Assembly: GCF_032854445.1 (NCBI RefSeq)
Contig: NC_088296.1
Coordinates: forward strand, 27,048,667-27,112,666
DNA from: Liolophura sinensis
Lineage: Eukaryota > Mollusca > Polyplacophora > Chitonida > Chitonidae
Reading direction: 5' to 3'
DNA: 64,000 nucleotides
The position numbers and the translations under genes are program-made. The notes beneath the pieces were generated by a model that saw only the letters and a program-made list of their open reading frames with translations, was not told the origin of the DNA and did no database searches. Of this stretch, positions 1 to 64,000 are shown in pieces; position 1 is the first letter of the stretch; each line of letters begins with the position of its first letter.

Positions 1-1545
1 AACTCAGATTTTTGAGTCAGTTGACCCGAACTTTTCTCTCGGTGTAGTTTCGCAGGAGGACACAAGAGGTGTCTCAAATGCCTAAAGAAAAACCCTCCGC
101 GCGTCGCACAGGCTTCAGAGGTTGAGCGTGTCTAGTCGTGGCAGTGATGTAAAGCGAGCGTAGAGAGCGGCCTATATATTGTGCTCCTGTACTCGTATTA
201 ACAGTGCAGTGCCAGTAGACTCAACTTGATCGTTTGTCCCGTCAAATGCTGTTTTGGTCCACTCGCTTGACAACCGCATGGCTAGATCACGTGTTCACAC
301 GAGATTTCTGGTCGCTCTTCGGTATTAGAAAATGTAGCTTTCGTGGATTTAATTCCGAAAGCCTTTTTGTTGCATCAGTTCCTCTCACATACATGTACCG
401 GAACTAAGTGGCAGAAATATTAACTTCGTTGAGGACTTCCCGGACGTCATCTCTTCATGTGTAAAATAAGCGTTTATGTAAACGTCTTAATGAAGCTCTT
501 ATCTAGTTTTTAACACATAGAAATAGCTACACTTAAAAACTTCTGCCAGCTTGTTCCCCTTGTGATATATGCACCTAATGCAAAATCAGATATGTGCACG
601 ACATGTATGTAGCGGCCACGGAACATCGTATGGAAGTGCATCCGCTACTTCTGGCGTTTATTGTAGTTCCATATGAGCTAGGATTAGTCGGCAACGTAAA
701 AACAACATTACACTGAAGGACGGGACTTTGTAAGGGAGGCCTTTGTACGTCAGTTTTCTGCCCTCATATGGTACTTTATTTTCTTGTGTTAACACGTTTC
801 GGGTCAGTTTCATGGGCCAACCAGAGTTCTGGGACTAAACAACAGACCTTGGGCAACTGAAGTTACTGGTATTATTCTTAAGTTCACTGCTGTTGGTGAG
901 CGGGCTTGTTCAAAGTTAATTTCGACATCTATTCTGAATGATAGGAATACAAATATGCTTTATATTTATAGTTTGACATTTTTAGTGTTAAATTTTGTAA
1001 AATATGGTCACAATATCTTATCACATGTCGGATATTATGCAGGTTGTAAGATACAATTAAAGTACCCGGTCTTTAACATTTTTAATGCGGTACCCAACAC
1101 CTAAAAGTCTTCAGATGACGTAGAACATTTTGTAAGCGTTTTATAAAGTGTTAAATTTCTGACACTGCAGAAAGTGTTAACCAAACATTATAAATGCTTG
1201 CACTCTGTCAATATTTTGGATTTAACAATATTGAAGTTATTTATGTAAAATTTGAGTTTTAAGACCGAACAAATAAATCAAATATAATATTCCTTCTATT
1301 CTATCTATTACCAGGGACACGGCGGGCCAGGAGAGATTCCGGACTATAACAACTGCCTACTACAGAGGGGCTATGGTATGGAGCTCTTGAGAGTTCTTTT
1401 TCCCCCTTATTTTTATACATACATTTTCTCCCTTTATTGTGTATAGAGGCTTTCGTTGAGTCAAATTTGAATACAACACGTGTTGCTCGAGCGATATGGA
1501 TGATAGATCGATTACACGTTATTCTGCTACTCACTATTAATGATT
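1..1545. other. AT-rich non-coding sequence
   Basis: No exon, RNA gene or clear repeat could be recognised on either strand. I looked for the missing N-terminal exons of the downstream Rab8-like GTPase (a P-loop exon and a WDTAGQ exon) and did not find them, so they should lie upstream of the window. The only sizeable open frame here (1301-1534, minus) has low-complexity composition and no family likeness. Confidence 0.5.
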
Positions 1546-3140
1546 CTGTCCATTAAGGATGACGTGGCTTATACTAGCCAAGCTATATCATGCTACTCAC
1601 CGTCCATCAAGGACGACGTGGCTTATACTAGCCAAGGTTTATCATGCTACTCCCTGTCCAACAAGGACGACGTGGCCTATACTAGCCAAGCTTTATCATG
1701 CTACTCACCGTCCATTAAGGACGACGTGGCTTATATTAGCCAAGCTTTATCATGCTACTCACCGTCCATCAAGGACGACGTGGCCTATACTAGCCAAGCT
1801 TTATCATGCTACTCACTGTCCATCAAGGACGACGTTGCTTATACTAGCCAAGCTTTATCATGCTACTTGCCGTCCATCAAGGACGACGTGGCTTATACTA
1901 GCCAAGCTTTATCATGCTACTCGCCGTCCATCAAGGACGACGTGGCTTATACTAGCCAAGGTTTATCATGCTACTCACCGTCCAACAAGGATGACGTGGC
2001 TTATACTAGCCAAGCTTTATCATGCTGCTCACCGTCCATCAAGGACGACGTGGCTTATACTAGCCAAGCTTTATCATGCTACTCACCGTCCATAAAGGAT
2101 GACGTGGCCTATACTAGCCAAGCTTTATCATGCTACTTGCCGTCCATCAAGGACGACGTGGCTTATACTAGCCAAGGTTTCTCATGCTACTCACCGTCCA
2201 ACAAGGATGACGTGGCATATACTAGCCAAACTTTATCATGCTGCTCACCGTCCATCAAGGACGACGTGGCTTATACTAGCCAAGCTTTATCATGCTACTC
2301 ACCGTCCATAAAGGACGACGTGGCTTATACTAGCCAAGCTTTATCATGCTACTCACCATGCATCAAGGACGACGTGGCTTATACTAGCCAAGCTTTATCA
2401 TGCTACTCACCGTCCATCAAGGACGACGTGGCTTATACAAACCAAGCTTTATCATGCTACTCACCGTCCAGCAAGGACGACGTGGCTTATACTAGCCAAG
2501 CTTTATCATGCTACTCACCGTCCAGCAAGGACGACGTGGCTTATACTAGCCAAGCTTTATCATGCTACTCACCGTCCAGCAAGGACGACGTGGCTTATAC
2601 TAGCCAAGCTTTATCATGCTACTCACCGTCCATAAAGGACGACGTGGCTTATACTAGCCAAGCTTTATCATGCTACTCACCATGCATCAAGGACGACGTG
2701 GCTTATACTAGCCAAGCTTTATCATGCTACTCACCGTCCAGCAAGGACGACGTGGCTTATACTAGCCAAGCTTTATCATGCTACTCACCGTCCATCAAGG
2801 ACGACGTGGCTTATACAAACCAAGCTTTATCATGCTACTCACCGTCCAGCAAGGACGACGTGGCTTATACTAGCCAAGCTTTATCATGCTACTCACCGTC
2901 CAGCAAGGACGACGTGGCTTATACTAGCCAAGCTTTATCATGCTACTCACCGTCCATAAAGGACGACGTGGCTTATACTAGCCAAGCTTTATCATGCTAC
3001 TCACCATGCATCAAGGACGACGTGGCTTATACTAGCCAAGCTTTATCATGCTACTCACCGTCCAGCAAGGACGACGTGGCTTATACTAGCCAAGCTTTAT
3101 CATGCTACTCACCGTCCAGCAAGGATGACATTTTATACTA
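1546..3140. repeat. 54-bp satellite array, about 30 copies
   Basis: The core unit reads 'gacgtggcttatactagcc' followed by 'aagctttatcatgctactc'. The unit is 54 bp, a multiple of three, and lacks stops in one plus frame, so a 533-codon open frame of an 18-residue repeat spans it; another plus frame is also open for long stretches. A variant 'ccatgcatc' recurs at about 2356, 2680 and 3004, exactly 324 bp (six units) apart, which shows higher-order structure. On the minus strand every unit carries a donor-like GACGGTGAGTAG. Repeat-unit translation alone is not evidence for a protein. Confidence 0.9.
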
Positions 3141-3199
3141 GTCAAGTTCTATCATACCACTGCATGCGCTGATGTACATATACTCCAAAAATGAATAAC

Positions 3200-3556
3200 C
3201 TGCCCCGATAGCACAGTTGGTAGATAGTCTGTGGCGGGAGCGGCAGATCCAGGCTCAATCCTTTGTCGGATCACACCTAAGACCTTAAAAAAGAGGAAGT
3301 TGTAACTTCCTCGCTTGGCGTTCAGCATAAAGGGGAAATGAAACGACTGGTTGACCCGTATCAGTATAATGGCTCGGGCGGGGCGGCCTACTTGCCTTCG
3401 GAAAGTCGTCTCAGTGAAGCAGCACTAGATATAAGAGCGTTGGAAATCCGTCCTGCAACAAGTAGGCACATTGCATACACTCTAAGGACTCTTTCGTCGT
3501 CATATGACTGAAAAATTGTTAAGTACGTCTTTGAACCCCAAGCACTCACTCACTCA
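3200..3556 (+). mobile_element. tRNA-derived SINE, full-length-like
   Basis: The element starts with a tRNA-like head 'gatagcacagttggtaga' (A-box-like) followed by a B-box-like 'gatccaggctcaatcc'. It continues through a body containing 'gtaacttcctcgcttggcg' and ends in 'gaaccccaagcactcactc'. This tail type is common in molluscan SINEs. The same body recurs immediately downstream, and its head is found on the other strand at about 20950-21016. Confidence 0.75.
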
Positions 3557-3858
3557 TTGGGAGGCAGTAGATCCAGTGTCAATCCTGAGTCGAGTCACAC
3601 CTAAGACCTTAAAAGAGGAACTTGTAACTTCCTCGATTGGCGTTCAGCAACAACTGGTTGACCCGTATCAGTATAATGGCTCGGGCGGGGCGGCTTGCTT
3701 GCCTTCGGAAAGTCGTCTGAGTGAAGCACTAGATAAAAGAGCGGTGGAAAGGCGTCCTGCAACAACGAGGCACATTACATGCTCTCTACGGATTCCTTCG
3801 TCGTCATATAACTGAAAAATTGTTAAGTATGACGTCAAACCCCAAGCACTCACTCACC
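3557..3858 (+). mobile_element. second copy of the same SINE, head truncated
   Basis: It directly follows the first copy and repeats its body ('gtaacttcctcgattggcg', 'ggctcgggcggggcggc') and tail 'aaccccaagcactcactc'. The tRNA-like start is mostly missing. The two copies differ by substitutions and short indels, so they form an old dimer or two nested insertions. Confidence 0.7.
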
Positions 3859-4004
3859 TAAACATGAATTTGTTCATTTTAACTGAACGTCTGCTGACTG
3901 AGTGATGCTACAATGTATTCTGCTATTGCAGCAGATTTTTCTGTTAGATCTAACATACATATTCTATTAATTCAACATTAAGATTATATTTTAGCCACAC
4001 GATA

Positions 4005-4258
4005 CGATGTTGAATGTGACAGAGTACTGTCCTGAATGTGACAGAGTACTGTCTTGAATGTGACAGAGTACTGTCTTGAATGTGACATAGTACTGTCCTG
4101 AATGTGACAGAGTACTGTCTTGAATATGACAGAGTACTGTCTTGAATGTGACAGAGTACTGTCTTGAATATGACAGAGTACTGTCTTGAATGTGACAGAG
4201 TAGTGTCTTGAATATGACAGAGTACTGTCTTGAATGTGACAAAATACTGTCTTACAAT
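4005..4258. repeat. 22-bp tandem repeat, about 11 copies
   Basis: The unit is 'gaatgtgacagagtactgtc' plus 'tt'. Variants such as 'gaatatgacag' alternate with 'gaatgtgacag'. Both minus-strand open frames here are repeat translations without family resemblance. Confidence 0.9.
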
Positions 4259-4866
4259 AACACAGTACATTCTAGCATAACACAGACAACAGACTTTTAT
4301 TAAAATTTAACAGATCATATTTTGAGTGTAAATGATTGTGTTTGGATCATATAAAATTAGGCTGTATCTGATTTAATTTAGCGCCCTCTGCCTTATAAGG
4401 TAACATGTGGAAATACAAATTGTTAAATAGCACATATAATCAGTGGTATGGTTGCTTTGGCACGTTCAGTTGGATGGAATACTCGTCTTACGAAATTATT
4501 CGAGACTGCGCACATCTAGGCACTTCACGTGCATGAGGCAGACGCGAGCAGGCGACGAGGTAAAAAATAACAAGGGAAGGCACTGGGAAATGAACAACAC
4601 TGGAGGATATTCTGAGAACTATGGCTGATAATATCCGGAAAATGACAGAAGCATACATGTGTATGTTTAGAATTACCTCTCATGATTTTAAACTGAAACT
4701 GCGAGAAAGGCGTGTCGGCGCGAAGAAAACGACAAATGCCCGGATGTTCGCCGTCTCGAATATTTTGACCAGTTAATGCATTCTGAGTAAGTATCTTATT
4801 AACGTACTGACACCTGTAACTTCACTCAGGTAACCGGTAATTAACCTGATTGGGTATATTTTCCAG

Positions 4867-4944
4867 GGTATTTTACTGGTGTACGACATAACCAGTGAGA
4901 AGAGTTTTGACGATATTAAAGAGTGGATGGCAAATATTGAAGAG
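4867..4944 (+). CDS. Rab8-like exon: GILLVYDIT segment
   Basis: The acceptor is 'ttttccag' and the donor 'GAAGAG|GTAAGG'. The 26 residues run from [14 protein letters not shown] to WMANIEE, the beta-strand and helix that follow switch II in Rab proteins. The exon is 78 nt, phase 0 at both ends. No upstream exon was found in this window. Confidence 0.88.
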
Positions 4945-6772
4945 GTAAGGGACAATTACGTGGAGCTACAGGCTCCACGCTTGATTTCAAGTCTTTGCAT
5001 TGTTTTTATGCTAACAAAACTGGGCTTCCGCGATGGTGACATTTTACCTGTAGCTTGCCCTTGGAAATCCTGTGGAACGAAAGTGCACCATTCGTGCTGC
5101 CATTTGACTTTTCGGTGAACTTTTCGGTGATTGTTGTGTGCCACTAGGAATATTTGATCTTTTACTAGTAAAGCACAGAATCGTGACAGTGATGCATAAA
5201 TAGGAGAAAAATTCATCGGTTAATTATATAAGGGATAGAGAGAAAGCTCCGCGCATTAAAATCTGAGTGTCATTTGTTGGACAATCCTCCAATTACTTAC
5301 CAAGGGAAATTCGTACAAGTAAGCGCAGTGGTTAGCGTGCCAGTGCAGCACAATGACTCAGAAGCCTCTCACTAATGTGGCTGCTGCTGGCTTCTTCTCC
5401 GATTGTGCTTAAGAATGTCTGCCAGCAACGTACAAATGGCCTTAAGGTTCCTCCCTCACAATGCTATCCGTCGTAGTATAAGTGAAATGTTCTTGACTGC
5501 ACGTAAAACACCAGTCAAATAAATAAGTGAACATTCATATACCGCTATTTTCCTGTGTTTCCCAGCATGCAGCTGACGGCGTGGAGAAAATGATCCTAGG
5601 GAACAAATGTGATATGGACGAGAAACGAAAAATCGCCAGAGAGAGGGGGACTCGGGTGAGTAAGGTATATCAGATCCGTGTCTCTGATTCACCGGTTGTC
5701 ATCAAAGAAAGAGCGACTCGGGTGAGAAGGCCTCTACCAGTGTCTTTGATTCACCGGTTGTCATCAAAGATAGAGGGCTCGCATGAGTAGGTCTATATCA
5801 GACCCGTGTCTCTGATTCACCGGTTGCCCTCAAAGAGAGAGGGACTCGGGTGAGTAGGCCTATCTCAGACCCGTGCCTCTGATTCACGGGTTGTCATCAA
5901 AGAGAGAGGGACTCGTGTGAGTAGGCCTATCTCTGACCCGTGTCTCTGATTCACCGGTTGTCATCAAAGATAGAGGGACTTGGGTGAGAGCGCCAATATC
6001 AGACCCGTGTCTCTGATTCACCGGTTGTCATCAAAGAGGGAGGGCTCGCATGAGTAGGTCTATATCAGATCCGTACCTTTGATTCACCGGTTGTCCTCAA
6101 AGAGAGAGCGACTCGGAGGAGGAGGCCTATGCAAGACCCGTGTCTTTGATTCACCGGTTGTCCTCAAAGAGAGAGGGAATCGGGTGGGTAGGTCAATCTC
6201 AGACCCATGTCTCTGATTCAACGGTTGCCATGAAAGAGAGAGGGACTCGCATGAGTAGGGCATATCAGACCCGGGCAATCTACACGCCCCCTAGCACCAT
6301 GACTTAGGCACAGAATTAGGGGAAAAAGACGCAGTGATGATAATTGCAATTTATTAAACGTTACTTATTACGGGAATAACTCAAAATGGGGTATTGTCAA
6401 AATATTTACGATACAATCACATTAAAACAATGTAAAGGGACCAGGTGTCGGGGATGTTTAGTCCACCAGCAGAATTCTGGTTTGTGCAGGAACACAATAT
6501 AATTAAGACTTATGGCATAGAAAGAAAAACCAGTGTAGCCACAATAGTGTGATAGCTGGCAAATGGTCACACGTAACCGGTGAAATACGGCCTCTTGTCA
6601 CGCTTAGGTTGGGGACAATAAAGCCGCTAAGATGACTAAGTACATGTATTATGTTATCTTTAGGATGACATCTGAAGGCGTACATGTAGTCCCCCTTCGT
6701 GTGTCCGATCAGTTCAGTGTTGTTACTGCGTTAGACTTTTGTGGGACAAGTATGTATGTATGTATGTATGTA

Positions 6773-6820
<48 letters not shown>

Positions 6821-8708
6821 GACGCACGCACGCACGCTTGGGGTGTAACGTCTTATTTCAGTCATATGACGACGAGGAGTCAATAGGTGTGTGTACATAT
6901 GCTATGTCTTCGTGTGGCTGGTCGAGTCCTGCCGGAACAGCAGTGTCATATTGAAAAACCCACCCAGTCACATTATACGGACACCGGCCAAATCACAGCG
7001 CTAAGCGAGGCAGCAACAAGTACCATTGTTAAAGTCTTAGTCTGACCCGACCTCCCAGCGAGTTTGAAGCAGAGCGGTTGTAAACGATGTTCCATTCATA
7101 TCAATGTTTCATTTTTTTCACAGCTGGCCATCAATTATGGGGTGAAATTCACAGAGACAAGCGCAAAGAACAACGTTAACATAGACGAGGCATTCACAAT
7201 GCTAACCAAAGACATCAAGAGAAAACTTGACAGACAAACTATGGTGGGTTGTTGGTTATCTCCCTTGTATCTCCCTCCACCCCCACCCCCCTCTACACCA
7301 TGATTTATTTAATGGTTTGGAGAATAGTTCCTTATGCAACAAGAAAAGGGATAATCCTTATTGAAGAGAAGAAGAAGTATTCAAAGAGAAGAAAACACAT
7401 TATAAATCTGACTTGTTCAGAAAGAGGGGTGGAAATAGGCCACAACGGCCACAGCCATTTTTCTGTGCTTTGCTTAGTAACTCAGTTAATCAATTTTTAA
7501 TCTGGAATTCTTATGAGGACATGATTTATTTATTTATTTGCTTGGCGTTTTATGCCGTACTCAAGAGTACTGTATTTCACTTATACGACGGCCGCCAGCA
7601 TTATGGTGGGAGGAAACTGGGCAGAGTCCGGGGAAAACCCAAAACCATCCGCAGGCTTTTGACAGACCTTTCCACGTACGGCCTGAGAGGAAGCCAGCAT
7701 GAGCTGGACTTGAATTCACAGCGACCGCATTGTTGAGAGGCTGTTGGGTTACTACGCTGCGCTAGCGCGCTAACCAACTGAGCCAAAGAGGCCTCCTACG
7801 AGGACACTAGATGCGCCATGTTTTAGCAGGCGGAAACACCCTGTTATGTGACTCCAACACCACGCACACCATATGGTTAAAAGGCAATCAGGTTTCACGT
7901 GACCTAATCGCAAACACCTGCGTACGGGGATTATAGAAATAACAAATTCATAACATGGTGGTTCTTTCGTTTTTCTCATTGTATACGATTTTGCTTACTT
8001 TGAACGGCGATATCTCAGTTATTCAGAATCTGCACACAGCAAAAAAAAAGTTGCGACTTTTAAAGAATACATAAAAAGGAAATATAAAACAAAGATATGT
8101 TTCTATGCCAAATGAAGAAAATTATCTCCATTCGGTCTGTTCCCCTTACCCCCGCCCCCATTCGGCCAGACCCGTTCTGTCTATTATCCACACAGATCTT
8201 TCTAAACAGGAATCATCGTTGACGTCACTACTGTAAGCTGCATAATGTCCGGACTGAGCGCTGGGGTCTAAAGGATACTGTACTTTGAACCCATTTTTAT
8301 CCCAGAACGGAAAAGCTGAAACATTTGTTTGTACTGTTAAATGTTATTACACAAGATAATCTGCACGTTAAGACATAAAACCGAAGGGTGTCATGTATCC
8401 CTTAAACTTATGTAATGCACATGTAAATTTAATCGTGTCTTGTCTTTCCTGTTAATGTTGTATTTTTTTTTAATGAATTAGTTACGCCATTGTGCAAAGC
8501 AAAAAAAGAATGAAGTATTAAATTTCTCTTGAAACAAAATCATTTTTTGGTTTAAGAATTGTTTTCATTATATTGATTTCATATTAAACAATACAAAAAA
8601 TATATCATATTTTCAACTTTTCAGATTGGGTCTGGGGAGCAGTTTGAGGATAGCATAAGACTAAAATCAGGCTCATCCAAAAAGTCAAAGTGTGCCTGCT
8701 CCAGGTGA
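4867..8708 (+). CDS. Rab8/Rab10/Rab13-type small GTPase, last four coding exons (partial gene)
   Basis: The coding exons are 4867-4944, 5566-5655, 7124-7243 and 8625-8708 (stop TGA). All introns are GT-AG and all junctions are phase 0. Together they encode 123 residues, from the strand after switch II to the C-terminus. Visible motifs are GILLVYDIT, the guanine-specificity motif GNKCDMD (G4) and ETSAKNN (G5). The spacing and wording match the Rab8/10/13 subfamily, GTP switches that direct post-Golgi and recycling membrane traffic. The P-loop and WDTAGQ exons are not in the window. The C-terminus reads KSKCACSR: two cysteines but not a standard CC, CXC or CaaX end. The exact orthologue is uncertain. 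A tandem array has grown from the end of the second exon listed. Confidence 0.88.
5385..5530 (+). mobile_element. V-SINE-like 3' fragment
   Basis: The motif order 'gtctgccagcaac', 'ggttcctccctcacaatgct', 'tataagtgaaatgttcttga' and 'aaataaataa' matches the 3' part of the elements at 7525-7805 and 44445-44605. It lies in the intron just upstream of the second Rab8-like exon. Assignment to the molluscan V-SINE (RUDI-like) group is from memory of that family. Confidence 0.6.
5566..5655 (+). CDS. Rab8-like exon: G4 motif GNKCDMD
   Basis: The acceptor is 'gtttcccag|CATGCAG' and the donor 'ACTCGG|GTGAGT'. It encodes 30 residues beginning [19 protein letters not shown] and ending ARERGTR. N and D of NKCD contact the guanine base. 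The last ~18 nt and the donor are the start of a 66-67-bp tandem array that runs into the intron. Confidence 0.9.
5636..6262 (+). repeat. 66-67-bp tandem array seeded at a Rab8-like exon end, about 10 copies
   Basis: Each unit contains 'agagagggactcgggtgag' (last exon codons plus 5' splice site) and then 'gtctctgattcaccggttgt'. The 'ctcg' of successive units falls at about 5651 (the true exon end), 5717, 5778, 5845, 5912, 5979, 6045, 6112, 6179 and 6245. Roughly six units keep a GT at the donor position; others read 'ctcgcatgag' or 'ctcggaggag'. Most units are 66 or 67 bp. Confidence 0.9.
6490..6610 (-). repeat. interspersed ~100-bp repeat (GGTTACGTGTGACCATTTGC family)
   Basis: In reverse complement it reads 'ccggtgaaata' neighbours with 'cggttacgtgtgaccatttg' and 'ctatcacactattgtggc'. 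The same element appears at 11165-11470 (tandem), about 17690-17745 and 23590-24350 (tandem). The class is unknown; no coding capacity. Confidence 0.6.
6751..6820. repeat. (ATGT)n(GT)n microsatellite
   Basis: About seven TATG units are followed by about 18 GT units. It is directly followed by 'acgcacgcacgc' and a SINE-like element. The open frames across it are low complexity. Confidence 0.95.
6836..7060 (-). mobile_element. SINE-like element, homologous to 52597-52830
   Basis: On the plus strand it shows 'gcttggggtgtaacgtc', 'gacgacgaggagtcaatagg', 'aaacccacccagtc' and 'gcgaggcagcaacaagtacc'. The same blocks in the same order occur at 52597-52830, so this is a dispersed family. The other copy ends in a B-box-like 'gacctgggtttgattctgg', which suggests the tRNA-like head is on the minus strand. 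Confidence 0.55.
7124..7243 (+). CDS. Rab8-like exon: G5 motif ETSAK
   Basis: The acceptor is 'tttttttcacag|CTGGCC' and the donor 'ACTATG|GTGGGT'. Forty residues include [17 protein letters not shown] and [21 protein letters not shown] is the G5 loop that contacts the guanine. The C-terminal helix of the G domain ends here. Confidence 0.9.
7525..7805 (-). mobile_element. V-SINE-like retroelement with tRNA-like head, full length
   Basis: On the minus strand it begins 'cctctttggctcagttggtt' and 'agcgcgctagcgcagcgtag', a tRNA-like A-box region. A body with 'gaattcaagtccagctcatg' follows, then 'ggtttcctcccaccataatg', and it ends 'gagtacggcataaaa' with an A/T tail 'aataaataaa'. The open frames on both strands here are only shadows of the element. 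It lies in the last intron of the Rab8-like gene. Confidence 0.75.
7806..8624. other. rest of the last Rab8-like intron
   Basis: AT-rich intron sequence without recognised repeats or exons. It ends in 'tttcaacttttcag', the acceptor of the last coding exon. Confidence 0.6.
8625..8708 (+). CDS. Rab8-like last coding exon, atypical cysteine end
   Basis: The acceptor is 'caacttttcag|ATTGGG'. It encodes 27 residues ([16 protein letters not shown], then [11 protein letters not shown]) and stops at TGA. This is the hypervariable tail, with a lysine/serine-rich stretch before the cysteines. Two residues follow the CXC-like pair, which is unusual for Rab geranylgeranylation. The sequence 'CTCCAG|GTGACA' just before the stop could also act as a donor to a further exon that I cannot identify. 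Confidence 0.75.
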   Translation: MGSGEQFEDSIRLKSGSSKKSKCACSR

Positions 8709-9008
8709 CATCCTCTCCTGTAGAGCCTCATCGTATAGGAACCAGGGTCAGGGCCTCATCTGAACAGAGCCGCCATGTTGGAATGCATGACGGGCAATGA
8801 CAGGAATCCTTGAAAGGAAGCAAATTTTGACAGAGTCGTGCAGAATGAACATTTTGTCCAACGCACAGGACCTGTAACAGCCGAAACAGGAAGGAACAAA
8901 CTAATTTACTGCTTTAAAATGATACAGAATCGACCGTCATTGACTGACAGTGAATAAGCCATGGTAAAGTTTGGATAAATTTGCCATACTTGAAAAGCAT
9001 AAAACGTT
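8709..9008. other. Rab8-like 3' UTR and flank
   Basis: Transcript end not located; no canonical AATAAA was seen in the first 300 bases after the stop. Confidence 0.4.
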
Positions 9009-9172
9009 AAGCATATAGCCTGGACCTGGCTATCTCAGCAGCCAACCAACCACGGGCTGTCCTAAGCATATAGCCTGGACCTGGCTATCTCAGCAGCCAA
9101 CCAACCACGGGCTGTCCTAAGCATATAGCCTGGACCTGGCTATCTCAGCAGCCAACCAAATATGGGCTGTCT
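9009..9172. repeat. 55-bp tandem repeat, 3 copies
   Basis: Three nearly identical units start 'taagcatatagcctggacct' and continue 'ggctatctcagcagccaacc'. The third diverges near its end ('aaatatgggctg'). Confidence 0.9.
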
Positions 9173-10005
9173 AGTCCTTAAGCCTAAAGTGTTCCTGTTT
9201 GTTTTTAAGGCGATTTTACAGCTTGAAACTGGATATGCCTTATATCCCATCGTAATTCACAACAATTTTTTGATCTCAATCATTTTAATGACTGACTTAT
9301 TGTGTTAGTTAGATCTTATTGCCAAATTAGATCTTATTGCCAAAATGTTTGAGATTGGTGTCATATAACACCAATTCCTCTGTATCTTTCTGCTTGTCTC
9401 TGTAGTCTCGTCCTGAGTTTAAGTCTCGAAGAATAGACAAACATTAGAGAGAAGCGGTTTAACGTAAATCCGCTGACCGAGCAGTACGACAAGGTCTGTA
9501 GCACGTCTGTCCAGTTCTTCTCTGTAAGAGGTTTGTGAATTTGTAATAATACAGAAGTATGACGGGGGCTACTGAGTGAATATCGTGTGAAAATCCGCTT
9601 CACATTCTACATTGAACATCTGTATCCGTTCTAAGCCGGTTTAAATACCTTCTAATGTTATAGGGAAATTTTCCGTTAATTTGCGAATGTATTCGTCAGT
9701 CACTGTATCCAAGACAGGTGAGGCAGTTGTGGAGTTAGGGACCAATGGTTTTCCAGCCGAGAGAGGTTCTCATTTTAACGTTTTCCATTTGTTATGATTT
9801 CGCCGTGGCTATAGCTACATGTATATGTTTTTAAGTTTTGAAGACGGTATTATTCGAAGTCGTGCAATACGCCCGCTTCTATCACATTAAGGTTTGTCTC
9901 ATGCTATATTAAGGTGTCAAATATTGTATGTAAGCTGTGCCACGTCTTCCGTCATACTTCTGCTGTCACTGTCATTCCACGAGTAAAATTTGTGCCTGTA
10001 TGAAA

Positions 10006-10048
<43 letters not shown>

Positions 10049-10500
10049 CGATGAACAATATATCATACCATACATATCGTAAGTTTTTCCCCGTTTTGTC
10101 ATGGTAAAAAAATAAACCTGCTTCTGTTTGATTCATATGACTCGAAGTAAAATAATAACAGTTAAAACCATACACACGAAGCAAAGATAATATTGGAAGG
10201 ATGACACTTAAAACCAAACCTCAACAGAGTTCTAGATATTCACTGTTAATAATTACCCCTGCATCTCATATCGTACCACAGATGTAACATTTTGAATAGT
10301 GTTTATTAGTTTGGTTTGTGAACTGTTATTTATATTTATTCTTCTGAATCGAAGGATTGGGATGAAGTGTGGCTATTTGTCCAGGTAGTATTAATATACT
10401 ACATGCTCATACACATAGCATGCATGTTCTACACCACAAGAACTAACAGTAGTTTTGGCGCATTGATTGCCTTTTGGACTGCATTGCTTTTCCCTCACTA
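9173..10500. other. non-coding interval with a (TA)n microsatellite
   Basis: AT-rich. A (TA)n run lies at about 10006-10045. Open frames up to 80 codons have no family likeness and no splice context that I could support. Confidence 0.5.
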
Positions 10501-10514
10501 GAACTAAAGTGCTT

Positions 10515-10582
10515 CGTGTCTTGGTAAGTACGACGTTATACCCCAAGCACTCACTCACTCACTCAATCACTCACTCACTCGA
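10515..10582 (+). mobile_element. SINE tail fragment with (CACT)n
   Basis: The sequence 'ttggtaagtacgacgttata' followed by 'ccccaagcactcactcactc' matches the tail of the SINEs at 3200-3858. Only the tail is present. Confidence 0.6.
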
Positions 10583-10654
10583 GTCTTGGTCCCTGTTGAC
10601 CATCTAAGGGTTTCTTTGTCCATTGCACATCCTTGTAGCTACACGGTGCTGCTC

Positions 10655-10985
10655 CGTTTGTTAGTTTCCCCAGGCATAGTACGGTTTCCTTGTCCTTGTT
10701 GAAATGCGGCGTTCTTTCGTACGTTAGTTTCCCCAGGCATAGTACTGTTTCCTTGTCCTTGTTGAAATGCGGCGTTGTTTCATACGTTAGTTTCTCCAGG
10801 CATAGTACGGTTTCCTTGTCCTTGTTGAAATACCAGGCATAGTACGATTTCCTTGACCTTGTTGAAATGCGGCGTTGTTTCGTACGTTAGTTTCTCCAGG
10901 CATAGTACGGTTTCCTTGTCCTTGTTGAAATGCGGCGTTGTTTCGTACGTTAGTTTTCCCAGACATGGTGCAGTTTCGTTGTTCA
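10655..10985. repeat. 64-bp tandem repeat, about 5 copies
   Basis: Core units are 'tttccttgtccttgttgaaa' and 'cgtacgttagtttccccagg'. One unit near 10830-10850 is shortened. The minus-strand open frame is repeat translation. Confidence 0.9.
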
Positions 10986-11164
10986 TGTATTTTCAGCCTT
11001 TTAACTTCTAGAGTGGAAGACCAGTGGCTTCTAATGAATTGAAATTCACATCACTGCAACTTTACCTAATTACCATAGTGCTAGGGGGTGTCCTGCTTTT
11101 CAAGCGTATACATGAACAGTCTGAAGAAAACACTAACCAATGTATATTGACAATACGGTAATAC

Positions 11165-11470
11165 GTTTGAGTATTTGCCAGCTATTACACTGTGGTTACT
11201 GCTCTGGATTAACTCTCTATACTGTTGCCGTATTTCATCGGTTACGTGTGACCATTAGCCAGCTATTACACTGTGGTCACTGCTCTGGCTTTACTCTCTA
11301 GACTGTAGCCGTATTTCACCGGTTACGTGTGACCATTAGCCAGCTATTACACTGTGGTCACTGCTCTGGTTTTACTCTCTCTGACGTAGCCGTATTTCAC
11401 TGGTTACGTGTAACCATTTGTCAGCTATGACACCTTGGTCACTGCTCTGGATTAACTCTCTCTGAGGTTG
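11165..11470. repeat. 81-bp tandem repeat, about 4 copies, of an interspersed family
   Basis: The unit holds 'gccagctattacactgtggt', 'cactgctctgg' and 'cggttacgtgtgaccatt'. It is the same family seen at 6490-6610 (inverted) and 23590-24350. Confidence 0.85.
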
Positions 11471-13860
11471 TCTGTTATATTATATTTATGATAGGTGAAA
11501 CTTGTGGAACAAGGGAATAACGATACAATCGTCTTTGTTAGGAAAGTAATTGATATGAAATGGTTCACGCTTATTCAAATGATAGAGATTTTATGATTAA
11601 TATTTAGCTTACATGGTAACTACAAGGGATTTCGGGTGACCATTTAGCAACCTTTTACTCAATCAGGTGTCCAAAATGCGTACTTCTATTATACGTTACT
11701 CACATGACTTAATGTTCCCTTCTTTTTAATTTGGTGTATTTTTTTTAAACACGTATGTTCTGGTTTTTGTGTTAAGTATTCATTTCCTTCCCTGAAGTCG
11801 CAGCATTTTAATTACCTGCTATTGGAATATTAAATTATATTTTACTGAAGATGAACATTGCTGTGCACTTCTCCGTCACGGCTGCTGTGTCGATGTAAGT
11901 TCAAATCCAGCTCAAATAAGTAAATCATAGCTTATCAGCATTGGTGCGACAGAATATATTTCAAAACTTAAGTTAAAATAATCCATTTATTTTCATAGCC
12001 GACAACCAAACATGTTTTGTACACACGTCTTAGATCACCATAGTTACAACTGTCGTTTGTGAAGAAGATTAATTTGACGAGCAAACTAATGCTATTAGCC
12101 AGAAGTCTGCTCTTCCTTGAACAATGAGGTCAAAGGGTCGAATCCACTACTGGCCCGCGCGGTGGGCGGTTTTGTGTACAGTTTTATGGGCTTAAAGGTT
12201 TCTACCGATCAAAAAGTGTGGACAATCTCACCAGTGCGACCAGCAAAATATGCACAAACCTAGCACTACCTCGATCAGGCGCTGATTTCACAAAGCCAGT
12301 TTCGTCTTCAATCAAATTGTAAAATTTCATTTAACAGGTTACGAAGAACCTAAAAAGGGTACACATAATAACTGCTATGTTAAGATAAAGGTATACGCTT
12401 ATTTATCCCATAAACCCGACATGGGATAAAGGGAGTGAAATAAATATTGTATCCCACCTTTCGTCAACAATGTTGAGAGAGGTACATGTATTTGATTGGC
12501 TCACAGAAGCTCATTCATAAAAACCAGCCAATCAAAAGCCACACACGGACCGGACTACTTTTTTTCACCATGTGCTTTTGTCGTCTGCATTTCTGGGACA
12601 AAATCATGACGGAACCACTGAAATTCGGAGATTTTTGCATCCACGGACAATGACGGAGAAGGGAATACACCAAATATTGGCGAAATATATGTATATATGT
12701 AGGAGTATATCTGATTATATAGGTGTAGCTGAACTTTCACCACGCCGATGATGTAAAATCGCACCAGCAACAACACCAACGGCACCGCATGCGGCCAGTG
12801 CAGGTACAGTGCTCGTAAACATACAACGTACGGGGAATTGTCTACAATACAAACGTGTCTGCTATACCTAATTTCGGAAAGCCAGCACCGCGAAGTATCC
12901 AACATTCTCACCTCTATTGTCAGTTCCTTCAACCCTCATATAGATGATAATTTAGAAATCCTCTCCAAGCCTGTGAGTGTAAAGCCGTCCTGCGTAGACC
13001 TTTTTTGTGTGGTGTATATTTGATCTTCCGTATAAATGTTGTGCTTTGGTCTGAGCACGAATGACTGACATCACATATTTAAATTACTCCGCACTGCTGC
13101 ACGCGCTTGTGTAATCAGAAACAGGAGAAAAAATATTCTCGCTGATTTGAGGCATAATTTTGTACTTTTTTTCAATTTTCCACTTATGGGACAAACAGAA
13201 TCTCCAAACTGGACGGCGACTTTTCGTAAGGTGGTTTGTTAGGTACCGGGCAGAGTTTGTAGGTTTCCTGTGAGCTCTTCCCGGTTTCCTCTTTTTCTTT
13301 TGTAAGCGCGGTTGTAATCAAAGCGTGACCGTCATACCAATGTTTGTAGTCGACATAGAAATCATTCACGAACAAGGACATAAGTTTGAAAAGGCCATGC
13401 TTCCAACGTCCACTGTTTTTCCTGCATTCTTGGAAGCATTTTTGTCTGTTGCCAGCTTCACTTACCACACATAAATGTAAACAGTCCCTTGCATACTCTT
13501 AGAGGGCCTTCTGCTTAAATTTACGTTGTTTTGGGTCTTCGAATTATCAACTTGGAACATCCTTATCCGATTTACGAGTGGTATACGAAGGTAGGACCTC
13601 GACGCTTATCCATTAAAAGTCAAGGGAGACAACTTCGGATACAGAAGCGTTTATCTCGTACACAGTATGCACATATAGTTACATGAGCTACAGGCCTATA
13701 TACAAGTATATTAACATAGTACTTAATACATGAATTCACATACAATGTTTCCATCAACATTTTATAAGCAAATTTATCAGCAGAAGAATGTTAATATAGG
13801 CTGTAACAATTGCTCTTCAGTGGAAAAATATAAAAGAAAGAATAAGATTAATTTAAAAAA
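11471..13860. other. non-coding, AT-rich
   Basis: No exon was supported on either strand. The open frames at 12555-12932 and 13184-13468 (minus) lack recognisable domains. No strong repeat was seen. Confidence 0.45.
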
Positions 13861-13879
13861 TACAGTAAGGCATACCCAT

Positions 13880-13990
13880 TTTTACTAGACGTACTTGACA
13901 TGTATTATGACGTACTTGACATGTATCGTGACGTACTTGACATGTATTATGACGTACTTGACATGTATCGTGACGTACTTGAAATATATC
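13880..13990. repeat. 21-bp tandem repeat, about 5 copies
   Basis: The unit is 'gacgtacttgacatgtatta' or '..tatcgt'. A single related 'catgacgtacttgacatat' recurs at about 15186. Confidence 0.9.
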
Positions 13991-14012
13991 CTATAAATGT
14001 TAATTTTTCCGG

Positions 14013-14396
14013 GTAATAAAGCCATGACATATCTTTTTGCTATTCACCACGTGTAATATAAATTCCAACATTTTGACTGGCCCGTGTATCTTTTCATTCA
14101 CAAAATCGACCAATCAAAAGTTACAACTCGGCTGTAAAGGCACCACTTTTTTTTTACAACTTTTTTTTGTCTTCAAATGTCAACATGGCCGACTTTCGAC
14201 CAGGGTAATAAAGCCATGACATAACTTTTTGCTATTCACCACGTGTAATATAAATTCCGACATTTTGACTGGCCCGTGTATCTTTTCATTCACAAAATCG
14301 ACCAATCAAAAGTTACAACTCGGCTGTATAGGCACCGCTTTTTTTTTTACAACTTTTTCTTGTCTTCAAATGTCAACATGGCCGACTTTCGACCAG
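14013..14396. repeat. 192-bp tandem duplication
   Basis: Two copies (14013-14204 and 14205-14396) start 'gggtaataaagccatgaca' and end 'catggccgactttcgaccag'. They differ by a handful of substitutions and homopolymer length. The two similar 60-64-codon open frames arise from this duplication. Confidence 0.92.
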
Positions 14397-16590
14397 GAGA
14401 TCGACATGGTAAAAACTGACTAAAAAAGGTGGTGCCAGAACTATAAATGTGAGAGGAGATATTTAAATCAATGTGGAAATCTTTGTCATTGACTACGACA
14501 TAGAGCTATCGCCACAAAGGCTAAGGAAAATGCCGAGGACGGAAACATCGCCCGGGTAGGCCATTATTTTTCTGAACATTATTCCATAGGCCTGAAACTA
14601 TGTGCTTCGCTAATTTTGACATTATCCAGATAAAACCAATAATATCCACTGCACATAAATTCTATTAGAAATCAACACTCTGTAGACTGTTTCGCTTGTT
14701 TAAGTTAAATTGGCAGTTGTTTTTTGAAAGTTGCACGGCGTGTACTTAGCGAACGTGAAATTTGTCCATTTTTAGACAGTAATTCTTTCTGTGGTAAAAT
14801 GTAATATTCTTGTTATAAATATTAACGCATTGAACAATATATTATATACAGCAAATTGCTGACATGTCTATGATATAAAATAAAGTCGTTACATAAATAA
14901 ATTCTGTCTGTACTATGTTATACTCCTTGATGTACTTGTCACTTAGTGATGACGCTTCACTTAACCTATATAGGCTATATTTCCAAAAGTTTAAATCGTA
15001 ATGATTTTTTCCGCTATAAATTTACAATAAGGCATTTAAATAGGATATGAAATTCGTGACCCTCCATATCAAATTTATTAAACTCGAGCAGTAATTTGCT
15101 TCGGAACAAATGCCAACTACTACTCTCGTTCAATAAATTTGACATCTTCGGGTCACTCATTACATATCCTCTATATAGGCCCTATCATGACGTACTTGAC
15201 ATATATCATGACGTAAATCACAAGACATTTCAGCCAGCATTGCTTCGTTTTGAAATTGTTTGGATGGCGAAGATACAACATAAATTAAAGAGCAGTCAAT
15301 CACACCATACTATACTGAAAGATAGGAACAGTTCACATCGTTTGAAAAAAACACGATTCTTCAAGCATGGCTATTCTAAAAGCCAGCTGAATATTAAACC
15401 GGACTTGAAACAGACGCAGGTAGATACGCATGAACACCATTAGGTGGAACACAAGTGGAAACGGCCATACAATCAGTGAGGTCGGGGCAAATTTAACGCG
15501 TATAGGACGGCTGTCCGGAAATATAGGGCTTTTACATAAGGGAACATACATACGACAGATTGGATATAGGCCAAATACGCTGGCCAATTCATATAACACA
15601 GAAAATAACAAATACACGCAGTATGGGAAACTCCAGCCCATTTGGCAAATGTTACTTTCACGTCCAGAGGGTTGTCGGCTAGGTGTCGGGCTTTTTTTAC
15701 TGTTATTTTCTCGGGATTTCCCGCTCTTCCCCACATATTAACCTTGAAAGTATAACTCACTTAAATTTTTTGAAAACGGTTTAATCTAGAACACAAACCA
15801 GCCAAAGTGTGCAGGCATCAGTAACCTCATACTGCGGGAATCTGTTCTTTTACATAATCTTTAACTTTTTCTCACCTAAAAAGAAAACAATGGATTCAGT
15901 TTTGCCTACATGAAAACTTAAAACGATTGAAAACTTTGGAGAACGTCGGTATTTAATTCACTGCTCTGGCACACAGTGTTCTCAAAATTACATTCATAAA
16001 GCGACAGAGTGAAAAACTGGACGAGCTGCAAATATGAAACCAGTCCACTGGCTGAGAACTGGATTTGAACTCGGACCGTGAGGCACTATGAAGCAACTAG
16101 ATATTCACCAATGCCTCGCTCAGTGTCTTTAATGCTGAATATGAGCTTTTCGCACATCCACAGACTTGTGCACAGTATCAGTGGCAAATGTACACAAACT
16201 AAGTATCACTGATACACATCACAATCATTGTGAATGTGACAGACATATTGTGTATTATGTGCACTGCTCGTGCTTAGAATTCTGTGGCTGTTTAGTTCCG
16301 TAACGGCTGATTTTAGAGAGCAATTCTATAGTTTTCCCACATTAGTTCATGTTATTTCAACAGGAAACTACCATTCGTAATAAATACTGCAATAGTTGAA
16401 CACATTTTTTGGATAACTTTACATATACACATATACATGAACGGAAATACAATATGTATTTTCTTCTTTCACTAAAATGTTTGACATTACATTACTGACG
16501 AACTGCTGCCGACATTAGATAGGAAAGTTTAAATTACATTGTATATGTTGATCACAGGTAAATGTTTACAAAGAAATGCTATTTTCAAAC
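14397..16590. other. non-coding; possible unclassified interspersed repeat near 15430-15745
   Basis: The stretch 15430-15745 is open in several frames on both strands ('ggctgtccggaaatataggg' region). This is more typical of a dispersed element than of a gene, but I cannot name it. Nothing else is supported. Confidence 0.4.
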
Positions 16591-17410
16591 CTATGGCACA
16601 CCACTAACTCCCGAGTAGCAACCTCAAAGTCACCCGAACTCCCGAATAACACATCACTAGCACACAATCAACTCACCACTGACGCACCACAAACTCCCGA
16701 GTAACACACCACCGACGCAATCATGCGTAGTACATCACTAGCCCACTATTAACTCACCATTGGTACACCACAAACTCCTGAGTAGCACATCACTAGCCCA
16801 ATATTAACTCACCATTGGCACACCACAAACTCGCGCGTAGCACATCACAAGCACACTATTAACTCACCATTGGCACACCACAAACTCCTGGGTAGCACAT
16901 CACTAGCCCACTATTAACTCACCATTGGCACACCACAAACTCACGCGTAGCACATCACAAGCACACTATTAACTCACCATTGGCACACCACAAACTCCTG
17001 AGTAGCACATCACTAGCACACTATTAACTCACCATTGGCACACCACAAACTTCCAACTAACACATCACTAGCACACTATTAGCTCACCAGTGGCACGCCA
17101 CAAACTCCTGAGTAGCACTTCACTAGTGCACAACTAAGTCACCATTGATGCGTAACTAACTAAGTAGCACACAACTTGAACACACCCTATAACTCATCAC
17201 TGATGCACCACTAACTAGCACACCATTAGCACACAACTCACTCACCACTGACGCACCACTAACCTTGAAGTAGCACACCACTGGTACACTACTGACTCAC
17301 CACTGACTCCTGAGTAGTACATCACTGGTATATGTACACTAATAACTCACCACTAGCATGACAATAGCTCACGAGTAGCACAACCTCACCACTGGCTATC
17401 ACAGACTAAC
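16590..17410. repeat. ~55-bp tandem repeat, about 14 degenerate copies
   Basis: The units vary around 'cacaccacaaactcctgagt' and 'agcacatcactagcacacta', with 'ttaactcaccattgg'. Copies in the centre (16740-17060) are close; the flanks are degenerate. Confidence 0.85.
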
Positions 17411-18626
17411 TTTCAACTTGCACACCTTTAGCACACTAGTATCTCACTTTACCCTTGATTCTATCGTACCAGCATTATGAAATTCACACAGTATGAAATC
17501 TCAACCTAGACATCGCTGATACAGGAAGAATATATCAAAATGTTCATAAGAAATAAATGGTAAATTTTCTAAATTTAGTGTAATGATTACATTTGGAGTT
17601 CTTGATGTCATAACAACCATGTTATGGCTAACAAATTAAATAATGTGATAATAGACTAACAGAATAGAGAGCAAACAGAGTGGCAATGACGATGTTAATT
17701 AGCAAATGGTCACAGGTAACCACTGAAACCCAGCATACAAAAAATCTGAAAGTCAAATGGAGTAATCAAAAACGGAAGTCTGGACGTGGCTGCAAACTTT
17801 TCATTTCACAAAAATGTTGGCTAAAATGACTCCAATATACTAAACATCTTGTAACGCTTATACAGGGTTCCCACTGACTGATGGGCTACTTGTTAAACTC
17901 TCTTTCCTCGTTGAGCACAAGAAAGGAAAACATCTGACATATAGTTGACACTCTAACTGAAGTTCAAAAATTATGTAAAGAAAAAAAATATGATCTAAGC
18001 TTCTAAGCTTGATCTAATGAGAATCCAGTGAGAATCAATTACAATGTACTTTCACATAAATTCAAGAAATGTTCCCTCATTGTCTCAGCATTACATTTCT
18101 TCGTATTCAGATGTAAAATGGAAACCTAGCTTGGAAAGTTTGATTGGAGCTTGTACTATGGCTTTTCTTTCATTGGATCTTTTGCCACTTTATTTCTGCC
18201 TGAAGTCACATCAGTTTAAAATGCCTTTCATCTTCTGTGCTGTGTTCATCCAACTCATTTTATTCTTGCCCGTGATTTATTATCATGGAATAAAATTCTT
18301 AAAATATACATTTGATCGAAGCACACCCTGCCTCATACACTGTGCATGTGGTCTGAAAATGGCATGCATTAAATATCCCAAAATATCATTATTATATCAA
18401 CTTGGTAATTTTCCTTACCAGATTCCTGCACAAGTAATAAACTCTTGTTACTTCTTGTTAAAAAAAAAAACAAAAAACACACACACACTCATAGAACAAG
18501 GATAAAACTTTGCCAGAACAAAACTTGCAAATAAAAAATAAGAGAAAGACACAGTAAGGTATTTACAAGTTATTTACAGATGGCCCCTAGGATGATGTCA
18601 AAAATAAATCTGTAATAAGTTGGAGG
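17411..18626. other. downstream flank / 3' UTR side of the minus-strand Rab gene
   Basis: AT-rich. A plus-strand frame of 153 codons (18044-18505) has no motif, no supported splice signals and lies antisense to the likely 3' UTR, so I leave it unannotated. A further copy of the 'cacaggtaaccactgaaacc' repeat sits near 17700. Confidence 0.45.
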
Positions 18627-18844
18627 TCAGCAGGAACAACCATTTGTGGAAGAGGAGGAGGAGCTTTGTCTATGAAGGTTGCCCTGAAAGTTTGAATCTA
18701 CGGGAGAGTGAGGCAGGTGAACACTTGAATTGGAAGAAGAAATGGGAAGACCCTGGGAGTCTGTGACGTTTATGCCGCAATCTGGAGAACTCTCACACAA
18801 CTTGATCAACCGTTTGGCAACTTCTAAAAATGCTTCTTCCACAC
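18627..18844 (-). CDS. minus-strand Rab exon 6: C-terminal helix and CSC tail
   Basis: The acceptor is 'cttctgcag|GTGTGG'. The exon completes the Gly split as G|GT, then encodes VEEAFLEVAKRLIKL, a 56-residue polar, Ser-rich tail, and ends CSC-stop. A terminal CXC is a standard Rab prenylation signal. Confidence 0.9.
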
Positions 18845-21800
18845 CTGCAGAAGAGAGAAGGAAAACTGTCGATGATCGGGTTGTAATGTTAGATTTATAC
18901 AAGGTTTATAATCAGTCAGTGACAGGACACGGAAATGATACGGAAATACATTCTGAGAGGATACGGAAATGATACGGAAATACATTCTGAGAGGATACGG
19001 AAATGATACGGAAATACATTCTGACAGGATTCCTCTGGTCCTTGGTGGAAATAAGGGATGGACTCATGTAACTGAGTTGTCATACATGAAGCTGGCTGGA
19101 TACGGTATATTGAAGAATATCACACATCAGTTACTTGCCAGACTTCGTTGTCATATATGAAGTTGGCTGGATATAGTATATTGTAGAATATCACACATCA
19201 GTTACTTGCCAGACTTCGTTGTCATATATGAAGTTGGCTGGATACGGTATATTGTAGAATATCACACATCAGTTACTTGCCAGACTTCGTTGTCATATAT
19301 GAAGTTCGCTGGATATGGTATATTGTAGAATATCACAGATCAGTTACTTGCCAGACTTCGTTGTCATATATGAAGTTGGCTGGATACGGTATATTGTAGA
19401 ATATCACACATCAGTTACTTGCCAGACTTCGTTGTCATATATGAAGTTGGCTGGATATGGTATTTTGTGAGAACACCTGTGAGAACATGCTGGGATTAAC
19501 ACATTGCTAACTTGCAAAAGTGTTGAGGAATTATTTACAGTGGAAGTTTAAGGCATTGTAGGAAAATTATCTCCACAAAACTTCAGTCACGGACTTTACT
19601 CTTTGTATTACAAATATCTTGAGGGAAAAAGACTGATAAAAAGCACAGTCTTTCTTACTAACTGAGCTTCTGCACACTCACACTTACTTTTATAGGTTTC
19701 TAAATCAATGTTTACCATTTTACAACTGATAAATTGTGACTTTCTAGAGACTGGGTTGCTATGGTAATGCCCTCTGAGACAAATGCATGATCTTCCATTC
19801 CACAAAATCTATGAAAATATATGAATGTCTGCGTGACATACATTAACTGGTTATAAAAATGCACTTTCAGAAGCCATAGAGGTCTTAATAATATTTTTCA
19901 TGCCAACACTTTCTCCGATAATTAATTAATCAAACTTAACAAGAGAACTCTTAACTTAAAAGTGGCACTACAACATATACAAGAAGGATGAAGCCATCCG
20001 AATCAAACAACACATGTCACACAAAAACTGCTGAACTTTAGGTGAAATACACGTGTCACACAAAAACTGCTGAACTTTAGGTGAAATACATGTGTAACAC
20101 AAAAACTGCTGAACTTTAGGTGAAATACATGTGTCACACAAAAACTGCTGAACTTTAGGTGAAATACACGTGTCACACAAAAACTGCTGAACTTTAGGTG
20201 AAATACATGTGTAACACAAAAACTGCTGAACCTTAGGTGAAATACACGTGTCACACAAAAACTGCTGCACTTTTGGTGAAACACAAAATGTGTCACACAA
20301 AAACTGCTGAACTTTTGGTGAAATACAACACATGTCACACAAAAACTGCTGAACTTTAGGTGAAATACAAAATGTGTCACACAAAAACTGCTGCACTTTT
20401 GGTGAAACACAAAATGTGTCACAAAAACTGCTGCACTTTTGGTGAAATACAAAATGTGTCACACAAAAACTGCTGAACTTAAGGTGAAATACAAAATGTG
20501 TCACACAAAAACTGCTGAACTTTTGGTGAAATACAACACGTGTCACACAAAAACTGCTGCACTTTTGGTGAAACACAAAATGTGTCACACAAAAACTGCT
20601 GAACTTTAGGTGAAATACATAATGTGTAACACAAAAACTGCTGCACTTTTGGTGAAATACAAAATGTGTCACACAAAAACTGCTGAACTTTAGGTGAAAT
20701 ACAAAATGTGTCACACAAAAGCTGCTGAACCTTAGGTGAAATACAAAATGTGTCACACAAAAACTGCTGCACTTTTGGTGAAATACGAAATGTGTCACAC
20801 AGAAACTGCTGCACTTTTGGTGAAATACAAAATGTGTCACACAAAAACTGCTGGACCTAAGGTGAATACAAAAGGTGTCACACAAAAACTGCTGAACTTT
20901 AGGTGAAATACAAAATGTGTCACACAAAAACTGCTGAACTTTAGGTGAAATCGACCCAGGATTGACCCTGGATCTACCGTTCCCGCTCTACCAACTGTGC
21001 TATTGGGGCCGGTAAAATACAGAATGAGAAGTTCAATGTACATGTACTTACTAACATTTGTTAAGATAGATGTTTCAAAGAACAGTGAGTCAATTGAGGC
21101 AGCATATTCCTGCGCGAAGTTCTATGTACATGGACTTACCAATATTTGTTAAGGCAGATGTTTCAAAGAACAGTGAGTCATTTGAGGCAGCATATTCCTG
21201 TGTGAAGTTCTATGTACATGTACTTACCAATATTTGTTAATGCAGATGTTTCAAAGAACAGTGAGTCAATTGAGGCAGCATATTCCTGTGTGAAGTTCTA
21301 TGTACATGGACTTACCAATATTTGTTAAGATAGATGTTTCAAAGAACAGGGAGTCAATTGAGGCAGCATATTCCTGTGTGAAGTTCTATGTATATAAACT
21401 TACCAATATTTGTTAAGATAGATGTTTCAAAGAACAGGGAGTCAATTGAGGCAGCATATTCCTGTGTGAAGTTCTATGTACATGTACTTACCAATATTTG
21501 TTAAGGCAGATGTTTCAAAGAACAGTGAGTCAACGGAGGCAGCATATTCCTGTGTGAAGTTCTATGTACATGTACTTACCAATATTTGTTAAGATAGATG
21601 TTTCAAAGAACAGTGAGTCAACTGAGGCAGCATACTCCTGTGTGAAGTTCTATGTGCATGGACTTACCAATATTTGTTAAGGTAGATGTTTCAAAGAACA
21701 GTGAGTCAATTGAGGCAGCATATTCCTGTGTGAAGTTCTATGTACATGGACTTACCAATATTTGTTAAGGCAGATGTTTCAAAGAACAGTGAGTCAATTG

Positions 21801-24800
21801 AGGCAGCATATTCCTGTATGAAGTTCTATGTACATGTACTTACCAATATTTGTTAAGGCAGATGTTTCAAAGAACAGTGAGTCAACTGAGGCAGCATATT
21901 CCTGTGTGAAGTTCTATGTACATGTACTTATCAATATCTGTCAAGGCAGATGTTTCAAAGAACAGAGAGTCAACGGAGGCAGCATGCTTTTGTGTGAGGT
22001 TCTATGTACATGTACTTACCAATATTTGTCAAGGCAGATGTTTCAAAGAACAGAGAGTCAACGGAGGCAGCATACTCCTGTGTGAAGTTTTATGTACATG
22101 GACTTACCAATATTTGTTAAGATAGATGTTTCAAAGAACAGAGAGTCAATTGAGGCAGCATGCTCCTGCGTGAAGTTCTATGTACATGGACTTACCAATA
22201 TTTGTTAAGGCAGATGTTTCAAAGAATAGAGAGTCAACGGAGGCAGCATGCTCCTGCGTGAAGTTCTATGTACATGGACTTACCAATATTTGTTAAGGCA
22301 GATGTTTCAAAGAACAGAGAGTCAACTGAGGCAGCATACACCTGTGTGAAGTTCTATGTATATGTACTTACCAATATTTGTCAAGGCAGATGTTTCAAAG
22401 AACAGTGAGTCAACTGAGGCAGCATACTCCTGTGTGAAGTTCTATGTACATGTACTTACCAATATTTGTTAAGGCAGATGTTTCAAAGAACAGTGAGTCA
22501 ATTGAGGCAGCCTACTCCTGTGTGAAGTTCTATGTACATGGACTTACCAATATTTGTCAAGGCAGATGTTTCAAAGAACAGTGAGTCAACGGAGGCAGCA
22601 TACTCCTGCGCGAAGTTCTATGTACATGGACTTACCAATATTTGTCAAGGCAGATGTTTCAAAGAACAGTGAGTCAATTGAGGCAGCATACTCCTGTGTG
22701 AAGTTCTATGTACATAGACTTACCAATATTTGTCAAGGCAGATGTTTCAAAGAACAGTGAGTCAACTGAGGCGGCATACTCCTGTGTGAAGTTCTATGTA
22801 CATGGACTTACCAATATTTGTCAAGGCAGATGTTTCAAAGAACAGTGAGTCAACTGAGGCAGCATACTCCTGTGTGAGGTTCTATGTACATGTACTTACC
22901 AATATTTGTCAAGGCAGATGTTTCAAAGAACAGTGAGTCAACTGAGGCAGCATACTCCTGTGTGAGGTTCTATGTACATGTACTTACCAATATTTGTCAA
23001 GGCAGATGTTTCAAAGAACAGTGAGTCAACGGAGGCAGCATACACCTGTGTGAGGTTCTATGTACATGGACTCACCAATATTTGTTAAGGCAGATGTTTC
23101 AAAGAATAGGGAGTCAATTGAGGCAGCATACTCCTGTGTGAGGTTCTATGTACATGGACTTACCAATATTTGTTAAGGCAGATGTTTCAAAGAACAGGGA
23201 GTCAGTTGAGGCAGCATATTCCTGTGTGAAGTTCTATGTACATGTACTTACCAATATTTGTCAATGCAGATGTTTCAAAGAACAGGGAGTCAACTGAGGC
23301 AGCATACTCCTGTGTGAAGTTCTATGTACATGTACTTACCAATATTTGTCAAGGCAGATGTTTCAAAGAACAGTGAGTCAATTGAGGCAGCATATTCCTG
23401 AGCATCCTCTTTCTTAACTTGTCTCTCATTTTCCAAGTCACATTTGTTGCCAAGGAGACACATAACTATGGGAGTATCAACATTTTTCTTTAATTCTGAA
23501 AATATACCCCAAAAAAAGATTATAGAAAAAATAACAATGCAAGTATTAGGACTTCGATGCTACTGATCTGATAGTGGTAATGAAATACAGTTTATACGAG
23601 TGGCCTTTTAACAAATTATCGCGCTGTCATCGGCTGCTCTGGTTTTACTCTCTATGCCATAAGTCTTTTATTTTTATGACAAAAGGCCACTTTTCACTGG
23701 TTACACATGACCATTTTCCAACTATCACACTGTCATCGCTGCTCTGGTTTTTCTCTCTATACTATAAGTCTCTTAAATTTTTTGACAATAGGCCGTGTTT
23801 CACTGTTTACACATGACCATTTGCCAACCATCACACTGTTGTTGCTGCTCTTGTTTTACTCTCTATACTGTATGCCTGTCACACTGTTGTTGCTGCTCGT
23901 TTTACTCTCTGCACTGTACGTCTGTCACACTGTCGTCGCTGCTCGTTTTACTCTCTATGCTGTACGTCTATCACACTGTTGTCACTGCTCTTGTTTTACT
24001 CTCTATACTGTACGTCTGTCACACTGTCATTGCTGTTCTGGATTTACTCTCTATGCTGTACGTCTATCACACTGTTGTCATTGTTTTTCTGGATTTACTC
24101 TCTATACTGTACGTCTGTCACACTGTCATTGCTGTTCTGGATTTACTCTCCATGCTGTACATCTATCACACTGTTGTCGCTGCTCTTGTTTTACTCTCTA
24201 TACTGTATGTCTGTCACATTGTCATTGCTGTTCTGGATTTACTCTCTATGCTGTATGTCTGTCACACTGTCATTGCTGTTCTGGATTTACTCTCTATGCT
24301 GTATGTCTATCACACTGTCATCGCTTCTCTTCTTTTATTCTCTATGCCGTAAGCCTTCATAATATATGGTTTCTCATCATGTGTAGTATACATTCCTTTT
24401 TGATGAATAACAAGATGATATCCTGACAAGGTGATATCTTGTTATCTTAACTTAACTACAGAGATAGTACAGATACTATGTGATGAGGGTACCTGTTAGT
24501 GTTACACTGCCTTGTTTCCTTCAGGTTGATACTGCATTTAATAATGTTTCACTCAAACTTCACTTAGGCTTATAACATGTATACAGAGGCCCAGCCCTTG
24601 ATATCACAGAAAGAACTTAATCATAAAATATCATGAAATACAATCAAACTTACCACCAAAACTTTCAATATCATACACATTGTAAAAGGTGTCTGATGAT
24701 GTGATATCAAATACTACAGCCAAACTTATGACTAACTCAGTCCTTGATATCACAGAAGCTGTGGTGATGTGATATCAAACATTACAGCCCAACTTTCTGC

Positions 24801-27800
24801 TAAGTTTAAGACGGAAAGTGATGACATGATATCAGACATTACAGTTAAACTTACCACTAACCCAGCTTGATATCATAGGCGTCTGATGATGTGATATCCA
24901 ACATTACAGTCAAACTTACCACTAACCCAGTCCTTGATATCATAGAAGGTGTCTAATGATGTGATATCATATATTAACATTGCCGCATTTGCCTTTCTGT
25001 AGTACATCGGTGCCTGGAAGATAAAACAGGAACTATAACTGATGTCTGTATATCTTCACAAACGAATTCAGCTCATTCAAGTGCCTGTGTACTCAACTAA
25101 CAATTTTAATTGTCATTTACTGTACTGTTTGACCCCTTTAAGCAAAGATGGGTGATCAGATAGGCCAGGAGCAAGTGCTAACCCAAAATCTACACCTAGT
25201 TAAATGGCAACCAGTTATTACAGGGAACAGCTACTGAAAATGGCCTCTATTTCTGTATCTATCTACTGCAAACAGACATCAATATATGCATTTAAATGTC
25301 ATAAAATAAGTTTCCTGCAAAACAAACAAACTGAAATCATCACTTTCAATGATATCATTTAATTCACTAACAACTGAGAGAGAAAATGCGAACTGACTCT
25401 GCGCTCCTGATTATCAGTGACAGTTAATTAAACATAATTAAGGAAGTGCAGGTATAAATAATAGTTTGAACTCTATGTTCAATGTTACTGACTCTGCTGG
25501 GTTAAGTGCTGGTAGTTTATTCGTTTTAAAAAGGCACAGTACACACCGTAATACCATAAGCCATCCCATTCAGCAAGTTTCTACCTCCATCTTGTCTGAT
25601 TCATGCTGTAAATCTTCGACCTTTTCGAGCTCTAAAGTCATTTTTCCACTCCCATGTATGTATACAGTTAAACACAAAGAACTTACTTAAAACAGCTCTG
25701 GCATATTTGGATTTCAAAATGTGGTCAACCTGATTGGGATATACATAACTGCTCCCTTCCTGCCATGCTTACTGTCCTTACCACACCTCTGAGCTTCACA
25801 ATACAGACTAAACTTCCAGGATTTGTAACACCATAACTGCTGGGTGTTCAGTTTCTGTTGTCTTTAAAACAACTCTGGATTTCAAAATGTGGTCAACCTG
25901 ACTGGATATAACACTCTATAACTGCTCCCTTTCCTGCCATGCCTACTGTCCCCACCACACCTCTGAGCTTCACAATACAGGCTAAACTTCCAGGATTTGT
26001 AACACCATAACTGCTGGGTGTTCAATTTCTGTTGTCTTTAAAACAGCTCTGGATTTCAAAATGTGGTCAACCTGACTGGATATAACACTCTATAACTGCT
26101 CCCTTCCTGCCATGCCTACTGTCCCCACCACACCTCTGAGCTTCACAATACAGACTAAACTTCCAGGATTTGTAACACCATAACTGCTGGGTGTTCAATT
26201 TCTGTTGTCTTTAAACAGCTCTGGATTTCAAAATGTGGTCAACCTGACTGGATATAACACTCTATAACTGCTCCTTCCTGCCATGCCTACTGTCCCCACC
26301 ACACCTCTGAGCTTCACAATACAGACTAAACTTCCAGCATTTGTAACACAATAACTGCTGGGTGTTCAATTTCTGTTGTCTTTAAAACAGCTCTGGATTC
26401 AAAATGTGGTCAACCTGATTGGATATACATAACTGCTCCCTTCCTGCCATGCCTACTGTCCTTACCACACCTCTGAGCTTCACAATACAGACCAAACTTC
26501 CAGGATTTGTAACACCATAACTGCTGGGTGTTCAATTTCTGTTGTCTTTAAAACAGCTCTGGATTTCAAAATGTGGTCAACCTGACTGGATATAACACTC
26601 TATAACTGCTCCCTTCCTGCCAAGCCTACTGTCCTTACCACACCTCTGAGCTTCACAATACAGACTAAACTTCCAGGATTTGTAACACCATAACTGCNNN
26701 NNNNNNNNNNNNNNNNNNNNNNNNNNNNNNNNNNNNNNNNNNNNNNNNNNNNNNNNNNNNNNNNNNNNNNNNNNNNNNNNNNNNNNNNNNNNNNNNNNNN
26801 NNNNNNNNNNNNNNNNNNNNNNNNNNNNNNNNNNNNNNNNNNNNNNNNNNNNNNNNNNNNNNNNNNNNNNNNNNNNNNNNNNNNNNNNNNNNNNNNNTCC
26901 CTACCACACCTCTGAGCTTCACAATACAGACTAAACTTCCAGGATTTGTAACACCATAACTGCTGGGTGTTCAATTTCTGTTGTCTTTAAAACAGCTCTG
27001 GATTTCAAAATGTGGTCAACCTGACTGGATATAACACTCTATAACTGCTCCCTTCCTGCCATGCCTACTGTCCTTACCACACCTCTGAGCTTCACAATAC
27101 AGACCAAACTTCCAGGATTTGTAACACCATAACTGCTGGGTGTTCAATTTCTGTTGTCCTTAAAACAGCTCTGGATTTACAAATGTGGTCAACCTGATTG
27201 GATATAAAACTCTATAACTGCTCCCTTCCTGTCATGCCTACCGTCCCCACCACACCTCTGAGCTTCACAATACAGACTAAACTTCCAGGATTTGTAACAC
27301 CAAAACTGCTAGGTGTTCAATTTCTGTTGTCTTTAAAACAGCTCTGGATTTCAAAATGTGGTCAACCTGATTGGATATAAAACTCTATAACTGCTCCCTT
27401 CCTGCCATGCCTACTGTCCCTACCACACCTCTGAGCTTCACAATACAGACTAAACTTCCAGGATTTGTAACACCATAACTGCTAGGTGTTCAATTTCTGT
27501 TGTCTTTAAAACAGCTCTGGATTTCAAAATGTGGTCAACCTGATTGGATATAAAACTCTATAACTGCTCCCTTCCTGCCATGCCTACCGTCCCCACCACA
27601 CCTCTGAGCTTCACAATACAGACTAAACTTCCAGGATTTGTAACACCAAAACTGCTAGGTGTTCAATTTCTGTTGTCTTTAAAACAGCTCTGGATTTCAA
27701 AATGTGGTCAACCTGATTGGATATAAAACTCTATAACTGCTCCCTTCCTGCCATGCCTACTGTCCTTACCACACCTCTGAGCTTCACAATACAGACTAAA

Positions 27801-30800
27801 CTTCCAGGATTTGTAACACCATAACTGCTGGGTGTTCAATTTCTGTTGTCTTTAAAACAGCTCTTAACTTCCAGGATTTGTAACACTATTCCTGTAACTG
27901 CTGTTCACTGGCTGTTGTCTTCTAAATGAGGTCAACCTGCTGACCTTTGCTGTAATTGTTCACTGCCTATTCTCCTCACCATAGCTCTGAACCTTTCCTG
28001 TCCGGCTGTATCCCACACCTGAAGTTTGACTCGATAACTTCCTAATGTCCTGAAAATAAAACAAAACATTCATTCTTACAAGTGAGTAGGAAAACAACCC
28101 ACAAAAACATACATGTAAATGTGTCAGGTAACATCAGAGTACCATAGTGACCATACATGTAAACGTGTCAGGTAACATCAGAGTACCACAGTGAACATAC
28201 ATGTAAACGTGTCAGGTAACATCAGGGTACCATAGTGACCATACATGTAAACGTGTCAGGTAACATCAGAGTACCATGGTGACCATACATGTAAATGTGT
28301 CAGGTAACATCAGAGTACCATGGTGACCATACATGTAAATGTGTCAGGTAACATCAGAGTACCATGGTGACCATACATGTAAATGTGTCAGGTAACATCA
28401 GAGTACCATAGTGACCATACATGTAAACGTGTCAGGTAACATCAGAGTACCACAGTTACCACAAATAAATATGTGAGAAAGTCAGAAATTCAATTTTAAA
28501 GGAGCTATACAAGCAGTTCAATTCAAACTCACTTTTCACCATGCTAAAGGGTATGGAGAGGTGTTATTTTTGAGATGTATGGCCATAAATATCGTGTTTT
28601 GTTCAATGCATATGTTATATTTTGTACTGTCAACATGGGGATCAGTTGAGACAAAAACGAGGTAAAATGTCTGCTTTTTTGTCCTGGAGCAAAGTTCAGA
28701 CACCAACTACATGAATAATAATACCTCAAAGTGGTCAGACTTTCTTCTGCAAATTGTCATATACATCTATAATATTAATCGGGCAACAAGTATCTCCTAA
28801 ATCTATCACATGACCTATGGCAGCTCGCTGAAAATATAAAATATAGCATATGCACTGAACAAAACACAATATTTATGGGCATATATCTCAGAAAGTATTG
28901 AAGATATTTATTTTTTGATTCCATATTCTAAAAGCCAGGGTAGAAACTACCCTGTAGACAGATTTTCAGACTTCTATGTTATGGTCATCCAAAAATGCCT
29001 CCAGAACAGATATCCTATTCGTGACTGTTGAAAATGAACTTTACAGGGTGTTTTTAGATGGTCATATCACAAAAACCACTTGGAATTTGGGGCAGTAACT
29101 TGGGAAACCTTCCTCATATATGTCAAGGAATTTTTAAGAATTTTTTCAGCAAAAATCCAAGAGGGTCAAACAATAGTTGGCTGAAGTGACTCGGAAAGAC
29201 CCCAATGCCTTCAGAGCAAACAATATATAGGAAACACGTACTTCAGAGTCAATCAAAAAATACATTGATCAACATTCATAAAACAAGACAAAGCCTAATG
29301 TAACTCCAAAAACTGAAGCTTCATACACTCATAGGCTGTATTTTGTCTCTTTATAGATGCACATTTTCTTTAGCAGACCTACTGAAAACAACCCTTGCTT
29401 GAGCAGATGCCAAAACCTTACGTTTCTCGTTTGTTTTTTATTGAACTTTTCTCTGGCATATAATATAGTTCAGTCACCAGAGATCATGAGCTTCCTCCAA
29501 ACCTTAGCTTAGATATAATGCCATACTTAGCTGATTTTGTGTTACTTGTCAGTCAGTTGGGTGTTTTTTTTTTTTATTTTTTATTACACAACATATTACC
29601 CGCATAGCAGATTACTACACTGGTTTTACAAAAAAAAGCAATTAGGAGCATGATGCGTCTGTACGGAAAATTCATAATATAAAAAAATAAGAGCAAGTTT
29701 AGCCCATTGGCGAATACGTCTGTATGCTTGGGAGAGACAAGAAGTACATAAGCAAATAAGCATGGCCTGAACAAAGTCTGTGTATACTCACATTTTGTAG
29801 GTGAAGAAGGAAGCCCCAATGGTAGGGCTCACATGTTTGCTGAACATATTCCCCACATAGCGGATTACTACGCTGGTTTTACCCACACCTACAACAGCAA
29901 GACAGCAAGTTTTACACCCTTCATCAATGGTAGGGCTCACATGTTTGCTAAACATATTACCCACATAGCAGATCACTACGCTGGTTTTACCCACACCTAC
30001 AACAGCAAGACAACAAGTTTTACACCCTTCATCAATGGTAGGGCTCACATGTTTGCTAAACATATTACCCACATAGAGGATCACTACGCTGGTTTTACCC
30101 ACACCTACAACAGCAAGACAGCAAGTTTTACACCCTTCATCAATGGTAGGGCTCACATGTTTGCTAAACACATTACCCACATAGCAGATCACTACGCTGG
30201 TTTTACCCACACCTACAACAGCAAGACAGCAAGTTTTACACCCTTCATCAATGGTAGGGCTCACATGTTTGCTGAACATATTACCCACATAGCAGATCAC
30301 TACGCTTGTTTTACCCACACCTACAACAGCAAGACAGCAAGTTTTACACCCTTCATCAATGGTAGGGCTCACATGTTTGCTAAACACATTACCCACATAG
30401 CAGATCACTACGCTGGTTTTACCCACACCTACAACAGCAAGACAGCAAGTTTTACACCCTTCATCAATGGTAGGGCTCACATGTTTGCTAAACATATTAC
30501 CCACATAGCGGATCACTACGCTTGTTTTACCCACACCTACAACAGCAAGACAGCAAGTTTTACACCCTTCATCAATGGTAGGGCTCACATGTTTGCTGAA
30601 CATATTACCCACATAGCAGATCACTACGCTGGTTTTACCCACACCTACAACAGCAAGACAACAAGTTTTACACCCTTCATCAATGGTAGGGCTGACATGT
30701 TTGCTAAACATATTACCCACATAGCAGATCACTACGCTGGTTTTACCCACACCTACAACAGCAAGACAACAAGTTTTACACCCTTCATCAATGGTAGGGC

Positions 30801-33800
30801 TCACATGTTTGCTGAACATATTACCCACATAGCAGATCACTACGCTGGTTTTACCCACACCTACAACAGCAAGGCAGCAAGTTTTACACCCTTCATCAAT
30901 GGTAGGGCTGACATGTTTGCTAAACATATTACCCACATAGCAGATCACTACGCTGGTTTTACCCACACCTACAACAGCAAGACAACAAGTTTTACACCCT
31001 TCATCAATGGTAGGGCTCACATGTTTGCTAAACATATTACCCACATAGCAGATCACTACGCTGGTTTTACCCACACCTACAACAGCAAGGCAGCAAGTTT
31101 TACACCCTTCATCAATGGTAGGGCTCACATGTTTGCTAAACATATTACCCACATAGCAGATCACTACACTGGTTTTACCCACACCTACAACAGCAAGACA
31201 ACAAGTTTTACACCCTTCATCAATGGTAGGGCTCACATGTTTGCTAAACATATTACCCACATCGCAGATCACTACGCTGGTTTTACCCACACCTACAACA
31301 GCAAGGCAGCAAGTTTTACACCCTTCATCAATGGTAGGGCTGACATGTTTGCTGAACATATTACCCACATAGCAGATCACTACGCTGGTTTTACCCACAC
31401 CTACAACAGCAAGACAGCAAGTTTTACACCCTTCATCAATGGTAGGGCTCACATGTTTGCTAAACATATTACCCACATAGCAGATCACTACGCTTGTTTT
31501 ACCCACACCTACAACAGCAAGACAGCAAGTTTTACACCCTTCATCAATGGTAGGGCTCACATGTTTGCTAAACATATTACCCACATAGCGGATCACTACG
31601 CTTGTTTTACCCACACCTACAACAGCAAGGCAGCAAGTTTTACACCCTTCATCAATGGTAGGGCTCACATGTTTGCTGAACATATTACCCACATAGCGGA
31701 TCACTACGCTTGTTTTACCCACACCTACAACAGCAAGACAGCAAGTTTTACACCCTTCATCAATGGTAGGGCTCACATGTTTGCTAAACACATTACCCAC
31801 ATAGCGGATCACTACGCTGGTTTTACCCACACCTACAACAGCAAGACAGCAAGTTTTACACCCTTCATCAATGGTAGGGCTCACATGTTTGCTAAACATA
31901 TTACCCACATAGCGGATCACTACGCTGGTTTTACCCACACCTACAACAGCAAGGCAGCAAGTTTTACACCCTTCATCAATGGTAGGGCTGACATGTTTGC
32001 TAAACATATTACCCACATAGCAGATCACTACGCTGGTTTTACCCACACCTACAACAGCAAGACAGCAAGTTTTACACCCTTCATCAATGGTAGGGCTCAC
32101 ATGTTTGCTAAACACATTACCCACATAGCGGATCACTACGCTTGTTTTACCCACACCTACAACAGCAAGACAGCAAGTTTTACACCCTTCATCAATGGTA
32201 GTGCTCACATGTTTGCTAAACATATTACCCACATAGCGGATCACTACGCTTGTTTTACCCACACCTACAACAGCAAGGCAGCAAGTTTTACACCCTTCAT
32301 CAATGGTAGGGCTGACATGTTTGCTGAACATATTACCCACATAGCGGATCACTACGCTTGTTTTACCCACACCTACAACAGCAAGACAGCAAGTTTTACA
32401 CCCTTCATCAATGGTAGGGCTCACATGTTTGCTAAACACATTACCCACATAGCGGATCACTACGCTTGTTTTACCCACACCTACAACAGCAAGACAGCAA
32501 GTTTTACACCCTTCATCAATGGTAGTGCTCACATGTTTGCTAAACATATTACCCACATAGCGGATCACTACGCTTGTTTTACCCACACCTACAACAGCAA
32601 GGCAGCAAGTTTTACACCCTTCATCAATGGTAGGGCTGACATGTTTGCTGAACATATTACCCACATAGCGGATCACTACGCTTGTTTTACCCACACCTAC
32701 AACAGCAAGACAGCAAGTTTTACACCCTTCATCAATGGTAGGGCTCACATGTTTGCTAAACACATTACCCACATAGCGGATCACTACGCTTGTTTTACCC
32801 ACACCTACAACAGCAAGACAACAAGTTTTACACCCTTCATCAATGGTAGGGCTGACATGTTTGCTGAACACATTACCCACATAGCGGATCACTACGCTTG
32901 TTTTACCCACACCTACAACAGCAAGGCAGCAAGTTTTACACCCTTCATCAATGGTAGGGCTCACATGTTTGCTAAACATATTACCCACATAGCGGATTAC
33001 TACGCTGGTTTTACCCACACCTACAACAGCAAGACAACAAGTTTTACACCCTTCATCAATGGTAGGGCTGACATGTTTGCTAAACATATCACCCACATAG
33101 CGGATCACTACGCTGGTTTTACCCACACCTACAACAGCAAGACAGCAAGTTTTACACCCTTCATCAATGGTAGGGCTCACATGTTTGCTGAACATATTAC
33201 CCACATAGCAGATCACTACGCTGGTTTTACCCACACCTACAACAGCAAGACAGCAAGTTTTACACCCTTCATCAATGGTAGGGCTCACATGTTTGCTGAA
33301 CATATTACCCACATAGCAGATCACTACGCTGGTTTTACCCACACCTACAACAGCAAGACAGCAAGTTTTACACCCTTCATCAATGGTAGGGCTCACATGT
33401 TTGCTGAACATATTACCCACATAGAGGATCACTACGCTTGTTTTACCCACACCTACAACAGCAAGACAACAAGTTTTACACCCTTCATCAATGGTAGGGC
33501 TCACATGTTTGCTGAACATATTACCCACATAGAGGATCACTACGCTTGTTTTACCCACACCTACAACAGCAAGACAACAAGTTTTACACCCTTCATCAAT
33601 GGTAGGGCTCACATGTTTGCTAAACATATTACCCACATAGCGGATCACTACGCTTGTTTTACCCACACCTACAACAGTAAGACAACAAGTTTTACACCCT
33701 TCATCAATGGTAGGGCTGACATGTTTGCTGAACATATTACCCACATAGCAGATCACTACGCTGGTTTTACCCACACCTACAACAGCAAGACAGCAAGTTT

Positions 33801-36800
33801 TACACCCTTCATCAATGGTAGGGCTCACATGTTTGCTGAACATATTACCCACATAGCAGATCACTACGCTGGTTTTACCCACACCTACAACAGCAAGACA
33901 GCAAGTTTTACACCCTTCATCAATGGTAGGGCTGACATGTTTGCTAAACATATTACCCACATAGCAGATCACTACGCTGGTTTTACCCACACCTACAACA
34001 GCAAGACAGCAAGTTTTACACCCTTCATCAATGGTAGGGCTGACATGTTTGTTAAACATATTACCCACATAGCGGATCACTACGCTTGTTTTACCCACAC
34101 CTACAACAGCAAGACAGCAAGTTTTACACCCTTCATCAATGGTAGGGCTGACATGTTTGCTGAACATATTACCCACATAGAGGATCACTACGCTTGTTTT
34201 ACCCACACCTACAACAGCAAGACAACAAGTTTTACACCCTTCATCAATGGTAGGGCTCACATGTTTGCTAAACATATTACCCACATAGAGGATCACTATG
34301 CTGGTTTTACCCACACCTACAACAGCAAGACAGCAAGTTTTACACCCTTCATCAATGGTAGGGCTCACATGTTTGCTAAACACATTACCCACATAGCAGA
34401 TCACTACGCTGGTTTTACCCACACCTACAACAGCAAGACAGCAAGTTTTACACCCTTCATCAATGGTAGGGCTCACATGTTTGCTAAACATATTACCCAC
34501 ATAGCAGATCACTCACTGGTTTTACCCACACCTACAACAGCAAGACAGCAAGTTTTACACCCTTCATCAATGGTAGGGCTCACATGTTTGCTAAACATAT
34601 TACCCACATAGCAGATCACTACGCTGGTTTTACCCACACCTACAACAGCAAGGCAGCAAGTTTTACACCCTTCATCAATGGTAGGGCTGACATGTTTGCT
34701 GAACATATTACCCACATAGCAGATCACTACGCTGGTTTTACCCACACCTACAACAGCAAGACAACAAGTTTTACACCCTTCATCAATGGTAGGGCTCACA
34801 TGTTTGCTAAACATATTACCCACATAGCAGATCACTACGCTGGTTTTACCCACACCTACAACAGCAAGACAGCAAGTTTTACACCCTTCATCAATGGTAG
34901 GGCTCACATGTTTGCTGAACATATTACCCACATAGCAGATCACTACGCTGGTTTTACCCACACCTACAACAGCAAGACAGCAAGTTTTACACCCTTCATC
35001 AATGGTAGGGCTGACATGTTTGCTAAACATATTACCCACATAGCAGATCACTACGCTGGTTTTACCCACACCTACAACAGCAAGACAGCAAGTTTTACAC
35101 CCTTCATCAATGGTAGGGCTGACATGTTTGTTAAACATATTACCCTCATAGCGGATCACTACGCTTGTTTTACCCACACCTACAACAGCAAGACAGCAAG
35201 TTTTACACCCTTCATCAATGGTAGGGCTGACATGTTTGCTGAACATATTACCCACATAGAGGATCACTACGCTTGTTTTACCCACACCTACAACAGCAAG
35301 ACAACAAGTTTTACACCCTTCATCAATGGTAGGGCTCACATGTTTGCTAAACATATTACCCACATAGAGGATCACTATGCTGGTTTTACCCACACCTACA
35401 ACAGCAAGACAGCAAGTTTTACACCCTTCATCAATGGTAGGGCTCACATGTTTGCTAAAAACGTTACCCACATAGCAGATCACTACGCTGGTTTTACCCA
35501 CACCTACAACAGCAAGACAGCAAGTTTTACACCCTTCATCAATGGTAGGGCTCACATGTTTGCTAAACATATTACCCACATAGCAGATCACTACGCTGGT
35601 TTTACCCACACCTACAACAGCAAGACAACAAGTTTTACACCCTTCATCAATGGTAGAGCTCACATGTTTGCTAAACACATTACCCACATAGCAGATCACT
35701 ACGCTGGTTTTACCCACACCTACAACAGCAAGACAGCAAGTTTTACACCCTTCATCAATGGTAGGGCTGACATGTTTGCTAAACATATTACCCACATAGC
35801 AGATCACTACGCTGGTTTTTACCCACACCTACAACAGCAAGATAGCAAGTTTTACACCCTTCATCAATGGTAGGGCTGACATGTTTGCTGAACACATTAC
35901 CCACATAGCAGATCACTACGCTGGTTTTACCCACACCTACAACAGCAAGACAGCAAGTTTTACACCCTTCATCAATGGTAGGGCTCACATGTTTGCTAAA
36001 CATATTACCCACATAGCAGATCACTACGCTGGTTTTACCCACACCTACAACAGCAAGACAGCAAGTTTTACACCCTTCATCAACGGTAGGGCTCACATGT
36101 TTGCTAAACATATAACCCACATAGCAGATCACTACGCTGGTTTTACTCACATATTTACTCATAACTTGTGACTTCATGCACAGAACAGTTCTGACTGTTT
36201 ATCACTGAACCATACTGTCTGAAAATCTCCTTGCATTTGCACAGAGAAATATATTTATAGCTCATGTGTTTGAACCAATGCAAAAAGATAAACAAGAAAA
36301 CAGCTGACCGGGTAGTATGAAAATCTTAACCTGATGGTGGAACTACTGTTCGCTGTTAATATCTGGAATACAAATCTTACATTTTTCAGATATCTATAAC
36401 AGTACATCACCTGAAATTTAACACTCTTTGCGCCGTTCAAAGTAAGGCAATATTGGTCTTTGATAAGCACCTGGCTGGTAACCAGTGTACCGATTTTTAA
36501 TCTGCAAATTTTTCTGAACTCTTCAAAACATGACCTTTTACTAGATGTTATCACAAAGGAAATCCGACATTTTTTTTTTCTTCAAAATGGCTGAGAGCCC
36601 CAAAAGGGCAGGTATTTTGGCAAAACTGTCTCAACACAAGCAAATAAAGAATAAAAGATATCCCTTGCAGAATAAATATAAAAATACTGTTCGAATTGCC
36701 ATCACATGAATACCACACCAAATTTCACAGGCCTATGCTCAAATATGAAACATGCTGATGGAAAGAATCAACATTGTTTATGCCAAATTTTGTCAAAGAG

Positions 36801-37477
36801 GCGCCCTCAACGTTGTATGCTTTGAATGTATGTGAGTGTTTAAAATTGATACTACATCACCAACCTTCAAACTTGTTTTTAAAGAAAACTACTGAACCAA
36901 TAACAGTTCTATCAATTGATTTAGAAATTCCCAGATATACCGCCTAACATTTTGCGCCCAATATGGGAAATCTGAAAATCGACTGAAACCCCTAGTAATA
37001 TGTTCTGTGGTCATCACTCATGACAGAACTTTAAGATATCTTATAAAGCACAGAAAATTGTGTAAATTATAAATAATCAACCATGAACAGTTACCTTAGG
37101 TACGCCTTATTCTGAAAAGACAGTTCACTGTGTAAAACTAAATGACATGAAGAAATGAACCGGTTGACTCTATACCATTCAACCAGCTGTTTTTTGTCAG
37201 CTGGCTGTTGGGTCACCACCATTCACCAAAGCGGTGAGATCATATGTTACTTCATTCATGTTTAGGCCAACTCTTGTCTTCTTAACCAAAACGGTTCAAA
37301 CAAACTGTTCTAATATGTTTGATGTCGACCGTTTCTCAGTGGCGTTAATGACATTACTGATCTGAGACTAGAATTACTGGTCTGTTTACAAACGTCACAC
37401 ATCCACTAACCTTGGGAGCCTAGAACAACTACCTTCGCCTCTAGGGCCTTCATGTCGTCGTCACCACTGGCGTTCAT
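18627..37477 (-). CDS. complete Rab small GTPase, Rab5/21/22/31-like, six coding exons, 233 residues
   Basis: The exons on the minus strand are 37477-37411, 29888-29792, 28049-27980, 25013-24920, 23495-23340 and 18844-18627. All introns are GT-AG and every split codon closes correctly, giving 233 residues with no internal stop. Motifs: P-loop GSQGVGKT (20-27), switch I PTIG (44-47), WDTAGQ with the catalytic Gln (67-72), NKCD (126-129), ETSA (154-157) and C-terminal CSC (231-233), a CXC double geranylgeranylation site. The segment APMYYRKANAAMLIYDIT after switch II resembles the Rab5/22/31 group, which acts in endosomal traffic. The tail is Ser-rich (SSSSSSTNGCSC). The gene is head to head with HINT1. 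Four of its five introns contain arrays copied from its own exon edges. The exact orthologue is uncertain. Confidence 0.9.
18925..19030. repeat. 34-bp tandem repeat, about 3 copies
   Basis: The unit is 'gatacggaaatacattctga' plus 'gaggatacggaaat'. It lies in intron 5 of the minus-strand Rab gene. Confidence 0.85.
19075..19465. repeat. 71-bp tandem repeat, about 5.5 copies
   Basis: The unit holds 'gttgtcatatatgaagttgg', 'ctggatacggtatattg' and 'atcacacatcagttacttgc'. Intron 5 of the minus-strand Rab gene. Confidence 0.9.
19480..20000. other. unique intron sequence
   Basis: Part of intron 5 of the minus-strand Rab gene. No exon or repeat recognised. Confidence 0.5.
20012..20955. repeat. ~38-44-bp tandem array, about 23 copies
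   Basis: The core is 'cacacaaaaactgctgaact' followed by 'ttaggtgaaata' and either 'cacgtgt', 'catgtgt' or 'caaaatgtgt'. Two unit lengths (short in the left third, longer on the right) define subfamilies. Two minus-strand frames stay open for long stretches. The array abuts an inverted SINE head, and the last unit runs straight into it ('ttaggtgaaatcgacccagg'). Confidence 0.92.
20950..21016 (-). mobile_element. SINE head fragment, tRNA-like
   Basis: The reverse complement reads 'ccggccccaatagcacagtt', then 'ggtagagcgggaacggtaga' and 'tccagggtcaatcctgggtc'. This matches the A- and B-box-like head of the SINE at 3200. It lies exactly between the 42-bp and the 88-bp arrays. Confidence 0.65.
21040..23339 (-). 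repeat. 88-bp array of exon-5-derived units, about 26 copies
   Basis: The donor-proximal 'cttacc' falls at 21135, 21223, 21311 and so on to 23336, every 88 bp. On the minus strand each unit is 'acttcacacag|GAATATGCTG', then the codons for AASIDSLFFETSALTNI, then 'ATTG|GTAAGT'. The exon-like part (58 nt) copies the 3' end of true exon 5 with its donor. The CAG that codes Gln in the true exon sits as an AG acceptor in the units. Units vary at a few sites (caattg/caactg/caacgg). The true exon is the copy at the highest coordinate. Confidence 0.95.
23340..23495 (-). CDS. minus-strand Rab exon 5: NKCD and ETSA motifs
   Basis: The acceptor is 'atattttcag|AATTAAAG' and the donor 'AATATTG|GTAAGT'. 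It completes Glu110 and encodes LKKNVDTPIVMCLLGNKCDL, later EYAASIDSLFFETSALTNI, so both the G4 and G5 loops are in this exon. 156 nt; phase 1 in and 1 out. Its 3' end seeded the 88-bp array. Confidence 0.92.
23590..24352. repeat. tandem array of the CTGCTCTGGTTTTACTCTCT family
   Basis: The left part (23625-23830) has ~100-bp units with 'ggttacacatgaccatt' and 'ctatcacactgtcatcgctg'. From 23830 shorter ~50-60-bp units of 'tactctctatactgtacgtc' and 'tgtcacactgtcattgctgt' follow. Three plus frames are open but of very low complexity. Intron 4 of the minus-strand Rab gene. Confidence 0.88.
24595..24919 (-). repeat. degenerate ~85-bp copies of the exon 4 end and donor
   Basis: Blocks such as 'cagtccttgatatcacagaa', 'gtctgatgatgtgatatca' and 'aaacttaccactaacccag' recur four to five times next to true exon 4 (24920-25013). 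They copy its 3' end (codons around DTFYDIKDW) plus the donor region 'GTAAGTTTG'. Divergence is higher than in the 88-bp and 108-bp arrays, so this is an older or less homogenised array. Confidence 0.75.
24920..25013 (-). CDS. minus-strand Rab exon 4: APMYYRK to DIKDWVS
   Basis: The acceptor is 'cttccag|GCACCG' and the donor 'GTTAGTG|GTAAGT'. It encodes 31 residues plus one base, APMYYRKANAAMLIYDIT then SLDTFYDIKDWVS. The split codon G|AA joins exon 5 correctly. Confidence 0.92.
25014..25690. other. unique part of intron 3
   Basis: AT-rich intron sequence. A 74-codon plus frame at 25466-25690 has no support as a gene. Confidence 0.5.
25695..27865 (-). repeat. ~166-175-bp array related to the exon 3 donor region, about 12 copies, contains the gap
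   Basis: Each unit holds 'aacttccaggatttgtaaca', 'ttcaatttctgttgtcttta', 'ctctggatttcaaaatgtgg' and 'taccacacctctgagcttca'. The single-copy sequence 27866-27995, running into true exon 3, has the same order of blocks. There 'cctcaccatagctctgaacc' is the counterpart of 'ccttaccacacctctgagct'. So on the minus strand each unit carries a degraded exon 3 end with a donor-like GTAAGG, GTAGGG or GTGGGG. Confidence 0.85.
26698..26897. other. assembly gap, 200 N
   Basis: Exactly 200 N inside the ~173-bp array, which suggests a placeholder for a gap of unknown size. The true copy number of the array is therefore not known. Confidence 0.99.
27980..28049 (-). CDS. minus-strand Rab exon 3: WDTAGQ switch II
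   Basis: The acceptor is 'ttttattttcag|GACATT' and the donor 'AGAGCTATG|GTGAGG'. The first G completes Met55 (AT|G). It encodes TLGSYRVKLQVWDTAGQERF, then RAM. The catalytic Gln of WDTAGQ is intact. 70 nt. Confidence 0.93.
28085..28455. repeat. 44-bp tandem repeat, about 8 copies
   Basis: The unit is 'caggtaacatcagagtacca' plus 'tagtgaccatacatgtaaac'. Variants are cac/cat/tgg at the 'accatagtg' site. It lies about 35 bp from the acceptor of exon 3 in intron 2, and the homogenised unit contains no exon sequence. Confidence 0.9.
28456..29787. other. unique part of intron 2
   Basis: AT-rich; no recognised repeat or exon. A degenerate extra copy of part of exon 2 ('acccgcatagcagattacta', 'ctggttttac') is visible at about 29590-29625, outside the main array and beyond the exon 2 donor. 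Confidence 0.5.
29792..29888 (-). CDS. minus-strand Rab exon 2: P-loop end and switch I
   Basis: The acceptor is 'cttgctgttgtag|GTGTGG' and the donor 'TACAAAAT|GTGAGT'. With the last base of exon 1 it gives GVGKTSVVIRYVGNMFSKHV, then SPTIGASFFTYK. The lysine and threonine of GKT bind the nucleotide phosphates and Mg; PTIG is switch I. I choose this copy as the true exon because only it continues past PTI into GASFFTYK and a donor. The first 71 nt plus 37 nt of intron form the unit of the adjacent 108-bp array. Confidence 0.9.
29821..36150 (-). repeat. 108-bp array of exon 2 plus its 3' splice site, about 58 copies
   Basis: Each minus-strand unit is 71 nt of exon 2 (VGKTSVVIxYVGNMFSKHVS up to PTI) and 37 nt of intron ending 'tgtcttgctgttgtag'. 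The unit is 36 codons and stop-free in that frame, so an open frame of 1574 codons runs from 34512 to 29788, with further open blocks 35828-34509 and 36177-35788. The plus strand is also open (1592 codons). Single-base changes at about 34513 (loss) and 35816 (gain) are the only breaks seen. The variable residue x is C, R or L (VVICYV, VVIRYV, VVILYV). A 324-bp (three-unit) period and a ~1.08-kb (ten-unit) duplication are visible. Confidence 0.97.
36178..37410. other. 5' part of intron 1
   Basis: AT-rich, unique. No exon recognised. It ends at the exon 1 donor 'CCCAAG|GTTAGT' on the minus strand. Confidence 0.55.
37411..37477 (-). CDS. minus-strand Rab exon 1: start codon and first half of the P-loop
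   Basis: It encodes MNASGDDDMKALEAKVVVLG then SQ and the first base of Gly23, with donor 'CTCCCAAG|GTTAGT'. Joining to exon 2 gives GSQGVGKT, a canonical P-loop. This is what shows that the array reading 'LAVVGVGKT' is intron plus exon rather than a natural protein. The start is the first ATG in this frame, in context 'acaaATGAAC'; a second in-frame ATG follows at residue 9. Confidence 0.88.
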
Positions 37478-37891
37478 TTGTGCCAGCTTCCGGGTCAAGG
37501 GACAAAGAAATTAGATAATCCGTGAGATAATCCGTGAGATGTATGTGCGAAGTCCACAAACTCAATCAACTTACAACCTGTCAATCTGGGACACGAGAAA
37601 GTGACGTCACATGGATAAATACGAGCGTGCGGCGATAAAAGGGAGACTGGAAGTGAGTGTGCGATCTAACGTCGATATAATGTGCTACACTATTTCTTTA
37701 CGTTCTTCTGGTTTAAATGAAACTTAATAACCAAGTACAATATTTGCCAAAGGTATTGCATGGCACAGAACTGCTATAAAAACTAATTCCAAAGAATGCC
37801 GTTAAAGAGGCTTACTCTCCAGGCTACGTTTATACGAAACTATTTCATCTAGCTTTGTAAAGCCCCTTTCGCGTGGTTTCTGGCCGACAAC
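37478..37891. promoter_or_regulatory. shared head-to-head promoter region, Rab gene and HINT1
   Basis: Only 414 bp separate the two start codons, which point away from each other. A perfect palindromic CRE-type site TGACGTCA lies at 37602-37609. No clear TATA box was assigned. Shared bidirectional control is inferred from the spacing. Confidence 0.55.
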
Positions 37892-40102
<2,211 letters not shown>

Positions 40103-40321
40103 GAGGCCAGGGTTCAAGGGTCAAAATAAAGGGCAAAGGAATGAAGACAATAGGTTTTGATGTCATAAAGGTCATAAAGGTCAATATGACAGTTTCAAGG
40201 TTATGAATTCTGTCATAAATTTTTTTTCAGAGTTATAAACTAGGAAGAATCTATCATCAGTGCCAGTAGTTGGATGAAGGGTTTGTGATGAACGCTATTT
40301 CATGATAATATCAACCTGTAC

Positions 40322-40625
40322 ATGAATGTGGGTCCTTACAATTTATGTGTTTGGGTCCTTACAATACATGTATTTGGGTCCTTACAATACATGTATTTGA
40401 GCCCTTACAATACATGTGTTTGGGTCCTTACAATACATGTATTTGGGTCCTTACAATACATGTATTTGGGTCCTTACAATACATGTATATGGGCCCTTAC
40501 AAAACATGTATTTGGGTCCTTACAGTACATGTGTTTGGGTCCTTACAATACATGTATTTGGGCCCTTACAATACATGTATTTGAATCCTTACAATACATG
40601 TATTTGGGTCCTTACAATACAGTAG
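40322..40625. repeat. 23-bp tandem repeat, about 13 copies
   Basis: The unit is 'gggtccttacaatacatgta' plus 'ttt', with variants 'gggcccttac' and 'catgtgttt'. All three plus frames are open. It lies just downstream of HINT1. Confidence 0.93.
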
Positions 40626-41109
40626 TATTGTTTCTGATGTAAATGTATGATATGCATACGTAGATACTTGACTAACTATTGGTTGACCATGGATAAGGAT
40701 ATTCACTTTTGTTTGTAGTTAGTCCTGGCAACTGACTATAATTAATATGCTGTTTTGCATGAGTTCTGTTTTGTCTTGTTTTTTCCCCACGAGAGGAATC
40801 ACTGTCGCGCAATTTTGCCTTCATACATGCGTCCATTAGTTTGACATATATTCTAGAGTCCGAAGCTTTTTAGAGTTTTAATCATGTGCTATATGAAGTG
40901 AGATTATTGATGCAGCAAATATGTGCTAATGGTTATTAATGGTTATAAATAAATAAAGAAGCTCATAGTAATAAATGGAATGGAAATACTGAAACAAGCC
41001 TTGTTGTCTTTTTGTAGACTGTGTACATTAGGTACATGGACTTCTCTGTTGTAGGGGAATGGAAGAGCTCAGTGGGTCACTTACTTGTAACTGTATCAGG
41101 GAATCTATG

Positions 41110-42465
41110 AAAGCAGTGACATGTCTGTGTTAAAAGCCATGTCTAAATGGCGACATGTCTGTGTTAGAAGCTGTGTCTAAATGGCGACATGTATGTGTTA
41201 AAAGCTGTGTCTAAATGGCAACATGTCTGTGTTAAAAGCTGTGTCTGAATGGCGACATGTCTGTGTTAAAAGCTGTGTCTGAATGGCGACATGTATGTGT
41301 TAAAAGCTGTGTCTGAATGGCGACATGTCTGTGTTAAAAGCTGTGTCTGAATGGCAACATGTCTGTGTTAAAAGCCATGTCTAAATGGCGACATGTCTGT
41401 GTTAAAAGCTGTCTGAATGGCGACATGTCTGTGTTAGAAGCTGTGTCTGAATGGCGACATGTCTGTGTTAAAAGCTGTGTCTGAATGGCAACATGTCTGT
41501 GTTAAAAGCCATGTCTAAATGGCGACATGTCTGTGTTAAAAGCTGTGTCTGAATGGTGACATGTATGTGTTAAAAGCTGTGTCTAAATGGCGACATGTCT
41601 GTGTTAAAAGCTGTGTCTGAATGGCAACATGTCTGTGTTAAAAGCCATGTCTAAATGGCGACATGTCTGTGTTAAAAGCTGTGTCTGAATGGTGACATGT
41701 ATGTGTTAAAAGCTGTGTCTGAATGGCAACATGTCTGTGTTAAAAGCTGTGTCTAAATGGCGACATGTCTGTGTTAAAAGCTGTGTCTGAATGGCGACAT
41801 GTATGTGTTAAAAGCTGTGTCTGAATGGCGACATGTCTGTGTTAAAAGCTGTGTCTGAATGGCAACATGTCTGTGTTAAAAGCTGTGTCTAAATGGCGAC
41901 ATGTCTGTGTTAAAAGCTGTGTCTGAATGGCGACATGTCTGTGTTAAAAGCTGTGTCTGAATGGCGACATGTCTGTGTTAGAAGCTGTGTCTGAATGGCG
42001 ACATGTCTGTGTTAAAAGCCATGTCTGAATGGCGACATGTCTGTGTTAAAAGCCATGTCTGAATGGCAACATGTCTGTGTTAAAAGCTGTGTCTAAATGG
42101 CGACATGTCTGTGTTAAAAGCTGTGTCTGAATGGCGACATGTCTGTGTTAAAAGCTGTGTCTGAATGGCAACATGTCTGTGTTAAAAGCCATGTCTCAAT
42201 GGCAACATGTCTGTGTTAAAAGCCATGTCTAAATGGCGACATGTCTGTGTTAAAAGCCGTGTCTGAATGGCGACATGTATGTGTTAAAAGCTGTGTCTGA
42301 ATGGCGACATGTCTGTGTTAAAAGCCATGTCTCAATGGCAACATGTCTGTGTTAAAAGCCATGTCTAAATGGCGACATGTATGTGTTAAAAGCTGTGTCT
42401 AAATGGCGACATGTCTGTGTTAAAAGCTGTGTCTGAATGGCGACATGTCTGTGTTAAAATGTCTA
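41110..42465. repeat. 34-bp tandem array, about 40 copies
   Basis: The unit is 'gcgacatgtctgtgttaaaa' plus 'gctgtgtctaaatg'. Variants (gaatgg/aaatgg, gcgaca/gcaaca, ctgtgtc/ccatgtc) alternate in patterned blocks. The element lacks long open frames because of its TTAA and TGA content. Confidence 0.95.
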
Positions 42466-42650
42466 GAACTATCTCAGAATTTGGCACAGAGACTGTCTCA
42501 CTTTTATAAGTGATATGAATGGAATCGTGATCTAGAACTAATTTTTGTCAGTATGTAATCTGATGGAGACTTGTGTTAAGTGCTGAGATGAGAGATTATT
42601 ATCTGACATCATCAACTTTGGGCTCACATGATAAGATCATCTCCTCTCCT

Positions 42651-45600
42651 GACTCTTGAAGCTGTTCAACACCTGAAAAATAAATAGGAAAATCATGAGA
42701 AAAATCTTAACACTACAACTGGATATTATTTATAAAATTCTTTTATTCCTGCAAACTTACGAAGTTTCTTGCAGCACTATATATCTTTGTGGGGAAGAGC
42801 TGAATCTTTACATGGCATTTGTGTTAACTGATCACAACTTACTCACCTGTACTTAAAACAGCCGTTGTGTCAATGGATCACTCTGAAGCAGAGGTCACAG
42901 GAGGCGTACCTGATGGCTGAGCTATAGGAAATAAGCAAAATACAAAAATACTCAAAAAGACAAAAGTTACTGTAACAAAATTCTGTAATGAGAGTTTAAA
43001 AAAAGCGGGAACAAAAGTCCAGAGACGTATCATGTGCAAATCCTTAAAGCTATGTATTACACACAAGGATACAAACTTTGTTGATTGCAGCTCTGTCCCC
43101 AAAAAGTTATTTCACGATAATGGGAGTATTGCATTTGAACTGTCAGGAATTCAGAACATAAGGTTTGAAGACAATATCCCAGTTGTGTATTTTCTTTTTA
43201 ATCAGACTTTAACCTAAAACTTAAACGTCCGGCATATTTCAACAGCCACATCTCTCCTTCCAAAAAACTGATGAAAAACTAACACAAAATGCAGCCTACC
43301 CATAGTAATCTCCCCTGTCTGCACTTGTTCCTCAGATGCCACAGCATCCAGCATTGGAACTGTGACATCCTTATGCCTTTCTTACCCATATACTTTTTTG
43401 GTGGTACAAAATTTGGACAAAATGTTTTCCCCGGCACCTCTGACGACAACTTGTTGACTGCTTGCTGCAGTGGACCATCATAGGAGATGGGATCAGCTCC
43501 TCCTTTACTGGTTAAGGCATCCCGTCTTCTGTCCTCATTCCACCTGTACACACCATCAAGGAGGTAAACCTGAAAGTTTACATCATTGGCAACAGTACCT
43601 GAAAAACAAAGTGTTATAAAACTGTTAAAATTTATCTTGGGCTGATTCGGTGATGAACATATTACTGACAGTAACAGCCGAAACTGACATAAGGAAGGTA
43701 AAGTTACCAGACTCACAGATACTGGTGGTTTAAGGTGTTCAGTGGTTGGTGTTTCATGACATGCTTTAGGAACTCAAAACACATCTATTGACTACAGTGT
43801 TGTATCATGAAGAAATGTCAGAGAGAAAATACTAACAAACTACCCGTATGAATACTGTAACTTTACATACCAGGGATAAATCTAGCCATATGTAAATGGA
43901 AACTCTCCAGACTGGTTGATCCTCTGGAGCATCTGAAAGTGGGGAGTGTTACACCTCCCTTAACCAATGTACCCGTGCAGGTGTACAACTGGATAGCTTC
44001 AGGGTCCTGGATACAACCAACATGTCGACTCTGTTGTTGCCAAATGTCTCTCATTTTCTCAGTGTTGATGAGGGGCACAGTAAGAATTTCCAAGCCCTTG
44101 TAACGATCCATGGAACTGATCAGTTTCGAGATAAGACGTTAAGTCTCATCGGCGCCACGTGTCCTTCTCCTGCAGTGGCGAGCTAGCACTACATCAGAAT
44201 CGCTGGGATTTGGAATATGACGCTTGGTCACTTCCAAACGCTTTGCCTTTTTCAACAACCAGATATTTTCCTCCTTCCAGCAAAAGATGCAATGACTCAG
44301 ACGCCCCGTAACAATTTTTAGGGTATAAATAATGACCTAAGTTCCAGTGAAACCTGTCTGTCTGATACATTCCCATACACCCAGGATGGAAATCAGCCAT
44401 ACAGTGTTCTTCCCAGGCAGTCCAGTCCAATGAAACCATTAAATTTATTTGATTTATTTGAATTACTCAAGAATATTTCACTTATATGATGGCGGCCACC
44501 ATTATTGTGAGAGGGACCCATGCAGAGTCCGGGGGAAACCCACAACCATCCACAGGTTGCTGGCGGACCTTCTCACATACAGCTGGAGAGGAAGTCAGCA
44601 TGAGCTGAAAACCCTTAAAGTTATTGTACACACTACTAGAACTCTTTGACATAAAGCAAACAAGACTTTACCTAACTTGCAGGAATGGCCAGTCATCAAA
44701 GTACTTGGTAATAGCAGAGCTGCCACAACAGCCTCTGTCTACATAGAGAAGTCCAGGAGGGTCAACACTGGCACGACGATAGCGATCAATGACACCATCA
44801 ATCATATCCCTCAAACCCTGTCCATCCCCAGTAGTGAGAACTGTCATGATGACTTGCCCATGCTCGTTGCCAACGTTTGTGGCCCACATGGCAGTTTTTG
44901 CACTTTGACCTGGAATCAATATTGATAATTGTTATGTACATCAAATCTTTAGTTTATCAACTATCAAAGTTATCAGCATTCTGCCTCTTAATGACTTAAA
45001 ACTTGCTGCAGTTACTCTGTGAAAATGGCAAATTTCATTTAAGAAATTCATTTAAATTAAGGAATATGAATAAACAGGCTCCTGATAAATGTGTGCATTT
45101 AACATAAGTCAATAATCCATAAGAATGACTAAAATCAGATAAATACCAGTCAATTTTTTAGTGTTTTTTTTTTGTTGAATCTAATTTCAACACCTCTCCA
45201 AACTGGGACGTTATGCTAGCCTTGATGTGATCTAGCCTTTGTATCACATCAAGCTGATAAATTTTCATCAACCAGCGGTGCCCTGGCATCCTAATTATTT
45301 GTGGAGGCTCTTCAAACTGGGGTGTTACCACCAGACCACTCTGTGATGCTCTCTGGAATCGTGGACACTCAGTCAGATAATGATGCACCGCCTTGAGATA
45401 GCGATCTCCATGTTCCTCCTCTAACTGCCTACGCAACAAGCTACTGCTGTTACCCAGGCCTCGATGCCGCAGTAGCTCCACCACCTTGCCATCACAGGCA
45501 AACTCGGCAGTCAGGATGCATGGAAAATGTATCTGATGGTCAATACCAAGCTGGCTGATTATGTTATGTGCCCAAGAGATAACCTAGAAAGAAAAATTTC

Positions 45601-48600
45601 ATCTTAAGTTTTGACTTCCAGCAAGAGGAAAAATCATAGTAAAAACCCATGGAATTGAACTCACAGCCACTTTGCTGAGAGTTTCACTGAGCCTTATTGT
45701 TGTGTACAGCAAGCAGACTGAGAACAATTAAATTTATCCAAGCCCATTCATGAACTTATTGTGTTCACAATGTTGGACTGAGGAGTGTGTTCTATCTCCT
45801 ATGCTTGAATTTAGACTCACAAAACTGGGTATGAAACTGTTTCTCCTTTTGTTTAACATACAGTTGAACTCACAATATAAAACATAGTTTACCTTAGCAC
45901 CACAGGATGAGCACTGTAGATACTCTGCAGCAATGATGTAAAAGCTGTCAACATCAAGCACCATCCTTGTTTTCTGGTGGAAGCCTGCCCTGGTCAGCAC
46001 TCCACCACATTTTCCAAACTCGCTGCTATGTGGACAAAGAAGCTTTACTCCCCAAAAATTAACTGCTATCCACAAAAACAATTGATGACTGAAGTATCTG
46101 TCAACTTTGTTTCGGGCTGAAGATGCCATACTTGGAGGGGGTGGTGTATGCCACAGTTTGATCAAGATATCAGAACGGAACTCAATTTTGTTGGTCCAGG
46201 GGTTCCTCCTGAAAAATGTTTTGGATATCCACTGCTGGTCCTCTTTTGGCAGCGTAGATTTCCAGCCTTGATACAAGAGGAGTTCATCTGATGTAAACAA
46301 TAAGTCAGAAATTGATAAGTAAGAATTAAGATAATTTCTTGAGAACTTCACATTTATGGCAAAAATCAAATGGTATTTTTCAATCCTTAAATCACTCCAC
46401 AGATCACTACTTTGACGCAAATAACAGACGTTAAAGCTTATGAAGTATAATTTACAGCTGAACAAAATTATACAATTTAGGCAACGAAATACATCCTTGA
46501 TTTACAGGCTTCTAAAATTAATTATCAAACTAAAAGGAAGTCAAAAAATTATACTAAATTTATAAGAAAATTTAGTTCAATTGGTTTTCTTAAAATATTT
46601 TATAAACCACAGGTTACCACACACCCATCTACATGTATATATAATGACAGCCCCCTAATACCATATACACACAATGCATTGCTCCATTCATAAGCACTAT
46701 GATATGCTAAGTTCTGACAAAACCACAAGACATATTGTTCACATACATATTGTGCAACGACATTTAAGTTTCATTAGAATATATGAACATAAAGCTATAA
46801 GGAAATGGATGGGGTGAGTGAGTGCTTGGGGTTTAATGTCGTACTTAACAACTGAAATGGATGGAGAGCAGACAAGAAGCTTTAGCGAGAGACAAAATAA
46901 ATGAAGAGAAGTCCCGCAGGTAAAAAGCAAAGGTGGACATGTGGAGCCTCAAGCTAAGATAAAATATTAGTACTTACCTCAAGTCAGCCTACTAATATCA
47001 TAAAACAATTCCATGTAAACATTAAACATCTACCAAAATACAAATTGAACAAGTACACTAACTCACCTAAAATCTGGGGAAGAAAAATTTGCTTCTTTTT
47101 GTCACATTTTAAAAGTTCGATGGCATTTTAAGAAATCATTTTTGCATTTATTAGACACAATATTAAAAACACAAATACATATATCAGTCACCCAATGTAT
47201 AATTTTTGGCAGCTGTACTGACTTCTAAAGGTGATATTTAGGATATTCTATTTACTTCATTTAAGTGTACATCAAATTCATAAAATTAAAACATATCTTG
47301 TTCCTATAAAAATGATTTCTGGAGGATTTAAATGTAAAAATATTCGTCCTATACAAACTGAATATTTTCCACAAAAATTACCTGGAACTTCTGAAGATAC
47401 TTCAGTGGCGTCCGACATTTCAGTCGATTCAATATGTTCAAGAACCGAGACCAGATCTCGATCTTCCTGTGCTGAAGTACCTGTGCAAGAAAGAAGCAAA
47501 CATATCATGGAATCGTTCTTCTGCACCAGTTATACAATCCTGTACTATATGTCACGTTCACTGGACTGCTTTCATTCGTTACCACAAAGATGTGTATTTT
47601 AACATCCAAATACACCAGTGGAATTTATATCACACCCACACATATTATTATCTCTAGTCCACATACAAGCCAGGTAATGTGCCTGTGAGTGTTTACATAA
47701 ATACTTACCCAGTTTGATTTCTTGAGCAATCAGCGGTGACTGAGAAGATGGAATGTCTGTGAACAAAGAACATATGTTAACTGAATTGATAAAAAAATAA
47801 ATACAACAAAAATTAATATTTCACACATCTTATTTTCACAAGAAACTATGATTATGTCAATGAGATACCTTATTATAATTGTGAGTTATCTCCCCTGATC
47901 CTAAATCTTCTCATCACTGTGTGGTATTAATCCAGTTATAATTTTTAGTTATCATCTTTGTTATATTTCGATAAACAATATTAACTGATTTGCACTGATT
48001 TATCAGCAGTACTCACCTGGTTTCACCTTAGGTGGGGCAAAAAGTGTCTTGGCCTTCTGCACAAGGGCCCCAGTTGATAGCTGTCGCTCTGTTGTGACAA
48101 GGGCCTTCAACTGAGAGGTGCTTGACTTGCATGTCTCCTCGTTTTTCCTTTGAATAATGGTGCGCCCCTCCTCAAACATTTGCATGTAGCGCTATAAAAT
48201 ACAATTTTCATCTGATTGTCACTAAATGTCACTGAAACAGGTTCAAGTTCAGAAAGATTTGTACAATTACAATAGAGTTCAATTAAATTTGTCTGTACAC
48301 TGTCTGCTTGTGTTGGCATGTCTGATTTCGTGAATTTCACTGTAATAGTTATTTAACTAAGAATCATCCAATCTATGGTTCACTACCAGTCTTGTGCAAG
48401 TCAGCTGGCATCCACTGCACATCCTGTATACATTTTAGTGGGTTTGATTGATTGATTGATTGATTGACTGACTGATTTATTGAGCCTTAACATCCTACTT
48501 AACAGTGTCAGTAAACCATAAAATGTACATGGTGTCACCTTGTTGTGTCTTTGCTGAACTCTAGACAGGTCTTGTTTCCCTTCATCCTTGATGATCTGTC

Positions 48601-49390
48601 CAACAACCCATCCACAATATCCAGGGCCATTCTCCAAAAGCCACCGGAAACACTTTCCACTATACTTCCCACACTGGAGGATGTACTCACCTAGCAGTTC
48701 ATGATAAACACAACAGGTTGAATTAACATACATTAACATGATCACTTTTAATGTATAACATGGCTGTTATTTTCAAATTATAAATTTGATTAGACTAATA
48801 GGAGTCCTACATGCACTGCAGAACTTCCACTTACATGTACATTAGAATTAATCGGTGGTATTATCGCAAGAAAAACAACTAATCATGACCATCACCTGGC
48901 TGCTGATGAACCTTCACACTTAACCTAAAGAACAAATTCAGCTGATGCTGAACAAGGTTGGCAGATCCTGAGGGACATTTTGGTCAGGAATACAGAAATA
49001 AATAACAATAACCAAATTAAATACTCCACAGACACTGAATACACGTATCTAAAATTTAACAAGTGAGTGTACTTGTTTTATAATTTTACCAGTTTCTTAT
49101 CCATCAAGCAAAATATTAACTTTATGCATGTTCTTAAAAGATAGCACTACTGGTGAATACTATTGACCTAATCAGGGACCTACCAAGTACATCTCTTTCA
49201 TCAGTTCAATCGCCTTGTCTGGCAGCGACTCTTTCCCTGGCCTCTTTGTGTACAACCACAGTGGTAAGCGCTGGTGACGACTTTGGCCAATTCGCAGCTG
49301 CAAGCCTCCCTTCCACAGAATCACTGAGGAGAAGTTCGCCTGTTTCACTCTTTTGAAATTTAGGATATAAGACACTAGACATGACTGTAA
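42651..49390 (-). CDS. multi-exon DUF6729-like, probably transposon-derived gene, apparently frame-damaged
   Basis: Exons with good splice sites, 5' to 3', are 48690-48539, 48191-48017, 47756-47709, 47480-47382, 46287-45893, 45583-45147, 44909-44672, 44115-43871 and 43598-~43300; possible extra exons lie at each end. Telling phrases are ILQCGKYSGKCFRWLLENG, LECSSCG-like LQCSSCGAKV, LRHRGLGNSSS, MTVLTTGDGQGLRDM, LLYVDRGCC and RCSRGSTSLESFHLH. I recall these from large uncharacterised DUF6729-type proteins found in many copies in fish, cnidarians and molluscs; an RNase H-like transposase origin is an inference. A ten-base A run near 45170 and a site near 43365 each break frame, and a SINE sits at 44445-44605. 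Function unknown; this copy may be dead. Confidence 0.65.
42870..42921 (-). CDS. possible C-terminal exon of the DUF6729-like gene
   Basis: After the acceptor 'ttcctatag', the frame joined from the preceding exon (G|CT) reads AQPSGTPPVTSASE and stops. A further downstream exon at about 42674 (acceptor 'atttttcag|GTGTTG', GVEQLQESGEEMILS) suggests alternative ends. Weak. Confidence 0.35.
43300..43598 (-). CDS. DUF6729-like exon: FQVYLLDGVYRWNEDR
   Basis: The acceptor is 'tttttcag|GTACTG'. It encodes TVANDVNFQVYLLDGVYRWN, then EDRRRDAL and VPGKTFCPNFVPPKKYMG. After KKGIR the better continuation (DVTVPMLDAVASEEQVQTGE) is one base out of frame, so a single-base loss near 43365 is likely. Donor 'CTATGG|GTAGGC'. 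Confidence 0.6.
43871..44115 (-). CDS. DUF6729-like exon: CSRGSTSLESFHLH
   Basis: The acceptor is 'aactgatcag|TTCCAT' and the donor 'ATCCCTG|GTATGT'. It encodes MDRYKGLEILTVPLINTEKM, a segment IQLYTCTGTLVKGGVTLPTF and RCSRGSTSLESFHLHMARFI PG. This is the most family-typical segment of the gene. Confidence 0.68.
44194..44439 (-). CDS. doubtful exon next to a SINE insertion
   Basis: An open frame MVSLDWTAWEEHCMADFHPG ends in KSQRF-stop. The family normally continues after the VDRxCC exon with a segment starting VRLD, and LDWTAWE could be its counterpart. However, no AG acceptor precedes it; instead the frame abuts the A/T tail of a SINE at 44445. It may be a broken exon. Confidence 0.35.
   Translation of the reverse strand: MVSLDWTAWEEHCMADFHPGCMGMYQTDRFHWNLGHYLYPKNCYGASESLHLLLEGGKYLVVEKGKAFGSDQASYSKSQRF
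44445..44605 (-). mobile_element. V-SINE-like element, 5'-truncated
   Basis: On the minus strand: 'tcatgctgacttcctctcc', 'ggttgtgggtttcccccgg', 'cataatg'-like 'caataatggtggccgccat', 'tataagtgaaatattcttga' and an AAATAAAT-rich tail. It matches the 3' half of the element at 7525-7805. It sits between two exon-like blocks of the DUF6729-like gene. Confidence 0.72.
44672..44909 (-). CDS. DUF6729-like exon: LLYVDRGCC
   Basis: The acceptor is 'attgattccag|GTCAAA' and the donor 'AAGTTAG|GTAAAG'. It encodes QSAKTAMWATNVGNEHGQVI, then MTVLTTGDGQGLRDMIDGVI, and DPPGLLYVDRGCCG. The Asp in YVDRGCC could be a catalytic acidic residue of a transposase-like fold; this is inference. Confidence 0.68.
45147..45583 (-). 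CDS. DUF6729-like exon with homopolymer frameshift
   Basis: The acceptor is 'tctttctag|GTTATC'. It encodes VISWAHNIISQLGIDHQIHF, a block VELLRHRGLGNSSSLLRRQL, and ends GEVLKLDSTKK. A run of ten A then shifts the frame to a stop. With nine A the sequence would read STKKNTKKLTG and join the next exon in phase at donor 'TTGACTG|GTATTT'. Confidence 0.65.
45893..46287 (-). CDS. DUF6729-like exon: cysteine-containing block
   Basis: The acceptor is 'gtttacatcag|ATGAAC' and the donor 'GTGCTAAG|GTAAAC'. It includes WKSTLPKEDQQWISKTFFRR, LWHTPPPPS, LLCPHSS, KCGGVLTRAGFHQKTRMVLD and YLQCSSCGAK. The CPH...CGG...CSSC spacing suggests a small zinc-binding domain. Confidence 0.66.
46806..46852 (-). mobile_element. 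SINE tail fragment
   Basis: 'gtgagtgagtgcttggggtt' followed by 'taatgtcgtacttaacaact' is the reverse of the '..cccaagcactcactc' tail of the SINEs at 3200-3858. Confidence 0.6.
47382..47480 (-). CDS. DUF6729-like upstream exon
   Basis: The acceptor is 'ttcttgcacag|GTACTT' and the donor 'GTTCCAG|GTAATT'. It encodes TSAQEDRDLVSVLEHIESTE, then MSDATEVSSEVPG: acidic and Ser-rich, likely a disordered linker. The assignment rests on splice sites and neighbours. Confidence 0.5.
47709..47756 (-). CDS. DUF6729-like short exon
   Basis: The acceptor is 'tttgttcacag|ACATTC' and the donor 'AAACTGG|GTAAGT'. 48 nt encode about IPSSQSPLIAQEIKL. Support comes from splice sites only. Confidence 0.45.
48017..48191 (-). 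CDS. DUF6729-like exon: RYMQMFEEGR
   Basis: The acceptor is 'gtattttatag|CGCTAC' and the donor 'AAACCAG|GTGAGT'. It encodes RYMQMFEEGRTIIQRKNEET, then LSTGALVQKAKTLFAPPKVK. It joins the preceding exon in phase (HNK|RYM). Confidence 0.55.
48539..48690 (-). CDS. DUF6729-like exon: LQCGKYSGKCFRWLLENG
   Basis: The acceptor is 'gaactgctag|GTGAGT' and the donor 'CACAACAAG|GTGACA'. It encodes EYILQCGKYSGKCFRWLLEN, then GPGYCGWVVGQIIKDEGKQD. In this family a CGKYxGxxFxWLLEN block is the usual N-terminal domain. Confidence 0.62.
49184..49390 (-). CDS. possible further 5' exon of the DUF6729-like gene
   Basis: The acceptor is 'agttctttttcag|TTACAG' and the donor 'TGTACTTG|GTAGGT'. One frame is open throughout and ends KESLPDKAIELMKEMYL, which looks like real coding sequence. 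The rest is unfamiliar. Confidence 0.35.
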
Positions 49391-49399
49391 CTGAAAAAG

Positions 49400-51420
49400 A
49401 ACAAATGATGATAACATTATCTCACCTTAAGTATATTTATTTGGTTGTAACATACATCACATAAAAATCTCAAAAACATGATATTTCCCCCATCCTGGAT
49501 TAGGACAGACATTAAATTGCTGCTGCCATAAACAAAACTAACAAACCAGGATAACACAGAATTAAATAGTTGCACAGGTTATTACCTGATGGGCTGCTGG
49601 CAAGATGAACACTGGGGCTACCATCTTACCAGATGTCAGGGTCATTAAAAAGCCACAAAGGTTTAGAGTGGTCAGTAGAAGCAGCATCTTCTCATGGGAA
49701 ACACAGACCAACCTGTTACACTGTCCAGACAATCTGAACCTGAGGGATTCGCTCAGAATTAGCTTGAGAAATACATGTACATGCATGTAGTATGTTTGGT
49801 AAAATCTCAAGGTATCCCCAGGACAGAAAGTCAGCCCATGTGCAATTAACTTGTCAAACATTATATGACAAGAAGCTAATTTAACAAATTAGTTTAATAA
49901 AATGAATTCTGCTTTCTATTTAAACAACCTGTTAATCCATAGAACTTGTAAACAAACTGAAATACAGAAAGTAAGACAAATCTCACTGAGCAGTATATAT
50001 AATTAACATTATTTAAATTAATTTAATTAAAATCATTAAAATTCAAACTGAAATTTAAGTTTCATAATTCCATATTAGCACTTAAAAAGTTTAACAATGA
50101 CTGCCATACTTTCCGCTCTAGGCTGCACTTTAAACTGTAAAAACTGTTTGAAAAACGCACTCTGATAATGAGGATAGGCTGCTGAGCTTGGAAGCAAGCT
50201 CCTTTGATTACCTATGAGGAGATTACTGGCTGGAGTCAACATTAACATGGGTTCAGATGTTCATCTTGTATTTCTTTAAAAGTTAGCTGACGGAAATATT
50301 TCCCGAGTTTTTAACTATTTAATTTCAGAGAAATAAATCAACTTATAGACCGCTTTAACACTAATCAATGCAATCATATCCAAGTGATCAAATGCCGCTA
50401 GAATTTCTTCCATCTGACCCCATCTTAAACTGGCTGGCAGTTGGTGCGGGTGACATCAGTGAAGTGGATATTTGCTTTACACAATATATACCTCCCTCAA
50501 ATACGGCTAAGTAGGCCGACGGCGTTAAACCCCAATCACTCACTCACTCACCCACCCAATGCTGTGCATCACCGAGGGTTTGAAGGTCAATAACAACAAC
50601 AACGGCGTGCTGTGCTTTACATACCATATATGATAAAATGATGTCAGGCCTATAGTCATTAAAAGTGACATCCCAAGGTTACGGGAATACACCGATCATG
50701 CATTAACCGTCTGAATGCTTGCATACTCACAGACTGCAGCTGTCGTTGTAAGCTAAGACTCAAAAATTAATCGTATCTCCGCTTTCGTATACCGTTTACT
50801 TTCAGTTTCGCCATGCGACTTCTCTTAGCCCAGTGATCTGAATTACTGACCCAGATCTAATTTGTGGTTTCGTGGTTTTCATTTAATGACAAATCATGGT
50901 TCTGAAGCTTTGATTGGTGTTTTAATTCTGGTTCTCAGGTTTTGGTTTTGATTTGTTGTCAATATCGTGGTTCTATTGTTCCGATTGGTCCGCCAATTCG
51001 TGGTTCTGTGGTTTCCATTGGTTATTCAATTGAGGTTATGTGATTTCTATTGGCCGTCGAAACCTCGACTAACCCGTGCATTTTAGCGCTATGTTGTCTG
51101 TCAGCGCCTTTGAGGGGAAAATACCTTCTGCACTAGACTAATCTTTGTACAGAATAAACAAATCTTCCTGGACTATAGACTATCGGCTACACTGTACAGT
51201 TTGTTACGTGGTGTAACATATCTAAAGTTTTAATCCACTTGTATTTCTATCGCCTTTCATAAGAAAGTCAGGCTGGTGCACTATGTCGCAACAGCCAATG
51301 ACTCTGCATTATTCATCGGGGCAAACGTAACGCCACAGTTTCAGCCGTCCTTTTTGTTGTCCATAAATTGCGAAATTAAATTCTTACGATCTCTTCCAGT
51401 TTTAAAATACATCACCATGA
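49400..51420. other. non-coding interval with a SINE tail fragment
   Basis: AT-rich. A 'ggcgttaaaccccaatcact' SINE-tail fragment lies at about 50500-50560. The region 50850-51060 repeats 'gtggttctgtggtttccatt'-like phrases in degenerate form. A 99-codon minus frame at 49562-49861 is unsupported. Confidence 0.45.
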
Positions 51421-51474
51421 GCGAGCAGTATTTTCAATGATAAAATACTGCGTGATAAATTCTTCACTTGTAAA

Positions 51475-52110
51475 TGGCGTGAAGAACTCACTCGGTAACT
51501 TACTTGTAAATAGGGTGATGAATTTATTAAGTAACTCACGCGTGAGTAGCGTGGTGAATTCACTCAGTAACTTTCGTGCGATTAGTGTGGTGAACTGGCT
51601 CAGTAACTCACGTGTAAGTATAGTGGTGAATTCACTCAGTAACTCACGTGTGAGTAGCGTGGTGAATTCACTCAGTAACTCACGTGTGAGTAGCGTGGTG
51701 AATTCACTCAGTAACTCACGTGTGAGTAGCGTGGTGAATTCACTCAGTAACTCACGCGTAAGTAGCGTGTTGAATTCACTCAGTAACTTTCGTGTGATTA
51801 GTGTGGTGAACTGGCTCAGTAACTCACGTGTGAGTATAGTGGTGAATTCACTCAGTAACTCACGTGTGAATAGCGTGGTGAATTCACTCAGTAACTCACG
51901 TGTGAATCGCGTGGTGAATTCACTCAGTAACTCACGCGTAAGTAGCGTGTTGAATTCACTCAGTAACTTTCGTGTGATTAGTGTGGTGAACTGGCTCAGT
52001 AACTCACGTGTGAGTATAGTGGTGAATTCACTCAGTAACTCACGTGTGAGTAGCGTGGTGAATTCACTCAGTAACTCACGTGTGAATCGCGTGGTGAATT
52101 TGCTCAGCAT
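51475..52110. repeat. 36-bp tandem array, about 17 copies, open on both strands
   Basis: The unit is 'gtgagtagcgtggtgaattc' plus 'actcagtaactcacgt'. It is nearly dyad-symmetric (ACTCACGTGTGAGT core). The length is 12 codons and stop-free in a frame on each strand (235 and 232 codons). A ~216-bp (six-unit) higher-order repeat is visible: 'gtgattagtgtggtgaactg' recurs at about 51575, 51791 (near 51800) and 51980. Confidence 0.92.
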
Positions 52111-52596
52111 TTTTTTCTGTCCCCCAACCCGCGTGGTTATTTAGCCTAATTTCCTGCTTGAAGTTCATGTAAGGCGAAATCACACTTTACTGAGAGCGAG
52201 ATTAGCGGTTATCACGCATGCTCATATGTATATGTCAGTCCTCTCGTTTTGAGGAAAATTAAGGCGATTAATTCATGCAAGACAAATTCACGCTTCAGGG
52301 CGACATTTGCATGTTTTGAGATATACTCGTGTTCACACGTGAGCTATAATGCCACGAGGAACCACTTCTCAGTGGCGACTCGGGTCCAAGCTGGATTAAC
52401 TATCCTTGTCCCAATATAACGATCAGACCAAATCCAACTGATTTTTTGCTACTTTTTTGGAATGGGCAAAAAATTACCTTTCCCAAAATATCAGCCTCAT
52501 GAGTTCACCTGTTCATGTTCAAAGTCGGTTGTAGCATTCCCAAAATTTATAAGTCGCTATTTTTTTTTTCAAACTTTAGAATCTTGTGTGTATGTA

Positions 52597-52830
52597 TGCT
52601 TGGGGTTTAGCGTTGTATACTTCACATTTTTTCGTTGCTTTGAAGACGAGGAGTCATTAGGTGGGTGTACATAAATTGTGGCAGGGAGAGTCATGCAGAA
52701 GACACCAGACATAACACCCCACCCAGCCAGGTTTCCTTGCTCTAAAATCTCATTGCTGAGCGCCAGGCGAGGCAGCAGCAAGTACCATTTTTAAAGTCTT
52801 TGGAATGACGCGACCTGGGTTTGATTCTGG
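52597..52830 (-). mobile_element. SINE-like element, homologous to 6836-7060
   Basis: It carries the blocks 'gaagacgaggagtcattagg', 'caccccacccagcc' and 'gcgaggcagcagcaagtacc' in the same order as the 6.8-kb copy. It ends (minus-strand start) in the B-box-like 'ccagaatcaaacccaggtcg'. Confidence 0.6.
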
Positions 52831-52918
52831 CTCTTCCGACTTCGAGGAGGACGCTGTAACCAAGAAGCCACAGAAGTGGTCTAGAATCTGGTAACTGTAA
52901 CATGTGTGAATGAGATAT

Positions 52919-53191
52919 TTACCCAAAGACAATAATTATATCCACCGCCTGGCGATGACATGAATTAAGAGATGGCACAAATGATGCGGTTATATCGGCG
53001 TAAATTGAACCATGGTACGATGATACGATGTTGGCCCTATCCGGCCACCATAATGCTTTGTAAAAACAGAAATTAGTAAAACTTCGGGTGTAGTCTTTGT
53101 AAGTTGCATGTGATACTGGTTTGCCCAAACCCGTCGTCTTCGCGGCAGCCATCAACAACAGACATTTCTCAGCTCTAGTTCGACGAAACAT
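52919..53191 (-). CDS. unassigned open frame next to a CpG-rich block, doubtful
   Basis: A 90-codon frame starts MFRRTRAEKCLLLMAAAKTT and continues GLGKPVSHATYKDYTRSF. The downstream ATG (MAAAKTTGLGK) lies in a good context. The flank 53510-53650 is GC/CpG-rich, unlike its surroundings, and could be a promoter. I do not recognise the protein; it might be a first exon or chance. Confidence 0.22.
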   Translation of the reverse strand: MFRRTRAEKCLLLMAAAKTTGLGKPVSHATYKDYTRSFTNFCFYKALWWPDRANIVSSYHGSIYADITASFVPSLNSCHRQAVDIIIVFG

Positions 53192-53772
53192 TTAAGCTTC
53201 AGAGAATCTCCTTTAACTGTGTGTCTCCTGATGTCAGATATACATGTTTCAGGAAATTTATTTCGATTATATCTCGTTTTACCCAGAATACATCTCTACC
53301 GTGAAATGTCCTAACACTCCCTGTCAAACAGTGAACATGGCTGGTGGTCACCAGAACATGTACTTTGTAACGGCTCGAGCTTGTGTCTTATGCTTTTCTG
53401 ATCTCTCTTGATAAATTACACAGCCAACTAAAATGCAAACTAAGAAAAATCGATCCAATAGGACACATTTAATTAATCTGGTCATACTCTTTCTTCCAGT
53501 GCAGATCACCTATCTATTCCATAGCCATTGATTCCTTTCCAAGCACTTTCCCGCGCACTCGACAGCCCTGGTTCTTCACCGCCAGAGAGACGGCGTCCTA
53601 GATCTTCCCACCGTCGGCTTTAGCGCCCTCTCGCTGCCCGCGCATATCACTATTTACCCTGTCCTGAAGAGTCTGCTTGGCAGAGTACGTGTTTTTGCCT
53701 TGTCGGTGTACTCACTAAAACCCATTGATAGCGAATGCTGTTTCACGCTATTTCTGAAGGTCACTGAGGTAG

Positions 53773-56694
53773 TAGGACACAGACCCCCATTACAACTTCC
53801 GTTTTTCAGTAGGGACGATTGTAGTTCTGTGTATTTTAGGGTGTAAAGTCTTTTTTTGCTGCCAGCCTGCCGTTTTTGGTGTACAGGTGCATGCTTGGTA
53901 TCAAAATGATGGAAATTGTCTAAGCTTTGGGCAGGTATGAGTTTTAATGGTGAAAGTTTGAAATTCTGGGCGAGAGGACACAAGGAGACAGGTGGTGATG
54001 AGGCTGCGAGTGACGTCCCCTTGGCGTTGCTAGGCACCCCTCCCAGCTGCCGGCATGGAAAGGTCCAGATTTTGACGGTCAACCTATGTCAAGATTTTTA
54101 CAGCTTCTTTCTCACAGGCTGGGCCAGGTATGCACCAAAGCTTATTGGCCTCGGAATGTTTGGGACTGAGCTACAGCGCTAAACGTTAACATTGTCGCTT
54201 ATGGAAAACTAATGGGGGTCTGAGGCCTGATCTGTCCACTTGTGCCAAAACATGTAATATGTCACTGTGTGCTCAGATTTCGCAGCAGCCTGATAATATT
54301 TGGTGGGTACATCTGCGATGTGGTTTGCATTGACATGGAACTTGATTGAGCAGTTTTAAAGCTTTTTAATTCTATATTTTCCCCACATATCCATTTTGTC
54401 TAAAAATCGGCTAAAACGCTCTGTGGTCAAGGGTAGTACAGGAGTATAAACAGACTGGAACAAACACAGACAACGTTTCATTGTTCCTGGTTTTTTAAAT
54501 GTCTCTTTTGGGGCTGACATTTGATGAATAATGCAAAATTTGAGTGCTGCGAGTGAAATTGGAGTATGTGGCTGATAGATAGGGTGGTGTGATTAAGGAT
54601 GGTCAATAAGGCCTTGCATCACATATAAGGGCCCAGCCTCACACAGGTGGATAAAAACACATCAGCAGATTAATTTACTTGGCTAGAGTAGTAGAGAGGG
54701 CCAGTGTGCATTTAATTTACAAACCAAGTCAGGTTCCTCCCATGTGTGCCACCACACGCTAGGTAAATGTGCTTCAAATCATCCTGCAGGTCACAAAACA
54801 TTAAAAACAGGCATCTCTGCTGCAACACTGTCTGCTGTTTTGGGCATAGACTTGAAGTGGACAAGGTAAATTTTCCTCTTTAAACTTAAAAATAAACCAC
54901 TGCAGGCATGTAGTTTTCATTGCATGTGTATATTCATTCCTCTGACAAGTTACATGTGCACTCACACAGTATGTGTGGCGTTGGAACAAAAATGATCAAT
55001 TTCAAGTTTCTAGCATACATGTAAGTGTGATCTGTTGGAATATTGCCCTTGTGAAAATGAGTCTCTGCCCCACCAGGTGTCTGTTTCTCCACCAGAACAT
55101 AGTACGCTGTTCCTGCGACATCTCAAGGAGTTTTTGTTTTAGTATCTGGCCCAGTGTGGCATCCACCTCCCTGGGCAACTGGGATTTTTTTTATGTTTCC
55201 AATGTCCTCACACACAAGTTAGAAATTAGACAGCTACATATGGCTTTCACATCCTAGTTTAATACCTATTGAGCTTTCGTCTTGGTTTCCCTGTTTAGAT
55301 CTTGTCTCCCAAACATGGCGTCAGTGAACTTTGCCTGGTTTATGCATATATTGAACTGGGATCTACCTAGGTGAGTGGGGTCTGCTAGCCGTTCAGCTTC
55401 CTCAAAGGCCTGACCATTCGGATGCAGTCTTCCACTCCCTTGGCCGACCTAGAATCCCCGTCATTGGTCCGGTACTACACCATGACACATACCAACTCCA
55501 GCCCCCCCCCCCCCCCCCCCACACACCCCCACCCCACCCCAACCGGGGAAACGTCACAGGTTTCTCATATATGTACGGACAGTTTGAATGTCCATTCCTC
55601 ATGCCCACCCAGGAACACCCAGTGTGGAACCTGATTACGGATGTAATTTCTCACTGATTATTTGAGGATTTCTGTGTTGTTACAGGTTAAAAAGTATAGC
55701 TTTTCCCCTCTTCTTGGGTCCCTTCAACATGTCTTGGGAGGGTTGCCTTGCTGACTGTCTGAATGACCAATGTGCATGTACTGTGTGGCTTTATTTTTGT
55801 AAGTGGCAAATTCATATTTCTCCCCTCTACTTATCTCTTGTAGATGCCAGTGTCACACTTTGGTGTTTGTTATGTAGAAAGTACTTATTTAGTCTGAGGC
55901 AACAACACAGGTGGTGGGATTCTTTTGCACTGTGAGTTGAGGTAAGCCAGCCAACCAATGGCAGCCATGGGGGAGACGGGAAAGGGGGGTAGTGGGGGGG
56001 GGGGGGGTAGTGGGTGATCTTTTAAAGGGTTTTATCATGTGAATCACTATGTAAAAGGGATACTAGTCTTTTCTTTAGCCCTATCCATGGAAACTGTGCC
56101 TATGAGCATTTCTATATCAATTTGGATGCATATGTTTACTTTGATGGTGATCAAAATGTACTTTTCTGGAATTTTGAAACTCCGCTTTGCTACCCACCTG
56201 TATCACTTTAAGTCAAATTTTGCACAAAGTTGCTAAAAGGTATGTCCTATATTTTGTAAGTGAATTGTCAGATAAATTACCTGTCTTTTGATATATATTT
56301 TGACACTTTTGGCTTTTAAGTATTTTCTTTACACTGCTGTAAACAAGAAAATCTACTTGAAAATCCATACTTTTCTAAATGTTTGTCAATGGAAAATGTA
56401 AAATACTTTGTCATTGGCATTTTTTCGTTTTTCTTGCAGATATACATACCAGCTTTCCAAAACATTTGACCTGGTTGAGATATTTTGAACGGTATGTGCA
56501 CTACAGAGCTTTGAACTTCGTGCTTGAGGACGGACAAACAGACACATTTCCAAGATAGGGGTACCCCAAGTGAAATTCCTCCTACTCAAAAGTTTTTGCA
56601 TGTATCAAGCTGTAACTTTATGTGTGAGGTTTAGAGGTAGTAAGCATTATGTGGTGCAAAAATTATTGATTTTGAAAAAAGTTGGCTGGTGTGA
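53773..56694. repeat. 2.9-kb segmental tandem duplication, copy 1
   Basis: The copy starts 'taggacacagacccccatta' and repeats at 56695 and 59630. Identity with copy 2 is near complete; differences are mostly homopolymer lengths (for example the C run near 55503 and the G run near 55990). Confidence 0.95.
55315..56558 (+). CDS. candidate small multi-exon gene in the 2.9-kb unit (copy 1)
   Basis: Exon 1, 55315-55370: MASVNFAWFMHILNWDLP with donor 'ACCTAG|GTGAGT'. Exon 2, 55686-55798, acceptor 'gttgttacag|GTTAAA': (R)LKSIAFPLFLGPFNMSWEGC and on, donor 'ATTTTT|GTAAGT'. Last exon, 56440-56558, acceptor 'tttttcttgcag|ATATAC': IHTSFPKHLTWLRYFERYVH YRALNFVLEDGQTDTFPR-stop. The phases 2, 1 and 1 are compatible, giving about 95 residues. 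An alternative exon starts at 55844. I do not recognise the product. The support is splice signals, an ATG in good context (aaacATGGCG) and a protein-like C-terminus. Confidence 0.4.
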
Positions 56695-59629
56695 TAGGAC
56701 ACAGACCCCCATTACAACTTCCGTTTTTCAGTAGGGACGATTGTAGTTCTGTGTATTTTAGGGTGTAAAGTCTTTTTTTGCTGCCAGCCTGCCGTTTTTG
56801 GTGTACAGGTGCATGCTTGGTATCAAAATGATGGAAATTGTCTAAGCTTTGGGCAGGTATGAGTTTTAATGGTGAAAGTTTGAAATTCTGGGCGAGAGGA
56901 CACAAGGAGACAGGTGGTGATGAGGCTGCGAGTGACGTCCCCTTGGCGTTGCTAGGCACCCCTCCCAGCTGCCGGCATGGAAAGGTCCAGATTTTGACGG
57001 TCAACCTATGTCAAGATTTTTACAGCTTCTTTCTCACAGGCTGGGCCAGGTATGCACCAAAGCTTATTGGCCTCGGAATGTTTGGGACTGAGCTACAGCG
57101 CTAAACGTTAACATTGTCGCTTATGGAAAACTAATGGGGGTCTGAGGCCTGATCTGTCCACTTGTGCCAAAACATGTAATATGTCACTGTGTGCTCAGAT
57201 TTCGCAGCAGCCTGATAATATTTGGTGGGTACATCTGCGATGTGGTTTGCATTGACATGGAACTTGATTGAGCAGTTTTAAAGCTTTTTAATTCTATATT
57301 TTCCCCACATATCCATTTTGTCTAAAAATCGGCTAAAACGCTCTGTGGTCAAGGGTAGTACAGGAGTATAAACAGACTGGAACAAACACAGACAACGTTT
57401 CATTGTTCCTGGTTTTTTAAATGTCTCTTTTGGGGCTGACATTTGATGAATAATGCAAAATTTGAGTGCTGCGAGTGAAATTGGAGTATGTGGCTGATAG
57501 ATAGGGTGGTGTGATTAAGGATGGTCAATAAGGCCTTGCATCACATATAAGGGCCCAGCCTCACACAGGTGGATAAAAACACATCAGCAGATTAATTTAC
57601 TTGGCTAGAGTAGTAGAGAGGGCCAGTGTGCATTTAATTTACAAACCAAGTCAGGTTCCTCCCATGTGTGCCACCACACGCTAGGTAAATGTGCTTCAAA
57701 TCATCCTGCAGGTCACAAAACATTAAAAACAGGCATCTCTGCTGCAACACTGTCTGCTGTTTTGGGCATAGACTTGAAGTGGACAAGGTAAATTTTCCTC
57801 TTTAAACTTAAAAATAAACCACTGCAGGCATGTAGTTTTCATTGCATGTGTATATTCATTCCTCTGACAAGTTACATGTGCACTCACACAGTATGTGTGG
57901 CGTTGGAACAAAAATGATCAATTTCAAGTTTCTAGCATACATGTAAGTGTGATCTGTTGGAATATTGCCCTTGTGAAAATGAGTCTCTGCCCCACCAGGT
58001 GTCTGTTTCTCCACCAGAACATAGTACGCTGTTCCTGCGACATCTCAAGGAGTTTTTGTTTTAGTATCTGGCCCAGTGTGGCATCCACCTCCCTGGGCAA
58101 CTGGGATTTTTTTTATGTTTCCAATGTCCTCACACACAAGTTAGAAATTAGACAGCTACATATGGCTTTCACATCCTAGTTTAATACCTATTGAGCTTTC
58201 GTCTTGGTTTCCCCTGTTTAGATCTTGTCTCCCAAACATGGCGTCAGTGAACTTTGCCTGGTTTATGCATATATTGAACTGGGATCTACCTAGGTGAGTG
58301 GGGTCTGCTAGCCGTTCAGCTTCCTCAAAGGCCTGACCATTCGGATGCAGTCTTCCACTCCCTTGGCCGACCTAGAATCCCCGTCATTGGTCCGGTACTA
58401 CACCATGACACATACCAACTCCAGCCCCCCCCCCCCCCCCCCCACCACACACCCCCACCCCACCCCAACCGGGGAAACGTCACAGGTTTCTCATATATGT
58501 ACGGACAGTTTGAATGTCCATTCCTCATGCCCACCCAGGAACACCCAGTGTGGAACCTGATTACGGATGTAATTTCTCACTGATTATTTGAGGATTTCTG
58601 TGTTGTTACAGGTTAAAAAGTATAGCTTTTCCCCTCTTCTTGGGTCCCTTCAACATGTCTTGGGAGGGTTGCCTTGCTGACTGTCTGAATGACCAATGTG
58701 CATGTACTGTGTGGCTTTATTTTTGTAAGTGGCAAATTCATATTTCTCCCCTCTACTTATCTCTTGTAGATGCCAGTGTCACACTTTGGTGTTTGTTATG
58801 TAGAAAGTACTTATTTAGTCTTGAGGCAACAACACAGGTGGTGGGATTCTTTTGCACTGTGAGTTGAGGTAAGCCAGCCAACCAATGGCAGCCATGGGGA
58901 GACGGGAAAGGGGGGTAGTGGGGGGGGGGGGGGGGGGGGGTAGTGGTGATCTTATAAAGGGTTTTATCATGTGAATCACTATGTAAAAGGGATTACTAGT
59001 CTTTTCTTTAGCCCTATCCATGGAAACTGTGCCTATGAGCATTTCTATATCAATTTTGGATGCATATGTTTTACTTTGATGGTGATCAAATGTACTTTTC
59101 TGGAATTTTGAAACTCCGCTTTGCTACCCACCTGTATCACTTTAAGTCAAATTTTGCACAAAGTTGCTAAAAGGTATGTCCTATATTTTGTAAGTGAATT
59201 GTCAGATAAATTACCTGTCTTTTGATATATATTTTGACACTTTTGGCTTTTAAGTATTTTCTTTACACTGCTGTAAACAAGAAAATCTACTTGAAAATCC
59301 ATACTTTCTAAATGTTTGTCAATGGAAAATGTAAAATACTTTGTCATTGGCATTTTTTTCGTTTTTCTTGCAGATATACATACCAGCTTTCCAAAACATT
59401 TGACCTGGTTGAGATATTTTGAACGGTATGTTGCACTACAGAGCTTTGAACTTCGTGCTTGAGGACGGACAAACAGACACATTTCCAAGATAGGGGTACC
59501 CCAAGTGAAATTCCTCCTACTCAAAAGTTTTAGCATGTATCAAGCTGTAACTTTATGTGTGAGGTTTAGAGGTAGTAAGCATTATGTGGTGCAAAAATTA
59601 TTGATTTTGAAAAAAGTTGGCTGGTGTGA
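56695..59629. repeat. 2.9-kb segmental tandem duplication, copy 2
   Basis: About 2935 bp. It carries the same candidate exon 1 at 58238-58293. The last-exon counterpart starts at 59374 but has one extra base (TATGTTGCAC versus TATGTGCAC), which breaks the C-terminal frame. Confidence 0.95.
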
Positions 59630-60083
59630 TAGGACACAGACCCCCATTAACAACTTCCGTTTTTCAGTAGGGACGATTGTAGTTCTGTGTATTTTAGGGG
59701 TGTAAAGTCTTTTTTTGCTGCCAGCCTGCCGTTTTTGGTGTACAGGTGCATGCTTGGTATCAAAATGATGGAAATTGTCTAAGCTTTGGGCAGGTATGAG
59801 TTTTAATGGTGAAAGTTTGAAATTCTGGGCGAGAGGACACAAGGAGACAGGTGGTGATGAGGCTGCGAGTGGACGTCCCCTTGGCGTTGCTAAGGCACCC
59901 CTCCCAGCTGCCGGCATGGAAAGGTCCAGATTTTGACGGTCAACCTATGTCAAGATTTTTACAGCTTCTTTCTCACAGGCTGGGCCAGGCATGCACCAAA
60001 GCTTATTGGCCTCGGAATGTTTGGGACTGAGCTACAGCGCTAAGACGTTAACATTGTCGCTTATGGAAAACTAATGGGGGGTC
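59630..60083. repeat. 2.9-kb segmental duplication, truncated copy 3
   Basis: Only the first ~450 bp are present, ending after 'atggaaaactaatgggg'. It differs from copies 1 and 2 mainly by single inserted bases ('ccattaacaac', 'gagtggacgtcc', 'gctaaggcac', 'gctaagacg'). Confidence 0.92.
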
Positions 60084-60317
60084 TCGAGGCAGTAATATAG
60101 GACAGGACATCCAGTTTTCTCCATTGATTTTCCCGGAGCCTTACTGGAAGCTAAACGCCTGCTCGCTGCTGTCTGTACCGAAGTGGTAAACATTGGTTGG
60201 TATACTTGTAGTGCAGCTCTCTGTGCCGCAGTGGTAAATACTGATTGTCGCACTGTGCTTGTAGTGCATACTGTTTAAACGGAGTGTTACGTATTGTTTG
60301 TAATGGTAAGACTTGTG

Positions 60318-60412
60318 GTATTTATTTATTTGATTGGAGGCCTCTTTCGTATAAGTGAACTATTCTTGAGTAAGTCGTAAACACCGATCAAATGAATAAA
60401 TGAATATTTGAT
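60318..60412. mobile_element. V-SINE-like tail fragment
   Basis: 'tataagtgaactattcttga', 'gtaagtcgtaaacaccgatc' and 'aaatgaataaatgaat' match the 3' end of the V-SINE-like elements elsewhere in the window. Confidence 0.5.
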
Positions 60413-60469
60413 TGGGGATTTCACCCATACTGTCACTTAAAACCACGTTTTCTGTACCAAAGTGTAAGC

Positions 60470-61430
60470 GCTGACTGCAATGGCACGTTTGTGTTACAAT
60501 GTATGTAAAGACATACTATAGTGGTACGTACGCAGTGTAATGGTCCACTTGTACTACATACTGTCTGTACCAGGGTGGAACGCACGTGATCGCACACCTT
60601 GTAGTATCGTACACTTGTAGTACCTACTGTCTGTACCAGGGTTGAACGCACTGATCGCACTGGTGCACTTGTAGTATTCGTACACGTGTAGTACAGACTG
60701 TCTGTTACCAGGGCGAAACGCACTGATCGCACACTTGTAGTATTCGTACACTTGTAGTACAGACTGTCTGTACCAGGGTGGAACACACTGATCGCACTGG
60801 TGCACTTGTAGTATTCGTACACTTGTAATACATAATGTCTGTACCAGGGTGGAACGCACTGATCGCACTGGTACGCTTATAGTATTCGTACACGTGTAGT
60901 ACAGACTGTCTGTACCAGGGTGGAACGCACTGATCGCACTGGTACGCCTGTAGTATTTGTACACGTGTAGTACAGACTGTCTGTACCAGGGTGGAACGCA
61001 CTGATCCCACTGGTGCACTTGTAGTATTCATACACTTGTAATACATACTGTCTGTATCAGGGTGGAAGGCACTAATCGCACTGGTCTACTTGTAGTAATT
61101 CGTACACGTGTAGTACAGACTGTGTGTACCAGGGTGGAAACACATTAATCGCACTGGTGCACTTGTAGTATTCGTACACGTGTAGTACAGGACTGTCTGT
61201 ACCAGGGAGGAGCGCACTGATCGCACTGGTACGCTTGTAGTATTCGTACACGTGTAGTACAGACTGTCTGTACCAGGGTGGAACGCACTGATCGCACTGG
61301 TACGCTTGTAATATTCGTACACTTGTAGTACAGATTGTCTGTACCAGGTTGGAACGCACTGATCGCACTGGTACGTTTGTAGGACATATTGTACGTACTG
61401 ATTGTCGTGGTACATTTGTAGTACCTGGTG
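60470..61430. repeat. 71-bp tandem array, about 13 copies
   Basis: The unit holds 'gtacagactgtctgtaccag', 'ggtggaacgcactgatcgca' and 'ctggtacgcttgtagtattc'. The period of 71 is measured at 60861, 60932 and 61003. Left-hand copies are degenerate. The several minus-strand open frames are shadows of the array. Confidence 0.93.
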
Positions 61431-62225
61431 TCTTAATTCGTGGGGCCAATTTGAAGATGATAAAAGCAAAGGTAGGTCATACATTGCCTTTACATGTCTG
61501 GGCGGTTTATCACAGATACATTATTAATTCCAGGCCTCAGACAAAGAAAAACTTTCTTTTAGCATGGTGCGGAAATAGGAAAATCCAAGATGACGGATAT
61601 CCAAAAGTAGGGCATACCTTGCTTTTGCGTATCTGACATTCTTATACTGGATGTACTTGACTGAATAAAAAAAAAAACAAGATCGAGGGTTTGAGAGAAT
61701 GTCTCCGCAAGGTGCTGCATTTAGCATTAACTGTATGGTGGATAAATTCCTTTTATAAAATTGAAATAAGGGGCATAGAGAGATCAGTCTATGGGCATAT
61801 CCCTTTTTTCTAGGGCAGTGGAAAAGGTTGAGAGTAGTGCGGGTAAAAGGCGACAAACAAGTACATTAAGTGTGGGTATACGTGTTCACAATATGTAGGC
61901 CTGATCACTACATGTTAATATGAATTCACTAAAGTGCTATTTGTACTAACACGGTGACCAAGCCACGTAGGTGGTTGTCACGTTGTATTCAGTGTGTGTC
62001 TGAATAAGGCAAAAACCCAGAAGTTTTGATTGTGAACAGACGTGACCTTGACATTGGCCTACCTCACATTGTACCAAAAATCAGAACGTTGACATTCACA
62101 TGACCCACAAATATTTCACATGGTGTGGAAAGTAGGAACACTGTATAACCCAGCATGACCTATTTCAAGTTACCGGTACACTATAAGGAAAGTGACCACT
62201 CATCAAGTGTAGAATGGAGAGGAGT
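61431..62225. other. non-coding interval
   Basis: A degenerate duplication ('gcaaaggtaggtcatacattg' versus 'ccaaaagtagggcatacctt') lies at 61460-61640. Nothing else recognised. Confidence 0.45.
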
Positions 62226-62234
62226 AGGTGTTAT

Positions 62235-62765
62235 ATCCACACACGGTGTTCTGTGATTGGCTGTGGTAAATATCCTACAGTAACCGATGTACTGTCTCAT
62301 CAGAGCGCCCCGATGAAGGCGTAAATGTTGTTCTGTGATTGGCTGTGGTAAATAGCCCACAGTAACCGATGTATTGTCTCATCAGAGCGCCCCGATGAAG
62401 GCGTAAATGTTGTTCTGTGATTGGCTGTGGTAAATAGCCCACAGTAACCGATGTATTGTCTCATCAGAGCGCCCCGATGAAGGCATAAATGCTGTTCTGT
62501 GATTGGTCGTGGTGAATACAGTAATTTCCTAACCAATGTATTGTCTCATCTGAACGCCTTGATGAAGACGTAAATGCTGTTCTGTGATTGGCCGTGGTGA
62601 ATACAGTAGTGTCCTAACCAATGTACTGTCTCATCTGAACGCATTGATGAAGACGTAAATGCTGTTCTGTGATTGGCCGTGGTGAATACAGTAGTGTCCT
62701 AACCAATGTATTGTCCCATCTCAACGCCTCGATGAAAACAGTAACTTCCTAACTAATGCATTATC
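62235..62765. repeat. ~82-bp tandem repeat, about 6.5 copies
   Basis: The unit holds 'gttctgtgattggctgtggt', 'agtaaccgatgtattgtctc' and 'gcgccccgatgaaggcgtaa'. The right-hand copies are shorter and diverged. Confidence 0.92.
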
Positions 62766-63680
62766 AAGTGTGCTAATGTTCCACCTGTGAAGTTTTATTT
62801 ATTGATCACATTAAACCTCTTCCGATCCATTCGACCTCTTCCCGTTTTTATTAATATTAATAGAGGTGTTTCGGGCCATAAAAGTGAAATTTTCGTTTTA
62901 TTTTCGTCGTTGACATGTATATCACTCTTGATATATTTTGTGTTAAGTGTTTTAGTTAGACTAATTGTCCTTGTAAAAGGTTCAACAACCTTGTTTCCTT
63001 GTTTAATTTTTCCGCTCAGAAGTTAAAGCTAACAAAATTTTTCTTTATCTACAGAAATTAAAAACATTGAAGTCTGTTTGATTTGCTTTTATTCATGTGA
63101 TTTAAATGATCAAAAAATTTAAATGATCAAAAGAATATTTTTACCACCGCGGTACGTTTTTGTTGTACACAAATGTTTAGATTGTTTGCCTTGTTAGTAT
63201 TTCATGTATATACCCCTACCGTTAATATTAATATGCTTTGATGCATGTATGGTGTCCCTACCGTCGATGGTGTCCCTACCGTCGATGGTGTCCCTGCTAA
63301 CTATCCTACATTATATACAAACTGAATTACTTTTTAGCTCGCCTTTCGAAGTAAGGAGAGGTATTGTGAGAGGGGATCAGGTGTTGTCGGTGGCGGTGTC
63401 CGGGGCGGTGTCCTGTTTGGTATCAGTTTTTAACCAATTATAGTACACACACAGCCAGTCATCAGTAGCGATTTGCATATCAAAAACCAAGGAAGTCCTT
63501 CATCTCATAGCTCAAAATTTTGCTTAGCTATTCACAGGGTTGCAATTGCCTCCCGCAGTACATGGATTGCCAAATGTAGTTCGTGATTTGCATATCAAAG
63601 ACCTCTGTGGTAAATTTGTGCACCAAATCCTCGCAGTGCCTTTTACCACCACAATGATTTACAACACCATAACATGAAGT
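62766..63680. other. non-coding interval with small repeats
   Basis: A ~18-bp triplicate 'ggtgtccctaccgtcgat' lies at 63249-63296. A 'tttttagctcgcctttcgaa' phrase at 63331-63350 is typical of a dispersed molluscan repeat. Two 79-codon plus frames are not supported. Confidence 0.45.
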
Positions 63681-63684
63681 CACT

Positions 63685-63945
63685 GCAATCCTTACGCTGC
63701 TCTGCAATCCTTATCCTGCTCTGCAGTTCTTACGCTGCTCTGCAATCCTTATCCTGCTGCAATCCTTATCCTGCTCTGCAATCCTTACGCTGCTCTGCAA
63801 TTCTTACGCTGCTCTGCAATCCTTAAGCTGCTCTGCAATTCTTACGCTGCTCTGCAATCCTTATCCTGCCCTGCAATTCTTACGCTGCTCTGCAATTCTT
63901 ACGCTGCTCTGCAATCCTTACGCTGCTCTGCAATCCTTACGCATA
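63685..63945. repeat. ~19-bp tandem repeat, about 14 copies
   Basis: The unit is 'gctctgcaatccttacgct', with variants 'ttatcctgct' and 'aattcttacg'. One unit near 63745 is shortened. Confidence 0.93.
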
Positions 63946-64000
63946 CGATTAACAGTCATAGCTCTGCCTTTATAATAATTTTAGACGTTCTCGTTGATAT

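Follow-up and report, generated by a model that had tools for sequence, protein, structure and literature searches.

A long array of splice acceptors at exon 2 of a Rab gene in the chiton Liolophura sinensis, most likely passed over in splicing

The window, a stretch of 64,000 nucleotides of Liolophura sinensis, lies on scaffold_10, 1.3 Mb from the scaffold end. The assembly (GCA_032854445.1), whose species name has since been corrected by its authors from Liolophura japonica to L. sinensis, rests on 14x HiFi coverage with a mean read of 8,347 bp, as given in parts of its description (PMC11068029). On the minus strand, we joined the exons of a Rab gene by eye, from splice consensus and homology. 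Its six coding exons (37477 down to 18627) yield a 233-residue protein, and the second of them forms one end of a long tandem array:

37411..37477, minus strand: coding exon 1 of the Rab gene, MNASGDDDMKALEAKVVVLGSQ plus one base; donor GTTAGT, 8/9 consensus matches; placed by eye
29817..36151, minus strand: exon-2 acceptor array; period 108 bp, 58.7 copies, 96% matches (TRF)
29792..29888, minus strand: true exon 2, the last array copy, GVGKTSVVIRYVGNMFSKHVSPTIGASFFTYK; donor GTGAGT, 8/9 consensus matches
27980..28049, minus strand: exon 3, TLGSYRVKLQVWDTAGQERFRAM
24920..25013, minus strand: exon 4, APMYYRKANAAMLIYDITSLDTFYDIKDWVS
23340..23495, minus strand: exon 5, ELKKNVDTPIVMCLLGNKCDLENERQVKKEDAQEYAASIDSLFFETSALTNI
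18627..18844, minus strand: exon 6, the last coding exon, VEEAFLEVAKRL...SCSC, then stop

The protein shows a complete Ras domain (PF00071, E 5e-58), the motifs Walker A, DTAGQE, NKxD and ETSA, and a C-terminal Cys motif (CSC end). Its best solved relatives are Rab21, Rab31 and Rab22A, and by sequence we therefore call the host gene a Rab5-group (Rab21/22/31-like) small GTPase. Intron 1 interrupts the Walker A motif GSQGVGKT: exon 1 ends with GSQ and one base of the Gly codon, and exon 2 starts with GVGKTS. The introns flanking exon 2 measure 7,522 and 1,742 nt.

Read on the minus strand, the array unit consists of 71 nt of exon 2 and 37 nt of intron 1, the intron part ending in TTGTAG, as a preliminary description of this DNA had it. 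That description had also counted about 58 copies, which agrees with the TRF figure and with the 58 minus-strand acceptors (TTGTAG/GTGTGGG) that we found. The AG dinucleotide is kept in all 58, and the acceptors are spaced by 108 in 55 of 57 steps (one step is 107, one 109). The last acceptor in the array, at 29888, is that of true exon 2 (29888-29792). At its upstream end the array closes with a broken copy of the exon that has no acceptor, and the junction of the first duplication is therefore no longer preserved. When the unit was used as a DNA query against the 609-Mb genome, 59 matches were listed, every one at the Rab locus. Against the unit consensus, true exon 2 shows 4 differences in 71 sites; the G at exon-2 position 38 (sense strand, window 29851) is present in none of the 55 full-length copies. 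Among these 55 units, 35 distinct sequences occur (20 units repeat another), and neighbouring copies are only slightly more alike than the mean (3.38 versus 3.67 differences).

Three further exon-edge arrays, absent from the preliminary description, are present in the window, two at donors of the same gene and one in a Rab8-like gene:

24694..24976, minus strand: old exon-4 donor array; about 65 bp x 4 (TRF), GT kept in 3/4 splice-site copies
21028..23400, minus strand: exon-5 donor array; 88 bp x 27 (TRF), GT kept in 26/27 splice-site copies
29590..29629, minus strand: degenerate exon-2 copy in intron 2; 40 nt, 90% identity, E 1.3e-10 (blastn)
5566..5655, plus strand: exon of the Rab8-like gene; best match of the joined fragment, Rab8A
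5640..6273, plus strand: donor array of the Rab8-like exon; 67 bp x 9.6 (TRF), GT in 6/8 splice-site copies found

Boundary-spanning arrays were thus seen at 4 of the 10 exons placed in the window, a biased rate since the window was chosen for one of them. Arrays in general make up 34% of its bases. We considered the 173-bp arrays (25708-27864) and the 44-bp array (28108-28461) as exon derivatives and rejected both, as neither matched any of the ten exons (blastn). A neighbouring array is broken by a 200-N gap.

The unit length of 108 bp is a multiple of three, and an open frame extends from the acceptor at 34424 to that at 29888. This stretch holds 43 acceptors including the true one and hence 42 possible in-frame extensions, which upholds the earlier count of about 42 in-frame copies adjoining the true exon. 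The preliminary description had read these copies as cryptic, frame-neutral alternative acceptors, each adding a GVGKTS P-loop to the protein. The open frame of the array contains 43 GVGK motifs, and not one of them completes GxxxxGK[ST]; the first Gly of the real motif is supplied by exon 1. The proposed gain of P-loops thus finds no support. The antisense (plus) strand of the array is likewise open (1525 of 1525 codons), and several other arrays in the window with a period of 3n have an open frame. Of the 12 boundary arrays from the window and the genome survey, 3 had a unit length that is a multiple of three, as expected by chance. The variants among the 55 full-length units comprised 8 synonymous, 13 non-synonymous and 0 stop changes, where about 5, 15 and 0.5 were expected (p 0.13). 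Five of the seven frequent variants were synonymous, at a frequency threshold picked afterwards, and this lean of the commonest variants is a weak hint of coding constraint. With 3n units at the chance rate, other 3n arrays open and variant types near expectation, selection for the reading frame is unsupported.

We also considered the product of the array itself. Its read-through was recognized as repeated Ras N-termini (PF00071, E 1.7e-34), as it must be. AlphaFold2 modelled the read-through as a beta-solenoid with a mean pLDDT of 76.4, a result that an antisense control did not reproduce (pLDDT 56.9). False beta-solenoids from perfect repeats are a reported artefact of AlphaFold2 (PMC11795689), and we therefore give the model little weight. 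Taken together, the chance-level share of 3n units, the equally open antisense strand and the lack of a complete Walker A motif in any open-frame copy indicate that the frame neutrality of the unit looks accidental. The protein-level meaning proposed for it earlier is unlikely, and the idea of a frame-neutral series of alternative acceptors is not supported.

The recurrence of such arrays was surveyed in 97 stretches with 174 exon-sized matches, which came from Pfam searches (Ras, kinesin); TRF was run on each. The Ras part used 82 of 150 listed matches (exon-sized ones taken in the order of listing, and neighbours on the same stretch), and the kinesin part 92 of 132, three matches with several stops having been dropped before counting. 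Exons overlapping an array by at least 10 bp were then accepted or rejected by eye as mirages, the name used for boundary-spanning arrays in lancelets. Eight of the 174 exons were accepted, namely 2/82 Ras and 6/92 kinesin exons. The two Ras exons that overlapped an array by at least 10 bp, L009 and L032, were both accepted; at L064, L008 and L048 the contact with an array is shorter than 10 bp or the two only adjoin, and these were left out of the Ras count. Eight kinesin exons overlapped arrays to this extent. L080 was rejected, its match having run into an intron, as was L086, a microsatellite, which left L068, L069, L075, L084, L085 and L100; L084 is a weak mirage of 2 copies. Splice dinucleotides were intact in most of the copies found (L032 5/6 and L009 5/5 for Ras; L068 18/21, L069 9/11, L075 9/9, L084 2/2, L085 12/13 and L100 14/14 for kinesin). 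Over the 12 boundary arrays, donor sides outnumbered acceptor sides by 9 to 3, which is not significant (p 0.15).

Array ends are neither clearly enriched nor clearly depleted in exons. Twelve array ends fell inside surveyed exon matches (the eight accepted mirages together with L008, L064, L080 and L099), against 9.4 expected from the density of ends outside exons, or 9.7 with all bases as reference. Array cover fell with distance from the scaffold end, from 28.8% of bases in the outermost 2 Mb to 0.8% at more than 20 Mb (Spearman −0.48, p 7e-7, 95 loci). Of the 59 exons no more than 6 Mb from an end, 7 carried mirages, versus 1 of the 113 farther away (Fisher p 0.0025, without two exons on C14). 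As exons of one gene are not independent, the p-values of the survey are too favourable. In the simplest interpretation, most arrays arise close to chromosome ends, and some of them happen to cross an exon edge.

We consider it likely that the Rab array is a very long mirage that grew by tandem duplication, and that its last acceptor is the one used. A segment across the intron 1/exon 2 boundary, duplicated in tandem again and again, would produce such a minisatellite; all copies except the last sit in intron 1. Since the last copy alone is continued as a normal exon of 97 nt that ends at a good donor, exon definition would most probably pick its acceptor, and the other 57 would leave with the intron. 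The acceptors are nearly identical, so site strength cannot single out the true one; downstream context alone differs. The same build recurs at three other exons of the window and at the eight surveyed exons, an observation in favour of a mirage. Lancelet mirages of like build, reported to leave regular splicing undisturbed, also favour this reading. Within the unit, the best donor-like site matches the consensus at 7/9 positions; 17 of 55 copies have lost it, and the true exon has it too. The donors of exons 3-5 are no better by consensus count, an observation that speaks against exclusive use of the last acceptor. For competing 3' splice sites, passages of PMC9225289 describe a preference for the sites closest across the exon when the flanking introns are large; they also describe an overall upstream preference, which is reduced between long introns but, in those passages, not shown to be reversed. 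Given this overall upstream preference, low-level use of upstream acceptors is quite possible.

Real use of upstream acceptors would lengthen the Rab protein by n x 36 residues in some isoforms, or would give unproductive transcripts and so reduce expression of the gene. We regard this as unlikely, although several observations are in its favour: all 58 acceptors are intact and 42 upstream ones are in frame, upstream 3' sites are often favoured (PMC9225289, in the passages cited above), and boundary repeats in human genes give alternative splicing, as reported in parts of PMC2812944. The frequent variants lean to synonymous changes under the threshold picked afterwards, and the read-through scores well both with PF00071 and in AlphaFold2 relative to its antisense control. 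However, in an extended protein the first copy would receive the full P-loop, and the one fused to the remaining G domain would lack it; no open-frame copy holds a full Walker A. Moreover, 3n units occur only at the chance rate, the antisense strand is just as open, and all variant types pooled are near expectation (8/21 synonymous). The unit of the exon-5 array is 88 bp long and its read-through hits stops, and the solenoid model is open to the repeat artefact noted above (PMC11795689).

Two further explanations concern the origin of the array rather than its use. Its copy number could be mostly an assembly artefact of a locus with only a few copies. At the coverage and read length given above we estimate, under assumed length spreads, that about 3-4 reads span the array, which makes the exact copy number insecure, and the 200-N gap inside the neighbouring array points the same way. 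Simple duplication of one read, however, would not yield 35 distinct sequences among 55 full-length units, and many further arrays of the same build exist in the genome; we therefore hold an artefact of this extent to be very unlikely. Alternatively, exon edges could be preferred sites of array birth, for instance via DNA damage linked to splicing or transcription. The rate in the window exceeds that of the survey (4/10 versus 8/174 exons, p 0.002), but an array was the reason for choosing the window, which is array-rich, and the 12 array ends in surveyed exon matches are no clear excess over expectation. Such a preference seems highly improbable. A very long mirage whose last acceptor is used thus accounts best for the array.

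With 58 near-identical acceptors and 26 intact donors, the Rab gene offers a natural test of how the spliceosome decides among equal sites. At array-bearing exons, gene annotation and short-read mapping may be unreliable. About one in ten of the surveyed exons near scaffold ends (7/59 within 6 Mb) carries a splice-site array. A bolder and rather doubtful extension would make the L. sinensis chromosome ends a nursery of splice-site redundancy through the birth of minisatellites there: the spliceosome would mostly ignore the arrays, while some, the in-frame Rab array for example, would be used at a low level as length-variable alternative exons and serve as raw material for new introns. The survey suggests that boundary arrays are frequent near the scaffold ends, and this would open the intron-gain model based on boundary repeats, discussed below, to large-scale tests in a mollusc. 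This abundance near scaffold ends and the choice of acceptor in RNA are the two points that most deserve attention.

Vertebrates have subtelomeric minisatellites. The chiton arrays resemble them in that their density rises toward the ends, here of scaffolds, and differ in that some run into exon edges and carry splice sites. Minisatellites at exon-intron boundaries are also described for human segmental duplications in parts of PMC2812944; unlike the chiton arrays, these average about 30-bp units in 4 copies, lie in duplicated primate genes and change splicing. Among the open-licence papers listed in our searches, no mollusc case of a boundary-spanning array was evident from title or abstract.

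The closest known counterparts are the mirages of lancelets. In the Adh3 and globin genes, minisatellite-like repeats extend over exon-intron boundaries on both donor and acceptor sides, leave regular splicing undisturbed and vary in length, according to sections of PMC3087553, where a model of intron gain from boundary repeats is also proposed for the globins; PGBD5 and troponin C are further examples, from parts of PMC3902484. The chiton array is like these cases (Adh3, BflGb6, BflGb9, troponin C and PGBD5) as far as those sources describe them, all being tandem units that span a boundary, with AG or GT kept in many. Its own units span the exon-intron boundary, the real exon lies at one end and AG is kept in 58/58 copies, so the array belongs to this known kind. 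In lying on the acceptor side it corresponds to the mirage of BflGb6, for which the same sections of PMC3087553 give 3 and 6 units in two haplotypes. With 58 copies, the chiton array is an extreme case, and the Rab gene, unlike the lancelet genes, carries several mirages at once.

Tandem arrays account for 34% of the bases in the 64,000-nt window. Across the 95 loci surveyed in the Liolophura sinensis genome, array cover rose steeply on approach to scaffold ends, amounting to 28.8% of bases less than 2 Mb from a scaffold end compared with 0.8% at distances of more than 20 Mb.

Several other features of the window were observed. Within the Rab gene's intron 3, a tandem array of 173-bp units is broken by a gap of 200 Ns (26698-26897). 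Between the array at Rab exon 5 and a 42-bp array lies a stretch at about 20950-21010, minus strand, which by eye looks tRNA-like and resembles a SINE. A segment of ~2.92 kb is tandemly repeated at 53757-59915, its second copy being almost identical and its third diverged in part. On the minus strand, two neighbouring open stretches (45161-46501) match DUF6729 (PF20499), each corresponding to a different half of it.

Boundary-spanning arrays were also found in two kinesin-family exons, one with a 27-bp unit and the acceptor intact in 18 copies (locus L068), the other with a 40-bp unit and the donor intact in 14 copies (L100). These exons provide additional cases suited to splicing tests.
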